DNA of 55,519 bases from a virus: positions 1-55,519 of the IMG/VR virus record IMGVR_UViG_3300010401_000041. One strand, 5' to 3'. This document shows positions 1 through 55,519 of this stretch, in pieces. The notes under the pieces were generated by a model. It worked only from the letters and a program-made list of their open reading frames with translations. It was not told the origin of the DNA and did not search any database. Positions within the stretch are counted from its first letter, which is position 1, and each line of letters opens with the position of its first letter. A program made the position numbers and the translations under genes.

Positions 1-129
1 AATATCAGAAGCTATTTTAGAAACGGTCAAAGTAGAAGCCAACTTAATTCAGCAAATGAACCAGACTGCTTCATTTGCTGAATTAAGTTGGCTTCTACTT
101 TGACCGTTTCTAAAATAGCTTCTGATATT
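1..129. repeat. Perfect 60-bp inverted repeat (fold-back) at the left end
   Basis: Bases 1-60 are the exact reverse complement of bases 70-129, around a 9-base spacer at 61-69. The right arm continues naturally into the coding sequence that follows, so the left arm looks like a copy folded back on it. Perfect fold-backs at a contig end are a common product of chimeric amplification or assembly. A real hairpin terminus is possible but less likely. The repeat cuts off the gene that runs leftward through it. Confidence 0.95.
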
Positions 130-248
130 TGAACGATGGAACAGGCCTTCTCCGCTTCAAGTTGCTGAATTTCGGTTGTTTCGGCCTTAGAAATCCTATC
201 TAAAGCATCAAACAGGTGTTGGCGTAACGTTGTGATGTTGTTCGACAT
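70..248 (-). CDS. Small helical phage protein, C-terminus lost at the window end
   Basis: The reading frame is open upstream to 404, but the ATG at 246-248 (MSNNITTLRQHLFDALDRIS) is the likely start. The N-terminus from there resembles small conserved proteins of Bacteroidota phages, and it leaves only a 41-base overlap with the end of the preceding gene (stop at 208). The visible part is about 60 residues, helical and charged, with no catalytic motif. The frame runs into the fold-back repeat, so the C-terminal residues past about base 70 are artificial and the true end is unknown. Function is not recognised. Confidence 0.6.
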
Positions 249-1266
249 ATCTTTTGTATTTGTATTTTTTGTTTTTAAAAGACTGGCATTCTCTGCATTG
301 AGACATTCTTTCTTTGGAGTTTCGATCTTTTTTCCAAAACTCTGATAAGTCTTTTTGTTCTCCGCAAGAGGTACACTCTTTTTTAACTCCAACAGGCTTT
401 CCATTGATTTTTGTTTTTAGTCGGTGTATAAGAATTTCAGCCTTTTTTATTTCAATCAATTCCGAAGTAATTTCACTCTCACTATATCCTTGCGTTTTTA
501 GTAAGTTTAACGCATATCTATCGCTTATTGAATCTCTGTTTTTTTCATGGTATTTTTTCTTACAAACTACCTCCTGTTCATATATTTTATTTTTGTTTTT
601 TTTGATATAAGCCTTCCTAGTTTGCCGTCCCTGTTCGCTATTTCTATATTCCTTAGCCTTTTCTACCATTTCGTCTCTTCGCCTGTGATACCTTTGGTTA
701 GCCCAATTATTATGCTTTTTTTTCCCCTCTTCAGTAGCTCTATCTCTCTTATGCTTATCCCTAGCATACTGACGATCACACGAAAGGCAAGTTGGATTTA
801 AATAATAAGTAGTCCCAGTTTTACCCTTTTGATGTCTGATTCTAAAATGTTGTTGTTGTTTATCTTTTTTACATTTTGTGCATTGCTTTGAAGTTGGCAA
901 TAGTTCTATTGGCCTGCAACTCATAGGGAGAACGCCATTTTGTCTATTTATTTCTAAAGATCGCTCCTTGCCACACTGTTTGCACATATACATCAATCGC
1001 GTTTTACCGTTAGTTGTATAGGTGTAGTATTCTGATTTTTGTTTTTCAATCTTGCACCGAGAACATATTCGGCTTTCTGGGATTATTGGGATAACATTTG
1101 GTTTTGGTAGAATGCCTTTCCTCCTGCGCCAAATAGTCTGTATCTCTCTGGAACAGTCTCGACAATATGAATTTAAATAGACCCTCCCGCTCCTCTTTTG
1201 TTTACCAAAAAGAGAAGAATCAAGTTCTAAATCACATCTTTTACAAATTTTTCTTATTTCCATCAA
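208..1266 (-). CDS. Zinc-ribbon array protein with four CxxC...CxxC modules
   Basis: This 352-residue protein has three zinc-ribbon-like modules in its first 165 residues (CKRC...CRDC, CSRC...CKQC, CTKC...CLSC) and a fourth near the C-terminus (CTSC...CREC). Each has two CxxC pairs about 20 residues apart. Between modules three and four lies a very basic helical stretch followed by a segment of the type GYSESEITSELIEIKKAEIL, which I associate with phage HNH/endonuclease-VII-type zinc proteins. No complete HNH catalytic triad is obvious. Nucleic-acid binding is likely, nuclease activity uncertain. It overlaps the upstream gene by 4 bases (ATGA type), so the two are probably translationally coupled at the end of the primase operon. 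Confidence 0.85.
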   Translation of the reverse strand: MMEIRKICKRCDLELDSSLFGKQKRSGRVYLNSYCRDCSREIQTIWRRRKGILPKPNVIPIIPESRICSRCKIEKQKSEYYTYTTNGKTRLMYMCKQCGKERSLEINRQNGVLPMSCRPIELLPTSKQCTKCKKDKQQQHFRIRHQKGKTGTTYYLNPTCLSCDRQYARDKHKRDRATEEGKKKHNNWANQRYHRRRDEMVEKAKEYRNSEQGRQTRKAYIKKNKNKIYEQEVVCKKKYHEKNRDSISDRYALNLLKTQGYSESEITSELIEIKKAEILIHRLKTKINGKPVGVKKECTSCGEQKDLSEFWKKDRNSKERMSQCRECQSFKNKKYKYKRYVEQHHNVTPTPV

Positions 1267-1607
1267 AATTCAAAAGGTACTTTCATTTGTTTACATATAA
1301 ACTTTATATCTTTCTCGATACCCGATTTTTCATCGTACTCGTCTTTTGATATTTCCCCTGAATTTCTCTGTCTTAATAACCAATCCTTACCCCTTAACTG
1401 AGGAACGTGTTGCTGTATATATCTGAAGGCTCTATCAATATCGGCAGCTAACTTATAACTCACTATAATATCCTTTCCAAAGTCTTTACGATAATACTTT
1501 TCAATTATGTGTTTAATTGTGTCGTATCGCTCATCCCGGTAATCCGGCTCTTCTGTGAATAATTTAATTATTTGTGCTATAAGTTCTCTTTTAAAATACA
1601 TGGGCAT
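1263..1607 (-). CDS. Conserved phage hypothetical, 114 residues
   Basis: This soluble, mostly helical protein lies 5 bases downstream of the primase-helicase stop and overlaps the zinc-ribbon gene. It contains the stretch ADIDRAFRYIQQHVPQLRG, which looks familiar from replication-region hypotheticals of Bacteroidota phages. No catalytic or metal-binding motif is visible. Its position suggests a helper role in replication, but that is only context. Confidence 0.75.
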   Translation of the reverse strand: MPMYFKRELIAQIIKLFTEEPDYRDERYDTIKHIIEKYYRKDFGKDIIVSYKLAADIDRAFRYIQQHVPQLRGKDWLLRQRNSGEISKDEYDEKSGIEKDIKFICKQMKVPFEF

Positions 1608-1612
1608 ATTAT

Positions 1613-3463
1613 TTAAAATGGTAATTCAGTTTGACTAAGCGATCTTTTATATTCATCAGTCACCAAGTTGGGGTCACAAAAAATTTCGTTTGTTATTGGA
1701 TTACAAAATCTTTTTCTACTCCAAATCATTTTCAATGCAAAGTTTCCTAACTGTCCTCCTGTTCTTCTCCTTTTCACTTTCTGCACATAAATTTCAACGT
1801 CAGGTGAAGTTTTGTCGGAGTGGTGATTTGGTCTGTGATAAGAAATGATATTATCCGCTTTGTTGCCCCACATAGCCCCTCCCGCTACATCATAAACGTC
1901 CACAGGGGGCAAAGATTTATCCTGATTTCTTTGAGGCTTTACAGGGTGTGAAATGATGTTGTAGCACACTGAATTTAGCAACGCAAATCTTTTAATGTTT
2001 TTCAGTACTTCGGACAGATATTGATCTTCTCTTTGATATGCTTTAAATGTATGGTCAAGTTGATTGAATGGATCAATCATTACCCCGTCAACCCCTTTTT
2101 TCATCACTAAGTATCTAAACTTTTCGTGAATAGAACTAACATCGTGTTCATCTTCTGGGTAAACATAAAAGAAATGGTTGCTGATAAAATAACAGGCATC
2201 CACATATTCCTTCTCTGTTAAGTCTGTCAACCATTTTCCGCAATACATCTCAACTATATCGTCGTAAAAATCATTCGCGGGATAATTCTCTGGGCTGAAT
2301 ATTGCCCACTTCCAGCCGTCAAAAATAGATTTAGTCAGCATTAATTGGATTGCAAACGTTGTTTTACCGTAGTTAGCATATCCCGTAAACAAATTTATTT
2401 CTCCTTTTTTCCATCTAAAATAATCGTCCATTATTCCAAAGTGTGTTGTTGGTGCTAATTCAACTCCCCTTTTAAAGTTATCAAACATGCCGGGAAAAAT
2501 ATCTTCCAGATAATAAACTCCGTCAACCGGGATTGATTCGGCATTTAAAACACAATTAATCAATACGTCTTTTCCCAAATACATTAAAATCTCATTGAAA
2601 TCTTTACATCTTCTTTTAGTGCTTGAAGCTAACGGTACTGCTTCCTCTATTGGATAAGAAACAATCTTGCATCTTTCAATACCTAATCGTCTTACCAACT
2701 CCTCTTTAAGCATTTTACCAGCATCATCATTATCGGTAGCAATAATAAATTCGTGAATACCAATAAGCCAATCGGAACAACTATCTAAGTATTCCATTCG
2801 TTGCTGTCCTTTGCTCGCACCATTTGGAACTGAAACAACTGCGTAATCGGCAAAAGGAATGTCTGAGTCAGTTATATTGTCATTCCCAAAACCGGCTTCA
2901 TAAGCACTCATGCAATCAATTTCGCCTTCCGTAATGATGACTTTCTTTTTTTCTCCAATAGTATTCAGATTGAAAAGGATTAACTCTGCGTCCTTAACTA
3001 ATTTAAAATTCTTTTTCCCGTCACGGTATTTAACGTTTACGAGTTCACCATCTCTAAAATATGGGAAACAGATTACGGCCTCATTCTTTGCTGTTTGCGG
3101 CATAAACTCATCCTTTCGGAAAATCATAAATTTATCCAGCGTCTCTTTTGATATAGACCGCTTACTAAACCAAGAAACCATTGTATCGGTCTGAATGATA
3201 CTGCGAATAATATTTGGATCAGGTCGTTCATATTTCTTTTTTGCCTCTTTTCTTTCAAAACTTCTAACATTACCCTTCCAGCCACAATTATGGCAATTAT
3301 ACTCTCCTGTATTGATGTTTACTGATAATGGCATATCGGCCTTATTTTTTCTTCCATCACTGCACTTTGGGCATTTTGTTTTTTCATTCCCACTACGCCG
3401 CTTCAGTTTAATTCCTAAGTCAAATAATTTATCGTAATACATTAGACTAAAATTTTGAATCAA
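1613..3463 (-). CDS. Bifunctional primase-helicase (T7 gp4 / Twinkle type)
   Basis: This 616-residue replication protein should lay RNA primers and unwind DNA at the fork. An N-terminal zinc finger has C31, C34, C57 and C60. A TOPRIM domain follows, with the acidic motif TEGEID (about 178-183) and TDNDDAG (about 243-249). The C-terminal RecA-like helicase has a Walker A motif GYANYGKTT (361-369), a Walker B ending MIDPFNQ (D464) and a sensor-like ISHP with H506. The order and size match T7-gp4-like enzymes. The start overlaps the upstream gene's stop by 4 bases. No DNA polymerase is visible in the window, so the host polymerase probably extends the primers. Confidence 0.95.
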   Translation of the reverse strand: MIQNFSLMYYDKLFDLGIKLKRRSGNEKTKCPKCSDGRKNKADMPLSVNINTGEYNCHNCGWKGNVRSFERKEAKKKYERPDPNIIRSIIQTDTMVSWFSKRSISKETLDKFMIFRKDEFMPQTAKNEAVICFPYFRDGELVNVKYRDGKKNFKLVKDAELILFNLNTIGEKKKVIITEGEIDCMSAYEAGFGNDNITDSDIPFADYAVVSVPNGASKGQQRMEYLDSCSDWLIGIHEFIIATDNDDAGKMLKEELVRRLGIERCKIVSYPIEEAVPLASSTKRRCKDFNEILMYLGKDVLINCVLNAESIPVDGVYYLEDIFPGMFDNFKRGVELAPTTHFGIMDDYFRWKKGEINLFTGYANYGKTTFAIQLMLTKSIFDGWKWAIFSPENYPANDFYDDIVEMYCGKWLTDLTEKEYVDACYFISNHFFYVYPEDEHDVSSIHEKFRYLVMKKGVDGVMIDPFNQLDHTFKAYQREDQYLSEVLKNIKRFALLNSVCYNIISHPVKPQRNQDKSLPPVDVYDVAGGAMWGNKADNIISYHRPNHHSDKTSPDVEIYVQKVKRRRTGGQLGNFALKMIWSRKRFCNPITNEIFCDPNLVTDEYKRSLSQTELPF

Positions 3464-3999
3464 TATGATGATCCGTATGTGATTAAATGCGGTTTTAGCT
3501 TTCCTTGTAGAGCTAAAGCCCTTTGTTCTTCTCCCAATTCCTGAGTTGTTCCATCTTGAAAAATGACTGATCCCATATCAGGCGAAAAATTTAAACCTAC
3601 TTTCCTTTCCTTTCCTTTCCTTTCCTTTGCATTGGGGGGGCTATGGCCTCCCCATCTTTTTCTAGCACCCTCTGACCCGTTATCGGACAGTGTTTTTCTT
3701 AGTTTTTTATGCTCTAAAAGCCTCTTACTGAACAAGTAGTCTTCTTCTTCATAAAACAATTCCAGAACGATACAGAGCGAAATTATTTCTCTTAGCCTAT
3801 CTATAGCCACCCCATAGCCAAGCGATAGCCCCCCTATGTATGTTTTTTTTATTCCACCGTTGTCCGTCTCTGCCATTGTCTCAATAACCATCCAGAAAAT
3901 ACCGTAACCTTCTGCCCCATATTTTGCCCGTAATTCTAATATTCGTTCGTCATTTCTGGCGTTATAGTCGTGACTGAAATAGTATGAATCTTTAGCCAT
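3460..3999 (-). CDS. DUF4373 (Lin1244/Lin1753-like) replication protein
   Basis: The N-terminal 110 residues (DSYYFSHDYNARNDERI...KYGAEGYGIFWMVIE) match the DUF4373/Lin1244-type domain seen at the start of many phage and plasmid replication-initiation (DnaD-like) proteins. A short lysine-rich linker encoded by a GGAAA pentanucleotide repeat follows, then a C-terminal tail (FSPDMGSVIFQDGTTQELG...) of a type found at the end of such proteins. At 179 residues it is short for the family, so much of the usual middle may be missing. Lying directly upstream of the primase-helicase with a 4-base overlap, it probably helps load or start replication. Confidence 0.8.
   Translation of the reverse strand: MAKDSYYFSHDYNARNDERILELRAKYGAEGYGIFWMVIETMAETDNGGIKKTYIGGLSLGYGVAIDRLREIISLCIVLELFYEEEDYLFSKRLLEHKKLRKTLSDNGSEGARKRWGGHSPPNAKERKGKERKVGLNFSPDMGSVIFQDGTTQELGEEQRALALQGKLKPHLITYGSSY
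3601..3625. repeat. Five tandem TTTCC units inside the DUF4373-like gene
   Basis: Five perfect copies of TTTCC (GGAAA on the coding strand) encode the linker KERKGKERK. The unit is not a multiple of three, so gain or loss of one copy would shift the frame. A G7 run lies close by at about 3634-3640. Confidence 0.95.
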
Positions 4000-4390
4000 T
4001 CTGTTTTTGTTTCCGAGATTTGTAATAGGTGTCCATTTCTTTCTTCATGAATCCTCGCAACCTAACTACAAAATCTGGAACTTTTTCACTAAGGACACAT
4101 AGTTGAGCCACTAAATGAATTAGTGGTGGATTTTCTTTTATAAGATCAATCAAACATTCTCGAAGGGTATTCCCGATTAGATGTTCTGTGTTATGGCAGA
4201 TTTCGCAGTAAGTAATTAACGCTTCATCCTTGTAATCCCATAAAGGAGTGCCAGTAATATAAAAAATGTGATGTGCGTGAAGAGTTATATCCTTTGACCC
4301 ACAAGATTGACAAGTATGATTATCTCTTGCTAATATTTCAGCCTTTCTCTTTTGCCACAATGGGTGTAATAGCATTTCATCGTAAGTCAT
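3992..4390 (-). CDS. HNH endonuclease
   Basis: This 132-residue protein has the classic zinc-HNH arrangement: CQSC, then ITLHAHHIF carrying the catalytic histidine pair, then CEICHNTEH. Family members cut DNA. In phages they act in packaging, in homing or in attack on competing DNA. Here the gene sits in the replication operon, not beside the terminase, which argues against an obligatory packaging role. Its stop overlaps the next gene by 8 bases. A terminator-like hairpin lies 36 bases upstream, so it may depend on read-through or its own promoter. Confidence 0.9.
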   Translation of the reverse strand: MTYDEMLLHPLWQKRKAEILARDNHTCQSCGSKDITLHAHHIFYITGTPLWDYKDEALITYCEICHNTEHLIGNTLRECLIDLIKENPPLIHLVAQLCVLSEKVPDFVVRLRGFMKKEMDTYYKSRKQKQNG

Positions 4391-4407
4391 CCTACAGTCT
4401 TTAATTG

Positions 4408-4450
4408 GATGGATAAAATAACAAAACCCGAGCGCGGTAAAGCGTCGGGT
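4408..4450 (-). terminator. Intrinsic terminator, leftward
   Basis: On the minus strand the arms CCCGA-CGC and GCG-C-TCGGG pair (4427-4435 with 4443-4450, one bulge) around an A/T-rich loop. They are followed directly by TTTTGTTATTTTAT. It sits between the 57-residue membrane gene and the HNH gene, so it should cut down transcription into the HNH-primase operon or end a short transcript. Confidence 0.75.
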
Positions 4451-4509
4451 ATGTTAGCGTTTTGACGAAAAATTATATTCTATGGGAGTGCCAGAAGTTG
4501 GCAACAAAG
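4412..4509 (-). ncRNA. Candidate small RNA between a promoter-like site and the terminator
   Basis: A Bacteroidota-type -7 box (TATATTTG on the minus strand, 4516-4523) is followed about 60 to 90 bases later by the intrinsic terminator at 4408-4450, with no open frame between them. The intervening RNA would form a TGCCA-N5-TGGCA hairpin at 4490-4504 and then the terminator stem. The alternative is an attenuated leader for the HNH-primase operon. Confidence 0.4.
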
Positions 4510-4515
4510 AATAAG

Positions 4516-4547
4516 CAAATATAATGCAAATGTTTTGACCCATGAAA
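4516..4547 (-). promoter_or_regulatory. Promoter-like site upstream of the candidate small RNA
   Basis: On the minus strand TATATTTG (4523-4516) matches the TAnnTTTG -7 consensus of Bacteroidota. The -33 position, 20 bases upstream, reads TTTC instead of TTTG, so the match is good but not perfect. Confidence 0.45.
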
Positions 4548-4641
4548 AAATATAAAATTTAATCGAACGCGAAACGAAGCTAATAATTAAAAATTAATAT
4601 AACAACACAGAGTACAGGATTTATTTTTCAACAGGGGTGAT

Positions 4642-4815
4642 TTAATCGCCAAAAAGCCACCCTAAGAGATAAGTTAGTCCCACAGTTAGTATCATACCTA
4701 TAAGCAAGATGGCAATACCTTCCACACCATCTGTATGATATACAGTACAAAAAGACAAGGTTCCTAACCCGACTAAGATTAACACGCCTAGTATCTTTTT
4801 TATCTTCTTTGCCAT
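4642..4815 (-). CDS. Small two-helix membrane protein, 57 residues
   Basis: ATG at 4813-4815 opens a 57-residue frame ending at TAA 4642-4644. The protein has a lysine-rich start (MAKKIKKILG) and two hydrophobic segments, about 8-24 and 32-54, so it is an inner-membrane protein with both ends probably cytoplasmic. Its leader (AAAATAGACCCACATG on the coding strand) is nearly identical to that of the next gene upstream at 5152, which supports the start. No family is recognised. Superinfection exclusion or host-membrane modification are options by analogy only. Confidence 0.65.
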   Translation of the reverse strand: MAKKIKKILGVLILVGLGTLSFCTVYHTDGVEGIAILLIGMILTVGLTYLLGWLFGD

Positions 4816-4828
4816 GTGGGTCTATTTT

Positions 4829-5152
4829 TTACCAAAACATTTTCATTATATCTTGCTGTGTTGCTTGTTCTTTTGCCAACTGATCTTTCATCCCCTGAAT
4901 CTCTTTTAAGCTCTCTACAAAATTAATCAGCAGGGTTAAAGACTCCGATTGCTTTCGGATGATTCTTGGCTTTAATGGATTGTAGAGAGGATTCAAGACC
5001 GCTGCCGAATCTTCAAAAGAGGCTTGTTTCCTGAATTCCTCTGCTACTTCTTTTGCATAATCCAAATCCATTGACAAAATAAAAGGCTTCATCATTTCTA
5101 TTACCATAGCTAGTTCTTCAGCCTTCCCGTAATCTTCAAGTTTATTGCTCAT
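4829..5152 (-). CDS. Hypothetical helical protein, 107 residues
   Basis: This soluble, acidic, helix-rich protein has a likely coiled C-terminus (ESLKEIQGMKDQLAKEQATQ). No known motif is seen. It lies in the leftward early operon, 13 bases upstream of the small membrane gene, and shares that gene's leader sequence at its own start (15 of 16 bases identical). Confidence 0.7.
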   Translation of the reverse strand: MSNKLEDYGKAEELAMVIEMMKPFILSMDLDYAKEVAEEFRKQASFEDSAAVLNPLYNPLKPRIIRKQSESLTLLINFVESLKEIQGMKDQLAKEQATQQDIMKMFW

Positions 5153-5188
5153 GTAGGTCTATTTTATTTTAGTTACCAGAGGTTTGTC

Positions 5189-5884
5189 TTAAATGTTTAT
5201 TGTTAGAATAGCTGGATTTACAACCCCTTCTTTATCTTCAGAAACGCCATATTCTTTGTTGTGCCACTTCCTTAACTCTTCACCATGTTTCCAAAAACGG
5301 GCTAGGGCTTGAACTGCACATCCGTACATAAATCCGGTAATACCTAAGAAATTAAGTCCTTCCTGTGAAGAATCTGCAATGTCTTTTACGGAATGGCCTT
5401 TGGCGATTTCTATTTGCATCAACTTAGCCCAAAATTCTGCGTAATCAACAACACCGCGACTGTAACCATCATGACTGTTTTTTTCAACGTAGGCTTTATA
5501 CTCTTCTTCCATTCCGTGATTAATTTCAAGTACAATATCTTTAACCAAGGCTTCGCAAGCATCTCTTTCTATCTTATCAGCGGCTTCAATTTCCTTTCGT
5601 CTGTTTTCTGCTTTAAGTTCTTTTTCAGCGCGTCTTTTGTCTATTTCCTGCTGCAATTCGATGGGATAGGTTTCAACGCATTTTGGCCCGATTTCTTTCC
5701 AATCCATAATCCATGCAGTAGAGTAATCTCTACTAAGCCAATCAAGGTTTGTGGTTTCGTCAACAAAAACTTTAATGCCGTTAAATTCAAAATCTACTAT
5801 CTCAAATCTGTCTGTCATTCGTTTTGCCTGTTTACAGGTATCGGAAAGGGTGTCCCCGGCCCCGGTTCTAAGTGTTGTGTTCAT
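5189..5884 (-). CDS. Conserved Bacteroidota-phage early protein, 231 residues
   Basis: The protein has a variable N-terminal part with a charged helix (KRRAEKELKAENRRKEIEA, about 98-116). The C-terminal half is a type that looks conserved in early regions of Bacteroidota phages: GYSRGVVDYAEFWAKLMQ, then GITGFMYGCAVQ, then KHGEELRKWHNKEY near the end. I do not know its function and see no catalytic signature. It is 5 bases from the upstream HNH-like gene, within the operon led by the 7675 gene. Confidence 0.8.
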   Translation of the reverse strand: MNTTLRTGAGDTLSDTCKQAKRMTDRFEIVDFEFNGIKVFVDETTNLDWLSRDYSTAWIMDWKEIGPKCVETYPIELQQEIDKRRAEKELKAENRRKEIEAADKIERDACEALVKDIVLEINHGMEEEYKAYVEKNSHDGYSRGVVDYAEFWAKLMQIEIAKGHSVKDIADSSQEGLNFLGITGFMYGCAVQALARFWKHGEELRKWHNKEYGVSEDKEGVVNPAILTINI

Positions 5885-5889
5885 TATTA

Positions 5890-6390
5890 TTATTTTAATG
5901 TTGAATATACAAGGTCATTAAGCTTTCCATACAACTTGTGCTTTCTTTCTTCAAGGGATACAAGAGGCAAAACATTCAATAGCTTTTCCTTAATTATCTC
6001 CCATTCCTTACTGTCTTTTATAAACTCCCAAGTTATCATTCCGTTGTCAAAATTGGTATGGCACGAGTTATTATAAAAGCATAATTCAATTATACAGTCC
6101 GGATTTGTTGCCACACTCTTGAAAATTTTCTTAGGGAGCAAATGCGCTAATGAGAAATGAAACTTTTCGTCGTCTCCCTTCATTGTCGGCCCCCCACAAA
6201 ACAAACATTTATTTTTCATCCCCTTGCGTAAAGACCGAAAGAACAAGTCCATTTCACTATCGCCTCCCCTTTTCTTTCCCTCTTCTATCTCCCTTTGCTT
6301 TTTGGGGGAGACTTTGGGGATGCGATAGACCTTTTTCACCTTTGGTAATTTGGCTTGCTCCTTCATTCGTCTTATTTCTTCTAGACCCAT
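5890..6390 (-). CDS. HNH-like zinc protein (NinG-like context)
   Basis: After a basic, proline-rich N-terminus, residues about 60-115 hold CLFCGG, then FSLAHLLPK with the histidine expected in a beta-beta-alpha metal fold, then IIELCFYNNSCHTNFDN. This CxxC...H...C...CH layout fits an HNH/recombination-endonuclease fold related to phage NinG-like proteins. I infer DNA binding or cutting during replication or recombination. Another possibility is a zinc protein without nuclease activity. Confidence 0.7.
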   Translation of the reverse strand: MGLEEIRRMKEQAKLPKVKKVYRIPKVSPKKQREIEEGKKRGGDSEMDLFFRSLRKGMKNKCLFCGGPTMKGDDEKFHFSLAHLLPKKIFKSVATNPDCIIELCFYNNSCHTNFDNGMITWEFIKDSKEWEIIKEKLLNVLPLVSLEERKHKLYGKLNDLVYSTLK

Positions 6391-6394
6391 TTAT

Positions 6395-6688
6395 TTACTT
6401 TTTACCGTAATCCATTACATATTTCTTCGCCCCCTCCCTATCATTTGTCCAATCTTCACCACCCCAATCACCGGTAACGGGGCCGTTTACTTTATCAATC
6501 ATTATACAGATTAGTTCTTTTTGGCGTGGCGTGTCCTTTTGCATCATTGCGCTGAATGATGAACCTATTTTATCATACTCCTGCAAAGCTTCAAATGCTT
6601 CTGGACTATCTTCAAAACACCATCCCTTTAATGTCCCCCATTTCAACAATAGGAAATCTTTGCTGCCCTTTTTTGTTTTTTTGCTCAT
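6395..6688 (-). CDS. Conserved phage hypothetical, 97 residues
   Basis: This small soluble protein reads like a conserved early protein of Bacteroidota phages: FLLLKWGTLKGW near the start, then SAMMQKDTPRQKELICIMID, then a C-terminus KKYVMDYGKK. No function is assigned. It is the second gene of the leftward operon, 3 bases after the first. Confidence 0.75.
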   Translation of the reverse strand: MSKKTKKGSKDFLLLKWGTLKGWCFEDSPEAFEALQEYDKIGSSFSAMMQKDTPRQKELICIMIDKVNGPVTGDWGGEDWTNDREGAKKYVMDYGKK

Positions 6689-6691
6689 TAC

Positions 6692-7675
6692 TTAGTAGTT
6701 TAATCTGTCCTTAACTAATTGTTTTAAGCCTTTCGTTTCTACGATATAAAACTCAGCCCTGTTCCGGCTGCAATTATTTGAAGTGTTTGCAATTCTGGCC
6801 GAAACATCAGCATCTAATGACTTAACATCATTTACGCTAAGACACGGTTTATTCATTATCACGTAATCATTGGCTGCTTGTTCTGTACTGAAGTATAAAA
6901 AAGACGATTCGGGCTGTGGAGTAGATTTCCCGTCAGATACATTAACCCACGCAAGAGTTTCTTTTGGGACATAGGCATAACGATCACCCTCAAATATATT
7001 CTTCCTATCCTCGGTAATAAATCTCGGCTCTTTTTCTACTGTAGTAAGAGAAGATTTAATTTTTTTTCTTTTAAAGAGCCATTCTCTAATTTCGGCAGAT
7101 TCGGTTAACCACTCTTCGGGGATGTTTTTATGATATTCTACATATCTGCTCATTGCGGTATCAATTTCTTTTAACCTTTCCTCCTTCCATATCCACTCAG
7201 GCATAATACCTATGGGCGGCCGCTCTACACTAGGAGAAGGGGCTTTGATTAAGTAGGAAATGGATGCGGATGTTAATTCTCTGCCGGAAAATGGAATGAA
7301 TAAAGCGCAGATTGACCCACCCTTCATTTCCCATCCGTCTATTACAAATGTTCCTTTTTCTCCATGAACACTAACAACATCTTTGGTTGCCCATATAGTG
7401 CTATCACTAATACGTTTTACTGAATGAATATTGAAGTTTTTACAATTTAAAATATCTGGTAGTGTCCACGGATTTTTATTTGGATAATTCACTCCCCAAT
7501 AATAACAACCTCTCTTCTCGTCTAAATTTAAGAAAGAAATGTGGGTGTCGCTATGCTTATACTTAAAAGATATTATTTCCCAACCCCTCCCCTCACTAGA
7601 AGAAGAAACAGGGCTTTTAGGAACCAACTCATACTCCTTTCCGTCTATTGTTATTGTAGTGGGAAGATTGCTCAT
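6692..7675 (-). CDS. First gene of the leftward operon, conserved phage protein of 327 residues
   Basis: The start MSNLPTTITIDGKEYELVPK is typical for a family of Bacteroidota-phage early proteins. The middle holds PIGIMPEWIWKEERLKEID and the C-terminal part FLYFSTEQAANDYVIMNKP, both familiar from that family. The biochemical role is unknown. The ATG lies only 5 bases after the -7 box of the promoter at 7681-7711, so the mRNA should begin at or within a base or two of the start codon. Confidence 0.8.
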   Translation of the reverse strand: MSNLPTTITIDGKEYELVPKSPVSSSSEGRGWEIISFKYKHSDTHISFLNLDEKRGCYYWGVNYPNKNPWTLPDILNCKNFNIHSVKRISDSTIWATKDVVSVHGEKGTFVIDGWEMKGGSICALFIPFSGRELTSASISYLIKAPSPSVERPPIGIMPEWIWKEERLKEIDTAMSRYVEYHKNIPEEWLTESAEIREWLFKRKKIKSSLTTVEKEPRFITEDRKNIFEGDRYAYVPKETLAWVNVSDGKSTPQPESSFLYFSTEQAANDYVIMNKPCLSVNDVKSLDADVSARIANTSNNCSRNRAEFYIVETKGLKQLVKDRLNY

Positions 7676-7680
7676 GGGAA

Positions 7681-7711
7681 CAAATGTAACGCTTTCGGTG
7701 ATACCGACAAA
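7681..7711 (-). promoter_or_regulatory. Leftward early promoter (TTTG-N19-TACATTTG)
   Basis: On the minus strand TTTG (7711-7708), a 19-base spacer and TACATTTG (7688-7681) match the Bacteroidota primary-sigma consensus TTTG-N19/20-TAnnTTTG exactly. Five bases separate the -7 box from the ATG of the 327-residue gene, so the transcript is predicted to be leaderless. A 13-bp palindrome fills most of the spacer. Confidence 0.85.
7695..7707. promoter_or_regulatory. Operator palindrome in the leftward promoter
   Basis: TCGGTgatACCGA is a perfect 5+3+5 palindrome located directly after the -33 box of the leftward promoter. Its core GGTgatACC recurs at 7740-7748 in the opposing promoter. I infer it is the binding site of the small regulator encoded at 7765. 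Confidence 0.7.
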
Positions 7712-7729
7712 TATTTTTTGAAAAATTAT

Positions 7730-7760
7730 TTTGAAATACGGTGATACCAGACTATTTTAG
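7730..7760 (+). promoter_or_regulatory. Rightward promoter (TTTG-N19-TATTTTAG)
   Basis: TTTG (7730-7733), a 19-base spacer and TATTTTAG (7753-7760) match the Bacteroidota consensus with one mismatch in the -7 box. The ATG at 7765 follows after 4 bases, mirroring the leftward promoter and again predicting a leaderless mRNA. The spacer holds the second operator. Confidence 0.7.
7740..7748. promoter_or_regulatory. Second operator copy, GGTgatACC
   Basis: The palindromic 9-mer GGTgatACC is repeated here, preceded by C as in the first copy (10 identical bases, 43 bases apart). It lies within the spacer of the rightward promoter. Confidence 0.7.
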
Positions 7761-7764
7761 CGAA

Positions 7765-7932
7765 ATGATTTCAAAGAGGACTAAGAAAAAAGTATTACAA
7801 GGAAAGTATATAAAAGTCAATCCTGACGTATTGGATGAGATAAAGAAACAAGTGAAGAAGAAAAAATTCCCTTCGGAGAATAATGCCATCAACACCACTT
7901 TGGAAAAAGAATTTTTAAAACAAATTAATTGA
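7765..7932 (+). CDS. Small ribbon-helix-helix-like regulator, 55 residues
   Basis: From ATG 7765 the protein has a basic N-terminus, a short strand-like segment GKYIKVNPD, then two helices separated by a turn (VLDEIKKQVKKKKF, then NNAINTTLEKEFLK). This is the size and layout of Arc/MetJ-type ribbon-helix-helix repressors. An in-frame GTG at 7741 would lie upstream of the -7 box and inside the operator, so it cannot be the start if this promoter is used. As first rightward gene next to two operators, it probably represses its own promoter and the divergent early one. Confidence 0.65.
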   Translation: MISKRTKKKVLQGKYIKVNPDVLDEIKKQVKKKKFPSENNAINTTLEKEFLKQIN

Positions 7933-7943
7933 CTAGTAAACTA

Positions 7944-8303
7944 ATGGGAGAGATGCTAAATAAAATGTTGGAAGGGGCTTCGGAAGTTAAGAGGCGTTCG
8001 GCTTATTTGCGGGATAAATCTTCATTCTATCCAAAAATTTATTCAGAGAAGTTTGGCGATGAGTTGTATTTAAGCACAATAGTAAGAGTGAATAGAAACG
8101 GTATTTGGTATGATATTCACCATATCGAATGTACGACAGATTCAAATTATTCTAAAACCTACGAACGACTAATTGAATCGGTTTACTTTGCAATGTTGTT
8201 TTTTGTCCCAAGTGAAATATTTCATGAATCAAAAGTTCAAATATTGGAACAGGAAAGAGTTGAGAAAGATTATCCGTATCTAGCATCATTAAACAAACAA
8301 TAA
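7944..8303 (+). CDS. Hypothetical protein, about 119 residues
   Basis: The frame opens with TTG at 7929 overlapping the regulator's TGA. ATG at 7944 (MGEMLNKMLEGASEV) is the alternative start chosen here; the TTG would add five residues. The protein is a mixed alpha/beta soluble protein with an N-terminal amphipathic helix and no recognised motif. It is probably co-transcribed with the regulator. Confidence 0.65.
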   Translation: MGEMLNKMLEGASEVKRRSAYLRDKSSFYPKIYSEKFGDELYLSTIVRVNRNGIWYDIHHIECTTDSNYSKTYERLIESVYFAMLFFVPSEIFHESKVQILEQERVEKDYPYLASLNKQ

Positions 8304-8322
8304 AGAGATGGGAGGCCATTAA

Positions 8323-8646
8323 ATGAAAAGAGGCAACTTTTTAAAACTTATTGCCACAATGGTTGTCGCTCCCACTTTAATGGGAGAAGTAGAACTTAAG
8401 CCTTTTGTAGAAGATGCGCCTATAAGTTCGTTTGATGGAGATAGGATAAGGATTCATACAGAGGAAACATTAAAATGTAGGATTGGCGATCTGATTAAAT
8501 CAGATATGGGAGATGCGGCAGTAATAATTTCAATAGTTCATAATGATAAATCTTTCCTTGAATGTAGACCTGTTTGTAAGGGGAGGTATCGATATAAAAA
8601 ATTAACGGAGTTCCATACGTTTGCAAGAGCGTTTATAGAAAATTAA
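8323..8646 (+). CDS. Hypothetical protein with signal-like N-terminus, 107 residues
   Basis: The N-terminus MKRGNFLKLIATMVVAPTLM is basic then hydrophobic, like a signal peptide or a weak twin-arginine-type leader (KRGNFLK). The rest is beta-rich (CRIGDLIKSDMGDAAVIISI) and resembles small KOW/SH3-like barrels seen in Bacteroidota phage accessory genes. A role at the envelope is possible but only inferred from the N-terminus. Confidence 0.65.
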   Translation: MKRGNFLKLIATMVVAPTLMGEVELKPFVEDAPISSFDGDRIRIHTEETLKCRIGDLIKSDMGDAAVIISIVHNDKSFLECRPVCKGRYRYKKLTEFHTFARAFIEN

Positions 8647-8663
8647 TTATTAAAAACAACATC

Positions 8664-8846
8664 ATGTCAAAAGAAAAGAAGCCTAAAACCCTCCAAGACA
8701 TATTCTCTGACTACAAGTCTCTTCCTTTATCGGATAGAATTAACTTTGTAATCGCAGCAAAAGAAGAACTAGACGCACAACTATCCGAAAGTCAAGCAAC
8801 AGTTGATTCGATTAAGTCTGCAAAAGAGAAACTTAATGGGAAATGA
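8664..8846 (+). CDS. Small helical hypothetical protein, 60 residues
   Basis: The protein is lysine-rich and helical, with a C-terminal half of coiled-coil character (EELDAQLSESQATVDSIKSA). It overlaps the next start by 4 bases, so the two are coupled. No function is recognised. Confidence 0.6.
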   Translation: MSKEKKPKTLQDIFSDYKSLPLSDRINFVIAAKEELDAQLSESQATVDSIKSAKEKLNGK

Positions 8847-9040
8847 TAACTTTCCCTCCCTATATGATCCCCGTAAAAACAGAACATGGAGAAGGGTTCA
8901 TTCTTTACGTATCAGAAGGTGGGGCATTTGAGAACGATTGCTTTTGTGTAGTACTGAAAGAAACCGGCAAATTGAAACATTACAAGACCCTTCAGATAAC
9001 CATAGAGCAGAATTTAACCTACGGGATTAAAAACACGTAA
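8843..9040 (+). CDS. Hypothetical protein, 65 residues
   Basis: This small beta-rich soluble protein (MITFPPYMIPVKTEHGEGFI...) begins within the stop of the previous gene. No family is recognised. Its C-terminal part (LKHYKTLQITIEQNLTYGI) suggests a compact barrel. Confidence 0.6.
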   Translation: MITFPPYMIPVKTEHGEGFILYVSEGGAFENDCFCVVLKETGKLKHYKTLQITIEQNLTYGIKNT

Positions 9041-9041
9041 G

Positions 9042-9383
9042 ATGAAACTTATTTTATCTTGTTTATTGCCACTGATGTTTTCTGCTTGTGTTTCCAGCAA
9101 GAAAATGGCTTCTACTATGGATTCATGGATGGGATCATACAAGTATGAATTGGTTCAGCAATGGGGTGCACCGGACAAGATAGTTCCCGATGAAAACGGC
9201 GGTGAAATCCTAATCTACTCAAACAGGGTGTATGCCCAACTAAGTTCAGGCGCAACCGTTGATTACTATCTTTACCGGATGTTATATGCAGACCCTAATG
9301 GGAAACTTTATCATTGGTTTTGGAAGAAAAGCCCCAATCCACCCGAACGAATTGATGTAAGAATGTTAGTAACGTATAAATAA
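9042..9383 (+). CDS. Phage-encoded lipoprotein, BamE/SmpA-like layout
   Basis: The protein starts with a short lipoprotein signal, MKLILSCLLPLMFSAC, with C16 as the likely lipidated residue. The mature part begins with a helix (MDSWMGSYKYELVQQWGAPDKI), then NGGEILIYSNR and further strands, as in small outer-membrane lipoproteins of the SmpA/OmlA (BamE-like) type common in Bacteroidota. It would be exported during infection and could alter the envelope, for example to block a second infection. That role is inference. Confidence 0.7.
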   Translation: MKLILSCLLPLMFSACVSSKKMASTMDSWMGSYKYELVQQWGAPDKIVPDENGGEILIYSNRVYAQLSSGATVDYYLYRMLYADPNGKLYHWFWKKSPNPPERIDVRMLVTYK

Positions 9384-9392
9384 ATCAATCGA

Positions 9393-9731
9393 ATGGCAAC
9401 AGTGAAAAACTTTTTCAATCCCTTAGAGGACAGAATTTTGTTAAGAGTAAAAAAAGAAACAGAACCCAAGAAAACAGAAACGGGGCTATACGATCTTTCT
9501 AAAAAAGAAACAGAGATGGCAACGGTTTATGCCGCTGGTATCGGTTGGTACGCAAGAGAAACAGGTAATTTTGTCCCTGCATATCTAAGCGCGGGAGATG
9601 TTGTCGTAATTGGCAAAGGTGCAGGTTTACCTATTGACATTGAATTGCCAGACGGATCAATGGAAGAAATGAAATTGCTAAGAGAAGGAGATGTGTTGAT
9701 ATTGGTAAGCAAAAAAGAATCAACAGATTAA
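9393..9731 (+). CDS. GroES-like co-chaperonin
   Basis: The 112 residues match the Cpn10/GroES pattern in order: PLEDRILLRVKK at the start, a mobile-loop region with TETGLYDLS where GroES has its glycine-rich loop, ATVYAAGIG as the family's 'V.AVG' strand, LSAGDVVVIGKGAG as the 'VGD.V.F' strand, and LLREGDVLILV as the C-terminal 'I.E.DILA'. The length is close to the roughly 97-residue host protein. Phage co-chaperonins such as T4 gp31 replace GroES on host GroEL so that the capsid protein fits the cage. I infer the same role here. A second, longer GroES-like gene follows 36 bases downstream. Confidence 0.75.
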   Translation: MATVKNFFNPLEDRILLRVKKETEPKKTETGLYDLSKKETEMATVYAAGIGWYARETGNFVPAYLSAGDVVVIGKGAGLPIDIELPDGSMEEMKLLREGDVLILVSKKESTD

Positions 9732-9740
9732 GAATTTTGT

Positions 9741-9774
9741 TATATTTTTATTGCCAAATATCCAACTTTGGCAA
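9741..9774 (+). promoter_or_regulatory. Promoter-like box and start-masking hairpin before the second GroES-like gene
   Basis: TATATTTT (9741-9748) resembles the TAnnTTTG -7 box with one mismatch. It is followed by a perfect hairpin, TTGCCAAA (9751-9758) with TTTGGCAA (9767-9774) around an 8-base loop. The right arm contains the TTG start codon (9768-9770), so the structure could limit translation. Confidence 0.5.
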
Positions 9775-10610
9775 AGCCACGTCCTTTAAATCAGGTACTT
9801 CTAACAATCCCGCAAGCACTTACAGAGGAATTAATTACCGATTCCGGGCTTAATCTTTACATCGATGCTTCATACAACAAGCATTGGCAGTGCGCAGTTA
9901 CGGCAGTTATCGCCGATTTACCTCTTAAGGTTCCATCACAACACAAATACATTTTCGATAATCTAAAGGTCGGCGACGAAGTAGCAATCAGCTATCGAAT
10001 TGTCGCGGATTTTACTTTTGGCAGCGATTCAGGCCAATTCATTCAGGCGACTGAAGATAACCCCCATGTCAGGGAATTCGTAAACGGGCGAGGGGAGTGG
10101 GTGAAAGTTTACGCTCTCCCAAAAAGATCGGGGCTTCCGGGGATTATGTGGGTCGCGACGTACACAGATAGCAAACGTCAATTTATTGATGGGGTTCAGG
10201 GTGACGAAAGCGAAGTTGAGCGCTGGTTAAGCCAGTTCCCGTTTGGGAAAACAGATGTCTATAAATTCAACAATTACTTTGAGTTTGAGGGAAAGGATTA
10301 CTGGAAAGCCGACCTTGACGATATTTTTGCAAAAAAAGTAAAAGGGCATTGGGTTGCGGTGAGCGACCGAATTATTTGTAAGCCCATAGAAGAAAAGGTT
10401 CCTGATTCGATGTTAATTGGTGAACACAAAGGACATAATGTAAAAGTTCGCTATGAAGATCGCGGTCGGGTAATGACAGGTGGAAAATCAAAAGGAATAA
10501 AAAAAGATAACGTTGTGTCATTCGATCAAAGACATCTCGAAAAATATACATTCGACAATAAAGAATTTTTCCTTATCAATGAAAAACTTGTAAACGGCAC
10601 ATGGCAATAA
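9768..10610 (+). CDS. Protein with two GroES-like domains, 280 residues
   Basis: The start codon is TTG. The C-terminal 85 residues follow the GroES pattern closely: VSDRIICKPIEE, then a loop, RGRVMTGG, IKKDNVVSFDQ and NKEFFLINEKLVNGTW. The N-terminal 90 residues read as a second, more diverged copy (PLNQVLLTIP, a loop with SGLNLYID, TAVIADLP, LKVGDEVAISY). About 80 residues of unrecognised sequence lie between. Tandem co-chaperonin domains could bridge neighbouring GroEL subunits or act with the single-domain protein at 9393. Alternatively it is a structural protein that reuses the barrel. Its stop overlaps the following connector gene. Confidence 0.6.
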   Translation: MAKPRPLNQVLLTIPQALTEELITDSGLNLYIDASYNKHWQCAVTAVIADLPLKVPSQHKYIFDNLKVGDEVAISYRIVADFTFGSDSGQFIQATEDNPHVREFVNGRGEWVKVYALPKRSGLPGIMWVATYTDSKRQFIDGVQGDESEVERWLSQFPFGKTDVYKFNNYFEFEGKDYWKADLDDIFAKKVKGHWVAVSDRIICKPIEEKVPDSMLIGEHKGHNVKVRYEDRGRVMTGGKSKGIKKDNVVSFDQRHLEKYTFDNKEFFLINEKLVNGTWQ

Positions 10611-11251
10611 GGAATATAAATAATCTTTATGATTTCTTTCGCGACTTGGTTCGCAAGGAACGCGGGGCATTTGTATCAATTCCACAATTCAATGCAAATC
10701 TTGATGCGGGGCAACTTGACGCAATCGAAGAGTGGTTCGCTCCCTACGGAGAAAATCAGCAATTGCACGACGCATTAAGGCTAATAAGGGTATATTACCA
10801 GTTCACGAGCGATCCCGCTGGTTTTGTGACACAGCCAGACGATTATCTTCATATACTTGGGCAACCGTTTACAGTAGCAGGAAGTTCGGTGAATCGAATA
10901 AACTTTTGTAATGAAGATGAAGTCCCGTTCGCATTGACAAGTCAATTAAGACCCGTTTCTGATTCATACCCGATTGCGATTGATACCTCAACCGGGTTTA
11001 GCATCTACCCGCAAAAAACACAAGTTGGATTCTTCAATTATCTAAGACGCCCGGCAACACCTAAACTTGCTTATACGCAAGTAGGTAGAGTGATTACTTA
11101 TGACGCAGCCAATAGTGTTCAGTTAGAATTTTCTGATGCGTATATAAATAATATTTTAGCGAAAGCATTAATTTATGCCGGGGTCTACATGAATGAAAAA
11201 GATATTACGCAGTACGCGGAAGTTTATAATCAACAAACAAAAGTGCCGTAA
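10601..11251 (+). CDS. Putative head-tail connector protein, 216 residues
   Basis: The N-terminal part (NNLYDFFRDLVRKERGAFVSI...) and the stretch LRLIRVYYQFTSDPAGFVTQ then PDDYLHILG resemble connector-region structural proteins of Bacteroidota phages, which often carry 'P.dY.hllg'. The rest is beta-rich. It heads a tight run of virion genes that leads to the muzzle protein, which supports a connector role. The exact place in the virion is not known. Confidence 0.6.
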   Translation: MAIRNINNLYDFFRDLVRKERGAFVSIPQFNANLDAGQLDAIEEWFAPYGENQQLHDALRLIRVYYQFTSDPAGFVTQPDDYLHILGQPFTVAGSSVNRINFCNEDEVPFALTSQLRPVSDSYPIAIDTSTGFSIYPQKTQVGFFNYLRRPATPKLAYTQVGRVITYDAANSVQLEFSDAYINNILAKALIYAGVYMNEKDITQYAEVYNQQTKVP

Positions 11252-11254
11252 TAA

Positions 11255-11914
11255 ATGCCACAAACCAGCAAAAAATTAATTAGCGACCAAGTTTTATACC
11301 GGCTAAGCGGCGGTCGGCCTGACTCTGGATTCCCAATAGACGAACGTGATATTTGGAAAGCGATTGACCAAAAGATTAATGCTCAATTTAAACTGCATTA
11401 TTTAGATACGACATTGCCTTCAGGGGAAACCATACCTGAAAACACAATGATTGCAACCTATGAAAACATCGAAGTAACAGCGACTATAAACGGCAAGTCA
11501 AAATCAATATTGCCCGTCATCCCCATTTCAATGCCAAAAAACATTGGCATTTATATGGTATATGATCCAGCTTACCCCGACAGACCATTTATCCCTTTGC
11601 AAAGAGGACAGGGGTCTTTGTTAAAAGCGGATAGTTTGCTAAGTAACATGATGGGGCAAATATCGTATGAGCCAAAAAATAATTATGTGGTTTATGGTAA
11701 CGACATTACTTTATTAGGCGTTACAAGTGTGACAATGGAACTTTGTGTGTTTGATATGTCTCAATACTCGGTAACCGATTATCTGCCAGTTCCAAGTGAT
11801 TATGAAGAAAGAATTGTGAAGGAATTATTGGCAGAATTTTCTGTTGTAACGCCAGAGACAGGCTTAATAAATAATTTCTCAACAGTTGGGCAAAATGTAC
11901 CGATTAAACAATGA
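11255..11914 (+). CDS. Putative virion protein of the connector region, 219 residues
   Basis: An N-terminal helical stretch (KKLISDQVLYRLSGGRPDSG...DERDIWKAIDQKINAQFK) is followed by a beta-rich domain and a helical C-terminus. The N-terminus resembles the first part of adaptor-type proteins that dock under the portal. It is 3 bases after the previous gene and overlaps the next by 4. I cannot name the family. Confidence 0.55.
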   Translation: MPQTSKKLISDQVLYRLSGGRPDSGFPIDERDIWKAIDQKINAQFKLHYLDTTLPSGETIPENTMIATYENIEVTATINGKSKSILPVIPISMPKNIGIYMVYDPAYPDRPFIPLQRGQGSLLKADSLLSNMMGQISYEPKNNYVVYGNDITLLGVTSVTMELCVFDMSQYSVTDYLPVPSDYEERIVKELLAEFSVVTPETGLINNFSTVGQNVPIKQ

Positions 11915-12687
11915 CAACTATAAGTCTTGATAGCATAGTTAAAAACATTTTAATGAAGCGGAAATATCCGTTCCATTACTATATAGAATTTCTTGTATCG
12001 GCAAAGGACTGTTTGCGTGAACTTACATTCGATAATTTTGAAATAGTACGATATAAAGTACTTACACTTAATAGCAACAACGCGCTGCCAATGCCTAACG
12101 ACTATCAGGATGTTACAGGCGTATATGTGAGAAATGGGCAGTATTTAATACCATTAGTAGAAGACGATAGTTTAGACCTTGTTCCTAATTACGATTCAAA
12201 TTTCGATATTCAACCGTACTCGCAAGGTGTTGCATCCACAACAGGAGAGGCTAACCAAATTGTATATTACAATGGACTCCTATCTCCGTACTGGTATTTG
12301 AACAACTGGAATGAATTTGGAGAAAACTTAGGTCGTCAATTTGGTGGCGTAGGTGCGTTGCCAGATACTTACCGTGTGAACAAAGCTAGGAATGAAATCA
12401 AGATAAACGAGAACCTTGCTAATCTTGAATATGTCCTCGAATATATTTCAAATGGTATGGATGCAGATTCAGCTACCCACATTGATGGGTACGCCCAAGC
12501 AACAATCGAAGCGTATTGTATGTGGCAATTCAAAGAAAATAACCGTACATACGGAGTAGGAGAAGCCAAGACAGCAGAGCAATCATATATCAAGGAAAGA
12601 CAAATATTGATAGCCAGATTGTCGGACTTGACAATAGATAGATTAAAACGAATCGTTCAGATAAACAGCATAGGTGTGAAATACTGA
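11911..12687 (+). CDS. Ring/adaptor protein (crAss-like tail ring type)
   Basis: This 258-residue protein has an N-terminal helical domain (SAKDCLRELTFDNFEIVRY), then ALPMPNDYQDVTGVYVRNGQ, a signature I recognise from ring/adaptor proteins of crAss-like and related phages. A tyrosine-rich beta region (YYNGLLSPYWYLNNWNEF) and a long C-terminal helical domain follow. Such proteins form rings between portal and tail hub, like P22 gp4 or T7 gp11. The position upstream of the muzzle gene fits. Confidence 0.65.
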   Translation: MTTISLDSIVKNILMKRKYPFHYYIEFLVSAKDCLRELTFDNFEIVRYKVLTLNSNNALPMPNDYQDVTGVYVRNGQYLIPLVEDDSLDLVPNYDSNFDIQPYSQGVASTTGEANQIVYYNGLLSPYWYLNNWNEFGENLGRQFGGVGALPDTYRVNKARNEIKINENLANLEYVLEYISNGMDADSATHIDGYAQATIEAYCMWQFKENNRTYGVGEAKTAEQSYIKERQILIARLSDLTIDRLKRIVQINSIGVKY

Positions 12688-12968
12688 TGCCTAACTTTTT
12701 TGGAAATACCAGCACAGCAGCGCAAAGCACAGCATACAACATTCCAAGTATGCTGATTTCGTTTAGCGTGGTGAATAAAACCGGAGGCGCAGTAACAATA
12801 AACGTTGGAATTTTATTCGGCAGTACTTATGATATTATTCCAATGAATAAATCTTTGGCAGCAGGGGAGGCATATATTTATAGTGGGGAACCGATTAAAA
12901 TACCAAAGAATCATCAAATTTCATTAACAGCAAGCGGAAGCGTTGATTATTACTTTACAATTGAATAA
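12687..12968 (+). CDS. Small beta-rich virion protein, 93 residues
   Basis: The composition (SFSVVNKTGGAVTINVGILFG...DYYFTI) predicts an all-beta, Ig-like or jelly-roll fold, as in small decoration or tail accessory proteins. Its start overlaps the ring-protein stop by one base. No family is recognised. Confidence 0.55.
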   Translation: MPNFFGNTSTAAQSTAYNIPSMLISFSVVNKTGGAVTINVGILFGSTYDIIPMNKSLAAGEAYIYSGEPIKIPKNHQISLTASGSVDYYFTIE

Positions 12969-13226
12969 ATGGCAGTCACGGATTTAACATTACCGAAACC
13001 AATGGTTGTAATCAGGCAAGTAGATAGCTTGCTGGGATTGCAGTATGCTGGGTCTAAAATGAAGTCTGCTATCATTGATAACATTTATGAAACATCTGAC
13101 TTGAACAGTGTTGGAGATATTGTAGTATTTAATTCAACACAAGGAGAAAAATTTCAATACGGCAGTACAAACTATATTTTAATTGACGAAAAATACATCT
13201 TTGGTAACGAAGGTGCGCCAACATGA
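12969..13226 (+). CDS. Small virion-region protein, possible GroES-like barrel
   Basis: This 85-residue beta-rich protein has a C-terminal half SVGDIVVFNSTQGEKFQYGS then NYILIDEKYIFG. It echoes the 'VGD.V.F...G......LI.E..I' pattern of GroES-type barrels. The N-terminal half is less clear and the likeness may be chance. It overlaps the muzzle gene by 4 bases, so it is probably made in step with that protein. Confidence 0.5.
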   Translation: MAVTDLTLPKPMVVIRQVDSLLGLQYAGSKMKSAIIDNIYETSDLNSVGDIVVFNSTQGEKFQYGSTNYILIDEKYIFGNEGAPT

Positions 13227-16200
13227 TAACAGAGAAAAGAAATTTTCTGGAAGGAATGAACGGAGACGTTTCCCAGCGATTATTAGGAATGGGGCAAAGC
13301 CTTAACCTAATGAATTGTCGCGTGGCCGTTACCGAACACGGACGGGATTACAGGGTGGAAAATGTTCCGGGGACATTGCTCGTTGAACAAAATGTATTTC
13401 CGCCATACGGGACAAACCAAAACATAGGGAGTACTGTGGATTTGGCGAGGAATAGACTTATTTATTTTAACTACAACACGGCAGGGGATCATGGTATTTA
13501 TTGCTACGTAAAAGATACCGGCATTACCTACGCCGTATTGTATGACAGTCAGGTTATTGGAGGGCTTAATTTCTCAAAGACTTCAAGAATAGACAGAAAC
13601 GCAAAAGTTATTGGAGATTTATTATATTGGACAGACAATAACAACGAACCAAGAAGAATAAATATTGAAGCAGGAATAAAGATGAATCATGCTTCATACG
13701 TTACCGACGTGCTTCCATATTCATATCCCATGAACCAGTCGGTAATAACTGTAATCAGAAGGCCTTTTGAGGTTTGCCCATCTGTTCAGCCTTTGTTGGA
13801 TGGCACAAGAGAAAATTTCTTAAACGATTTTTCGGGAGAATTTGCCGTTAGGTTCGTATATCGGGATAATGAGCGGTCTGTAATGACGACAAATAGTTCG
13901 TTTGTAAACTACCGCACAAATATTAACGACTTTAGCTTTATAACAACAGCCAACTTTATAAGAGTTGCATTGCCAAATTCGTTTGTGGGAATTGTAAGCG
14001 GAAACTATTTTATTGAACAAGATGTTCAGATCATCCAGATTGCGGTACGTTATAACAATACGCCCGGATATTTTGTAATAAAAGAATGGAATAAATCTAA
14101 CCCTGCCGACTTAGCAGAGATTATTGCTTATAACGCCGTAACGGGATCACTGTCTTATGATTTTTATAATGACGTTAGGGGCGTTCCCATAAGCGACGCA
14201 GATTCGGTAAAGCCAGCCGATAGTGTGCCAATAAAAGCAAAAACGGTAGAGCTTGGGATTGATAGATTGTTTTTCGCTAATTATATTAAAGGCTATGACG
14301 CACCAGCCATTACTTCTTTGACAGGAACAACTACTCAACAAACTTTTCCTGACGGGTTCCCAAGAACTATATTCAAATCCTACGCCACCTATCAAATAGG
14401 TATAAGGTTCAGGGATAATTATAAGAGGCAATCCACAGTCGTCACGAACGACAATCTTATTATTGAAATACCAGACAGGGGTGATTATAATGATAAGACC
14501 TTTACAACGGCGATTAATTGGGCGCTATCCAACGCAAACGCATTAAACGAAATCCCCGACTATGCCTACTACGCAGATTTAGTAATTACCAAGAATTTAA
14601 GGACAAGATTTTTTCTTCAGTCCTTAGCTAATGGGGTTCAATATGCCATAAAAGATGCTGATGGATCGATTACTTATCAGAACACCTACACAGGATCGGT
14701 ATTCGGGTTAGCTATCGGGTCAACGACTCTTTTATCTACGGGTATGTTCCCGTCCTTCGCTGAAGGTGATATGGTTAGAATATATCCAGACGGGGCAACG
14801 ACTTTCTATACGTTACGGGTTATTCAGATTGAACCAGATTATATCATTGTTCGTCCGGTGAATCTTGGTGACCTGACAAGTATTTCTTTTTTGTTTTATG
14901 AATATTTTACACCGTATAAAACGTCTGCCAGCGAATCTTTTTACACAGTTGGGCAAACAGTTCGGATAAACAATCCCGGAACAAATTCACGTCAATACAA
15001 CACATTGAGCGGATCGTTTACGGGAGATGTTACTTATGGCGTACGGGTAACGACGATATTTTCTATTTCTTATTTCACAGAGAATATGTCGCCCAATGAT
15101 GATCATTGGATGAACTGGTATGGAATTTACGGCGAAGCAAATATCGTGTCGCTACTTGGACAAGAGTTAAAAGAAAACTTTGTTCAATGGAGCAATACAA
15201 TCATCAAAGGAACCCAAACGAATGGGTTAAGCACTTTTGATGCGCTTGACGAAAAAGTTCTACCATTCTCAATGGGCGCTGTTAGCAAACTTCAGGTAGC
15301 GAGTAAGATACAGGAAGAAGGAAATATAATGCTTGCTATTGGCGAAAAATCAACGGTGTCTATGTATCTATCCGAAGTTCAGGTAGTCGGGGCATCTACA
15401 AACGCATTTCTTGCCTCTTCGCCGGGAGTTATCGGAACAGTTAATAACCTGAAAGGCAATTATGGTACGATAAATCCAGAAAGTGTTATTGAATATCTTG
15501 GACTTGTTTTCTGGTTCGATATGCTTAACGGAACCTTCGTTCAATATTCTGCCGAAGGTTTAGAGCCTGTTAGTAATTATGGAGAGATGAGATTTTTCCA
15601 AAACTATGCGCAAAAATATTTAGTCAGTTCAACGGCAGGAATAGATACAAGAAACGGGTTTCATCATATCCCTACCTGTATTGACCCTTTCCATAAAGAA
15701 GTCATCTGTAGCTTACCATCACTAGTGCAAGATGGGGTTGACCTTCCAAGCTATTCGGTTGTTCCCATTTACGCAGTGTCAGTACTCAACAGGTTTGATA
15801 TATCTGATTACTTAGCTAAGACAATGACTTTCCAGTTTGGTAAAAATAAATGGGGCAGTAATTTTGAATTTTTAGGAGAATGGTATGACTATATTCAGAC
15901 AACTATGTACGGGTTTAAAAACGGGGCATTGTATATTCATAACCACGAAGATGCAGATTACAATCAATTCTATGGCCCACATTATCCGGTAAGAATTTGC
16001 TGTACCGCCAACCTGAACCCATCCGCGTTAAAAGACCTGTTCAACATTGCAATAGAAAGCAACGCTGCACCTGATTTTACAGTAGCATACGCAGATTATC
16101 CCAACGTGCAAATAACAGACCTTACAGTAGATGACTATACAGATCAGCAGGGGCAATTTTATGCAGAGTTCTTTAAGGATAGGTTATCCCCGAACGTAAG

Positions 16201-16369
16201 CGGAACGCCAGATGAAAAATTATATATTGGCGATGGGATCACTGACATAGCCATTAAGATAATGCTTGAATTTCAACAATATTCAAATTTATTTTACTGT
16301 AACTTTGTTGACATAGGGTACGATATTTCAAAGGGGCAGCAAGTGATTGCAAGCCCGACTAACAAATAA
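13223..16369 (+). CDS. Muzzle / tail stabilisation protein (crAss-like), 1048 residues
   Basis: The opening ITEKRNFLEGMNGDVSQRLL and especially GDLLYWTDNNNEPRRINIE (about residues 131-149) are the signature I associate with the large stabilisation or muzzle protein of crAss-like and related Bacteroidota podoviruses. That protein forms the distal tail hub. The rest is long and beta-rich, as expected for stacked beta domains. It sits directly downstream of the ring genes and upstream of the internal proteins. No enzymatic motif is evident. Confidence 0.75.
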   Translation: MITEKRNFLEGMNGDVSQRLLGMGQSLNLMNCRVAVTEHGRDYRVENVPGTLLVEQNVFPPYGTNQNIGSTVDLARNRLIYFNYNTAGDHGIYCYVKDTGITYAVLYDSQVIGGLNFSKTSRIDRNAKVIGDLLYWTDNNNEPRRINIEAGIKMNHASYVTDVLPYSYPMNQSVITVIRRPFEVCPSVQPLLDGTRENFLNDFSGEFAVRFVYRDNERSVMTTNSSFVNYRTNINDFSFITTANFIRVALPNSFVGIVSGNYFIEQDVQIIQIAVRYNNTPGYFVIKEWNKSNPADLAEIIAYNAVTGSLSYDFYNDVRGVPISDADSVKPADSVPIKAKTVELGIDRLFFANYIKGYDAPAITSLTGTTTQQTFPDGFPRTIFKSYATYQIGIRFRDNYKRQSTVVTNDNLIIEIPDRGDYNDKTFTTAINWALSNANALNEIPDYAYYADLVITKNLRTRFFLQSLANGVQYAIKDADGSITYQNTYTGSVFGLAIGSTTLLSTGMFPSFAEGDMVRIYPDGATTFYTLRVIQIEPDYIIVRPVNLGDLTSISFLFYEYFTPYKTSASESFYTVGQTVRINNPGTNSRQYNTLSGSFTGDVTYGVRVTTIFSISYFTENMSPNDDHWMNWYGIYGEANIVSLLGQELKENFVQWSNTIIKGTQTNGLSTFDALDEKVLPFSMGAVSKLQVASKIQEEGNIMLAIGEKSTVSMYLSEVQVVGASTNAFLASSPGVIGTVNNLKGNYGTINPESVIEYLGLVFWFDMLNGTFVQYSAEGLEPVSNYGEMRFFQNYAQKYLVSSTAGIDTRNGFHHIPTCIDPFHKEVICSLPSLVQDGVDLPSYSVVPIYAVSVLNRFDISDYLAKTMTFQFGKNKWGSNFEFLGEWYDYIQTTMYGFKNGALYIHNHEDADYNQFYGPHYPVRICCTANLNPSALKDLFNIAIESNAAPDFTVAYADYPNVQITDLTVDDYTDQQGQFYAEFFKDRLSPNVSGTPDEKLYIGDGITDIAIKIMLEFQQYSNLFYCNFVDIGYDISKGQQVIASPTNK

Positions 16370-16380
16370 AATCTAATATT

Positions 16381-16974
16381 ATGTTTGGTCTTCTTCAAGG
16401 AATAGCAGGTGCTTTTAGCGCACATGGGGCTAACAAGAGTTTAAGTCGTCTTCAAAAATTAGACCCTACCTATATGGCTAATCCATTAGCCGCTCAATAT
16501 TTAAATCAGGTAAAGCAAGCCTATAGCGGTCGTATGCCGGGAGCCACGCAAGCCGAAAACAATATCTATACACAAAATGCAAACTTCAATGATACGGTAG
16601 GTAGAAATGCTACCGATGCGTCCCAAGCTATCGCAGCAGCAGCAGCGGGACAAGGGCAAACCGACCAACAACTACAAGACCTTTCTACCAAAGAAGCTCA
16701 ATCTAAATACGGTCTTTTGGACAACTTGAATTCGGCATACGGAGCAAATATTGCTGAAGGAGATAAGGTTTATAATGATAATGTAAGACGTTATGGAGAT
16801 TTGGTGGCAATACGAGGGGCGCAACAAAAAAACCGGCAGAACGCAGTTAACGGGGTGTTCAATGGGTTACAAACCGATTTCAATGATTTTATGGGGTTGG
16901 CCGGCGGCGGTGCTTTTGATGCAGGTGGAATTTTTGGTAAAAAACAAGGTGCAGGCACTCCACAACTTATTTAA
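16381..16974 (+). CDS. Putative internal (ejection) virion protein, 197 residues
   Basis: A glycine/alanine-rich hydrophobic start (MFGLLQGIAGAFSAHGANKS) precedes a helical, glutamine- and alanine-rich body (SQAIAAAAAGQGQTDQQLQ) and a glycine-rich tail. This is the layout of small internal proteins such as T7 gp14-like and P22-type ejection proteins, which are released into the envelope during DNA injection. Two larger internal-type genes and a transglycosylase follow, consistent with an ejection cluster. Confidence 0.6.
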   Translation: MFGLLQGIAGAFSAHGANKSLSRLQKLDPTYMANPLAAQYLNQVKQAYSGRMPGATQAENNIYTQNANFNDTVGRNATDASQAIAAAAAGQGQTDQQLQDLSTKEAQSKYGLLDNLNSAYGANIAEGDKVYNDNVRRYGDLVAIRGAQQKNRQNAVNGVFNGLQTDFNDFMGLAGGGAFDAGGIFGKKQGAGTPQLI

Positions 16975-16985
16975 AAGAGGTTAAA

Positions 16986-18440
16986 ATGATTAATGTTTCC
17001 GATTTTATCATCGATCCACAACAGGCAACAATGTCTGAAGGCATTAAACACTATGCTGCGACTGCCCAACACAATAAAGAAATTGCCTATCAAAGACACA
17101 AAGAGCAAGAAGCCGAACAATGGAGAAAGCTAAACCTCATTCAGGATTTAACCGATTTATCCAAGCACCAAACCAGCGACGATATTGCCAATGCCGTAGG
17201 TAATCAACACGCAAATGATATTTTTAAAAAGTATACCGCAGCCGCAGGGCAAATGTCGCCAGCAGAATTACAATACAATATTTCAAAAGACATGCAGTCG
17301 GTGACGAATGGACTGGATGCAATGAAGAACGAGTTAGCGCAATCAGATCAAATGATCGGGGCATTAAAAACGAAATTTCCAAGTTTAGATATTACCTCTT
17401 TAGCGAAAGATTCAAGGGCAGATATTTTGGGAAGAAGGTTAAAAAATGCGAACGAATTTGCGAACCCATTAGAAGTGCCACAAAGCACCATAAACTATGG
17501 CGATCCAGATTTTTTGAGTAGATACGTTACTGGAAATAAAGGCATCACCGAAGAAATAGTGAATCCTAAAGGCGCAGATGACGTAAGCGTTTATAAAGGT
17601 TCACCGAATCAATACACAAAGTATAGTGCCAAAATCCCATACTGGAAGAAACCAAGTTATGATCCGGCAAAGTTAAATAACGGGTTCATTACAGATAAGA
17701 GCGAACCGTCCTTGCAAATAAAAGCAACTACACTGCCAGCGGCATCTTTGCCATCTTCAAACGGAAAGCCATTTAAAATTGTTGACGAAGATGTTTATAA
17801 ACGATTCACCAACGATGAGGGGAAAAATATAGAATTAATAAAATCAACCAGAGACGAATATCCGGAGTACGACAAGTTCAATAGTCAGGAAAAAGAATAC
17901 GCCAAACGCAACGTTCTGTATAAACATTTGGAAGCGTTAGACCAAAGTAATTTTCACCCTACCGATGTACACGCGCCATCTGCCAGCCTTCTTAAATTAT
18001 ATGCCGGTGGTAGTGGAAGCGGAAGTTCTAAAGTAGAACCAGAGATCAGAGATATTTATAAAGAAGTAAGCGGTAAGGTTGGCGAAGAGGGAACGCCAAT
18101 GAATATCATGAGTGCAGGGGCGCAAAAGACAATATTGGAGTATGCTAATAAATTAACTGGCGAAGGAATGACACAGGGGGATGTGATGTTGAAAAAAGCT
18201 GCCGATGGGACAATAAATATTGTTAGGACAGATGATAATAAAGTTATTGCACCAATTGATTTCGGAGATTTAAATGTTCCGTCGCAACCAAGTGTAAAAG
18301 AAAAAAGGGCTGTTATCAATGAAACCAATAGGCAGTATAAGTACAATGGTAAAACATACACACACTCTCAAATTGAAAAAGCTGCGTCTCAATCAGGATT
18401 AAGTATTGAAGATTATATTAAAAAAGCTGGACTTAAATGA
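16986..18440 (+). CDS. Putative internal virion protein, 484 residues
   Basis: This hydrophilic, helix-rich protein has long charged stretches and no transmembrane segments. The first 160 residues are alpha-helical and glutamine/lysine-rich. The tail ends in a lysine-rich helical repeat region (YKYNGKTYTHSQIEKAASQSG) that looks like a small C-terminal binding module. Its stop overlaps the start of the 1841-residue gene by 4 bases. Context suggests an ejected protein; I do not recognise the family. Confidence 0.55.
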   Translation: MINVSDFIIDPQQATMSEGIKHYAATAQHNKEIAYQRHKEQEAEQWRKLNLIQDLTDLSKHQTSDDIANAVGNQHANDIFKKYTAAAGQMSPAELQYNISKDMQSVTNGLDAMKNELAQSDQMIGALKTKFPSLDITSLAKDSRADILGRRLKNANEFANPLEVPQSTINYGDPDFLSRYVTGNKGITEEIVNPKGADDVSVYKGSPNQYTKYSAKIPYWKKPSYDPAKLNNGFITDKSEPSLQIKATTLPAASLPSSNGKPFKIVDEDVYKRFTNDEGKNIELIKSTRDEYPEYDKFNSQEKEYAKRNVLYKHLEALDQSNFHPTDVHAPSASLLKLYAGGSGSGSSKVEPEIRDIYKEVSGKVGEEGTPMNIMSAGAQKTILEYANKLTGEGMTQGDVMLKKAADGTINIVRTDDNKVIAPIDFGDLNVPSQPSVKEKRAVINETNRQYKYNGKTYTHSQIEKAASQSGLSIEDYIKKAGLK

Positions 18441-21400
18441 CCACTCACACATATAAAAATGAGGAAGGGTTACCAATACTAAATAGTGGTAATGGCGATG
18501 ATATTGGCGAACTTCCGGTATTTAAAGATGATTCTGTAAAAAAAAAAGAAGCGCAAGAACACCTTGGTGGCGCATTGGCTACTACTGGCGAAAATATTGT
18601 AAAGAGTACCGTATCAAATTACAAGCCCCAATCAAAATTATCAAAAGACGACAAGGATAAGTTATCCCAATTTTTACTTGGCAGCAAGCCCGACGTTCGG
18701 GATAGAACAGCGGATGCGTTGAAGGCAGTTGAAAATACACATCCTGCGCAACAAGTTACAGTTAAGAAGTCTTCGGATATAGTAAAGCCACTGACAGAAA
18801 AAGTAGACAAGGAAGCCCGTAATACTATTAATGATATAATGTATAGCGAAGGGGACGCATGGAAAGACCCGGTTAAAGCTATTGATGACAAGGCTAAAGC
18901 GGCAACAAACATAGATGAATTTACCGCACTAAACCGGGCGGCAGACCTGACTACTCAAAGTCTTGCACCAACCGGGTACGATGCTATGAGGGTTCTAAAT
19001 AGTAGTTTGTGGGGGCAAGCTAAAGAGGATAATCAAACAGCTAATTTACTGAAAGCAAAAGCGAAGGAGTATAACGACGATGTTGCACCACTTCGTGAAA
19101 TCAATATTGAACAGCCAATCGGGGAACACAATCAATACGCAGCTAGTGTGTATTCCGATCAAATGAAAAACGCTTTTATAAAGGCGTACGCAAATAAAAA
19201 TACAGATTTCAAAAATCAATTGGAATCTGCCGGTATAGATATTAACGACCCTTTTTTGTATAAAAGAATTGGGGATGCTAAAGCCGGTCAAATTACGGAT
19301 GAGTATCTGCACAATAAAAATGTAGAAGATTTCCTTCAAAAAGAGAATAGTAATTTACTCCCAGCCTATCAACATGCTCAAAATAAATTACTGGAAGATC
19401 ATCCCGATTATGGAGTGCCAAAGATCGCAAATGATTTAAGCCGGGAATTGCAGAAAACCGGGTACAATAACAGGGATTTTATCTTCAATTTCGATACAGA
19501 AAGTTCAAGGGAGTTTGTCGATCACATGGCGCGTCAGCGGTACAAAGACAACCCGGAGTTATTAAAATTTTACGAAGATCACATAAGCGAAATCCATGAC
19601 AGTATGGATAAGCCATCCTTCTTTGAAGGTGTGGCATCTGGTATTAAAAATGTTTATAGCGGCATAGGTAATACGGCAAGCACTCTTTTTCAATCAAAAG
19701 CAGAAGATATAAAAGATGAATGGAACAAAGAAGCAACTAATGTAAGCGCAGACCCGGAAGGATTAATGAAACTCATTAGAAACTCTGGTCACGCGGTTGG
19801 ATTTGTTTCTGGTCTTATGGCTGGCGGTGAAGTAGCGCAAGGGACGAAGTTAGCAGGAACACCGGCAGGCGCACAGCGTTTAATGGTAGGCACAAGTGTT
19901 TTTGGCAATGAGTTGAAAGAAGCCGAAATGAAATATAAAAGCCCTGTTAAGGCATGGGTAAATGCGGGACTAAATACAACTGCATTTGTAATGCTGCAAG
20001 ATATATTCCCTGCTTCCAAAGTGTCTAAAGTTTTTAATGAAATAAAACCAGAATTAAATAAGATAGCCGAAAATCTTTCATCAGGTGCAATTACAAAAGA
20101 AGTTGCCAGAGAGAACGCAACTTCTGTGCTTTCTAAGGCTGTTGATTTTGGGAAGAAAGCGTTCAAGCAGAACGTAAAGACATCCGCTGAAATGACCGCC
20201 TTAACAGGTATGAAGCAGGGGATGGATACGATAATGGGACTGGATGAACAAACATATGATAAATACCATCCTGATGGCGAATTAGAAGATACGTTTAAGA
20301 CAATGTTTTTGAGTAACGCGCCTATTGCTGGATTGTCTGCTTATGGTGAAATTGGCGCAAAGAACAAAGAAATGGAGAACAGCGTTTTTGAGGCCGTTAA
20401 TAATCCAAAAAGATTTGAAACAGCCATAGAAAACTTAAAAGTAAAAGACCCTTCTGTAAATATAGATGAGATCAGGGGTAATTTTGAATTTGCAAAATCA
20501 CTGAAAGAAAAACTGGATGCTGAGGGGATTGACCCGATTAATCAAAAAAGATTCTTAGTAGAAGCGTTGAAAGAAAAAGTAAACAAAGAGAATCTGGCTA
20601 AACTTTCAGAATCAAACATAACTCGCAGAACACAAAAAGAAATAAGAGAAAGCCAAGATATTCAGGATAAGATATTGAACGGTGAAGATGTCGTGGGTGA
20701 AGAGCAGCGCAAAGAAATGCCGCCTGAAGAAAATGAAATAATTTCAAGGGTAAACAAGGTTGCCAGCGAAGGAATAGTTAACACGTTAAAGGTTGCCGAT
20801 ACGGAACAGGATAAGATTAAATTTTTGAAAGATCAATCTTTAGATGTTCCCTCTTCGTTGAAAGATCAATTAGGGGGCGACGAAAATCTGACTACTGATA
20901 TTATTTCTCAAAACGATAAATCTGATATTGAATCCAGCATATCTAAGTATGAAAAAGAGTTAAAGAACCCCGATTTGTCCGATCAGAGAACAGAGGAAAT
21001 TGACAGACACTTATCGCTTCTGCATAAGGGGTTGGATAAAATAAAAACAGATGAAACAGCCATAGAACCTGAAGCAAATACAGAAAGCAATGAACCGGCC
21101 AAAGCAAGTGAAGCGAATGAACCTACTCTTACAATTGATGAAGGAGCAGAAAAGCCGCCAACCAATCCAGAAGAAAAAGACCTCCCATTCGGGCGGCAAG
21201 AATTAACTGGTATTGCTCACGAATTACAACAAGGAAGGGCGTATGATATTGGAGCAGAAGCCCCGCAACGAGGCGAAGGGGTGTCTGTAGAAGAGTCTAT
21301 TGTACATGGTAATTCTTTGCTTGCAGACGGTGGAGATGCTTTTAAAGCAGCAGAAAAATTTAAAACCGATAAGAAGATTTCATACGATGACCTTGCATTG

Positions 21401-23962
21401 GTTCGTGCTCAATATGCAAAGATGTGGAAAGATACTAATGAGGCAACTGATAAATTTGGCATTGGAAGTCCCGAAGAGAAAGCGGCAAAAGAGCGTGAGG
21501 TAAAATGGAGAGATGAAGTAGTTAAACCAATGCAAACCGAATGGTCAAAGATTGGTGTTGCTCAACAAGGATTACAGGACATTGACACCGGGTCGTTTGC
21601 TTCATTGCGCAGATCATTAGAAAGTAGAACAAATGCGCCAGCAAAACCAGAGCAAGTTGAAAAACTTAAAAAATTCGCCACTGAGAATAAAAAATTAAAA
21701 GATGAAGTAGATAAACTTCAGGAGAAATTAATAAAGGCAAAAGAGGACACCACTGAAAAATCAGAGAAAAAAAATGCTACAAAATCTGCTAAAGATTTGG
21801 CAGAGCAAATAAGAAAAGGGAAACTGCATAAGCCCGGTTCTTTTTCTGCTGCCAGTCCTGCATCTGTTATTTGGGATAGCGCGGTAGAAATAGTCGCTAA
21901 ATCAGTGGAGGCCGGCGGTAAAATAGCTGATGCTATCTCGGAAGGACTAAAATATATAAAAGAATCCGATTGGTATAAATCATTAAGTCCCGATAAAAAA
22001 GAACAGGCAGAGAAAGAATTTTCCGACTATCACCTTGAAGATTTAGGAGGTAAAATTGATGATGCTAAAAGAATTTCCGAAAAATTAGTAGATAAAAAAG
22101 GCAATGAGTTTACGGCAGATGAAGCAAAAGAAATATGGGATTATGCAAAGCAACACTATTTAGAAACGGGTACACCATACACGGAAATGATTGGCAAAGT
22201 TGCCAATGATCTGGGGTTAACATGGAGACAAGTTGCAAATGCGATCACTACCCCAAAAACTAAACCCATCACTGATGAGATATGGAAAAAACAAAGTGAG
22301 TTAAGTAAAAGCAGGAACGCCACAAAAAATTATCTTGATAATAATGCTGGCGGTAAGGCTGGTAATGTTTTGAAAAAAGTTTCAGGTGTATTTCGTGGGG
22401 TATCCGTGTTTGGTCACGGAGGGATATTTGTAGGAACCCACGCAGCCCCAACTTTATTTCAGCCTACTACATGGAAATCAACTATACCGGCTTTCTTTAG
22501 AGGATGGAAATATGCTTATGGCAATACCGCTAAGTATGAGCAAGCGATGGCAGAACTAAAAAGCGAACCAAACTATATATTAGCGCAACGTGCAGGATTG
22601 AAGAATAATCCAGATCGTATAAATATTGAAGAGTTCCAAAAGTCTCAAAAATTCTTAGGTAAATTAGGAGATGCGGGAGAGAGAGGCTTTAATGCCATCA
22701 AAGTACTTCGTCAGGATTTATTCGACTATCATTTCAATAAATTATCCGAAGAAGATAAGAAGAACCCTGACGTTGCTAAATCTATTGCCCATCTTGTGAA
22801 CAATGCAACGGGAGCAACGAATTTAAATATACCAAACTGGATCAATGAAGTAACATTTGCCGGTGGAATGGAAGCGGCAAGGTGGGGCAAGTATACGCGT
22901 AACCCATTAAAAGCTACAGAAATCGCGCTTAAAGCCATTGCAAAACCAAGTTCGGTTAAGCCCGAAGAAAGAGTATTCGCAAAAGTTTGGGCAAGTCGGG
23001 TAGGTCAGCAGATTGGATTTTATGCGGGTTCCTTAGTTGCTAATGCGGCGATTCAAAATACAATAAATCCAAATAACCCGGTTAACCTTACCAATCCCAA
23101 TAAATCCGATTGGCTGAAGTTTAAGTTTGGAGATATGACGGTAGACCCGACTTCAGGAATGAGAGGGGTAGCAAGTTTTATTTACGGAATTGGTAAAATG
23201 CCGTTTCAAAGTCAGAAAGAATTGAAAGGTGACACAAGGTTAGAAGCTGCTGGCAAAAAAACATTTGGATATGCGAGAGGTAAACTATCTCCGTTTTATT
23301 CAACAGTTGTTGACTTTTTTACCGGGACTGATTTCAATGGTAATCCACTGCCAACTTCATCTGACGAACCAAAAGGCGCAAAACATAAGGTATCTTGGGG
23401 CGAGTACTTATGGCAGAAAGCACCGTTGCCAGTTGCCGAAGCAGTGCATAATATTTATGAATCAGCACATGAAAACGGATCGGATGACGTATCAACAAGC
23501 AACATCTTAAAAGGTATTATGACAGGGTTATTATCTGGAAGTACTGGTTTTAGGGTTGGAGAAACAAAAGAGAAGCCAGCGAAGTTTACAGATAATGAGC
23601 TTAACTCAAAAGAAATAAAATACTTTACAGATAAAGGGTTGGAAATGCCTAACACGTCTCCAACCTCGGAGACAATAAAAGATAAGGCGACAAAAACAAA
23701 AAGGAAACTTAGTGATTACCCGCAATCAGTGATTGATCAGTACAGCGAAACGCATAAAAAGTATTTGAGGAATGAATTGAGCCATATTGTATCACATAAA
23801 TATGTTTTTATGGATGACTACGGGGATATTTCACTTAGTCCGGGATCGGGAAAGAAAAGAAAAAATCTTGACGATCTTACCAAAGAACAGTTAGAACAAA
23901 TATTACATTTGGCTCAATCAAGTGCAACAGAAAAAACAAAGAAAAAACTTTTTAAACACTAA
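18437..23962 (+). CDS. Giant internal virion protein with polyvalent-type C-terminal module, 1841 residues
   Basis: This is the largest protein in the window. The N-terminal third is hydrophilic and helical. Around residues 445-460 there is a glycine-rich amphipathic stretch (GHAVGFVSGLMAGGEVAQG) that could insert in a membrane. A strong coiled coil lies near 1073-1110. From about 1310 to 1680 the order NNATGATNLNIPNWINEVTF, DPTSGMRG, KLSPFYSTVVDFFTGTDFNG and PLPVAEAV matches the C-terminal module I know from large polyvalent or internal proteins of podoviruses. It is probably packaged and ejected with the DNA, forming part of a trans-envelope conduit. No protease or polymerase motif is visible. 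Confidence 0.65.
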   Translation: MTTHTYKNEEGLPILNSGNGDDIGELPVFKDDSVKKKEAQEHLGGALATTGENIVKSTVSNYKPQSKLSKDDKDKLSQFLLGSKPDVRDRTADALKAVENTHPAQQVTVKKSSDIVKPLTEKVDKEARNTINDIMYSEGDAWKDPVKAIDDKAKAATNIDEFTALNRAADLTTQSLAPTGYDAMRVLNSSLWGQAKEDNQTANLLKAKAKEYNDDVAPLREINIEQPIGEHNQYAASVYSDQMKNAFIKAYANKNTDFKNQLESAGIDINDPFLYKRIGDAKAGQITDEYLHNKNVEDFLQKENSNLLPAYQHAQNKLLEDHPDYGVPKIANDLSRELQKTGYNNRDFIFNFDTESSREFVDHMARQRYKDNPELLKFYEDHISEIHDSMDKPSFFEGVASGIKNVYSGIGNTASTLFQSKAEDIKDEWNKEATNVSADPEGLMKLIRNSGHAVGFVSGLMAGGEVAQGTKLAGTPAGAQRLMVGTSVFGNELKEAEMKYKSPVKAWVNAGLNTTAFVMLQDIFPASKVSKVFNEIKPELNKIAENLSSGAITKEVARENATSVLSKAVDFGKKAFKQNVKTSAEMTALTGMKQGMDTIMGLDEQTYDKYHPDGELEDTFKTMFLSNAPIAGLSAYGEIGAKNKEMENSVFEAVNNPKRFETAIENLKVKDPSVNIDEIRGNFEFAKSLKEKLDAEGIDPINQKRFLVEALKEKVNKENLAKLSESNITRRTQKEIRESQDIQDKILNGEDVVGEEQRKEMPPEENEIISRVNKVASEGIVNTLKVADTEQDKIKFLKDQSLDVPSSLKDQLGGDENLTTDIISQNDKSDIESSISKYEKELKNPDLSDQRTEEIDRHLSLLHKGLDKIKTDETAIEPEANTESNEPAKASEANEPTLTIDEGAEKPPTNPEEKDLPFGRQELTGIAHELQQGRAYDIGAEAPQRGEGVSVEESIVHGNSLLADGGDAFKAAEKFKTDKKISYDDLALVRAQYAKMWKDTNEATDKFGIGSPEEKAAKEREVKWRDEVVKPMQTEWSKIGVAQQGLQDIDTGSFASLRRSLESRTNAPAKPEQVEKLKKFATENKKLKDEVDKLQEKLIKAKEDTTEKSEKKNATKSAKDLAEQIRKGKLHKPGSFSAASPASVIWDSAVEIVAKSVEAGGKIADAISEGLKYIKESDWYKSLSPDKKEQAEKEFSDYHLEDLGGKIDDAKRISEKLVDKKGNEFTADEAKEIWDYAKQHYLETGTPYTEMIGKVANDLGLTWRQVANAITTPKTKPITDEIWKKQSELSKSRNATKNYLDNNAGGKAGNVLKKVSGVFRGVSVFGHGGIFVGTHAAPTLFQPTTWKSTIPAFFRGWKYAYGNTAKYEQAMAELKSEPNYILAQRAGLKNNPDRINIEEFQKSQKFLGKLGDAGERGFNAIKVLRQDLFDYHFNKLSEEDKKNPDVAKSIAHLVNNATGATNLNIPNWINEVTFAGGMEAARWGKYTRNPLKATEIALKAIAKPSSVKPEERVFAKVWASRVGQQIGFYAGSLVANAAIQNTINPNNPVNLTNPNKSDWLKFKFGDMTVDPTSGMRGVASFIYGIGKMPFQSQKELKGDTRLEAAGKKTFGYARGKLSPFYSTVVDFFTGTDFNGNPLPTSSDEPKGAKHKVSWGEYLWQKAPLPVAEAVHNIYESAHENGSDDVSTSNILKGIMTGLLSGSTGFRVGETKEKPAKFTDNELNSKEIKYFTDKGLEMPNTSPTSETIKDKATKTKRKLSDYPQSVIDQYSETHKKYLRNELSHIVSHKYVFMDDYGDISLSPGSGKKRKNLDDLTKEQLEQILHLAQSSATEKTKKKLFKH

Positions 23963-23965
23963 ACC

Positions 23966-24667
23966 ATGATGGACACACCATTCCCCGGAGTTCCATTGCT
24001 AAACGCTGGACTTATTGGTTTGCCAAGAAGTGCTAACAACGGAGCTGCTCCACAACAAGATCAACCTGTCCCCGAAGAACCTAAAATTGGGATCAAGGAT
24101 TCGCAAGGATTAAAGTCTGGGCGTTATTCAAAAAAACATATTGAAGGGATTATAGCTGCCTCGAAAGCTGTGGGAGCAGACCCTTACCAAGCACTAGCAT
24201 TGGGATTGCAAGAGAGCGGACTTGGTACAGCAAAATTAAAAAGAAGATTGGGGAAGGTGGATGCGCCGTTAGCAATGGTTCATGACTTTGAACCAGCGCA
24301 GCAAAAGGAGTTAGAAGATACGGCGCAAAAAACTGGAATTGATCCAGAATATTTAAAACTTGCCATTGTCCTACGAGACAAAGTTAAATACGGAAAACAA
24401 CTAGGGTTTACTGATGAAGCCAGCCAACTTCAAGCATACAACGGTTACGGGACTATAAAAAAAGCTATTGGTGGGCCAACTAAAATGTATGGCGTTGATA
24501 TTGGCGATGGATTGGACATGAAAAAAAATCCATTGTACGGGAAACGACTTGTTGCATTGAAATATGATATTGCCAACAATCCCGAAATAAGAGAATTGAT
24601 TGAAGGAAAGCCCGATAAAAAAGTTGCAATGAATATGCCAGAACCAAACCCATTATCAGCACATTAA
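23966..24667 (+). CDS. Virion-associated lytic transglycosylase (SLT-like)
   Basis: Residues about 55-165 have the lysozyme-like SLT layout: ADPYQALALGLQESGLG with candidate catalytic E83, then helices, and LQAYNGYGTI, which corresponds to the family's late 'aYN.G' motif. The first 50 residues are proline-rich and flexible. It lies right after the giant internal protein. I infer it cuts peptidoglycan locally during DNA entry rather than during lysis. It is more diverged than standard family members, so activity needs testing. Confidence 0.65.
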   Translation: MMDTPFPGVPLLNAGLIGLPRSANNGAAPQQDQPVPEEPKIGIKDSQGLKSGRYSKKHIEGIIAASKAVGADPYQALALGLQESGLGTAKLKRRLGKVDAPLAMVHDFEPAQQKELEDTAQKTGIDPEYLKLAIVLRDKVKYGKQLGFTDEASQLQAYNGYGTIKKAIGGPTKMYGVDIGDGLDMKKNPLYGKRLVALKYDIANNPEIRELIEGKPDKKVAMNMPEPNPLSAH

Positions 24668-24675
24668 ATAATACG

Positions 24676-25026
24676 ATGCCAGAAATTAATTACAAACAAT
24701 TATACGAAGCGGAAAAAGAAAAGGTAATAGCTTTTGAAAAAAAATGGGATGCTTTGGAATTGCAAGGCAAAGCAAAGTTGTATTATTCCCTTAATCGGAA
24801 TATGAGCGATCTTTCGGATATGCTTGATGGAATTGAATTGAAGAAGGTGAACATGGATGATCCGAAAGACAAAACAATGGAACGATTAAAAATGATATGG
24901 GCTTCCGTTAAGCCACTTGTTGAAACAATTAATTTAATAAGGGAAGCGTCTGGTATTACCGGAGATGAGAATAAGGACACTGAAAGAAAACCATTTGTCA
25001 ATACAATAGCACAAGATAGAAAGTAG
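24676..25026 (+). CDS. Candidate small terminase subunit (by position), 116 residues
   Basis: This helical, charged 116-residue protein (MPEINYKQLYEAEKEKVIAF...) directly precedes the large terminase, whose GTG start overlaps its TAG stop. Small terminases are often short helical proteins at this position, so this is the best candidate. No helix-turn-helix is clear to me, and another packaging-related role is possible. Confidence 0.45.
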   Translation: MPEINYKQLYEAEKEKVIAFEKKWDALELQGKAKLYYSLNRNMSDLSDMLDGIELKKVNMDDPKDKTMERLKMIWASVKPLVETINLIREASGITGDENKDTERKPFVNTIAQDRK

Positions 25027-27086
25027 TGTCATTAGCGGTAAACATATACGGAACGCTTGTAGATGTCCCTGAAAACGAGGGATTTTTTGATGTTGAAAAT
25101 TGGGGAACCGATAACCCAAAAGAACAGTTTTGGCGCAGGAAAGATTTGCCAAGTTTTTTTGAACAGGTTGAATATGATAAAGACGGGAATGTTTTATTAA
25201 CAAAAGAACAGGAAGTATACGCTAAAAGAGAAGTAGATAGGTGTAAAAATGGGTTTTATTTTCTTAGTAACGGTAAACTCACTTATATAACCGGGAAACA
25301 TTATTTTTATCTAGCGTGGTGGAAGTTGGAAGATGACATATACCCAGAGTATAGGGATTCCGATAGGAGATATTTTCTTTTTTTAAATCACTGGGAGTGC
25401 ATTTTATGGTGCTTAGGAATTTTAAGAGGAAAGAAGCGTCGTGAAGGTGCAAGTTCGCAGGCAACATCCAATCTTATATATGAATGTATTTTCTTCAGGA
25501 ATAGCGTATGCGGGTTAGTCAGTAAAACTCTACAAGACGGCAAAAAAACTTTCACTAACATGGTTGCCTTTGGATATAGGCAGTTGCCTGTTTTCCTAAA
25601 ACCAAAACAATTAAATAATAAAGATTCTGTTTCTGAATTAATTTTTGCCCATAAATCAGTTAATACAAAAGACGGGAAAGGTCAAACAATTGACACGGAT
25701 ACTGGTCACAGATCATCTGTAGACTTTCGTGCGCCCGGTAAGAATACATACGATTCTGGTAGACTAAGTCGCGGCCTTTTTGATGAAGGAGGAAAGTGGG
25801 ATAGCGAAAATCCATTCTCTGAATTTTTATCTATTGTCAGCAAAACAATGGTTAAAGGTGCGAAGCGTGTTGGGTTCATGGAGTGTCCGTCAACCTGTAA
25901 TGAAATGACTAAAGCAGGCGGCGCACAATACAAAATAGCATGGAACAACGCCAATCAATTTGAATTAAAAGATGGAAGAACGGTAAACCGTCTCGTAAGA
26001 TACTTCTCTCCTGCTTATGATGGATTCTATGGATTTATTGATAGATATGGAATGTCCGTCATTGACCCTCCCGACGAAGACCAATTTAATTATTTGGTTG
26101 AAAACTATGTCGGTGTGGGCGATCTTACCGAAGAAGATATACGGTTAGGCGCAAAAGCATATTTACTTAAAAAAAGAGAAGGACTAGAAGGGGCTTTGCT
26201 TGAAGAAGAAATCCGCATGAATCCATTTGACGAAAGAGAAATGTTTCTTTCAAAGAATGGGAATTGTCATTTTGATGCAGTGCTATTAGCTGAATTATAT
26301 GACAGGGCTAAGTCAATGGAAAAAGAAGTATTGGAGTGGGGTAATTGGGTTTGGAAAGATGGAATTCCTTTCTCAGAAGCTATTTGGGAGTCCTGCAATC
26401 CTGCGCACGCCCGTTGGACGCGCCCCAAACTTTTTAAAATTCCAGAAGGAGATAAAGTAGAAAAAATAGGTGAATTATATACGCCAATTAACCATATACA
26501 ATTTATAAGCGGGTGTGATCCATTTCAAAATTCAATACTAGAAAGCGGGGTGGGATCGAAGGCTAGTTCCGGCATCATAAACAGATATGTAGACCAAGAG
26601 AATGACGATATTTTTAATCGAATGATAGTTTCAAAATACCATGCACGCCCTAAAATGGCTGAATTACTTCACATGGATATGGCATTACAGTGCTTTGCTT
26701 ATGGTTGTCAGATTTTGATTGAAAGTAAAATGGATGGAGGTATGAGGAAGTTTTTTATAGATAATAATCTGGAAGCCTTTTTATTAAGACTTCCGGGGAA
26801 AGAAAACTATGGGATTGATCCAAACTCAGATAATAAAGCGTTGTTGGTAAATTTATGGGAATCTTATATTTTAAGAGAAGGTAAAGCTGGTAAAATGATA
26901 TATGCAGACGACGTGATTGATGGAGAGAAAGACGGGTTGGTTAAGTTTGATGTAAATGAAACAGAGCCTTCAGATAATGTCATGGGGTTGGGCTGGACGC
27001 TTGTAGCAGACTATTACAAGAAAGTAAACTTCAGAAAAAAAACAACCACATCCGTAGAGGATTATTTTCCGAGGTATCAAAATTGA
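25026..27086 (+). CDS. terL: Terminase large subunit
   Basis: The 686-residue packaging motor has a GTG start. The ATPase domain carries a Walker-A-like GKKRREGASSQAT (135-147), as in terminases of Bacteroidota phages, and a Walker B ending LFDE (D253, E254). The RNase-H-like nuclease domain shows FISGCDPF (D498) and ILIESKMDG (E565), which fit the first two metal-binding acids. The C-terminus is hydrophilic. Neighbours are a candidate small subunit upstream and, unusually, the sugar-modification cassette between it and the portal gene. Confidence 0.85.
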   Translation: MSLAVNIYGTLVDVPENEGFFDVENWGTDNPKEQFWRRKDLPSFFEQVEYDKDGNVLLTKEQEVYAKREVDRCKNGFYFLSNGKLTYITGKHYFYLAWWKLEDDIYPEYRDSDRRYFLFLNHWECILWCLGILRGKKRREGASSQATSNLIYECIFFRNSVCGLVSKTLQDGKKTFTNMVAFGYRQLPVFLKPKQLNNKDSVSELIFAHKSVNTKDGKGQTIDTDTGHRSSVDFRAPGKNTYDSGRLSRGLFDEGGKWDSENPFSEFLSIVSKTMVKGAKRVGFMECPSTCNEMTKAGGAQYKIAWNNANQFELKDGRTVNRLVRYFSPAYDGFYGFIDRYGMSVIDPPDEDQFNYLVENYVGVGDLTEEDIRLGAKAYLLKKREGLEGALLEEEIRMNPFDEREMFLSKNGNCHFDAVLLAELYDRAKSMEKEVLEWGNWVWKDGIPFSEAIWESCNPAHARWTRPKLFKIPEGDKVEKIGELYTPINHIQFISGCDPFQNSILESGVGSKASSGIINRYVDQENDDIFNRMIVSKYHARPKMAELLHMDMALQCFAYGCQILIESKMDGGMRKFFIDNNLEAFLLRLPGKENYGIDPNSDNKALLVNLWESYILREGKAGKMIYADDVIDGEKDGLVKFDVNETEPSDNVMGLGWTLVADYYKKVNFRKKTTTSVEDYFPRYQN

Positions 27087-27092
27087 CTATAA

Positions 27093-27722
27093 ATGTGGAT
27101 TAATTTTTTTTCTAAAATATATCTCGTTAATTTAGCCAAGCGGCGCGATAGATTATTTGAAACCGCCGAACACCTAGAGAAATACGAAATCCCCTTTTCT
27201 TTATTTACAGCGATAGAAAAGCCGGACGGTGCAGAAGGATTGAGAGACACCATGAACCTCATATTTGATGAGGCAATTGAAAATAATTACCCTAATATAC
27301 TAGTACTAGAAGACGATTGTGAGTTTATAAAAGAAAAAATCTGGGTTGACGAGACAATGAATGGTGTAGTAGAACAACTACCAGAAAATTATCTTTTATG
27401 TTATTTGGGAGGACAGGCAACCGGCGGCTATAGTGGCTTCTATTCCGGCAATTTGCTACCTGTTACTAAATATTTTGCAACTCACGCAGTCATGTACTCA
27501 TTACAAGGGATAAAAGAAATAAAAGCAAGAAATCTAGGTTACCCAATTGATAACTGGCTTGTAGATAATATTCAAACACAAGGGAGATGTTATGGAATTC
27601 ACCCGTTATTAGCAAGCCAACGGGCTGGATATTCTGACATAGGGAAAGCGGAAATAAATTGGTTCCCGTTCATAGTCCCAAGACACGAGCAAAAAATAAA
27701 CGAGCTTAATGCAAGACAATAG
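27093..27722 (+). CDS. Glycosyltransferase, GT25-like (LPS type)
   Basis: The N-terminus KIYLVNLAKRRDRLFETAEH and the later PNILVLEDDCEFI are hallmarks of GT25-family (LPS biosynthesis) glycosyltransferases. The 'EDD' motif should bind the metal and nucleotide sugar. The protein has 209 residues. It is the first gene of the cassette, 6 bases after terL. It could decorate virion proteins or alter host surface sugars. The target cannot be told from sequence. Confidence 0.8.
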   Translation: MWINFFSKIYLVNLAKRRDRLFETAEHLEKYEIPFSLFTAIEKPDGAEGLRDTMNLIFDEAIENNYPNILVLEDDCEFIKEKIWVDETMNGVVEQLPENYLLCYLGGQATGGYSGFYSGNLLPVTKYFATHAVMYSLQGIKEIKARNLGYPIDNWLVDNIQTQGRCYGIHPLLASQRAGYSDIGKAEINWFPFIVPRHEQKINELNARQ

Positions 27723-28416
27723 GAAAATAAGTATTGTAATCCCAAACTACAACCGGACTGACTTATTGATTGAGTCATTTGAAAAGGTATATTCCGACGA
27801 TAGAGTTTCTGAAATAATTGTTTCGGATGACTTTTCCGAAAAATCAGTTTATTATGAATTGATGGATTTGTTTGAGTTAATGCCAAAGGTGAAGATGTTC
27901 CGGAATCAATTCAATCAGGATTGCTACATGAATAAGCACACGGCAATGGAGTTGGCTACTAACGAATTTTGTATCTTGGCCGACTCTGATAATATTTTCG
28001 AGCCAGATTATATAGACAGGGTATATAGTTTTCCTGTATGGGATAAAAATACAATCTACGCCCCGTCATTTGCGAAACCTACGTTTAATTACACAGAATA
28101 TAATGGAGAAGTTATAACAAAAGAAAACGTTTCTTCGTTTATTGATAAGCCAATGTTTGAAACGGCTTTGAATACAAGTAATTTCTTCATAAACAGAAGT
28201 CAGTACTTAAAAACATGGGACGGGGCGGTTGATCCTGTAACATCCGACAGTATATATTTTGTCTATTGTTGGTTAAATGCTGGCAATAAATTCCATATTG
28301 TAGATGGGATGGAATATTTTCACAGAGTCCACGACGACAGCCACTATAAAATAAATGTAGCCAGAACGCCAGAAGGGTTCCATGATTCAATTTTAAATAA
28401 ATTAAGGCAGTTATGA
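27709..28416 (+). CDS. Family 2 glycosyltransferase
   Basis: This 235-residue protein has the GT-A start KISIVIPNYNRTDLLIESFE, then SEIIVSDDFS and FCILADSDNIFEPDY, the DXD-type metal site of GT2 enzymes. It is a stand-alone catalytic domain without membrane anchor. It overlaps the previous gene by 14 bases and the next by 4, so the cassette is tightly coupled. Confidence 0.85.
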   Translation: MQDNRKISIVIPNYNRTDLLIESFEKVYSDDRVSEIIVSDDFSEKSVYYELMDLFELMPKVKMFRNQFNQDCYMNKHTAMELATNEFCILADSDNIFEPDYIDRVYSFPVWDKNTIYAPSFAKPTFNYTEYNGEVITKENVSSFIDKPMFETALNTSNFFINRSQYLKTWDGAVDPVTSDSIYFVYCWLNAGNKFHIVDGMEYFHRVHDDSHYKINVARTPEGFHDSILNKLRQL

Positions 28417-29084
28417 TTTTACCATACTCAATAACCACATTTGATGCCAATAAGTTTGACTTTGTAAAAGTAGTGTCTGAAATATTTGCGCGTCATGATT
28501 TGAAAGACTTACAACAACTTTCTGATAATAAGTATAAAGAACAATTTCAGGTAGGCATGGATTCGTCAACGGTATTTCATGAAAAATTCTACGATAAATT
28601 CAGAGAAGGTTGGAGCGAGTTGAATGATATGTATATGGATTTTATTAAGGAAGTGGTTGCCCCGGGATATGATGAAGATTTTCTGTTTCAGGCATTTCCA
28701 ACTTTCCGCGTCCACTTGCCTAAAAACGTTGCCGTTGGAGCGTTTCATAATGATGCAGAATTTCACCATCCAAAAGGAGAGGTTAATTATATAATCCCTC
28801 TAACCAATTCCAGCAAAACAGCAAGCGTATGGGTTGAATCAGAACCGGGAAAAAAAGATTTCATTGATATAATTCTACAGGTAGGAGAACTTGTAAGGTT
28901 TAATGGGAATGAATTGACACATGGGAACAAGAAAAATGAAACCTCAAATACCCGCGTGTCTATGGATTTTCGCGTATTGCCATTATCTAAATACGATGAA
29001 AGTAATTCCGGTGAATCAATAACAAGAAACACCAAATTCAAGGAAGGCGAATATTATAAAAGATTCACTCATGGTAGGAACTAG
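28413..29084 (+). CDS. 2-oxoglutarate/Fe(II)-dependent oxygenase
   Basis: The pattern FHNDAEFHHP (H112, D114), ELTHGN (H170) and R181 in NTRVSMDFRV fits the HxD...H iron triad and the 2-oxoglutarate-binding arginine of a double-stranded beta-helix dioxygenase, related to the StrG/phytanoyl-type family. The 223-residue length fits a single domain. In a cassette of glycosyl- and methyltransferases it probably hydroxylates or oxidises a sugar or the acceptor residue. Confidence 0.75.
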   Translation: MILPYSITTFDANKFDFVKVVSEIFARHDLKDLQQLSDNKYKEQFQVGMDSSTVFHEKFYDKFREGWSELNDMYMDFIKEVVAPGYDEDFLFQAFPTFRVHLPKNVAVGAFHNDAEFHHPKGEVNYIIPLTNSSKTASVWVESEPGKKDFIDIILQVGELVRFNGNELTHGNKKNETSNTRVSMDFRVLPLSKYDESNSGESITRNTKFKEGEYYKRFTHGRN

Positions 29085-29823
29085 ATTTTACGGTAGACTT
29101 GGCAATGTTTTTTTTCAAGCGGCTCACTGTATTGCTTTTGCGATGAGGAATGGTACAGAATTTTCAATGCCTAATAGAACCACTGATCCGTATTGGAATC
29201 CGCTGTATCTTCAACATCTAGTCGATCCGTATTATATACAAGGTAAAGAGGATGTTCTTGTTAATGAAAAATATCATGAATTTCAAGAGGTACAATTTTT
29301 AGATGAATGGAGAGGAAAACAAGTTGTATTGAACGGCTATTGGCAATCAGAAAAATATTTCAAAGATTATAGGACACTGATTTTAGACTTGTTTAATTTT
29401 CCTTGGGAGCAAAAGAAATTCGTTTCTATACATATCAGGAGAGGTGATTATTTGAGATTGCCGGATAAACACCCGCCATTTTCAGAAGAATATATGAGGT
29501 GTGCGACAAGTAGGTTTTACATGAAGGGTCATGATTGCTTCAAGGTGTTTTCTGATGATATTGCTTGGTGTAAAGAGTATTTTAAAGACCCCCACTATGC
29601 GGCAATGAAGATTGAGTTTTCAACCAATACAAGCGAGGTTGATGATATAACAGAAATGAGTCATGCGGTTGGGCATATAAATTCTAGTAGCACTTTTTCT
29701 TGGTGGGGTGCTTGGCTAAACAGAAACCCTGATAAGATTGTTTTTACACCTAAACTTTGGTTCGTAGAAAATTATCCACTCAATACAAGCGATATAATCC
29801 CAGATAGCTGGATAAAAATATAA
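29071..29823 (+). CDS. GT11-like glycosyltransferase (fucosyltransferase family)
   Basis: Family signatures appear in order: GRLGNVFFQAAHCIAFA (9-25), HIRRGDYLRLP (121-131), FKVFSDDIAWCKEYF, and SSTFSWWGAWLNRNPDKIV near the C-terminus. This is the GT11 alpha-1,2-fucosyltransferase pattern, with the HxRRGDY motif for GDP-fucose. The 250-residue length fits a bare catalytic domain. The donor is probably GDP-fucose or a related sugar supplied by the host, as no fucose-synthesis genes are seen here. Confidence 0.85.
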   Translation: MVGTRFYGRLGNVFFQAAHCIAFAMRNGTEFSMPNRTTDPYWNPLYLQHLVDPYYIQGKEDVLVNEKYHEFQEVQFLDEWRGKQVVLNGYWQSEKYFKDYRTLILDLFNFPWEQKKFVSIHIRRGDYLRLPDKHPPFSEEYMRCATSRFYMKGHDCFKVFSDDIAWCKEYFKDPHYAAMKIEFSTNTSEVDDITEMSHAVGHINSSSTFSWWGAWLNRNPDKIVFTPKLWFVENYPLNTSDIIPDSWIKI

Positions 29824-29827
29824 AATA

Positions 29828-30373
29828 ATGGAAATAAACAGCAGAGTTCAAGTAGTAGAGTTAATGAAGCATTTCCAGTTACCATTGGTAGCGGCAGAAG
29901 TTGGAGTGGCTGAAGGAAGATTAAGTAAAGAGCTATTAAATTGGGGCATTGAAAAATTATACCTTATTGATATTTGGGAAAAAGTTCCATTTATAAAAGG
30001 ATGCGGAAGTTTTGACCAAAGCTGGCACGAAAACAATTACAAGTCAGTGTTGGAGGCCATAAAAGGGAGGGAAGATGATGTGATCCTGTTGAAAGGATTT
30101 TCCTATAAGATGGCCGAATTTATACCAGACAATAGTTTGGGAATGGTTTACATTGACGGCGATCATACTTATGAAGGAGCAAGGGCAGACATTGATTCAT
30201 ATTGGCCTAAATTGGTAAATGGAGGATTAATGCTTTTTCATGATGCAGTTAACCCGACATACGGGATAATGGATGCGATGCACAATTTCACAAAGGGGAT
30301 TGGGATTAATTTATTAGAGGAAGATGGCAATATTGCCAATAAGGGCGCGTGGATTCAAAAATCAATGTTATGA
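29828..30373 (+). CDS. Class I SAM methyltransferase (Methyltransf_24 type)
   Basis: The protein has VAAEVGVAEGRLSKELL as motif I and YIDGDHTYEGARADIDSYW followed by GGLMLFHDA. The last two are the signature of Methyltransf_24 enzymes, which often methylate sugars. It is 181 residues long. It overlaps the next gene by 4 bases if that gene starts at 30370. Confidence 0.8.
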   Translation: MEINSRVQVVELMKHFQLPLVAAEVGVAEGRLSKELLNWGIEKLYLIDIWEKVPFIKGCGSFDQSWHENNYKSVLEAIKGREDDVILLKGFSYKMAEFIPDNSLGMVYIDGDHTYEGARADIDSYWPKLVNGGLMLFHDAVNPTYGIMDAMHNFTKGIGINLLEEDGNIANKGAWIQKSML

Positions 30374-30969
30374 CATTGCAGAAATTAGGAGAAAAGTACG
30401 GGGTAGATAAGAAATTCCATCCAAATCTTCTTTCTCAATACGAAGACCATCTTCCTATTCACTGTAAAAAGTTTTTGGAAATAGGTTGTTTATATGGTCA
30501 CAGCGCAAAAATGTTCAGGGAATGGTACGGAGAAAAAACAGAGTTTCATTTACTTGATTTATTCAGTGTAGTGTCCGAAGGAGAGTTGGAAGGGTTTAAA
30601 ACATATAAAGGGAAGCAATGTGATTTTGAGGTACTCGAAAAACTTCCTACCGATCTGGGAGTAATTAGCGAAGACGCGTCGCACCACTCGGATGAACAAA
30701 TAATAACATTTAAAAAACTATTCAAAGACAACTTGATTAGCGGTGGGCTGTATGTCGTTGAAGATTGCTATGGTCATTTTGATCCATATTGGAGAAGAAA
30801 TATTATTGAGAAGCCAGAAGATACAATGGTTCCGCTAATGAAAACGTGGCTAAACGGAGGTGATTTGACTAGTCAATTCTTCACGCCCGAAGAAAATGTA
30901 TATTTTAAAGCAAATATAGCAGACGTTAAAATATACGACGATGTAAACGTATTTATATGGAAAAAATAA
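30370..30969 (+). CDS. Class I SAM methyltransferase
   Basis: ATG at 30370 (MTLQKLGEKYGVDK) overlaps the previous stop in an ATGA and is preferred over the in-frame GTG at 30349. Motif I is FLEIGCLYGHSAKMF. Later segments are VISEDASHHSDEQIITFKKL and GGLYVVEDCY, as in sugar or antibiotic O-methyltransferases of the TylF/cephalosporin-hydroxylase-like group. It is probably a sugar O-methyltransferase. Confidence 0.75.
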   Translation: MTLQKLGEKYGVDKKFHPNLLSQYEDHLPIHCKKFLEIGCLYGHSAKMFREWYGEKTEFHLLDLFSVVSEGELEGFKTYKGKQCDFEVLEKLPTDLGVISEDASHHSDEQIITFKKLFKDNLISGGLYVVEDCYGHFDPYWRRNIIEKPEDTMVPLMKTWLNGGDLTSQFFTPEENVYFKANIADVKIYDDVNVFIWKK

Positions 30970-30973
30970 CAGC

Positions 30974-32209
30974 ATGTTAGACGACAACGAAAAGCAAATG
31001 ATAATTGGCCTGTTCCCCTTTCTTTCAAAGGAGCCAGTTGTCTTTGATATTGGGAGCAACAAGGGACATTTTGCAGACGTTTTTTTGGGCGAATATAAAG
31101 ACGACTGCATGTTATTTCTTTTTGAGCCAAATAGTAAGCTATTATCTTTTACGGAAATAAAATACGAGTATCAAAAAAATATCATTTACGAAAACTTGGC
31201 TGCTTATAAGTCAGAAGGTGAAGTTTCATTTCATTTCTTTGAGAATTTCAATAATGAATTGTCCTCTATATATCCAGATGAAAATAACTGGCAGGGATTG
31301 CCAATGCAGACCAAAAATGTGGCATCCATCTCTATGGATGCTTATTGCAAAAGACATCAAATAGACATTATTGATTATTTAAAGATAGATTGCGAAGGAG
31401 GCGACGTTGATGTTCTGGAAGGATGTAAAGAATTGATGAAATCTGGCAGTATTAAAGTTATTCAAATAGAATATTCCGATCATTACAAAAGAGCAGGGAA
31501 ATCAATGGCAGATGTATTTGATCTTGCCAAAGAAAGTGGATATACTGTATATAATTACAGGATGGGAAACTACTGGAAGATTGAGGATAATTGGTCGTCA
31601 ATGGCGACCGATAATTATATTCTCACCAAGGAAGAAATTCACAACTATTGTAAACCGGGATGGAACAATGAATTTATAATTAATACCTCTGAATTGCCGA
31701 GAGTTGACCTATGTTTGGAAATTGGAGTAATGGAAGGCATGACGACAAAATATATCTGCCAAAACCTATTAAGTGAAGGAGGACGCGTTATAGCGGTCGA
31801 TCCGTTGTTGGATCACTATGTTGAAGGCGATACCGAACACTCGTATTTCAAAGGCCAATATCCTAGATTCATAAGAAACACAAGAGGACTGCCAGTTGAA
31901 TTAAAACGCGGCAAAAGTCAGGACGAATTGCCTAAGTTAAACGCATTGAGATTTGATTTTATTTACATTGACGGCGATCATAGGCATGATGCAGTTTACC
32001 ATGATGCGGTATGGTCGTTTGCGATTTGTAAAAATGGAGGGATTATACTGATAGATGACTATGAATGGCGCGAAGAAACGAAAGCTGGCATTGATAAGTT
32101 TTTGGCCGAATTCGGATCATCTCTTCAGGTTTTAATTAAAGGGTATCAGGTATTAATACAGAAGATACATAATCAATACAACGAAATCACTTTTGATTAC
32201 TATAAATAA
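30974..32209 (+). CDS. Fusion of FkbM and Methyltransf_24 methyltransferases
   Basis: The first 230 residues are an FkbM-type methyltransferase (VVFDIGSNKGHFADVF, then IDYLKIDCEGGDVDVLEG, then IKVIQIEYS). The last 180 are a second SAM fold of the Methyltransf_24 type (LCLEIGVMEGMTTKYI, then FIYIDGDHRHDAVYHDA, GGIILIDDYEW). Both keep the SAM-binding glycine motif and the later acidic motif, so both could be active on neighbouring hydroxyls of one glycan. Confidence 0.8.
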   Translation: MLDDNEKQMIIGLFPFLSKEPVVFDIGSNKGHFADVFLGEYKDDCMLFLFEPNSKLLSFTEIKYEYQKNIIYENLAAYKSEGEVSFHFFENFNNELSSIYPDENNWQGLPMQTKNVASISMDAYCKRHQIDIIDYLKIDCEGGDVDVLEGCKELMKSGSIKVIQIEYSDHYKRAGKSMADVFDLAKESGYTVYNYRMGNYWKIEDNWSSMATDNYILTKEEIHNYCKPGWNNEFIINTSELPRVDLCLEIGVMEGMTTKYICQNLLSEGGRVIAVDPLLDHYVEGDTEHSYFKGQYPRFIRNTRGLPVELKRGKSQDELPKLNALRFDFIYIDGDHRHDAVYHDAVWSFAICKNGGIILIDDYEWREETKAGIDKFLAEFGSSLQVLIKGYQVLIQKIHNQYNEITFDYYK

Positions 32210-32216
32210 ATTATCT

Positions 32217-32843
32217 ATGATGATAGATTTTGATTACTTATTCGACAAATACAACATAAAACCTAACGGGGTTTTACACTTAGGGGCAAACGAAGGGCAG
32301 GAGGCGGAAGATTATCAGAAACGAGGGATTGAAAATGTCATTTGGGTAGAAGCCAATGGTCATGTTTTCAAAAAACTGGAAAATCATGTAAAAGACATTC
32401 CCGGCAGCATTTGCATTCAGGCCTGCGTTTCGGATAGATATTCAGAAACTTTCTTTAATATATCAAATAATGATAGCCAATCCAGCAGCATTATGGAATT
32501 AGGACATCATTCGGTTATTCACCCGGAAGTACATTATGTAGATAAGATACCAATTACCACACATCGGATAGATGAATTACTTAAAGATTTCGATTTTGAA
32601 GGTGATTGGTTTTTAAATGCCGACCTGCAAGGTGCAGAGTTGTTAGCATTAAAAGGGATGGGGGAATTGCTAGATAAATTTAAATGGTGCTATTTAGAAG
32701 TAAATAAAAAAGAAACGTATAAAGGTTGTCCAGATATTGACGACGTAGATGTCTTTTTATTACAAAGAGGATTCGAGCGAGTCGAAACAGGCGAATGGGT
32801 TGCTGATACTTGGACTGATGCTCTTTATTTAAAAGTAAAATAA
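32217..32843 (+). CDS. FkbM-family methyltransferase
   Basis: ATG at 32217 (MMIDFDYLFDKYNIKPNG) follows the previous stop by 7 bases and is more likely than an overlapping TTG at 32193. Motif I is VLHLGANEGQEAEDY, and a later segment NADLQGAELLALKGMGELL corresponds to the FkbM 'KiDvEG.E...L.G' motif with Q in place of E. It probably acts on a sugar hydroxyl. The stop overlaps the next start by one base. Confidence 0.75.
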   Translation: MMIDFDYLFDKYNIKPNGVLHLGANEGQEAEDYQKRGIENVIWVEANGHVFKKLENHVKDIPGSICIQACVSDRYSETFFNISNNDSQSSSIMELGHHSVIHPEVHYVDKIPITTHRIDELLKDFDFEGDWFLNADLQGAELLALKGMGELLDKFKWCYLEVNKKETYKGCPDIDDVDVFLLQRGFERVETGEWVADTWTDALYLKVK

Positions 32844-33709
32844 TGTTTGACCTTTTGCCACATATAAACGTCGCCTACCCGCCAAATAATGAAATAATAT
32901 TTGAAGAATGGTTCCGGGAGGTATATAGAGGTTGTAAAACCGACAGGGGATTACTGCCAATTAACTTTACTTCTTATTGGGTAAATAACGATTATGGTAA
33001 CAATGAAGCTGCCAAAAAATATCTTCAGGAATTTGTAGACGGACTGGATAGGAATAAAAAGTATTTCTGCATTGTTCAATATGACGACGGAGTATTAATA
33101 GACTTTAAAGATTTGGATGTAGTGCAGTTTAATATGTCAAAAAAGGTTGGGATTGAAATTCCTCTTTTATGTCAGCCGCATCCGTATAAGTTTGATGGAG
33201 AAAAAAAATATTTAGCTTCATTTGTTGGTAGTAGGACGCATCCTATAAGAAATGAACTAGAAAAACTAAAAGGCAAAGAAGGGTATCATATTTCTTTTGA
33301 ACCGCATGAGATTGAAGATTATTGTAGAATAATTCACGAATCATATTTCGTTCTTTGCCCGCGCGGATATGGGGCATCTAGTTTCCGCATTTGCGAAAGT
33401 TTGCAGTATGGTGCAATTCCGGTTTATTTATCCGATGAGTTTATAGAGCCGTTTGGCGTGCCGTTTAATTATTACGGTGTAAGAGTAGATGACGGTAATA
33501 TACATAAACTAGAAGATTGGCTCAATCCAGATAATAGAAATGACGGGTATCTCCATAAGAACAAACAAATATTTTATGAAGAGATGTTCACTTACGAAGG
33601 TTGTAGTAAACAAATAATAAAGAATCTTGAAACTGAATATCGTACACGGCAGGACTCCATCTCGTTTTCAGCCAATGGTAGAGGAACTAAAGCGGCAGCA
33701 GATTTCTGA
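32843..33709 (+). CDS. Exostosin-like glycosyltransferase (GT47 type)
   Basis: The C-terminal half contains KKYLASFVGSRTHPIRN, YFVLCPRGYGASSFRICESL and GAIPVYLSDEFIEPFG. This is the exostosin/GT47 pattern, with the acidic-residue nucleotide-sugar site near 'CESLQYGAIPV'. The 288-residue protein lacks a membrane anchor. The next gene starts 83 bases before its end, in another frame. Confidence 0.8.
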   Translation: MFDLLPHINVAYPPNNEIIFEEWFREVYRGCKTDRGLLPINFTSYWVNNDYGNNEAAKKYLQEFVDGLDRNKKYFCIVQYDDGVLIDFKDLDVVQFNMSKKVGIEIPLLCQPHPYKFDGEKKYLASFVGSRTHPIRNELEKLKGKEGYHISFEPHEIEDYCRIIHESYFVLCPRGYGASSFRICESLQYGAIPVYLSDEFIEPFGVPFNYYGVRVDDGNIHKLEDWLNPDNRNDGYLHKNKQIFYEEMFTYEGCSKQIIKNLETEYRTRQDSISFSANGRGTKAAADF

Positions 33710-34175
33710 TTATGAAATATGGGATAGCATCTATTTGAAAACAGTGAAAGCAAGTATAAATGCCGCCCATAAACAAATAGTAGAGTTTGCACAAGTTGCC
33801 AGATGGGATGAAGTATTAATAGCGGAAGATGATTTTGTCGGGACTCATGAAAACAGCTTTAAGTTCTTTCTAAGTAAAAAACCAACTGACTACGATATTT
33901 ATTTATCCATGATATACATGGGGGATATTGACGAAATGAATTGTGTAAAAGAATTTTCCGGGATGACTATGTACATGGTACATTCCAGATTCTACGATAC
34001 GTTTTTAAATACAGACCCGGAAGAACACATTGACCGGACGTTAAGCGGATTGGGCAAGTTTGTTGTATGCAACCCTTTTGCCTTTATTCAAAGAAATGGA
34101 TTTAGTTCAAACACAGGGAAGGAGGAAAAGTATGATACCCTGCTGGAAGGCAGGAATTTATATTTCGGAATTTGA
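33627..34175 (+). CDS. Second GT25-like glycosyltransferase
   Basis: The start is a TTG at 33627, giving MKLNIVHGRTPSRFQPMVEE, a plausible GT25-type N-terminus. It requires an 83-base overlap with the exostosin gene. The motif VLIAEDDFVG matches the metal-binding 'EDD' region, and FSGMTMYMVHSRFYD fits later GT25 sequence. At 182 residues it is short, so the enzyme may be reduced. It is the last gene of the cassette. Confidence 0.65.
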   Translation: MKLNIVHGRTPSRFQPMVEELKRQQISDYEIWDSIYLKTVKASINAAHKQIVEFAQVARWDEVLIAEDDFVGTHENSFKFFLSKKPTDYDIYLSMIYMGDIDEMNCVKEFSGMTMYMVHSRFYDTFLNTDPEEHIDRTLSGLGKFVVCNPFAFIQRNGFSSNTGKEEKYDTLLEGRNLYFGI

Positions 34176-34184
34176 AATATTTAT

Positions 34185-34210
34185 TATCTTTATCTGTCCC
34201 AACCAATATT
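34185..34210 (+). promoter_or_regulatory. Late promoter/leader element before the portal gene
   Basis: TATCTTTA (34185-34192) is one mismatch from TAnnTTTG. After 8 bases comes AACCAATATT (34201-34210), which recurs with similar spacing before the scaffold gene at 36702-36711. No clear -33 box is seen. It may restart transcription after the sugar cassette. Confidence 0.45.
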
Positions 34211-34219
34211 TGAGAAACT

Positions 34220-36673
34220 TTGAGTACTATCACTGATACACAAATAGGAACTTACCCGAACGCTCAGGTTGATCCACGAGATAAGGGATTTGATTGGATT
34301 CTCCAATACTCCCGCGCCGCGTATAACGATAGCCGGGGCTATATGATTAACGGGCAACTGAATGTCGGAAATTTAAAAATGTCGGAAATTAAAATGTATG
34401 GACTCGGGAAACAGCCCGTTGATAAGTATAAAAAAATGTCATCCCCCGCCAACCCCTCTGATCCATCTTGGAGAGCCGTTGACTGGACGCCGCCGGCCTT
34501 CATGTGTAAATTCCGGGAAATAGAACTTTCCAAAATTCATCAAAAAAAATTCGACTTTCAAGCGTTCGCTATTGACCCTTTAGCCAAGAGCGAGGAAGAC
34601 GCGTATTTCAACCAGATGAAGGTGAAAATACTCATGCGCGAAGCGGCTATGCAACAGGGATCACAGTTAGCGGATAGCCCATTGCTTGCACAACAACCGG
34701 GAGAACCGGAAGACATGGAGCAATTGACCATGCAAAAAGATTTTGGCTATAAGCATGTCATGGCAATGGAAGCGGAAGAAGCTATAAGTCTCGTTTATCA
34801 GCAGAATAATATAGATGAAATCGAAAGTCAGTTAGGACAAAACTTATATGACTATGGGCTGGGTGCTGTTACCTCTGAAATTGACGAAAACGGAATGGTG
34901 AAACTCAGGGTTATCAACAACGAATATTTAGGAACATCATATTTTGAAAAGCCTGACGGATCGGACATGATTCACTGGTTTGAAATAATCCCTACTTATG
35001 TAGGTGATTTAGCCCCCTATTATACAAAAGAACAACTGGATGACATTTGTAAAAAATCGTTAACCATAAATGGCAATCCTAATTCCTACACACCTTTCAA
35101 TGGGTATTTCAATAAGGCGTGGAATAGGTTCAAGGTTATGGTAATGAAAATAAAATTCTATAGCTGGAACGATACTGTTTATAAAGAAGAGATTGATGGT
35201 AGGGATAACCTTAGATTTGGGAAGTCTTCTTACAAGAATAAACAGTTTTTATCCGTAAATCCATCTGGCGAATTACAACAGGAAGAACCAGAAGATAATG
35301 GGTATAACGCCTCTATTAATGATACTAATGACAGAGGCGGTGAGCCTACTCCAAAATATATTGGTAGCTGCAAAAAAGTAGTGTATAAAGCATCGTGGAT
35401 TATCAACACGGAGTATATGCACGATTGGGGGTTAAAGGAAAATCAAAATCGTAAACTATCTTCTTGGTGGGACACCGATTTGGATATTTACCTGTATGCT
35501 TGGAATTTTTATAAAATGCAATTCACGGGTATTACAGAAAGATTGATTCCGCTGGAAGATAGCGCGTGTATGACTTGGTTCAACCTACAAAATCTTTCAA
35601 ATAAACTCATCCCGTATATTATCAATATTGACATGAACTCCGTAGAGGGCGCGTTTCCGTACGGGAAGGGCGGAACTAAAGGTAAGCCGTCAGATGTCAT
35701 TGATTTTATATTCAGTAATTTCATTGCGCCATACAGAAGTACTGACTTACTAAGTCGTAACCCTAATTACAAACCAATTACAATTGAAGCAACCGGGCAG
35801 CTTGCTGCATTTGTTCAATTACACGATAAGTTGCAACGGGAGCTAGACTATATGAGATTGGTGTCTGGCTTAAATGAAGCGACTGATGCCAGCACAGTAA
35901 ATGCTAAAAATTTAAATTCAACAAATGAGGCAATGGTAGAAAGCACTAATAATGCTATCTACCCAATAGTAAATGCCAAGAAAAATATTCTTCGTCGTCT
36001 TGCTGATGGAGTAGTTCAGAAAGTTCAGATAGCCGTTAAGTTAGGAAAGGTTCAAGGGTACGCAAAAGCACTTGGCACAAACGCAGTTCAGTTTTTCAAT
36101 ATCAACCCGGATATTTCCCTTCACGAATTAGGAATATTTCTTGAAGAAGCTCCAACGCAAGCACAAAGAGATGCGTTATGGCAGGATGTTTCTATAAAAG
36201 AAAGTCAAGGTCTGTTAACTGTAGGGGATAAGGCTTTTATTATGACTTGCCGAAATCTGAAAGAAGCCTATATGGTTTTGGACTACAAGATTAAAAGAAG
36301 GAAAGAAGAGGCACAGCAATTTGAACTTCAAAAAATTCAAGAAAACAATCAGGGGCAAATGCAAATGCAAGCCCAAGCCGAACAAATGAAGCAGCAAACA
36401 ATGGCTATGCAGGGGCAAATAGATATGCAGGCTATAGTAACTGAAAAAATGTGGGATTTTGAAATTGAAAAAATGAAGAAAACCGCAGATGTTCAAGGCG
36501 AATCATTACAAGCGGATGCAAGAACAATTGGGCATCAAATTCAAGCTCACGCGAAAGTTGTTTCTTCTCAAATTGCAGCAGCAGCAAGCATCGGTAAGCA
36601 ACACATTGCGGGGGAATCAGCAAAAGAAAAGCAAGAGATTGCTAACAAGAAAAAACCAGCGAAAGCTAGTTAG
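34220..36673 (+). CDS. Portal protein
   Basis: The 817-residue protein, starting at TTG 34220, resembles portals of crAss-like and related Bacteroidota phages: GFDWILQYSRAAYNDSRGY near the start, then a mixed body and a long glutamine-rich helical C-terminus (EEAQQFELQKIQENNQGQMQ and onward). The C-terminal region is the barrel or crown helix, here extended by Q/M/A repeats. Being large and immediately upstream of the scaffold and capsid genes, it fits the dodecameric DNA channel. Confidence 0.75.
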   Translation: MSTITDTQIGTYPNAQVDPRDKGFDWILQYSRAAYNDSRGYMINGQLNVGNLKMSEIKMYGLGKQPVDKYKKMSSPANPSDPSWRAVDWTPPAFMCKFREIELSKIHQKKFDFQAFAIDPLAKSEEDAYFNQMKVKILMREAAMQQGSQLADSPLLAQQPGEPEDMEQLTMQKDFGYKHVMAMEAEEAISLVYQQNNIDEIESQLGQNLYDYGLGAVTSEIDENGMVKLRVINNEYLGTSYFEKPDGSDMIHWFEIIPTYVGDLAPYYTKEQLDDICKKSLTINGNPNSYTPFNGYFNKAWNRFKVMVMKIKFYSWNDTVYKEEIDGRDNLRFGKSSYKNKQFLSVNPSGELQQEEPEDNGYNASINDTNDRGGEPTPKYIGSCKKVVYKASWIINTEYMHDWGLKENQNRKLSSWWDTDLDIYLYAWNFYKMQFTGITERLIPLEDSACMTWFNLQNLSNKLIPYIINIDMNSVEGAFPYGKGGTKGKPSDVIDFIFSNFIAPYRSTDLLSRNPNYKPITIEATGQLAAFVQLHDKLQRELDYMRLVSGLNEATDASTVNAKNLNSTNEAMVESTNNAIYPIVNAKKNILRRLADGVVQKVQIAVKLGKVQGYAKALGTNAVQFFNINPDISLHELGIFLEEAPTQAQRDALWQDVSIKESQGLLTVGDKAFIMTCRNLKEAYMVLDYKIKRRKEEAQQFELQKIQENNQGQMQMQAQAEQMKQQTMAMQGQIDMQAIVTEKMWDFEIEKMKKTADVQGESLQADARTIGHQIQAHAKVVSSQIAAAASIGKQHIAGESAKEKQEIANKKKPAKAS

Positions 36674-36684
36674 ATAAAAAATTA

Positions 36685-36711
36685 TATATTTACATCGTCT
36701 AAACCAATATT
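36685..36711 (+). promoter_or_regulatory. Late promoter/leader element before the scaffold gene
   Basis: TATATTTA (36685-36692) followed by TACATCGTCT-like sequence and AACCAATATT (36702-36711), just before ATG 36714. It is the second copy of the element seen ahead of the portal gene. Confidence 0.45.
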
Positions 36712-36713
36712 CA

Positions 36714-37838
36714 ATGTCAGCGACACTATCTACTTTCTCACAAGTGCAGAATAATTTAGAGAGTTTTGAACAAAAACAAAACACCCCGGCAGTACCCGAA
36801 ACGCCGGTTGTTCCAGAAACTCCCGTCGCTACTCCTGAAATTCCAGTTAGCCCATCGGTTCCAGAAACACCGGCACAACCTGAAACCCCGGAAGCTCCTG
36901 TAGTCGATGAAAGTTCGTCTGATTTTTCTATTTCATTAGATGATAATAATCCCGTTGTTCCAGAAACGCCAGCAAAACCTTCTGTCCCCGCTGTATATAA
37001 TTGGAAAGAGGAATTAAAAAAAATTCCAAAGACAGAAGTTCTAAAGGAAATTGGCCTAAATGATTTTGCTATCGAATTGGACGAGCATATAGCAAAAGGT
37101 GGGAAACCAGTTGACTATCTTAACGCAAGAGCCGTTGATTATAATTCAATCAGCGACGAATCAATCATAAAAAGCAGCCTTCAGAAGCAATATCCAAATT
37201 TTACACCACAGCAAATTGATTTATTCTTTTCCAGAAAGTATGCGGTATCTCTTGAAGGTACAGATGAAGATAAAGAGTTTGCTGATCTGCAAATGAAAGC
37301 AGATGCACACTCAATCAGACAAAACGCAATTGCAGAACAATCAAAATATAAAGTTCCAGACGGAATTATTCCTCAAAAAGACGAGGCCTATGACGAATGG
37401 AAACAACAACAAGAGACGTTAGCCCAACGTTCTCAACAACTCACCGATTTTTATTTGAATAACCCGGCAACAAAAAACCTACATGAAAGTAAGAGAGTTA
37501 CTATAAGTTTAGGAGAAGGAGTTAAGCCGTACAATTGGGTTATCGACAAGCCAGAAGTTATCACCAACGCATTTACCGATGGAGGCCAAACATGGCAAAA
37601 GCTAACGCGCACAGCAACGGGAGAGCCGGACGTAGCGAAGCAGCAGTTAATAGCATTATTTGCTATTAACCCCACAAAGTTCATGCAGGACATTTTTAAC
37701 TATGGTAAAGGAATGGGCGTTCGCAAAGAGCTTGTAGAAGAAGGACAAAATGCTCAACGACCACAAGCTAAGATTATCAACGCTGATCCAAATGCAAAAC
37801 CAACGTATCGTACGGGTACGTATGCAGGAGGCAGCTAA
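36714..37838 (+). CDS. Putative capsid scaffolding protein, PET-rich N-terminus
   Basis: Residues about 24-85 are a low-complexity region of VPETP-type repeats. The remaining 290 residues are charged and helix-rich with a flexible C-terminus (AKIINADPNAKPTYRTG). The position directly upstream of the major capsid gene, the acidic disordered start and the helical body fit a scaffolding protein. No protease signature is visible. Confidence 0.55.
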   Translation: MSATLSTFSQVQNNLESFEQKQNTPAVPETPVVPETPVATPEIPVSPSVPETPAQPETPEAPVVDESSSDFSISLDDNNPVVPETPAKPSVPAVYNWKEELKKIPKTEVLKEIGLNDFAIELDEHIAKGGKPVDYLNARAVDYNSISDESIIKSSLQKQYPNFTPQQIDLFFSRKYAVSLEGTDEDKEFADLQMKADAHSIRQNAIAEQSKYKVPDGIIPQKDEAYDEWKQQQETLAQRSQQLTDFYLNNPATKNLHESKRVTISLGEGVKPYNWVIDKPEVITNAFTDGGQTWQKLTRTATGEPDVAKQQLIALFAINPTKFMQDIFNYGKGMGVRKELVEEGQNAQRPQAKIINADPNAKPTYRTGTYAGGS

Positions 37839-37866
37839 TTTCTAACTCTCCTAACTCTTAAACAAA

Positions 37867-39210
37867 ATGGCAGCAAGTACTGGTATTATAAATAAGTCGT
37901 ACGTATCGGCACTCGATCCGGTTCTCGACACACGTGAAATAAACAAACTCATCACCGACGTTCAAAATGAAGATGAATTAAGTGATATTTTGAATTATGG
38001 CAATAAAAAAATGTCAACAAAACAGCCCGTTTATTACACTTTCTACGATGACCCGCTGATTAAATCAGTAACAGTAACATCAAATACAGGAACAGGTTCA
38101 ACCCAAGTTACCCCTGCTTTAAGCGCGGCAACTTCCGGTTATACACGTAATGGTGATATGGTAATGTTTACCAACAACGTGGTTGGTATCGTTACAAACG
38201 TGGCAACATCTTCAGGTATTGATACTATTACAATTAAGGCGGTTGCTGGCGCAAACATTACGTTGGGCGCGACCGATACGCTTTCTTTGTTCTCTCGTGC
38301 GGTTGGTGAAAATTCATACACTGCAACCAATCTTCGTTATGGCTTAACACGTCAAACGAACAAGTATCAAATCTTTGACGGAACATCCCGCATCACTGAT
38401 GTTCAGAACGCATCAACAATTGAAGTTGATTTTCAGGGTCAACCGAAATATATCTTCAAAGACCATTGGGAAAAAACTATCAAGATGAAATCAGACATCA
38501 ATGCCGCCTTCTGGGGTGGTGATATGTCAGTGACTTCATATTCTGATGCAAACCCAATTCTTACCGATCCTGTTGTAGCGTCTGATGGCTTATCCGGTGG
38601 CGGCGCAGTTCAAACAACACGCGGAGTAAACAAATACATTGATTTGTATGGAACGGCTCTGGTGAACGGTACTTTGGGAACTTATCAAAAAGCAAACCTT
38701 GACGATCTGGTTGCAAATCTGGTTGCGGTTCGCGCTCCAAAAGACTATCTGGTAGTTGGTTCTACTCTGGCTAAAAAGACTACTGATGATTACTACAAAT
38801 CTCTTGGTTCTTCAGGTGTAAACTCAGTAAGAATCATTATCGATGGGCGCGAATTGGATATGACCGTAGATAAAGTTAGTGTTGGTAAATTCCAACTTAA
38901 CTATACAGTGATGCCAATTTTGGATCATCCTATTACGTTCGGTTTCTCAACAATTCCAAAGAACCTGTTCTATTTGCCACTCAACAACAAAGTAAAAGTT
39001 GAAGGTGGCGGTAGTGATGACCAAATCCGCGTTCGTTACGTTCCTAAGCAAACTGTTTACGGTAACGATATGACGAATGAGATTCACTACGGCGCATTGA
39101 ATCCTGTTAATCCAAACGGCCCCGGTATGTTTACTGGAACTGATTGGAAAACAGCGCAAGGACTTGAAGTGTTAGCACCGCAATTCCTTATCAAGCAAAG
39201 AGTGCTTTAA
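37867..39210 (+). CDS. Major capsid protein
   Basis: This 447-residue protein (MAASTGIINKSYVSALDPVLD...) has the size, position and mixed alpha/beta composition of an HK97-fold capsid protein in Bacteroidota podoviruses. The stretch KYIFKDHWEKTIKMKSDINAAF and the C-terminal VLAPQFLIKQRV fit this. It is followed directly by a strong terminator, which matches very high expression of this gene or of the portal-capsid unit. If the phage needs its own co-chaperonins, this protein is the probable client. Confidence 0.75.
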   Translation: MAASTGIINKSYVSALDPVLDTREINKLITDVQNEDELSDILNYGNKKMSTKQPVYYTFYDDPLIKSVTVTSNTGTGSTQVTPALSAATSGYTRNGDMVMFTNNVVGIVTNVATSSGIDTITIKAVAGANITLGATDTLSLFSRAVGENSYTATNLRYGLTRQTNKYQIFDGTSRITDVQNASTIEVDFQGQPKYIFKDHWEKTIKMKSDINAAFWGGDMSVTSYSDANPILTDPVVASDGLSGGGAVQTTRGVNKYIDLYGTALVNGTLGTYQKANLDDLVANLVAVRAPKDYLVVGSTLAKKTTDDYYKSLGSSGVNSVRIIIDGRELDMTVDKVSVGKFQLNYTVMPILDHPITFGFSTIPKNLFYLPLNNKVKVEGGGSDDQIRVRYVPKQTVYGNDMTNEIHYGALNPVNPNGPGMFTGTDWKTAQGLEVLAPQFLIKQRVL

Positions 39211-39220
39211 TATGTTATCT

Positions 39221-39248
39221 AGGGGAGGACTTACACTCCCCTCTTTTT
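39221..39248 (+). terminator. Intrinsic terminator after the major capsid gene
   Basis: AGGGGAG (39221-39227) pairs perfectly with CTCCCCT (39236-39242) around an 8-base loop and is followed by CTTTTT. It lies 10 bases after the capsid stop and should reduce read-through into the downstream genes. Confidence 0.85.
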
Positions 39249-39265
39249 AATATTAATTATTTTTT

Positions 39266-40171
39266 ATGAAGTCTACAAAAACATTCAACAACATTTCCCC
39301 TGAATTAAAAGCGCAAATACCTAAATTAAAACCGGGCGAAATTGTAACATTTCAAATGTTGCACGGCACTCCAAATCCAGAACCAGACGAAAAGGAAAGG
39401 AGTAAGTCCCCCATTTTATATGGTAAACGACAAGTGCTTACAATGTTCAGGATTTACGACGAGCATATAAAAGATGAATCCGGGAAAAAAGTTGGTGGAT
39501 ATGTAGATATGGGTTGTGTTGATGGATGGGTAGGCGATACTCCAAGTCGTTTCAGATGTTTCGTTCCGGGGCAGGGGCAATCCAGCCAGTTTCAAGGAAA
39601 ATTTTCCTTGTCAGCCGGTAACGTTCAGGATGAAGAATTGTATGAAATACTTTGGTTATCTCCTGAGAGAGAGGGATCACCTTGTTCTGATATTTCCGTT
39701 GAAAAATTATTCAAAATAATTGACCTTAAAGGGGATAGCAAACAAACCTTTAGTAAGGTTGCACTTCTAAGAAAATCACTGAAGTATGCTGATGAAATAA
39801 CAGTTGAAAAGGCTCGTCAGGTAATGGCAGCACTGAATCAGCCCAATTATCAGGATGAAGAAGTGCTAAAGGCAAAAGTTGCTGAAATAGCCAGAGACAA
39901 CTATGAGCAATTTATCAAGACTTATGAAAGTGAAGAAACAGTTCTTATTGCTCAATTAAAAGAGGCTGTTGATGGCGGTGTACTGAAACATTCAATGAAA
40001 GACGGTGCATTGACTTTAGGGGATGTAAAAGTCGCTACATTGAAAATAGATAGCCCAGAATTATTAATTCCAGCTATTGTGCAGTGGATAAATAGTGCTG
40101 AAAATGGTAAGGATGTTCTGTCTAATATTCAAAAACAATTAGCGACTAAAAAAGAATTAAAAGTTAGCTAA
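39266..40171 (+). CDS. Hypothetical protein after the capsid gene, 301 residues
   Basis: The N-terminal half is mixed (KLKPGEIVTFQMLHGTPNPE, then GCVDGWVGDTPSRFRCFVPG). The C-terminal half is helical and charged. It starts 17 bases after the capsid terminator. The position suggests a head-completion, decoration or virion-assembly protein. I do not recognise a family. Confidence 0.6.
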   Translation: MKSTKTFNNISPELKAQIPKLKPGEIVTFQMLHGTPNPEPDEKERSKSPILYGKRQVLTMFRIYDEHIKDESGKKVGGYVDMGCVDGWVGDTPSRFRCFVPGQGQSSQFQGKFSLSAGNVQDEELYEILWLSPEREGSPCSDISVEKLFKIIDLKGDSKQTFSKVALLRKSLKYADEITVEKARQVMAALNQPNYQDEEVLKAKVAEIARDNYEQFIKTYESEETVLIAQLKEAVDGGVLKHSMKDGALTLGDVKVATLKIDSPELLIPAIVQWINSAENGKDVLSNIQKQLATKKELKVS

Positions 40172-40189
40172 CAATTTAAATTTACTATA

Positions 40190-40714
40190 GTGGCCTATAC
40201 CGTAAATTTCACTTACTCGCAAGCGTATGGAAATATTACGCTGGCTACACTTATTGACACAAGCACAGGAACCGATCCGGGAATAACGGGTCGGCTTGTG
40301 TATTTGCGCAAAGCAGACGGAACCTATCTGGTTCCTATGAATACTACTACAAGTTATATTTTTTGGCCGGTTGTTTCAGGAACTGGGGACACTATTAATA
40401 TTAATATCTTAGATCAAGATTACGCTCTGGACGTTACGGTTATTTGGTATACGGGATCAACAGAATATAATAGAGTAACTACACTTTGCTTATTCAGGGC
40501 GTATGCTGAAAGATTCTTAAGACAACTCACATTTGCACAGGCTGGCAGACCTAAATTATTGGATAACGACAATTACTGGACTGCGAAATGTAAACTAAGA
40601 ACTTTGGTCGATGACGCAGTTCAAGGGGTTGCTCTCATTAATGACCAGACAATTGCCCAATACGCATTGGAAGCTGCTAAAGAAATGATCGATAACCCAT
40701 CATTATTTTATTAA
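40190..40714 (+). CDS. Putative structural protein, 174 residues
   Basis: A GTG start (40190) opens a protein with an N-terminal beta domain (YTVNFTYSQAYGNITLATLI, GRLVYLRKADGTYLVPM) and a helical C-terminus. The beta part resembles Ig-like or barrel domains of head-completion proteins. It overlaps the next gene by one base. Confidence 0.6.
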   Translation: MAYTVNFTYSQAYGNITLATLIDTSTGTDPGITGRLVYLRKADGTYLVPMNTTTSYIFWPVVSGTGDTININILDQDYALDVTVIWYTGSTEYNRVTTLCLFRAYAERFLRQLTFAQAGRPKLLDNDNYWTAKCKLRTLVDDAVQGVALINDQTIAQYALEAAKEMIDNPSLFY

Positions 40715-41280
40715 TGGCGTACTCAATTCCAAATATAATTTTATGGGCTAAGATTACGCAAGGGTTGGCGTCTCTCAATGAACCTAAAAAAAAGGCACTC
40801 ATTGGAGGAAGTGTAGACGTTAACTTGGATAATATCTTACGCATTGAACGAACAAGTCTTGAATGGCAGTACGCGCAAGACCCAACAGATGCAGACGGAT
40901 ATTTATTTCCAATGGGGAACTATGTTCTTGCACTCATTGGCGCGTACCTTTCGGATGCACAACAGGCAGCAGGCGGTGGTGGCGGAAGCGTTACGCCAAT
41001 TACTCCGGGTGTCACATTGCCAATACCTTATGATTTTGAAATTACGCCTTCTAGTTTCCCTATTGCAGACGGAGGAAATAATATTTTCTTAGATGGAACT
41101 AATGGGACACAAAATTTCATAGGTTATAATGTGATTTTTGTTAGAAATGGAATAACGCAATCAACAATAGGATTGTCTGTTGGAAGTTCTTACTTTGGGT
41201 GGAGTAGATTGGACGGCAAGTTTACGTGTATTCCAAATGCGTCGCTCGGGGAAATATTTACTATTATTCCCGTAGGGTAA
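40714..41280 (+). CDS. Putative structural protein, 188 residues
   Basis: A helical N-terminal half with AYLSDAQQAAGGGGGS as a glycine hinge leads to a beta-rich C-terminal domain (DFEITPSSFPIADGGNNIFL...). This layout fits a virion accessory protein or short fibre. It is coupled by overlap with the preceding gene. No family is recognised. Confidence 0.55.
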   Translation: MAYSIPNIILWAKITQGLASLNEPKKKALIGGSVDVNLDNILRIERTSLEWQYAQDPTDADGYLFPMGNYVLALIGAYLSDAQQAAGGGGGSVTPITPGVTLPIPYDFEITPSSFPIADGGNNIFLDGTNGTQNFIGYNVIFVRNGITQSTIGLSVGSSYFGWSRLDGKFTCIPNASLGEIFTIIPVG

Positions 41281-41293
41281 CTCGTTAAAAAAA

Positions 41294-41539
41294 ATGGATA
41301 TTATACAAACGGTCGTAGGCGAAATAGGAGGCCCAATACCCGGACAGATGACTTATATAAATGATAAATTAAAAGGAGCAGTTGTCCAGTTTTTAATAGT
41401 AGATAATGTTCCAGAAAATTGTTTAGACCCAGACCCGGATTTTTTTAATAATCCCATAAAGGGAGAGATAAGAAGAAAAAATCAATGGGACTTAGGAAAC
41501 AAATTGATCGTTGTCTATTCACCAAATTGCAGTTGCTAA
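41294..41539 (+). CDS. Hypothetical protein, 81 residues
   Basis: A compact mixed-fold protein (MDIIQTVVGEIGGPIPGQMT...) ending in VVYSPNCSC with two terminal cysteines. It precedes the tail-fibre gene by 8 bases. It may be a fibre assembly or attachment protein, by position only. Confidence 0.55.
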   Translation: MDIIQTVVGEIGGPIPGQMTYINDKLKGAVVQFLIVDNVPENCLDPDPDFFNNPIKGEIRRKNQWDLGNKLIVVYSPNCSC

Positions 41540-41547
41540 AAAATATC

Positions 41548-44500
41548 ATGAAACGAATACTGTTTATATTTTCTTTTTTGATTTGTGCGGTTACGTGCTT
41601 CTCTCAAACTATTCAAACACTTGGTGCGCCCGGAACAAATGTAGTAAGCAGGGGGATGTTGACGGCGGACACTGCATTAGGATTGAGAACAAACTATATT
41701 GATACTATAAATGCCAATAGAGGAAGCTATTTAAAAAATAATCCCGGCGCAATAATAAGAACTGGTAACGCTGTTTGGATAAGAGATTCACTAGCAAAAT
41801 CGTGGGTGCAGATGGGATCAGGTGGAACGATTGGAAATACAATTTATTCAGGAGATGGGAACATCGTAAGCGATAGAACATTAAGCGGATCAAATCTCTT
41901 TTCCCTAAATTTAGATAGTCTTTCAGAATTTAATGTTACTGCTCATAACTTTGCAGGAACTCGTTCAGGGTACATTCAAATAGCCCCCAACCTTTCAGGA
42001 TTCAGCACCCAAGATGAATTTGGCTACGAGAACAACATCTTTGGAGATGGAAGAAACGGAATCATAATTCAATCCGATAGTTCCAATGCTCACGGAATGG
42101 CTCTCACATTAGATGCCGATAGTTTTAAAATAGTTTATCAAAACCGTGACCCAAATATCTTATCCTCTCTCGGAGATTACAAACTTTTAGCCATTAGCCC
42201 TACAGGGGGATTGGTCAATTATACGGGAAGTGCAGGTGCGCCATTCATTGATTCATTACAGTTGGATTCTCTAATGAAGCGATTTGATTTAGCTGGGTGG
42301 GGAGATTCTTTTACAAGGGGTTTTGTCGATTTATTGGGTGGATATCCTGAATGGTTGGCAAATCAGGCCGGTAGGCAAATGACAAATAATGGGATCGGTG
42401 GAGCAACAAGTCAAGTCATTAGAACTGCATTTTTAGCAGATAGATCACAATGGTTAAGGGGTACAATTATCTGGTCGGGCTACAATAATCGCGATCAAGT
42501 TGCGGTTGTTACGGCTGATACCAAACAAATGGTGGATTCATTAATTGCTGCCGGTAATACCCGTTACCTTATTCTTACAATCCCTAATGGCCCCGGTGAT
42601 TCTCTTGTTGGTTCAACTTCTTACAACTATTACGATTCGATTATAAAAATACAGAACAATCTTACTGCACTATATCCGGGACACGTTGGAGATGTAAGAG
42701 CTTTTTTAGTTTCAAAATATAATCCCGCGTTACCAGCCGACGTTACAGCACACAATCAGCACCAAATTCCTCCTTCGTTAAGGAATGTTGATCTTGTTCA
42801 TTTAACCACACAAGGATATTATTATGTTGCAAGATTTATAGATAGTTTATACGGGAATATTGTTTATAATAGACAATATAGCAATTACGTCATAGATGCC
42901 AATAGAATCATAAACCTAACACAAGGGCTTTTGCCAAATATAGGGATTCAGGATTCAGGGTCTTTCTATATAGGAAATCTTCCTTTCGCTTATCGCCCCA
43001 ATAGATATACTTCTCCAAACACAATGATATTTGGTGATGGTGGTCGATTACTTACAACAGGACAAGATGAAACAGTATTGGGATATGGTGCAGGATTGGC
43101 ATTAACAAGTGGGAACGCTAACCATTTATTTGGGTATAACGTAGGAAAACTTCTTACTACTGGGTATTCAAATACTGCAATGGGAAGTAGTTCAATGACC
43201 AATAGTGCAACTGCGTTTGAGAATACGGCATTTGGTTTTCAGACGATGCTAGGTACAGGTGCATTCGCACGAAATGTTGCAGTTGGAGTATCAGCATTAA
43301 GAACAAACACAGATGGCACAGATAACACAGCAATTGGCGCGTCTGCTCTCGGTGCGAATGATGGAGGCAGTAACAATGCAGTGGTAGGACGGGCAGCAGC
43401 ATCGGCAGGAACGCCCGTAAATAGAACTTCTATTATTGGTACTGAAGGTTGTTATCCTTGTGCAGTCGCAGATAATAGTGGAATAGGCTATCAGGTGTTA
43501 CGTAATAACGTAGGCGGCACACGCAATTCAATAATGGGAGAGCAAGGATTTTTCAGCAATGAATCTGGCAACGATAATTCATCTGTGGGCTATAGAGCAG
43601 GGTTTGGTACAAATGGATTCAATACTTCATCATATAGGAATACTGCAATTGGAACATGGGCTATTACTCAAATAAGAAGTCAGGCAAATGATAACATAGC
43701 ATTGGGTTACAAAGCCATCATGGATTCTATTACAGGGTCAAACAACATTGCAATCTGTGATAGTTGTGATTTGCAATCCCGCACCGGAAGTGATCAAGGA
43801 ACAATTGGTAATGTTATATTTATCAATGGAGGTATGGGGCATGGAACAACGGTAGGAATAGGTAGAGTAAGTATAGGAACCGCAACAGCAAATGCTTCGG
43901 CCTTATTAGATATTTCAAGTACAACAAAAGGTATATTATGGTCTCGAATGACTAATGTTCAAATGAATGCAATAAGTAGTCCAGCTACTGGTTTGCACGT
44001 ATATAATACCGATTCTTTACAGGATTATCAATATAATGGAAGTGCATGGGTTAAGGTAGGTAGTACTGTAGCAGCAGGAAGCGTATCAAGTGTTTCAGGA
44101 ACGGCTAATAGAATTACTTCAAGCGGAGGCACTACTCCGGTTATTGATATTGCAGCAACATACGTTGGACAAACTTCTTTAACAACACTTGGAACCGTTA
44201 CGATCGGAACATTAAGTACGGGCGCGGTAATCGGTGGTGTAACAATGACACTTGGTAGCGATGCAGCCAATGATATTTATTATCGAAACGGATCAGGGGT
44301 TTTAACAAGATTGGCTAATGGAACTACTGGACAGTTTTTAGCAGCTACCACAGGTTCTGCGCCATCTTGGTCAACACCTTCTGCTGGCGGTAGCCCCGGA
44401 GGAAGTGATACATATGTTCAATTCAATAGGAATGGTGTATTTGCCGGTGTTGATTCATTAACGTGGACAGCAAACGGGCTAGATACTAAATACAGGTATC

Positions 44501-45924
44501 GTATAAATGGCGTTCAGGTTGCATGGCTTCCTAATCAAACTAGTTTTCCAAGTGTAATGTATATAGGCAATGGTACAGGTTCTGCATTAGCTGCCGGTGC
44601 TACCCTTAATACAGCAGTAGGGTTAGGTGGAGCTTTGGGTGCTAATACAACAGGTGCAAGCGTTACAGCAATAGGATCAAGAGCTTTTCAAGCTAATACA
44701 ACAGGAAGTAATAATACAGGTGTTGGAGATGCTCCCGGTTTTAGCAATACAACTGGTGCTGGTAATACCTACTTAGGTAAATCGGCAGGACAAAGTAATC
44801 AAACAGCTTCAAATATAGTTGCTGTTGGCGCATCTGCATTTTTAAATAATACTGCTGCGCAAGGGATAGCAATTGGTGCAACAGCGGGTAATGGAAATAC
44901 ATCCGGCCCGGATAACGTATTAATTGGATTTCAGGCAGCATTTCAAAATTCAACAGGAGGGGGCAATACAATAGTTGGAACACAGGCAGCGGTTGGTGTT
45001 TCTTCTAATAACTTTTCAAACAATACTTACATTGGGTATAAAGTAGCAAACGCAAATACAACAGGTAGCGGAAATATTGCCATAGGGGATAGTGCAGCCC
45101 GTACATTGACAACCGCGATACGATCTATTACTATCGGAACCAACTTAACAGAAAATGGCAACTTCTCTTTGAATATAGGAGGGGCTATTTTTGGAACTGG
45201 GATGACCGCAACGGGAACAAGCGCAGCTGGTAATATAGGTATTGGAATAACAACACCACGTGAAGTATTAGACGTTAACGGCATCTTAAGTATAAGAACA
45301 GTTAATGCAGGTGTTTCAGTTGATAGTGTATTGATATATGAAGATGGCCGCGTAAAATCTATTGCAGGAAATTTGCTTGGTGCTACCGCTTCAACTGGAT
45401 TAACTAATACAACAGGTACATGGACTGCTGATCTTTCTACAGGCGTTTCCGGTGGTCAAACATTAAGGGGCGGTACTGCTGCAAATAATCAATTAATTGT
45501 AAGAGGTAGTATTGCCGCTTCAGGAAGCACAGTAACAAATCCAGACGTTACATTTGTAGTTGGAGATGGTGCAGGAACGACAACTTTCCAACTTAGGAAA
45601 GACGCTTCTATTTTACATTATGGGTCAATGTGGACTCCGATTAGGACTGTCACTACAACAACTACAAGTACGGTGACGGATTATACTATATTAGTAGATG
45701 CAAGTGGTGGCGCGGTTACTATTAATCTTATTGCAGCAGCATCTTTCTTCAATACAAGTACGGGGGGCGTATTAATAATTAAGAAAATAGATGCCTCTGC
45801 AAATACTGTAACTATCGATGCAAATGGGTCTGAAACAATTGATGGGGCAACAACGCAAACGCTATTGACACAGTGGAGTAGTTATACAATTCAAGATAAT
45901 GGTACTGCTTGGTTCGTCCTTTAA
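41548..45924 (+). CDS. Exported-type tail fibre with SGNH esterase and head-repeat domains, 1458 residues
   Basis: ATG at 41548 (MKRILFIFSFLICAVTCFSQ) is preferred because it opens a signal peptide; the in-frame ATG at 41485 lies inside the previous gene. Residues about 250-440 form an SGNH hydrolase: GWGDSFT (S254), NNGIGGA, SGYNN (N313), then DLVHLT (D415, H418). Two beta-helical repeat blocks (about 491-751 and 1004-1230) show the 'N.A.G..A......G..N..VG' pattern of trimeric-adhesin heads. Between them, near 788, lies a DISSTTKG...YNGSAW module common in Bacteroidota surface proteins. I infer a receptor-binding fibre that deacetylates host polysaccharide. Confidence 0.8.
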   Translation: MKRILFIFSFLICAVTCFSQTIQTLGAPGTNVVSRGMLTADTALGLRTNYIDTINANRGSYLKNNPGAIIRTGNAVWIRDSLAKSWVQMGSGGTIGNTIYSGDGNIVSDRTLSGSNLFSLNLDSLSEFNVTAHNFAGTRSGYIQIAPNLSGFSTQDEFGYENNIFGDGRNGIIIQSDSSNAHGMALTLDADSFKIVYQNRDPNILSSLGDYKLLAISPTGGLVNYTGSAGAPFIDSLQLDSLMKRFDLAGWGDSFTRGFVDLLGGYPEWLANQAGRQMTNNGIGGATSQVIRTAFLADRSQWLRGTIIWSGYNNRDQVAVVTADTKQMVDSLIAAGNTRYLILTIPNGPGDSLVGSTSYNYYDSIIKIQNNLTALYPGHVGDVRAFLVSKYNPALPADVTAHNQHQIPPSLRNVDLVHLTTQGYYYVARFIDSLYGNIVYNRQYSNYVIDANRIINLTQGLLPNIGIQDSGSFYIGNLPFAYRPNRYTSPNTMIFGDGGRLLTTGQDETVLGYGAGLALTSGNANHLFGYNVGKLLTTGYSNTAMGSSSMTNSATAFENTAFGFQTMLGTGAFARNVAVGVSALRTNTDGTDNTAIGASALGANDGGSNNAVVGRAAASAGTPVNRTSIIGTEGCYPCAVADNSGIGYQVLRNNVGGTRNSIMGEQGFFSNESGNDNSSVGYRAGFGTNGFNTSSYRNTAIGTWAITQIRSQANDNIALGYKAIMDSITGSNNIAICDSCDLQSRTGSDQGTIGNVIFINGGMGHGTTVGIGRVSIGTATANASALLDISSTTKGILWSRMTNVQMNAISSPATGLHVYNTDSLQDYQYNGSAWVKVGSTVAAGSVSSVSGTANRITSSGGTTPVIDIAATYVGQTSLTTLGTVTIGTLSTGAVIGGVTMTLGSDAANDIYYRNGSGVLTRLANGTTGQFLAATTGSAPSWSTPSAGGSPGGSDTYVQFNRNGVFAGVDSLTWTANGLDTKYRYRINGVQVAWLPNQTSFPSVMYIGNGTGSALAAGATLNTAVGLGGALGANTTGASVTAIGSRAFQANTTGSNNTGVGDAPGFSNTTGAGNTYLGKSAGQSNQTASNIVAVGASAFLNNTAAQGIAIGATAGNGNTSGPDNVLIGFQAAFQNSTGGGNTIVGTQAAVGVSSNNFSNNTYIGYKVANANTTGSGNIAIGDSAARTLTTAIRSITIGTNLTENGNFSLNIGGAIFGTGMTATGTSAAGNIGIGITTPREVLDVNGILSIRTVNAGVSVDSVLIYEDGRVKSIAGNLLGATASTGLTNTTGTWTADLSTGVSGGQTLRGGTAANNQLIVRGSIAASGSTVTNPDVTFVVGDGAGTTTFQLRKDASILHYGSMWTPIRTVTTTTTSTVTDYTILVDASGGAVTINLIAAASFFNTSTGGVLIIKKIDASANTVTIDANGSETIDGATTQTLLTQWSSYTIQDNGTAWFVL

Positions 45925-45935
45925 AATATAAAACA

Positions 45936-46370
45936 ATGAAAACATCGCATTGGGTTGTACTTATTATTGGAGTTGCAATTTTATCAACTATTGCTGGTAA
46001 ATCTATTCCATCTCATTTACCTATTCGCGTTTTCAGGCATACAGGGGAAGTTGATTTAGGAGGCACAAGAATTTATGCAGATACTATAACGCCCACCACT
46101 GGCAACGGATTCTCTATTGATATTTCACCGGCAGGATTTTCATCTATCCCGCGCGTTCAGATAACCCCAATGAGAAACACAAATGTCGTTACAAGTGTCC
46201 CCAATATTGCTATCAAATCAGTTTCCACTACGACCATTGTGGTAAATATCACAGAGGGGAATTCGGCGACTGTTAACATCTTGGGGAATATAGTAACACT
46301 GGGATCGCCAACAATTTTCACCCCAACGCCCGGAACTATTTTACTAAATGTTCAAGCAGTCGGAAATTAA
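45936..46370 (+). CDS. Small fibre-associated protein with N-terminal membrane segment
   Basis: ATG at 45936 (MKTSHWVVLIIGVAILSTIAG) follows the fibre stop by 11 bases; an in-frame ATG at 45909 overlaps the fibre. The first 21 residues form a hydrophobic anchor or signal. The remaining 120 are beta-rich (FSIDISPAGFSSIPRVQITP and onward) and resemble the carbohydrate-binding collar module found on phage fibres (H-type-lectin-like). It may be a fibre tip, chaperone or anchor. Confidence 0.6.
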   Translation: MKTSHWVVLIIGVAILSTIAGKSIPSHLPIRVFRHTGEVDLGGTRIYADTITPTTGNGFSIDISPAGFSSIPRVQITPMRNTNVVTSVPNIAIKSVSTTTIVVNITEGNSATVNILGNIVTLGSPTIFTPTPGTILLNVQAVGN

Positions 46371-46372
46371 TA

Positions 46373-46380
46373 TATCTTTG
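46373..46380 (+). promoter_or_regulatory. Promoter-like -7 box before the lyase gene
   Basis: TATCTTTG matches TAnnTTTG exactly and lies 13 bases before ATG 46394, predicting a very short leader. The -33 position is weak (TGTT 20 bases upstream). Confidence 0.45.
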
Positions 46381-46393
46381 AAAAAACTAATTT

Positions 46394-47464
46394 ATGGCTA
46401 TTCTCTTCGCTCCAAAAAAACTATCAGACTTCAGATTAACAGGACATCAATATTGTTGCCCTGATTCTATTACCGATGGAACGTTGCCAGATGGTACACC
46501 TTGTGTGAAATATTTGCTGCGTCCTACAGATGCAAGGGTAAGTAGTTCTATAAGGGCTGAAGCGGAATATCCGGCCGGGGTGGATGTGGGCGAAGAAGAT
46601 GAAAGATGGTACGGGTTGACCTTCTTCTTTGAGCAATATGACAAAGACCCAACACCGGAAAGTATTTTTCAATTCCATGACAACGACGGCTCAACCCCTC
46701 CCGGCTCAATCCAAGTGAATAACGGAAGGCTTTTGTACATGAGAGCCACTAAGAAAGAAGGCAACACCCCCTATGATATTGGAGCATTAGAATTGAATAA
46801 AAACGTGAACATTGTCATTCATGTTAAATGGAGTATATCGGCAATTGGCATTGTAGAAGTATGGAAAGACGGAGTTAAAGTTGTATCTAAACAAAACGTT
46901 GTAACTAATTGTAGCAAAGGCAATTACGGTAAATGTGGAATTAATAAATGGAGTTGGGATAAAGATACTCTGTGGTCAACAATTAAAACACCGCGCAGAT
47001 ATTCTATTGGTAATCTTAAAATCGGTGATGCAAAAAGTTCTTACAACGAAGTTGCTCCCGGTGCTGTTGTAGTAGTTCCACCAGTTGTATTGCCAAATCA
47101 AGCACCTATTGCAAATGCAGGGGCAGATCAAACAATAAAACTCCCCTTGAATGATATTGTATTGGATGGAAGCGGTTCAACAGATAAAGACGGCAAGATT
47201 GTTTCCTATAGGTGGTCTGCGCAAAATGGCGTGACACTAGGAACGTCTGCATCTCTTCAATTGAATGATCTCACAGAGGGGAATTATAAATACATCCTAA
47301 CAGTTACAGATGACAAAGGCGCAACAGGAACCGACGATGTTTCAGTAACAGTATTAGCAGCCGATCCATTACCAGCACCAAAGATTATCTCTACCATTAC
47401 CACAGTTGAAATTGATTTCGATAATGGCGCAAAAGAGTTTTGGAAGAACGGAGTTAAACAATAA
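46394..47464 (+). CDS. Polysaccharide-lyase-like depolymerase with PKD domain
   Basis: The first 215 residues follow the jelly-roll pattern of the heparin-lyase-I-like family (Polysacc_lyase): RAEAEYPAGVDVGEEDERWY near residue 54, GLTFFFEQ, IFQFHD, IVIHVKWS and VEVWKDG. Residues about 236-321 are a PKD domain (NQAPIANAGADQTIKL, DGSGSTDKDGKI, YILTVTDDKGATGTD). A short C-terminal module follows. There is no signal peptide, in contrast to the two genes upstream. It is a candidate virion depolymerase acting with the SGNH fibre on the host capsule. Confidence 0.7.
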   Translation: MAILFAPKKLSDFRLTGHQYCCPDSITDGTLPDGTPCVKYLLRPTDARVSSSIRAEAEYPAGVDVGEEDERWYGLTFFFEQYDKDPTPESIFQFHDNDGSTPPGSIQVNNGRLLYMRATKKEGNTPYDIGALELNKNVNIVIHVKWSISAIGIVEVWKDGVKVVSKQNVVTNCSKGNYGKCGINKWSWDKDTLWSTIKTPRRYSIGNLKIGDAKSSYNEVAPGAVVVVPPVVLPNQAPIANAGADQTIKLPLNDIVLDGSGSTDKDGKIVSYRWSAQNGVTLGTSASLQLNDLTEGNYKYILTVTDDKGATGTDDVSVTVLAADPLPAPKIISTITTVEIDFDNGAKEFWKNGVKQ

Positions 47465-47485
47465 CGAACTAATAAAATATATCCA

Positions 47486-47881
47486 ATGCAAGAAGACTTT
47501 ATACTCATCCTATGCGGTATTGCGGGAGTGTTGTTTCAATGCTTATTGAAATTAAACGGACTGCTGAATGATGCCAGAACCGCAAACATAAACTTCAGTT
47601 GGAAGAAAGACTACGTAAAAAGAGATTTTGTCTCTATCATGATTTCGTTCCTTTCTGTTGCTATCTGGTATTTAATCTTTCGTGAAGTATCTGCAAAGTC
47701 TGAAGCAGTCGCCAATCTTAAAAGAGTTTCATTCGTAACAATGGGAGGCATTGGCTCATTTGTTATTCAGTACTTCATGGGAGGTGCAAAGAATTGGGTA
47801 CGACAAATTATTGACCATAAAACAGATTTGGCAGATGGCAAGAATCCTAAAACACCCTTGCCGCCTGACTTTAAACCATAA
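47486..47881 (+). CDS. Membrane protein, holin-like candidate, 131 residues
   Basis: Three hydrophobic segments are visible: about 5-22 (FILILCGIAGVLFQCLLK), 49-65 (FVSIMISFLSVAIWYLI) and 83-101. The tail is charged and proline-rich (PKTPLPPDFKP). It is the first gene of the membrane-protein cluster that ends with the endolysin, a usual place for a holin, although such proteins in Bacteroidota phages are poorly characterised. Confidence 0.6.
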   Translation: MQEDFILILCGIAGVLFQCLLKLNGLLNDARTANINFSWKKDYVKRDFVSIMISFLSVAIWYLIFREVSAKSEAVANLKRVSFVTMGGIGSFVIQYFMGGAKNWVRQIIDHKTDLADGKNPKTPLPPDFKP

Positions 47882-47892
47882 AAATTAATACA

Positions 47893-48063
47893 ATGGCAGA
47901 CGTTACAAAGTTTACCAATAAGGAATTATCCGATGAAATGGTAAGCAATAATTTGGGATTAAAAGGAGATGCAAAAACAGAGCTTGATGCTAGAATGGTA
48001 GCAGCGGGAGTGGACAATAAGAAGGGATTCGATCACCCGACCCAACCACCACCAAATCCATGA
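47893..48063 (+). CDS. Small SAP-like protein, 56 residues
   Basis: ATG 47893 to TGA 48063. FTNKELSDEMVSNNLGLKGD followed by AKTELDARM resembles the two-helix SAP DNA-binding motif ('L...L...GL...G.K.EL..R'). A proline-rich tail follows. The likeness is short and uncertain. The TGA overlaps an ATG (ATGA) at 48060. Confidence 0.5.
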   Translation: MADVTKFTNKELSDEMVSNNLGLKGDAKTELDARMVAAGVDNKKGFDHPTQPPPNP

Positions 48064-48422
48064 TCAAAGTAGGTATTAGTCTGTTTTTATTGGGAATGTT
48101 TTGCGCCTAGCTCATGGCAGTTGATCATAATTCTACGTGGGCATGGGCTTACTATATTTGGGATAAATCGGCTGGCGGTGGGTGTTTGACGTGGTATTGC
48201 ATATATAAATTATACTACAGAAAAAATGTTGTTTTACCTGTAGTTGCCTTTAGTTTTATTCGTTTTATTTGGGAAATAATTTCTGCATGTACGGGAATAA
48301 CCGTAAATAATGAGATTGCAATTGCGGTATTATTTTTGGCCTTAGTCGTTGTAACGGGATATTTAACTCTTAACGAAAAGAGCCGCCCCAATATATGGCT
48401 ATCAAAACAATTGAAGATATAA
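48060..48422 (+). pseudogene. Small membrane protein interrupted by an in-frame TAG
   Basis: ATG at 48060 overlaps the previous stop. The frame reads MIKVGISLFLLGMFCA, then TAG (48108-48110), then continues in frame as LMAVDHNSTWAWAYYIWDK to the stop at 48422. Without the TAG it would be a membrane protein of about 120 residues with a good N-terminal hydrophobic helix and two or three more. Translation could instead begin at ATG 48114, giving 102 residues. Either a nonsense mutation, a sequencing error or amber read-through explains it. Its stop lies inside the next gene. Confidence 0.5.
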
Positions 48423-48772
48423 ACGAACGTATGCGTCAAGCGTTAATAAATGTACTTTTGTTGGATGAAACCAAACGGCGGCTAACAATGGCAGAAATTA
48501 CGGCAAAGGCTATATTCTTTTTCGGATTGTATTTACCCATGTACGTGTACACTATGGTCATTACTTTTGCCGACGTTAGATTTTGGATTCTTACCGCTTT
48601 CTCTATAATTGTTGGCTCATTCAGGTTTGTTAGATGGCTTCGCAGGGATGACAGAAAGAATGAAGCCTTACTAATAGATAATGAAATGAAACGATTATCA
48701 CAACGTGAAAAGGAAATAGAGTTAATGGAAAGAGAAGTTTCAATCATGGAGAGGCGCGCACGAATTGTATGA
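48395..48772 (+). CDS. Membrane protein with C-terminal coiled coil, 125 residues
   Basis: Two hydrophobic segments (about 37-58 and 62-82) are followed by a basic stretch and a strongly charged coiled coil (LSQREKEIELMEREVSIMER). The layout could suit a holin or antiholin with a long cytoplasmic tail. It overlaps the neighbour on each side (28 bases upstream, 4 downstream), so it is translated as part of the lysis cluster. Confidence 0.6.
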   Translation: MAIKTIEDINERMRQALINVLLLDETKRRLTMAEITAKAIFFFGLYLPMYVYTMVITFADVRFWILTAFSIIVGSFRFVRWLRRDDRKNEALLIDNEMKRLSQREKEIELMEREVSIMERRARIV

Positions 48773-49359
48773 ATAGATCATTAATTATACTTTTAGCCTT
48801 CCTTACTTCCTGTCATGTAAGTAAGAACATCCAAACAGAAAAGGTAAACGTTGACAGCATTGTAAACACAGTAAGTAAGAAGTGGCAAAAGTCAATAGAC
48901 AGTCTGAATGTAGAATATAACAGGCATTTGTCAGAGCTTACAAATATCGGTGCAACATTTACGCCTTGTCCCCCTGCTGTGGTTCCTGATTCAGTAGTAA
49001 AGATGTTAGATAGTGCTGCACAATGGAGAATAATGCTATGGCAAAGAGATAATAAGATTCAGGCATTGAACACGAAACTAAAAGTAAATGCAGACGGATC
49101 ATTTGAAACAACACAACAAGTCACATCATTACAGATAGCAAAGAGCAGAACCGAAGACGAGAACATTGCCCTTCGTCATTCAAACACTGTATTGGCCGCT
49201 CAATTAGATAGCGCACAAACTGAATTAAAGAAAGAGCAGGAAAGCAAGTCTAAAGTAGTTGAGAAGAAAGTAATTCCTATCTGGGTATATGTGGTAATGG
49301 TGGTATTAGCTATTGGTGGATATGGAGTATCTTGGTGGCGGCATCATGGGAACGCATAA
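48769..49359 (+). CDS. Candidate unimolecular spanin (lipoprotein plus C-terminal membrane helix)
   Basis: The 196-residue protein begins with a lipoprotein signal MNRSLIILLAFLTSC (lipobox LTSC, lipidated C15) and ends with a membrane helix (about 168-189, IPIWVYVVMVVLAIGGYGVS) and a short basic tail. The 150 residues between are helical with coiled-coil stretches (IALRHSNTVLAAQLDSAQTE). An outer-membrane lipid anchor at one end and an inner-membrane helix at the other is the defining layout of u-spanins such as T1 gp11, which fuse the membranes in the last step of lysis. Confidence 0.65.
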   Translation: MNRSLIILLAFLTSCHVSKNIQTEKVNVDSIVNTVSKKWQKSIDSLNVEYNRHLSELTNIGATFTPCPPAVVPDSVVKMLDSAAQWRIMLWQRDNKIQALNTKLKVNADGSFETTQQVTSLQIAKSRTEDENIALRHSNTVLAAQLDSAQTELKKEQESKSKVVEKKVIPIWVYVVMVVLAIGGYGVSWWRHHGNA

Positions 49360-49365
49360 CAACAA

Positions 49366-49395
49366 AAGCCATCCGAAGATGGCCGTTGCTGCTTT
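49366..49395 (+). terminator. Intrinsic terminator after the spanin candidate
   Basis: AGCCATC-CGAA-GATGGC (stem 49368-49373 with 49378-49383, tetraloop 49374-49377) is followed by CGTTGCTGC and seven T. An outer AAAAGC/GCTTTT pairing can extend the stem. It could separate the spanin unit from the last three lysis genes. Confidence 0.65.
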
Positions 49396-49454
49396 TTTTA
49401 ACATACCCATGAAAATGATCCCACTATGGAGTTCAAACACTAAAATACAAAAAT

Positions 49455-49661
49455 ATGAGTATCGGTAAAAAAAGATTTATTGAAATGGCGGTCGCGGCCT
49501 TCATTTCCTTTATCATGTTCGCCACTAGTCCTGACAGTGCATGGGCAGACGAACATCATTGTCATTGGCTCTACATGGTGATTGGTATAGTAACTGGCTT
49601 ATTCGCTATTTACAAATTATACCAGATAATGAAAGACGATTCAACCCCTCCAAGCCGTTGA
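49455..49661 (+). CDS. Small membrane protein, holin candidate, 68 residues
   Basis: A basic start (MSIGKKRFIEMAVAAFISFI) leads into a first hydrophobic segment ending with SAWADEHH, which could be a signal or signal-arrest sequence. A second helix follows (about 38-56, WLYMVIGIVTGLFAIYKLY). Two helices in 68 residues just upstream of the endolysin fit a class II holin or pinholin. Confidence 0.6.
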   Translation: MSIGKKRFIEMAVAAFISFIMFATSPDSAWADEHHCHWLYMVIGIVTGLFAIYKLYQIMKDDSTPPSR

Positions 49662-50065
49662 TCTGGTTAGCCGCAATATTATTCGCGCTTGCTCTTAGCT
49701 TTAATGTCTTTTATGATTTAAATATATGGCTGAAAGAGAAACGCAGGAACCATAACAAGGGATGGTTATTGAAAGCAGGGACAAGTTTACCGGCTGTATT
49801 TCTATTTGCAAGTTGTTCTAATTTTAAATGGTTGGTTGCGCTCATTGTATCGGGTGTCATGTGTATGTTCCTGTTCTGGTTATTATTCAATGTGTGGTAT
49901 AATATTATGCGCGGATTTCCTCCTTTCTATCAGGGAACAAATGATAAAGACGATGCAAAGACAGACGATTTTCTACAATCATTTCCCACATGGTTAGACG
50001 CAACTATTCAAATTGCATTAGCCGTTGGTGCAGTTTATTTATACATTATAGGACTATCAACTTAA
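49658..50065 (+). CDS. Multi-helix membrane protein of the lysis cluster, about 135 residues
   Basis: The best start is TTG at 49658, overlapping the TGA of the previous gene in TTGA, as in other gene pairs here. An ATG at 49541 in the same frame would overlap the previous gene by 120 bases. The protein has about four hydrophobic segments: WLAAILFALALSFNVFYDL, GTSLPAVFLFASC, a long one around VALIVSGVMCMFLFWLLFNV, and IQIALAVGAVYLYIIGLS at the end. It may be a holin partner. Confidence 0.55.
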   Translation: MIWLAAILFALALSFNVFYDLNIWLKEKRRNHNKGWLLKAGTSLPAVFLFASCSNFKWLVALIVSGVMCMFLFWLLFNVWYNIMRGFPPFYQGTNDKDDAKTDDFLQSFPTWLDATIQIALAVGAVYLYIIGLST

Positions 50066-50069
50066 TAAA

Positions 50070-50585
50070 ATGAAAGACTCAATCAGTATTATCCGGGTGA
50101 ATAGCCTTCATCCAAAAATCAGGCAAGAGGTTCATGATCTCATTGAAAAGGTAGAAGCAAAGATGCCGGGATGTGCAGTTAGAATAGTACAGGGATATAG
50201 AACATTCGCTGAACAAGACGCACTCTATGCACAAGGAAGAACAACAAAAGGGAATGTAGTGACAAATAGTAAAGCGGGACAGAGCTACCATAATTTTGGT
50301 CTGGCCATAGATTTCGCGCTGCTTTATGATAAAGACAATAATGGCACATACGAAACAATGTCGTGGGACTTGTTGAAAGATTTCGATAAAGACGGGGAAG
50401 CCGATTGGATGGAAGTAGTAGATACGTTTGAGGATGCTCATTATGATTGGGGCGGTCATTGGTCGTCATTTAAAGACAATCCGCATCTGGAAAAACGTTT
50501 TGGTCTTCACTGGAAACAATTACTTGCAAAGTATAACGCAAAAGATTTCATTCCCGGAACTAATTATATAAACATTGGTATGTAA
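50070..50585 (+). CDS. M15 peptidase endolysin (VanY/CwlK type) with EF-hand-like loops
   Basis: The 171-residue lysin shows the M15 pattern: VQGYRTFAEQDALYAQGR (40-57), the zinc motif SYHNFGLAIDFA (H74, D81), and WGGHWSSFKDNPHLE with the third ligand H139. Such enzymes cut the L-Ala-D-Glu or similar peptide bond of peptidoglycan. Between the zinc ligands two acidic loops, DKDNNGTYE (about 87-95) and DFDKDGEADWMEV (about 104-116), resemble calcium-binding EF-hand-like loops, as in the calcium-activated T5 endolysin. It has no signal peptide, so it should need a holin. It is the last rightward gene. Confidence 0.85.
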   Translation: MKDSISIIRVNSLHPKIRQEVHDLIEKVEAKMPGCAVRIVQGYRTFAEQDALYAQGRTTKGNVVTNSKAGQSYHNFGLAIDFALLYDKDNNGTYETMSWDLLKDFDKDGEADWMEVVDTFEDAHYDWGGHWSSFKDNPHLEKRFGLHWKQLLAKYNAKDFIPGTNYINIGM

Positions 50586-50771
50586 AATAATTACTGGAAA
50601 ACCAGTTGTATAACCTAAGAAAGAGACTTTAAACTAGCCGATATTGGCGAATTATTACTATGGTTCTATGTCCTTAGTTCCTGAAATTCTTCTCCGATAC
50701 TAAAAGGCGAAGCCGGCGCAAATAAATGCCCGGCTTTCTTTATGTGCCTACCATTAACCTATAGAACCAAA
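50586..50771. other. Convergence region between rightward and leftward blocks
   Basis: No gene is visible in these 186 bases. A small hairpin ACTGG-AAAA-CCAGT follows the endolysin stop at about 50592-50605. A longer inverted repeat, TGGTTCTAT (50661-50669) with ATAGAACCA (50761-50769), encloses the terminator listed separately. I saw no tRNA fold. Confidence 0.6.
50710..50740 (+). terminator. Terminator between the converging transcription blocks
   Basis: AAGCCGG (50710-50716) pairs with CCGGCTT (50730-50736), followed by TCTTT on the plus strand. On the minus strand the same stem is followed by CGCCTTTT, so it may work in both directions. Confidence 0.7.
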
Positions 50772-50987
50772 TTAAAAATGCGTTGGGTCAACATCCCTTC
50801 CTTTCTGTTGTGCAGGATGCAGTACTCTTATTTTATCAGCAATAGGGAAGTATTGATAGAATTCATGTTTCTCAAACTCTACTCCGTTTAAAACATATAC
50901 TAGTTTTCCTTGTGGAGTAATTCTTGTTAAGGTGTATTTTCTCTTATCCATGTTACGGATATATTCAGAGGGGCGTTGTGTTGTCAT
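50772..50987 (-). CDS. Hypothetical protein, 71 residues
   Basis: This small basic protein (MTTQRPSEYIRNMDKRKYTL...) has a beta-rich centre (RITPQGKLVYVLNGVEFE). It is the last gene of the right leftward arm and overlaps the gene above by 4 bases. No family is recognised. Confidence 0.6.
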   Translation of the reverse strand: MTTQRPSEYIRNMDKRKYTLTRITPQGKLVYVLNGVEFEKHEFYQYFPIADKIRVLHPAQQKGRDVDPTHF

Positions 50988-51184
50988 GGTTCAATAGGTT
51001 TACATTCTCCAATTTCATCACTTCCTATCTTAACGTTAGTGAATAATCCCTTAATAGTTCCTACTTCAATAAGGTCTTTTCCTGCATCAAATAAATCATT
51101 ACTTGACTGGCATACGTGGACTAATTGCCCAATATACTTTGCCTGTTCTAAGGGATCGAGGGCTAAAAATTTTTCACAATTCAT
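50984..51184 (-). CDS. Hypothetical protein, 66 residues
   Basis: A soluble helical protein (MNCEKFLALDPLEQAKYIGQ...) with no motif. It lies just after the hairpin terminator at 51203-51239, so its expression may depend on read-through. A frame on the opposite strand also covers it but has no supporting context. Confidence 0.55.
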   Translation of the reverse strand: MNCEKFLALDPLEQAKYIGQLVHVCQSSNDLFDAGKDLIEVGTIKGLFTNVKIGSDEIGECKPIEP

Positions 51185-51202
51185 ACAATCATTTTAAGGT
51201 TA

Positions 51203-51239
51203 AAAAACACCTCCCTACACTTTGACAAGTCCGGGAGGT
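51203..51239 (-). terminator. Intrinsic terminator, leftward
   Basis: On the minus strand ACCTCCC (51239-51233) pairs with GGGAGGT (51215-51209), with an inner ACTT/AAGT pairing, and is followed by GTTTTTTAACC. It separates the last two genes of the arm from those upstream. Confidence 0.75.
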
Positions 51240-51263
51240 TCAATCACACTCACTTGAGAAAAG

Positions 51264-51473
51264 CTATATGTTAATGTCTTTTAAGTCGTCAGGATTAGCA
51301 GCGGGGACAGAATCACTTACTTTACATTCGCAGTAATGTAATTTGACTGCATACTTGAGGCTAACGAACTTTTCTAAATTGGTTCGGCTTTCGTCTCTGG
51401 AAATTTGATCAGTTTTTTCCATTAGCTTCTTCAATGATTTGCCGAAATCAATACGGTTGTCTGTTATATTCAT
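51264..51473 (-). CDS. Hypothetical protein, 69 residues
   Basis: A helical charged protein (MNITDNRIDFGKSLKKLMEK...) overlapping the upstream membrane-protein gene by 4 bases. Two cysteines in YCECKVSD are the only feature. Function is unknown. Confidence 0.6.
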   Translation of the reverse strand: MNITDNRIDFGKSLKKLMEKTDQISRDESRTNLEKFVSLKYAVKLHYCECKVSDSVPAANPDDLKDINI

Positions 51474-51832
51474 GGTTTAAGATTTGAAGTTTGATTTAAA
51501 TTTCCAGCCTGAAATGTACCAATAATAAGAGCAGGGTATAAGCTATCAGGTTCCATCATTTTTATAACTGGCTTATCAATTATTGATTGGTTAAGAATAT
51601 GATTTTGTGAATCTTTCACCTGCATTAAATAGGTAGTATCTAAAACCATTCCTTCCTCTGGGTAATCAATTTTATAGCCATGCAGGAACTCTACTGATTC
51701 AGGGGTAAGTAGCTCTTTTGGTTGTTCAGCTTTTGCGTTTACATACCCTAATTTATAGCTGAAGTAAATAAGAAACCCAAAAGCAACAAGCGCAAATATT
51801 ACGAAGCTGGTAATTAGTATTTTAAGTTTCAT
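51470..51832 (-). CDS. Single-pass membrane protein, 120 residues
   Basis: An N-terminal membrane helix (ITSFVIFALVAFGFLIYFSY, about 6-25) is followed by a roughly 90-residue soluble domain, probably periplasmic. As an early gene it could modify the envelope soon after infection. No family is recognised. Confidence 0.65.
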   Translation of the reverse strand: MKLKILITSFVIFALVAFGFLIYFSYKLGYVNAKAEQPKELLTPESVEFLHGYKIDYPEEGMVLDTTYLMQVKDSQNHILNQSIIDKPVIKMMEPDSLYPALIIGTFQAGNLNQTSNLKP

Positions 51833-51836
51833 GGTA

Positions 51837-52331
51837 TTAAGGTTTAGTTGTTGCCTTTGTTAAGGTATCAGTTATTAGTTTCAGAATATGGTGCGCCCCG
51901 GTATCTTCCAAAGGTGGTTTACCATATATCCTGATATATTCTTTTGCTGTTTCAAGGGCTTTAACCAGATCATCAATAATAGGCTGTTGATATGCTGCTC
52001 CATCTAAGAACGTCCTGTAATAATGGCCGTACATTCTTCTTACTTCAATATCTTCATGGTTAGAAACGTAATGATCAGCCGCTTGTTCCAATGCAGTATC
52101 TTTTTTACCGCCTTTGCTTTTCATCCCTTCTTTACCTACTGAAGCAGCGGGAGCCGGAAGTGGGTTAGGGCGTTCATAAAAAACCCACATTTGCGCCTTT
52201 TCAATATCTCTTGCGAGAGCGTAGGCATTACTTCCATAGTAATTAAGGAAATGCGCATGCTTCTGGTCGTTATCAAGAGATTCCCACCATGCTAAGGCTT
52301 TATCTCTATCTGTTATCTGTGTATTGCTCAT
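51837..52331 (-). CDS. Hypothetical protein, 164 residues
   Basis: A soluble helical protein with a proline/glycine/lysine-rich linker (LPAPAASVGKEGMKSKGGKK) between two helical halves. The second half begins LEQAADHYVSNHEDIEVRRM and contains GAAYQQPIIDDLVKALE, the style of Bacteroidota-phage early proteins of unknown role. It starts with ATG 52331 in the right early arm. Confidence 0.65.
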   Translation of the reverse strand: MSNTQITDRDKALAWWESLDNDQKHAHFLNYYGSNAYALARDIEKAQMWVFYERPNPLPAPAASVGKEGMKSKGGKKDTALEQAADHYVSNHEDIEVRRMYGHYYRTFLDGAAYQQPIIDDLVKALETAKEYIRIYGKPPLEDTGAHHILKLITDTLTKATTKP

Positions 52332-52389
52332 GACGTTTGTATTGATTAGTTTAAGAGTTTATTTGTATTATTAATAAGAGAGAGTGTGA

Positions 52390-52581
52390 TTAGACGGTTA
52401 ATAGATTATTTTGTTTTAGAATTTTAATAGAGGCAGAATTAAGTTGATATATAGCGTTTTCAAATTCTTCTTTTGGAATTCTTTTCTCTCCATAGGCTAT
52501 ACAAACTTTGCCTACTCTGTCCTCAATATCCAAAAGTTCAGATTTCATCTTCTTATGCTTATTTATTTTTGATTTTTTCAT
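52390..52581 (-). CDS. Small helical protein, 63 residues
   Basis: A lysine-rich start (MKKSKINKHKKMKSELLDIE) precedes two predicted helices. It might bind nucleic acid given its charge, but no motif supports a specific role. Confidence 0.5.
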   Translation of the reverse strand: MKKSKINKHKKMKSELLDIEDRVGKVCIAYGEKRIPKEEFENAIYQLNSASIKILKQNNLLTV

Positions 52582-52670
52582 ATAGTATAATTATTGAGTG
52601 TGTATAGTTTACTTAGTTATTAAAATTGTTTTTATCTATGTGGGGGTGCTTATTGGGGGAGGGGTTAGGA

Positions 52671-52979
52671 CTATCCGTAATATAGTTTAGCGGCCTCGTA
52701 TAATTCGGTATCATCTATATAGTCGATGAGCGTAACTTCTCCGTCAACATCAAAATGTATTTGAGAGCCTTGGTTCTGCTTGAAGTCAGGACAAGTTTCA
52801 GCCTGTTTAAAAAAGTCATCATCATTCTCTGGGTTTTGTTCACTTTGCCTCCATGAATAACTTTCTTCAGTTGTTTCAAAATGCTTCTTCAAGCAAGATA
52901 TATCTGTCCCTTCTACCGTGTAGTTTGAATACCCTGTATCTTGCCGGGCGAAAAATTTACAATTATAGCAGCGGTTCAT
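52671..52979 (-). CDS. Conserved Cys-rich protein, probably zinc-binding, 102 residues
   Basis: The start MNRCYNCKFFARQDTGYSNY, then VEGTDISCLKKHF and AETCPDF, gives four well-spaced cysteines (CxxC...C...C). This is a pattern I recognise from small proteins of Bacteroidota and their phages, with no assigned function. The C-terminal half is acidic. Confidence 0.7.
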   Translation of the reverse strand: MNRCYNCKFFARQDTGYSNYTVEGTDISCLKKHFETTEESYSWRQSEQNPENDDDFFKQAETCPDFKQNQGSQIHFDVDGEVTLIDYIDDTELYEAAKLYYG

Positions 52980-53028
52980 AACAAAATGTTTTTATTGTAC
53001 TATTATTTTTATTTTCCTCCCCCTTAAT

Positions 53029-53277
53029 TTAAAGTGCTATAGACTTTATTTCTTTTATCTTTTCAATGCAGTCTGGGCATGTTATTTTACCTTGTTTGCT
53101 TATATATTCGCAACGACTTTCACCAATTCCAAAATATTGACCAGTACAAAAAGAAGCATTGCCGCCGCAAATAACGTGAACATAGCACCACTTAGCATAA
53201 AGTATTTTACTTCCATCCTCATCTCTTATTATTTTTACTACGTATGGTTTCTTTTTTTTGACTTTTGGCCGTCTCAT
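53029..53277 (-). CDS. Zinc-binding protein, 82 residues
   Basis: A basic start (MRRPKVKKKKPYVVKIIRDE) precedes cysteines in WCYVHVICGG, SFCTG and GESRCEY, followed by a CxxC pair in KITCPDCIEKIKEI. This is consistent with a small zinc ribbon. Function is unknown. Confidence 0.65.
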   Translation of the reverse strand: MRRPKVKKKKPYVVKIIRDEDGSKILYAKWCYVHVICGGNASFCTGQYFGIGESRCEYISKQGKITCPDCIEKIKEIKSIAL

Positions 53278-53506
53278 GTTAACATATTTTATATAAATGA
53301 GAAGGGAAACGTTTTACACAAGTTGACTGATCTTTCAGGTACACCAAAAAGTAAGTTCCAGAAGACCTGTTTTTTAAAAAGAAAGGTTGAAGGCTTTTTG
53401 ATTTCATAAAAAATAAGTTGTTTAAGTATGATTGATTAAAGAGGTGATAGTAATTGGCCTACTCTGCCAAAAGCCCGTGTCATTGCTAACTACGGGATGA
53501 GGGAGG
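53278..53506. other. Non-coding gap in the right early arm
   Basis: These 229 bases hold no convincing gene. A frame on the plus strand that reaches 53409 starts inside the neighbouring minus gene and looks like its shadow. A weak hairpin at 53474-53496 is the only structure I see. Confidence 0.5.
53466..53496 (-). terminator. Weak terminator-like hairpin, leftward
   Basis: On the minus strand CCCGT (53496-53492) pairs with ACGGG (53478-53474) and is followed by CTTTTGG. It lies 11 bases after the stop of the 85-residue gene. The T run is short, so this is tentative. Confidence 0.35.
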
Positions 53507-53764
53507 TTAATAATCTTTTTTCCCCGCGTTCTCTTCGGATATAATGGTAAGCTTATCGCCAAAAAGAGAACCCAATACACTTCTTTTCGATGTGTGATTT
53601 TCGCAAACGCCTGAAGCTGCTACCTTGCTTCTCCCGTTAGACTCTCTTTCCGGGTCACCAAAATAACATTGGCCACCTTCTTGCCACCAACAGGATCGAC
53701 AAGTAATACCTTTGTTTTTTAGCGAATCAATAATTTGCTGTGTTGTCGGTGTAGTATCTGCCAT
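53507..53764 (-). CDS. Cys-rich small protein, 85 residues
   Basis: Cysteines in GITCRSCWWQEGGQCYFGDP and SGVCENH give a CxxC-x8-C...C pattern, which could hold zinc or an iron-sulfur cluster. The N-terminus (MADTTPTTQQIIDSLKNKG) is helical. No family is named. Confidence 0.6.
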   Translation of the reverse strand: MADTTPTTQQIIDSLKNKGITCRSCWWQEGGQCYFGDPERESNGRSKVAASGVCENHTSKRSVLGSLFGDKLTIISEENAGKKDY

Positions 53765-53784
53765 AACAAATAGTATTATTAGTG

Positions 53785-53801
53785 TTTAAAAGGTGATTAA
53801 G
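53785..53801. repeat. 17-bp direct repeat, copy 1
   Basis: TTTAAAAGGTGATTAAG is repeated perfectly at 53999-54015, and a degenerate form is seen near 54599. Each copy lies in the leader upstream of a minus-strand start codon (20 bases upstream of ATG 53764 for this copy). Confidence 0.8.
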
Positions 53802-53988
53802 CTGTTTGGGATGGGTATGAAACAGGATAACTAATGTATTCGGCTGATTCAGGTATCATATTGCACTTAACCGGCCTAAACGGAGTGTTTAACCCAACAT
53901 TTTCAGCTTCATAGATATTCCCATCGGAAAGAGAAATGTAATACTCTCTGAACATTGTGAATGCTATCCAAACAAGATTATTTTTCAT
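53797..53988 (-). CDS. Hypothetical protein, 63 residues
   Basis: A small mixed protein (MKNNLVWIAFTMFREYYISL...) with an aromatic-rich N-terminus, perhaps a compact beta fold. Its leader carries the second 17-bp repeat. Function is unknown. Confidence 0.55.
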   Translation of the reverse strand: MKNNLVWIAFTMFREYYISLSDGNIYEAENVGLNTPFRPVKCNMIPESAEYISYPVSYPSQTA

Positions 53989-53998
53989 CGTAATAATT

Positions 53999-54015
53999 TT
54001 TAAAAGGTGATTAAG
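53999..54015. repeat. 17-bp direct repeat, copy 2
   Basis: Perfect second copy of TTTAAAAGGTGATTAAG, 11 bases upstream of ATG 53988 on the minus strand. On the coding strand it reads CTTAATCACCTTTTAAA, which may serve as a shared translation leader. Confidence 0.8.
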
Positions 54016-54046
54016 TAAAACTCTGCCCGTTTCCGGGGAGAGGGGG

Positions 54047-54238
54047 TTAAGGATTCGGGAATTCGTCGTATGAAACCTTCATTTGATTTCTAATTGCATC
54101 GGCTTTTTCTTTAGTGAGGCTTTCAACTACAGTAATGAAGTCAGGCCCTACTACATACCTCTGCTCTACCACACTGTAAATATCTTTGCCAGTTACACTT
54201 TTAACCGCTGGCAATGCTATTACCTTATACTGTTTCAT
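54047..54238 (-). CDS. Hypothetical protein, 63 residues
   Basis: A compact alpha/beta protein (MKQYKVIALPAVKSVTGKDI...). The ending TKEKADAIRNQMKVSYDEF is helical. It belongs to the series of short early genes. No motif is seen. Confidence 0.55.
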   Translation of the reverse strand: MKQYKVIALPAVKSVTGKDIYSVVEQRYVVGPDFITVVESLTKEKADAIRNQMKVSYDEFPNP

Positions 54239-54322
54239 AATTTATAGTTTTATTAGTTTTAAGTATTTAATTCTCTCACCCACAATGCCCCGTTAGCTTG
54301 TGACTACGAGGCTGGATTTTTT

Positions 54323-54586
54323 TTAATCTAAGCAATTTTTCGGCTTCATGCTTCCAACGTCGTACATACCTGATTTAGCCAATAAGCTAACTTCCTTATC
54401 AACCATAGCATTGAATTTCTTATCTTTCCCGGTCAATGCTTTAAGATTAGCTAATTGTTGCAATAGTTCTTTTTCAGTTTTATTCTCGGCTTGGGAAATG
54501 AAATTATGCATATCACTACCATACCATTTTGAGTTAGGGTTAAGCGAACTTTTATATAGTTCAATAACTTGGTCTAATGTTGTCAT
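54323..54586 (-). CDS. Duplicated early protein, copy 1 (87 residues)
   Basis: The protein (MTTLDQVIELYKSSLNPNSK...) is clearly a paralogue of the 54940-55203 product. Both have 87 residues, share KWYGSD, HNFIS and ELLQQLANLKALTG, and end with GMYDV..MKP.NCLD. The promoter is duplicated with it. It is helical and soluble, with unknown function. Confidence 0.7.
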   Translation of the reverse strand: MTTLDQVIELYKSSLNPNSKWYGSDMHNFISQAENKTEKELLQQLANLKALTGKDKKFNAMVDKEVSLLAKSGMYDVGSMKPKNCLD

Positions 54587-54641
54587 AATTGATAAGTTTT
54601 TAAAAGTGATTGATAAGAGATACTTCGTTCGTTTGATAAGT

Positions 54642-54673
54642 CAAAGATAATAACTATTAACACTACTTCCAAA
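54642..54673 (-). promoter_or_regulatory. Early promoter for duplicated gene copy 1 (TTTG-N20-TATCTTTG)
   Basis: On the minus strand TTTG (54673-54670), 20 bases, then TATCTTTG (54649-54642) match the Bacteroidota consensus. The leader to ATG 54586 is about 50 bases. The spacer contains TAGTGTTAA, shared with the promoter at 55242. Confidence 0.75.
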
Positions 54674-54709
54674 TTTATTTCAATGTTTATTTGTTAAATG
54701 TTTTTAACA

Positions 54710-54940
54710 CTATGAATCAGGGATAACGAAGTTCATGCCTTTATAACACCTGATCTTATAGCCGGGATTGCTGCCTTTACCCGGATTACCTGCACCAGTG
54801 GTATAGCCGTCCGTGAATCTCTTGTACTTCATATACACTGTTCCAACCTTAATTGGTACGCTGGCTGCATATGCAGACACAGGAATAGCTTTAGTCGGTA
54901 ATTTGTCAATTTTGGGGTATAGTGTTCCGTTCTTTCGCAT
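54710..54940 (-). CDS. Hypothetical protein between the duplicated genes, 76 residues
   Basis: The start is taken at ATG 54940 (MRKNGTLYPKIDKLPTKAIP), which overlaps the upstream stop as TAATG; an ATG 12 bases earlier is possible. The protein is basic and beta-rich with glycines (TTGAGNPGKGSNPGYKIRCY). It was presumably caught between the two copies of the duplication. Its TAG stop lies in a third copy of the TAGTGTTAA element. Confidence 0.6.
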   Translation of the reverse strand: MRKNGTLYPKIDKLPTKAIPVSAYAASVPIKVGTVYMKYKRFTDGYTTGAGNPGKGSNPGYKIRCYKGMNFVIPDS

Positions 54941-55203
54941 TAATCTAAACAATTTTCGGGTTTCATATTACGTACGTCATACATGCCAGCTTTTAACATT
55001 AATTTTTCTTCTTTTTCAACCATAGTATTAAATCTCTTATCATTTCCGGTTAAGGCTTTAAGGTTGGCCAATTGTTGCAATAACTCTCCCTCTGTCTTAT
55101 GCTCTACATTTGAGATGAAATTATGCAGGTCGCTACCATACCACTTAGAATCTATATTTAAGGTGCTTTTGTAGAGTTCAATTACCTGATCTAATGTTGA
55201 CAT
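54940..55203 (-). CDS. Duplicated early protein, copy 2 (87 residues)
   Basis: MSTLDQVIELYKSTLNIDSK... is the paralogue of the 54323-54586 product, aligned end to end without gaps. The differences are spread along the protein, so the duplication is not recent. It is the first gene after the promoter and palindrome at 55242-55272 and so probably among the earliest expressed. Function is unknown. Confidence 0.7.
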   Translation of the reverse strand: MSTLDQVIELYKSTLNIDSKWYGSDLHNFISNVEHKTEGELLQQLANLKALTGNDKRFNTMVEKEEKLMLKAGMYDVRNMKPENCLD

Positions 55204-55241
55204 AGACTATGAGTTTAATGATTGAATAACTAATAACACAA

Positions 55242-55272
55242 CAAAGTTAAGACGTCTTAACACTAAAAACAA
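55242..55272 (-). promoter_or_regulatory. Early promoter for duplicated gene copy 2 (TTG-N20-TAACTTTG)
   Basis: On the minus strand TTG (55272-55270), a 20-base spacer and TAACTTTG (55249-55242) match the Bacteroidota pattern. The spacer again contains TAGTGTTAA at the same offset as in the promoter at 54642. Confidence 0.75.
55246..55261. promoter_or_regulatory. 16-bp perfect palindrome overlapping the -7 box
   Basis: GTTAAGACGTCTTAAC is a perfect palindrome covering half of the -7 box and the adjoining spacer. This is a typical operator position, where bound repressor would block RNA polymerase. Confidence 0.7.
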
Positions 55273-55519
55273 GAGTAAAACTACTTAATTATTTAATAGT
55301 TATTAACATTGCAAAATTCCCCATCCCCTACATCCCATTGATCATTTCAACAACAGATCCCCCCCTCCTTCCCCATCCCCATACCAATGAATCACCTAAA
55401 CATCAATACCCAATAGACCATCCTAAACAGCTTCATCCCAGCACCACATTACACTATGCGTGATCAATCCAGCTGCCATTTCCCCCCTGAACCGCATTGC
55501 GAATCGTACATAACTAATT
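55273..55519. other. Non-coding right end with C-rich, G-poor tail
   Basis: No gene is visible. From about 55310 the composition changes: the plus strand becomes rich in C and A, very poor in G, with C runs such as CCCCCCCTCC and CCCCATCCCC. This differs from the rest of the window. It may be a genuine terminal or packaging region, or a low-quality or chimeric contig end. Confidence 0.6.

Follow-up and report, generated by a model that had tools for sequence, protein, structure and literature searches.

Adjacent single-domain and predicted tandem-barrel GroES-like genes in a virus that probably infects Bacteroidota

Two neighboring genes at positions 9393 to 10610 of a viral DNA raise the question of whether a virus may carry lids of its own, in two different formats, for the chaperonin of the cell that it infects. 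The window analyzed here is the whole of virus record IMGVR_UViG_3300010401_000041 (55,519 bases, classed as linear). No long terminal repeat was found in this record, which may be incomplete. The portal protein of the window is about 24% like those of Flavobacterium, Cellulophaga, Tenacibaculum, and Maribacter phages, among the matches listed, and because of this likeness the host was called as probably belonging to the Bacteroidota.

The single-domain protein

Both open reading frames reported in the first-pass annotation were recovered on the plus strand, at 9393 to 9731 (112 aa, ATG start) and at 9768 to 10610 (280 aa, TTG start), with 36 bases between them. The first product had been described as a co-chaperonin, which was borne out by a nearly full-length match to the Pfam Cpn10 profile (E value of 2e-9, 37.8 bits against a cut-off of 21.1, profile positions 2 to 90 of 93), together with matches to phrog_3188 (4.2e-8) and, in a sequence search, to solved GroES chains. 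Twelve GroES models of NCBIfam were also matched, each under its own cut-off. These results establish a single Cpn10 match, and the sequence suggests that the 112-aa product serves as a lid subunit of the ordinary kind. The open reading frame just before this gene, at 9042 to 9383, encodes 113 aa and matches phrog_3716, of unassigned function (4.2e-6); judged by eye, its start resembles a lipoprotein signal.

The tandem protein

The C-terminal part of the 280-aa protein matched phrog_13932, labeled "co-chaperonin GroES," at 1.4e-6, and a profile alignment with hhalign placed residues 177 to 274 on positions 90 to 182 of the phage tandem family (E value of 1.1e-6), spanning the junction between the barrels. 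The second barrel (about residues 194 to 280; 10347 to 10607) and the junction, which together with the end of barrel 1 covers about residues 169 to 193 (10272 to 10346), are thus homologous to this family. The match of the same part to Cpn10 was weak (0.0021, 18.5 bits, below the cut-off), no GroES model of NCBIfam matched the protein, and a phmmer search against solved chains found no co-chaperonin by sequence. The homologue on a 25-kb IMG/VR contig (L001) likewise opens with TTG at the aligned position, and its barrel 2 reached 23.6 bits against Cpn10, above the cut-off.

Since the profile alignment begins at residue 177 and crosses the junction, barrel 1 should sit before that residue. Its first part was placed at about residues 8 to 79 (9789 to 10004). 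Residues 1 to 85 scored 8.0 standard deviations over shuffles against barrel 1 of phi19:3 (0 of 2000 shuffles) and 4.5 against that of Panino (3 of 2000); the scores against phi38:1, ctfjg026, and elemo (0.4 to 2.1) were not significant. The L001 homologue reached just 2.3 standard deviations against phi19:3, and the first-barrel profile of the tandem family (65 sequences) did not find barrel 1, giving 0.5 bits where the best of 200 shuffles gave 4.0. From sequence and model, the 280-aa protein would be a two-barrel GroES-like protein for which barrel 2 and the family relation are clear and the support for barrel 1 is uneven. This agrees with the first-pass annotation, where the C-terminal domain was called convincing and the N-terminal one diverged, and with its count of three co-chaperonin barrels in a row, contributed by one single-barrel and one two-barrel protein.

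A structural model of the 280-aa protein was built from an alignment of five rows (A7). An earlier alignment of 18 rows (A6) had misplaced the barrel junction, and subsets were tested before A7, which was picked since its junction was in register with the hhalign result; this choice could favor the model obtained. The mean pLDDT was 56.7, with low confidence in the mobile-loop region (residues 16 to 42) and in most of residues 77 to 176. At this confidence, the structural check that had been proposed for the locus came out in favor of GroES barrels: the strand order suits two of them, and the top structural match, over residues 5 to 279, was chain Q of 7ekq (Z of 9.7, 155 residues aligned, rmsd of 3.8). 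This chain is chaperonin 23 (Cpn23), a tandem co-chaperonin of Chlamydomonas, and the match is one at the level of fold on a low-confidence model. Barrel 2 alone matched Cpn10 chains with Z from 7.8 to 6.1, and Foldseek with the 280-aa model returned 1wnr at 3.7e-4.

An insert (about residues 80 to 168; 10005 to 10271) sits past the strand after VGDEV and ahead of the final strands of barrel 1, and it faces mostly gaps in alignments with relatives of 180 to 200 aa. It was modeled as part of the whole protein, mostly with low pLDDT, and gave Z of about 3 only, to unrelated chains, a result that carries no information on how it folds.

In GroES, a motif in the mobile loop binds GroEL. At the corresponding place, barrel 1 carries SGLNL (residues 26 to 30; 9843 to 9857), within the loop of low pLDDT. 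The expression [GSNA]G[ILV]x[LFVI] starts at residue 23 to 26 of barrel 1 in six of seven divergent tandem proteins (those of the window, L001, phi19:3, ctfjg026, elemo, and Panino); in the exception, phi38:1, the motif is in barrel 2 instead. It was also present in 79 of 80 IMG/VR tandem proteins, these being the 80 top-ranked among the 540 relatives that a single query retrieved. The expression misses the loop of the 112-aa protein, which reads TGLYD, and those of the single Cpn10s of L001 and ctfjg026, so the motif is of limited value as a test.

The relative L001 and a third GroES-like gene

The same two neighbor genes, coding for 107 and 279 aa, are present in L001, with identities to the window of 49% for the single-domain protein and 61% for the tandem protein. 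Their matches to phrog_3188 are stronger than those of the window (6.1e-17 for the single and 7e-8 for the tandem protein). L001 was the only relative of the 280-aa protein found in viral_contigs, and the two patterns run against genome_contigs yielded none. A terminase query found no relative in viral_contigs, and a capsid protein query found none among phages. The ring-protein query matched the contig of L001 and a distant contig, L093 (21%), in whose list of open reading frames no GroES was seen by eye. L006, which was found through the alignment of the 112-aa protein, has an ordinary single GroES in a different setting. Both candidates were set aside.

An open reading frame overlooked by the first-pass annotation, at 12969 to 13226 on the plus strand, encodes 85 aa and sits between virion structural genes. 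Its product matched Cpn10 at 0.0013 (19.1 bits, below the cut-off of 21.1, and over positions 59 to 91 only) and phrog_3188 at 0.0012, with the match confined to the C-terminal part. Models were built from two sequences, the best of five having a pLDDT of 70.4 and the other four 32 to 49, and co-chaperonins filled the first 16 rows of structural matches (Z of 8.7 to 6.1, with 1p3h at 8.7). When the 85-aa pair was aligned by hhalign with the window's own GroES pair, the result was negative (probability of 0.7%); with five single-domain phage GroES proteins it was 65%. The L001 homologue (86 aa, L001:9180-9440, 34% identity) matched no PHROG at 0.01, and no homologue was found in the other 11 of the 12 records searched. 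Judged from the model, the 85-aa protein probably has the GroES fold; if this reading is right, four GroES barrels would lie within 3.8 kb.

Single and tandem genes across Bacteroidota phages

A tandem-domain co-chaperonin paired with a single-domain one had been regarded as not a standard phage arrangement, a view that the searches overturned. The elemo tandem protein retrieved 83 phage records, mostly of Flavobacterium and Cellulophaga phages, with "chaperonin cpn10" or "co-chaperonin GroES" as the annotation in many of them; the ctfjg026 tandem protein retrieved 540 IMG/VR stretches. Among Bacteroidota phages, including Pervagoviridae, Pachyviridae, Elemovirus, and many IMG/VR contigs, phrog_13932, the tandem GroES-like protein, is frequent. 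Twelve records (the contig of L001, five named phages, and six long IMG/VR contigs) were searched for the three families; since they had been picked for carrying the tandem gene, what they can tell is limited to how often Cpn10 and GroEL accompany it. Cpn10 was above the cut-off in all 12, each with a single-domain place, and GroEL was present in 10, being absent from phi19:3 and from the 25-kb contig of L001. The phrog_13932 tandem protein was found in 11, the twelfth, L001, having its 279-aa tandem protein. Together, the 83 phage records, the 540 stretches, and this co-occurrence rule out a pairing unique to the window.

No GroEL was detected in the window, as the first-pass annotation had noted, within the 55,519 bases of a possibly incomplete record. 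The pairing itself is thus known and recurrent, and what is new is a variant peculiar to the window and L001, made up of the gene adjacency, the barrel 1 insert of about 90 residues, the third probable GroES-fold gene, and the lack of detected GroEL, which counts if the record is complete, those of the window and L001 both being possibly incomplete.

The phrog_13932 proteins (phi38:1 gp089, phi19:3 gp101, and those of the Flavobacterium elemo phages and Maribacter phage Panino) resemble the 280-aa protein, as it is predicted, in having two head-to-tail barrels, and further in a shared junction, the barrel 1 loop motif in most members, and a gene position close to where the virion-protein genes begin. 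They have 180 to 200 aa and do not have the insert; length does not define the family, and the 280 aa are a mark of the variant. In their genomes the terminase gene comes next or after one small gene, whereas in the window the tandem gene is followed by a virion structural gene (phrog_14543, 10601 to 11251, plus strand, 5.3e-10) and the terminase lies at 25026 to 27086. Further virion structural genes on the plus strand are those at 11911 to 12687 (phrog_13977, 1.1e-16) and, for a large protein, at 13223 to 16369 (phrog_14478, 6.2e-36). In the window, phi38:1, phi19:3, elemoF, Panino, and ctfjg026, the tandem gene opens the row of virion-protein genes or lies close to its start. The phrog_13932 phages also have their single Cpn10 at a different genomic site, where GroEL is usually present too. 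Kilobases separate the single from the tandem gene in the other 11 records, often with GroEL as the neighbor of the single one; the two genes adjoin only in the window and L001.

In print, "Chaperonin cpn10" is listed as a core protein of Pervagoviridae (PMC8776804), and homologues of GroEL and GroES are reported for Panino (PMC11590407). No description of a tandem phage GroES appeared in the parts of the literature retrieved, and PMC7077304 has no chaperonin passage. Nothing in the label "co-chaperonin GroES" tells a reader of these genomes that there are two barrels. Records PP540027, NC_055853, NC_021796, and MW202828, as well as IMG/VR contigs, illustrate that many such phages have their own GroEL plus two kinds of GroES. 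A protein of 71 to 80 aa, of similar look, precedes the tandem gene in four relatives (L008:19757-19999, L007:20971-21195, L004:11582-11797, and L010:19774-20001), and none was recognized beside the tandem gene of the window.

Proposed function

We consider it fairly probable, taking structure and function jointly, that the 280-aa protein consists of two head-to-tail GroES barrels, being a relative of phrog_13932 enlarged by the insert, and that both genes encode phage co-chaperonins acting as lids on the GroEL of the infected cell. They would replace or supplement the GroES lid during the folding of virion proteins. The loop of barrel 1 would bind GroEL, the clients would be capsid or connector proteins, and the insert may alter the chamber or recognize the client. 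Adaptation to a large capsid protein had been suggested earlier; the open reading frame that matches SU10_MCP has 447 aa, which is not evidently large. A phage lid that works with host GroEL on a capsid protein is known in T4 gp31, with gp23 as its client (PMC3012670). Both gp31 and RB49 CocO are phage-encoded lids, as proposed here, but have a single barrel, and gp31 matched barrel 2 of the model with Z of only 6.1 to 6.3.

Counted in favor of this explanation were the family matches, the junction-spanning alignment, the barrel 1 score against phi19:3, the end-to-end alignment of the model with Cpn23, the loop motif in six of seven tandem proteins, GroEL in 10 of 12 records, the position at the head of the virion genes, the lack of MS/MS notes in phi40:1 (see below), and the T4 precedent. 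Counted against it were the absence of GroEL from the record, the miss of barrel 1 by the first-barrel profile, the motif miss in the 112-aa loop, the low mean pLDDT, and the choice of the model alignment among several.

A sharper form of this explanation, to which we give a tentative minority weight, is a mixed lid like the algal CPN11/20/23, in which three 280-aa subunits and one 112-aa subunit would, by arithmetic and analogy, make one seven-barrel ring and the insert would make the lid specific to phage clients. The adjoining genes in the window and L001 and the presence of both kinds in all 12 records would suit it. So would the chloroplast Cpn10/Cpn20 hetero-oligomers with seven domains (PMC5780408) and the top structural match of the model, which belongs to a complex of this kind as one of its tandem subunits; the chain listing of 7ekq has one Cpn23 and two Cpn20 chains. 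The separation by kilobases in the other 11 records suits separate lids instead, and tandem co-chaperonins work as homo-oligomers too (PMC5780408). Chlamydomonas likewise has tandem and single subunits in one organism; its hetero-oligomer is demonstrated, that of the window hypothetical. The likeness is at the level of fold, and an insert of such size is not reported in the portions of the chloroplast literature retrieved. The CPN11/20/23 heterotetramer was seen on the algal ClpP core (PMC8889267), and a preprint in the references of that paper states in its title that proteolysis is thereby inhibited. A lid that targets another seven-fold machine such as ClpP, or that blocks the host chaperonin rather than aiding folding, nevertheless seems very improbable here, as 10 of the 12 related records carry their own GroEL, which points to folding.

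The tandem protein could instead be a virion or assembly component, its GroES fold having a structural role in the connector or capsid. The tandem gene directly precedes the virion-protein genes, and the third GroES-fold gene lies inside their block. Detection in virions as a structural component only had been named beforehand as the finding that would speak against a lid. In the phi40:1 record, at least 13 genes, with gp085 as a possible fourteenth, bear notes of MS/MS detection in virions, and the tandem homologue gp089, the Cpn10 gp007, and the GroEL gp005 bear none. This is a weak argument against a virion role, because the same is true of gp096, the counterpart of a phi38:1 protein that is labeled virion structural. 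We regard a virion component as unlikely. For phi38:1, a study describes methylated GroEL both in cells under infection and in samples of free virions (PMC13288928); the word GroES is absent from that paper.

Mixed single and tandem lids are known in chloroplasts (PMC5780408), and the phage family has the same two gene types. An extended picture, which we think doubtful, is that Bacteroidota phages own a chloroplast-like mixed seven-barrel lid, with the genes having become neighbors here, GroEL having been lost, the insert being specific to the client, and a third GroES-fold protein recruited into the virion block. The widespread phage family would offer small proteins on which to test the symmetry question, that of an even barrel number on a seven-fold ring, and also the reasons for which phages encode lids themselves.

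Other features of the record

For an open reading frame of 1841 aa, at 18437 to 23962, neither Pfam nor PHROG gave a match at 0.01. A sugar-modifying cluster of about 6.6 kb (27093 to 33709) separates the terminase gene from the portal gene; it encodes glycosyltransferases of families 25, 2, 11, and GT47, along with several methyltransferases, some of them of FkbM types, whereas in the relatives read, the terminase gene is followed directly by the portal gene.

Follow-up and report, generated by a model that had tools for sequence, protein, structure and literature searches.

What does a phage gain from a run of carbohydrate-modifying genes placed between its terminase and portal genes, and what do their products act on? 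We analysed this question in a viral record of 55,519 nucleotides (IMGVR_UViG_3300010401_000041, hereafter the window), in which positions 27093–34175 form an unbroken plus-strand block flanked by confirmed genes for the terminase large subunit (terL) and the portal protein (Table 1). The block holds five glycosyltransferases (GT25, GT2, GT11, GT47 and a short GT25), four methyltransferase genes with five domains, and one 2OG-Fe(II)-oxygenase-like gene (OGO). An earlier, sequence-only reading had named these enzyme classes, and all of the genes proved to be present on the plus strand at the coordinates in Table 1; its title of nine genes was a miscount, as its own list sums to ten. The operon-like packing that it described also held, with intergenic distances from terL to portal of 6, -14, -4, -14, 4, -4, 4, 7, -1, -83 and 44 nt (computed with ATG starts at 30370 and 32217), as did its view that the cassette splits a usual pair: terL and portal adjoin in Cellulophaga, Flavobacterium, Maribacter and Manatee Spring phages. 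On balance, we lean towards a cytosolic pathway whose product, a defined and O-methylated oligosaccharide, is assembled on a head protein of the virion, with both acceptor and chemistry predicted from the genes.

Enzymes of the terL–portal block

The flanking terL is 66–69% identical to terL of most relatives bearing the cassette. The probable major capsid protein had no match in a PHROG search, and we assigned it from its position after portal, where Panino, elemo and phi38:1 carry a gene with the annotation of virion structural protein.

The first glycosyltransferase, GT25a, carries an EDD motif that is invariant in 11 aligned sequences. GT2 has orthologues in the same place at 45–54% identity and a weak match to the GtrB-like phrog_841 (6.3e-4); GT11 carries an HxRRGD motif and had no match in a PDB sequence search; GT47 is 43–53% identical to 11 relatives. 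The last enzyme, GT25s, overlaps GT47 by 83 nt and had no match in a Pfam search. Its AlphaFold2 model (pLDDT 93.6) matched GT-A enzymes in Foldseek, among them mimivirus R655 (8.2e-8), human COLGALT1 (2.7e-6), a collagen hydroxylysine galactosyltransferase, viral GT25 proteins and a PBCV-1 enzyme whose PDB title ties it to capsid glycosylation, all of them generic GT-A matches (TM about 0.5–0.7). With a predicted GT-A fold, an acidic EDD motif invariant in 14 sequences and GT25 relatives, the modelled protein qualifies as a GT25 enzyme. GT25a and GT25s are not recent duplicates, since a very long branch parts the two types in the tree, and the single GT25 of relative L083 is not a recombination product of the two, since the tree places it with GT25s.

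Counterparts of the methyltransferases were found for the Methyltransf_24 gene in L082 (58% identical), for the second methyltransferase in L121 (44%) and for the fused double gene in L057, where it is likewise fused (50%); the separate FkbM gene is kept across the clade. For the second methyltransferase, which had no Pfam match at cut-off, we used the ATG at 30370, the listed ORF beginning at GTG 30349. The FkbM ORF opens at TTG 32193, and ATG 32217 is its likely start. OGO had no match in Pfam or in a PDB sequence search and scored 32.7 bits against TIGR04324 ('sporadic carbohydrate cluster 2OG-Fe(II) oxygenase'; cut-off 150), and is only a distant relative of that family. Its HxD...H iron triad and 2OG-binding arginine (H112, D114, H170 and R181) are invariant in four homologues, and its AlphaFold2 model, built from four sequences to look for a double-stranded beta-helix, had a pLDDT of 43.5.

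Table 1. Genes of the cassette and its flanks, with the evidence for each assignment.
Feature	Coordinates	Strand	Evidence
Terminase large subunit (left flank)	25026..27086	+	phrog_6681 3.5e-67
GT25a, glycosyltransferase family 25, first cassette gene	27093..27722	+	PF01755 (Glyco_transf_25) 2.3e-7
GT2 glycosyltransferase	27709..28416	+	PF00535 1.6e-14
2OG-Fe(II)-oxygenase-like protein (OGO)	28413..29084	+	TIGR04324 5.5e-8, under curated cut-off
GT11 (alpha-1,2-fucosyltransferase-like) glycosyltransferase	29071..29823	+	PF01531 2.2e-19; phrog_2644 6e-37
Methyltransferase (Methyltransf_24)	29828..30373	+	PF13578 1.8e-14
Methyltransferase, 206 aa in listed ORF	30370..30969	+	phrog_21658 8.9e-18 only
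Fused double methyltransferase, FkbM + Methyltransf_24	30974..32209	+	PF05050 6.7e-16 and PF13578 3.4e-17
FkbM methyltransferase	32217..32843	+	PF05050 3.7e-13; TIGR01444 2.6e-13
GT47 exostosin-like glycosyltransferase	32843..33709	+	PF03016 (Exostosin) 1.1e-14
GT25s, short GT25-type glycosyltransferase, last cassette gene	33627..34175	+	AlphaFold2 model and Foldseek
Portal protein (right flank)	34220..36673	+	phrog_6547 7.3e-43
Probable major capsid protein	37867..39210	+	place after portal

Conservation, age and exchange of the cassette

Capsid-protein alignment identified 48 relatives in IMG/VR, where sequence scans returned none with terL as query and two with portal. In at least 36 related contigs (26 fetched contigs, L090 and nine more), the ordered core GT25a-GT2-(OGO)-GT11-MT-(GME)-FkbM-GT47-GT25s, in which GME is a GDP-mannose 3,5-epimerase, lies between terL and portal. 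The cassette is absent only from more distant relatives and, nearly, from one relative by secondary loss. Recent insertion, as initially proposed, is contradicted by these data: the position, whose conservation the proposal had itself set against recency, is kept in these relatives, and GC3 of the cassette (0.348) matches that of the genome core (0.328). Gain of the cassette is ancestral to the clade. Across relatives, all cassette genes tested had a dN/dS of 0.01–0.21; the genes are evidently under strong purifying selection and, given these ratios and the conserved catalytic motifs, the block is not a chance assembly.

An unrelated lineage of soil phages also has homologous GT2-GT11-MT24-FkbM cassettes within its head module, after the portal/MuF head protein and before the head protease, decoration and capsid genes, and in further phage lineages homologous cassettes adjoin terL or lie between capsid-side and portal genes. 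This recurrence of an ordered core in unrelated phages bears out the earlier view of the cassette as a unit. In the GT11 tree, the soil lineage is nested within the diversity of the window's clade (supports about 0.9), which indicates that cassette genes have been transferred between phage lineages. GT2 had no relatives in any cultured phage, GT47 relatives among phages were confined to S-SKS1 and two uncultured phage records, and we found no description of this gene combination in the literature. In searches for a host, GTDB genomes encoded no relative of the capsid protein, and a GT47 scan gave one remote match (31%) in a bacterial MAG. Judging from the distant relatives in culture, the hosts may be Bacteroidota such as Flavobacterium.

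The block might instead be a late-region diversity hot spot, in which loosely related carbohydrate genes gathered as single morons with no common pathway. Its middle genes vary among relatives, homing endonucleases are inserted in several relatives' cassettes, and single alleles have been swapped (GME in L073 versus L078, MT24b in L059 versus L065); Microbacterium phages, too, have genes inserted between terL and portal (PMC7302621). We nevertheless consider a hot spot improbable, because both the clade and other lineages of phages keep a collinear core, all genes tested show purifying selection, and GME and the oxygenase strictly alternate.

A predicted glycan on the virion head

In the virion pathway that we prefer, the block would be an ancient late-gene module of soluble enzymes whose product is a defined, branched, O-methylated oligosaccharide; a multi-step oligosaccharide had already been proposed from the number of enzymes, and our analysis supports it. 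The five glycosyltransferases would add sugars in turn from nucleotide-sugar donors, which here would be wholly host-supplied; in most relatives, GDP-L-galactose or GDP-L-gulose would come from GME and plausibly serve GT11. Hydroxyl capping would fall to the four methyltransferase genes, with the oxygenase hydroxylating either a sugar or a side chain; we infer the order of steps and the donor sugars. The acceptor is most likely one of the head structural proteins, and the phage may benefit through a protected or more stable particle or through a change in adsorption.

In the main rival, the cassette would act late in infection to rewrite a glycan of the host surface, for example to block progeny re-adsorption or superinfection; methylated or fucosylated caps would be placed, on the cytosolic side, on precursors of LPS or capsule. 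Its enzyme families recur in loci for O-antigen and capsule, GME and GT11 of cyanophage S-SCSM1 have been read as cell-wall modification genes (PMC9602691), and a polysaccharide lyase-PKD protein encoded by the phage suggests a part for host polysaccharide in adsorption. However, none of the ten cassette proteins had a transmembrane segment (maximum 19-residue hydropathy 1.27), and we recognised no flippase, polymerase or undecaprenyl-phosphate enzyme among them, as expected if the glycan is built on a cytosolic protein. Serotype-conversion gtr modules (GtrA/GtrB/Gtr-type) are likewise glycosyltransferase blocks carried by phages, but the window cassette has no gtrA-like flippase, membrane glycosyltransferase or lipid-linked-sugar enzyme and, rather than neighbouring an integrase, is placed in the lytic head region. 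The window ORFs that we scanned included no recognisable integrase, so a surface change would benefit only a dying cell. The cassette adjoins virion structural genes both in the clade (terL and portal) and in the soil lineage. That unrelated phages repeatedly have it in the head module, and that membrane enzymes are lacking, favours the virion over the host surface, and we regard a host-surface role as possible but doubtful.

Three further observations count against the virion reading: GT25, GT2, GT11 and GT47 enzymes also occur in cell-surface polysaccharide synthesis, late-gene placement may reflect expression timing only, and the fold matches of GT25s to R655 and the PBCV-1 enzyme, although in line with a virion role, are generic. 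Two routes to an acceptor were discarded. The combination of GT25 and an oxygenase had suggested a collagen-like protein, but the gene at 36714–37838 has the sole G-X-Y runs, and these lie on its non-coding strand. Phyletic pattern pointed to two clade-specific genes downstream of the capsid gene, which represent one event and are uninformative.

Phage glycosyltransferases and 2OG oxygenases are able to act on DNA. Glycosylation of hypermodified phage DNA by the cassette enzymes could draw on such activities, described in Pyle 2024 as relayed in PMC12619734. We think this very unlikely: the larger window ORFs scanned gave no hydroxymethylase, thymidylate-synthase-like, cytosine-5-methyltransferase or TET/JBP match, and most relatives lack the oxygenase, which itself resembles a family from carbohydrate clusters.

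On the virion reading, the cassette would be a variant of already known virus-encoded virion glycosylation. Mycobacteriophages carry glycans on capsid and tail-tube proteins (PMC11256854; PMC12363180), with virion glycosylation of Che8, Corndog and Myrna credited in those two papers to Freeman et al. 2023. As there, the glycosyltransferases are phage-encoded; unlike the mycobacteriophages with their few glycosyltransferases, the window cassette, from an unrelated phage group, has five together with four methyltransferase genes and an oxygenase (an epimerase in relatives), and its glycan is predicted from genes. Chlorovirus PBCV-1 makes a methylated, fucose-containing oligosaccharide on its major capsid protein with cytoplasmic, virus-encoded enzymes (PMC7019647), including several glycosyltransferases, a glycan methyltransferase and donor-sugar enzymes. 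The predicted pathway here is likewise virus-encoded and cytoplasmic, whereas PBCV-1 is a eukaryotic algal virus with scattered genes, and its glycosyltransferase families differ from those of the window apart from the generic GT-A fold match. Virion glycosylation has so far been documented in few cultured phages. Finding a conserved cassette of several enzymes in tens of environmental contigs, and in unrelated head modules, suggests that a self-made sugar coat on the particle may be a feature of many environmental phages and that complex methylated particle glycans may be a common, exchangeable phage trait.

Alternation of epimerase and oxygenase

Most relatives encode GME, which the window lacks, and within the clade OGO occurs only in the window phage, L090 and L121; rescanning for the oxygenase with an alignment brought in no further contig. 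The two genes never occur together in the clade. Two interchangeable chemistries at one sugar position, namely GDP-L-galactose from phage GME or oxidation by the 2OG oxygenase (one example being hydroxylation of L-fucose at C-6, whose chemical product is L-galactose), would explain this exclusion. Tentatively, and with considerable reservation, we suggest that these chemistries belong to a mobile head-glycan island that is passed collinear between unrelated tailed-phage lineages, each time into the head/packaging module, as a phage counterpart of the autonomous capsid glycosylation of giant viruses. The conserved gene order, the one secondary loss and the alternation of GME and OGO offer direct handles on the role of each enzyme. 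GME also adjoins GT11 in cyanophages S-SCSM1, S-PRM1 and S-CAM9, with GME about 50% and GT11 about 34% identical to those of the window's clade; unlike the head-region cassette, the cyanophage pair lies among metabolic, non-structural genes.

Gene content and flanks of the cassette

In the window, an IMG/VR virus record of 55,519 bases, terL and portal are separated by ten genes on one strand, each overlapping or lying no more than 7 nt from the next. The sequence-only reading had titled this a nine-gene cassette, which its own list and the sequence both correct to ten. Pfam, PHROGs and NCBIfam searches confirmed GT25, GT2, GT11, GT47, Methyltransf_24, a fused FkbM and Methyltransf_24, and FkbM. 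The 206-aa ORF is a methyltransferase (MT) by its PHROGs match only, and the 223-aa oxygenase-like protein (gene OGO) is a distant relative of the 2OG-Fe(II) oxygenases, keeping the HxD...H...R motif and matching TIGR04324 with E = 5.5e-8, under the model's cut-off. The short last gene, GT25s, had no match in the Pfam search; its predicted structure suggests, with high confidence, a GT25-like GT-A fold. Its overlap with GT47 is shorter in relatives or missing there.

In the phage-genome collection, the cassette GT2 had no relative, and relatives of GT47 were confined to S-SKS1 and two uncultured phage records. A literature search, with most subscription journals outside its reach, found no description of such a cassette.

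Features of the window and of compared contigs (L numbers)
Contig	Position (strand)	Feature	Match or remark
Window	25026-27086	terL, left flank of cassette	phrog_6681, 3.5e-67
Window	33627-33709	GT47/GT25s overlap	83 nt
Window	34220-36673	portal, right flank of cassette	phrog_6547, 7.3e-43
Window	40190-41280	two small genes 3' of capsid gene
Window	3600-3628	(CTTTC) x 5.8 repeat	within ORF 3460-3999 (-), Lin1244_N domain
Window	5189-5884 (-)	likely anti-defence gene	C-terminal half matches Tad4, 1.6e-32
Window	46394-47464 (+)	possible depolymerase	polysaccharide lyase and PKD domains
L009	5043-5801, 6597-7445	HNH/GIY-YIG homing-endonuclease-like insertions
L090	4786-5721, 8395-9090	HNH/GIY-YIG homing-endonuclease-like insertions
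L060, L068, L075, L076, L081		HNH/GIY-YIG homing-endonuclease-like insertions
L090	726-2674	terL in two ORFs	~60 codons match in inverted orientation
L002	6984-8243 (-)	GT2-like sequence fused in frame to portal C-terminus	opposite strand

Distribution and history among relatives

Among distant relatives in culture, Cellulophaga phi18:3 and phi38:1, the Flavobacterium elemo phages and Maribacter Panino all have terL adjoining portal, and so does the Manatee Spring phage, which is uncultured. A capsid-protein alignment search of IMG/VR gave 48 loci, from which the terL-to-capsid region was compared in 30 contigs. Twenty-six had 8-10 genes in a single order, GT25a-GT2-GT11-MT-GME-FkbM-GT47-GT25s (GME, GDP-mannose 3,5-epimerase), plus optional extras; some cassette-bearing contigs are near-identical, so independent lineages are fewer than contigs. 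The same order with both flanks was present in L090, L097, L101, L121, L122, L126, L127, L136, L141 and L143, except that L090 and L121 are without GME. The split terL of L090 is either a local inversion or an assembly error.

terL and portal overlap by a few bases in L085 and L086 (capsid 35% identical); in L084 they are 1 kb apart, with no cassette in the gap, and L083 keeps the last gene as its sole remnant. Because L083 groups with cassette-bearing L082 and L009 in the capsid tree (support 0.93), and is sister to L082 in the terL tree (1.00), the simplest history is a single gain in an ancestor and a later loss in L083. The two small genes 3' of capsid, candidate clade-specific virion proteins, occur in cassette-bearing relatives and L083 and are absent from L084-L086.

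GC3 is equal in cassette and core genes (0.348 vs 0.328), and dN/dS was 0.01-0.21 in all cassette genes tested. Single alleles have been exchanged at their own positions in otherwise similar cassettes: L073 and L078 share 59% identity in GME (other cassette genes 88-95%), and L059 and L065 share 68% in the methyltransferase gene MT24b (others 85-96%), which suggests that glycan type is switched by recombination. In L081, L082 and L083, portal and capsid belong with the window clade, yet terL is strongly divergent (identity to the window's gene 26-36% for L081 and L082); terL was apparently exchanged in these three as far as the edge of the cassette. HNH and GIY-YIG endonuclease-like genes, identified by sequence reading, sit within several cassettes, between cassette genes or directly before portal. 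The GT2-portal fusion in L002 is either an assembly chimera or a rearrangement.

Epimerase, oxygenase and unrelated phages

One protein family, whose L065 member matches an Arabidopsis-type GDP-mannose-3',5'-epimerase (3.7e-73), was encoded in all 26 cassettes of the 30-contig comparison; GME is absent from the window. Among cassettes with both GT11 and FkbM, none encoded epimerase and oxygenase together: the window clade had 40 with epimerase, 3 with oxygenase and 0 with neither, and other lineages 7, 7 and 16, counts that are not phylogenetically independent. The FkbM requirement leaves out L009, where both genes are missing and a gene of the UDP-glucose/GDP-mannose-dehydrogenase family is present.

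A scan with a GT11 alignment gave 511 viral contigs. Of the best 80, about 27 fall in one lineage, labelled the soil lineage (habitat inferred), whose portal is of another type (Phage_portal_3) and which has a MuF-like head protein; its gene order is portal-MuF-[GT2-GT11-(MT)-MT24-FkbM-(GME or OGO)-GT2]-protease-decoration-capsid (MT24, Methyltransf_24), complete with both flanks in ~11 contigs among the best 80. Here either GME or OGO can fill the slot 3' of FkbM and 5' of a GT2 gene, as L105 shows when set against L106 and L109. In further lineages, GT25-GT2-GT11-MT-FkbM-GT47 adjoins a probable terL (weak match, 1e-4) or lies between probable capsid-side genes and portal. The soil lineage is nested within the window clade's diversity in the GT11 tree (supports ~0.9), pointing to transfer between phage lineages.

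Predicted function

All ten cassette proteins are soluble in a simple hydropathy scan, and no flippase, polymerase or lipid-carrier enzyme was recognised, which fits a scheme in which sugars would be passed stepwise from nucleotide sugars to a cytosolic acceptor. Because the cassettes recur in head modules, a phage head protein would be the most likely acceptor, and on balance we lean towards virus-encoded glycosylation of the virion as the predicted function. Its main rival is late modification of the host surface, the interpretation given to cyanophage GME-GT11 genes, which sit outside the structural region. DNA modification is unlikely, since no base-hydroxylating enzyme was found among the scanned window ORFs. 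For virion glycosylation, the closest working analogues are the glycosylated capsids and tail tubes of mycobacteriophages and the methylated glycans on the capsid protein of PBCV-1, which are made in the cytoplasm by virus-encoded enzymes.

Elsewhere in the window, the likely anti-defence gene resembles Tad4, a type I Thoeris inhibitor, and the lyase-domain product is possibly a virion depolymerase for capsule or exopolysaccharide. Slippage at the pentanucleotide repeat would shift the frame of its ORF.
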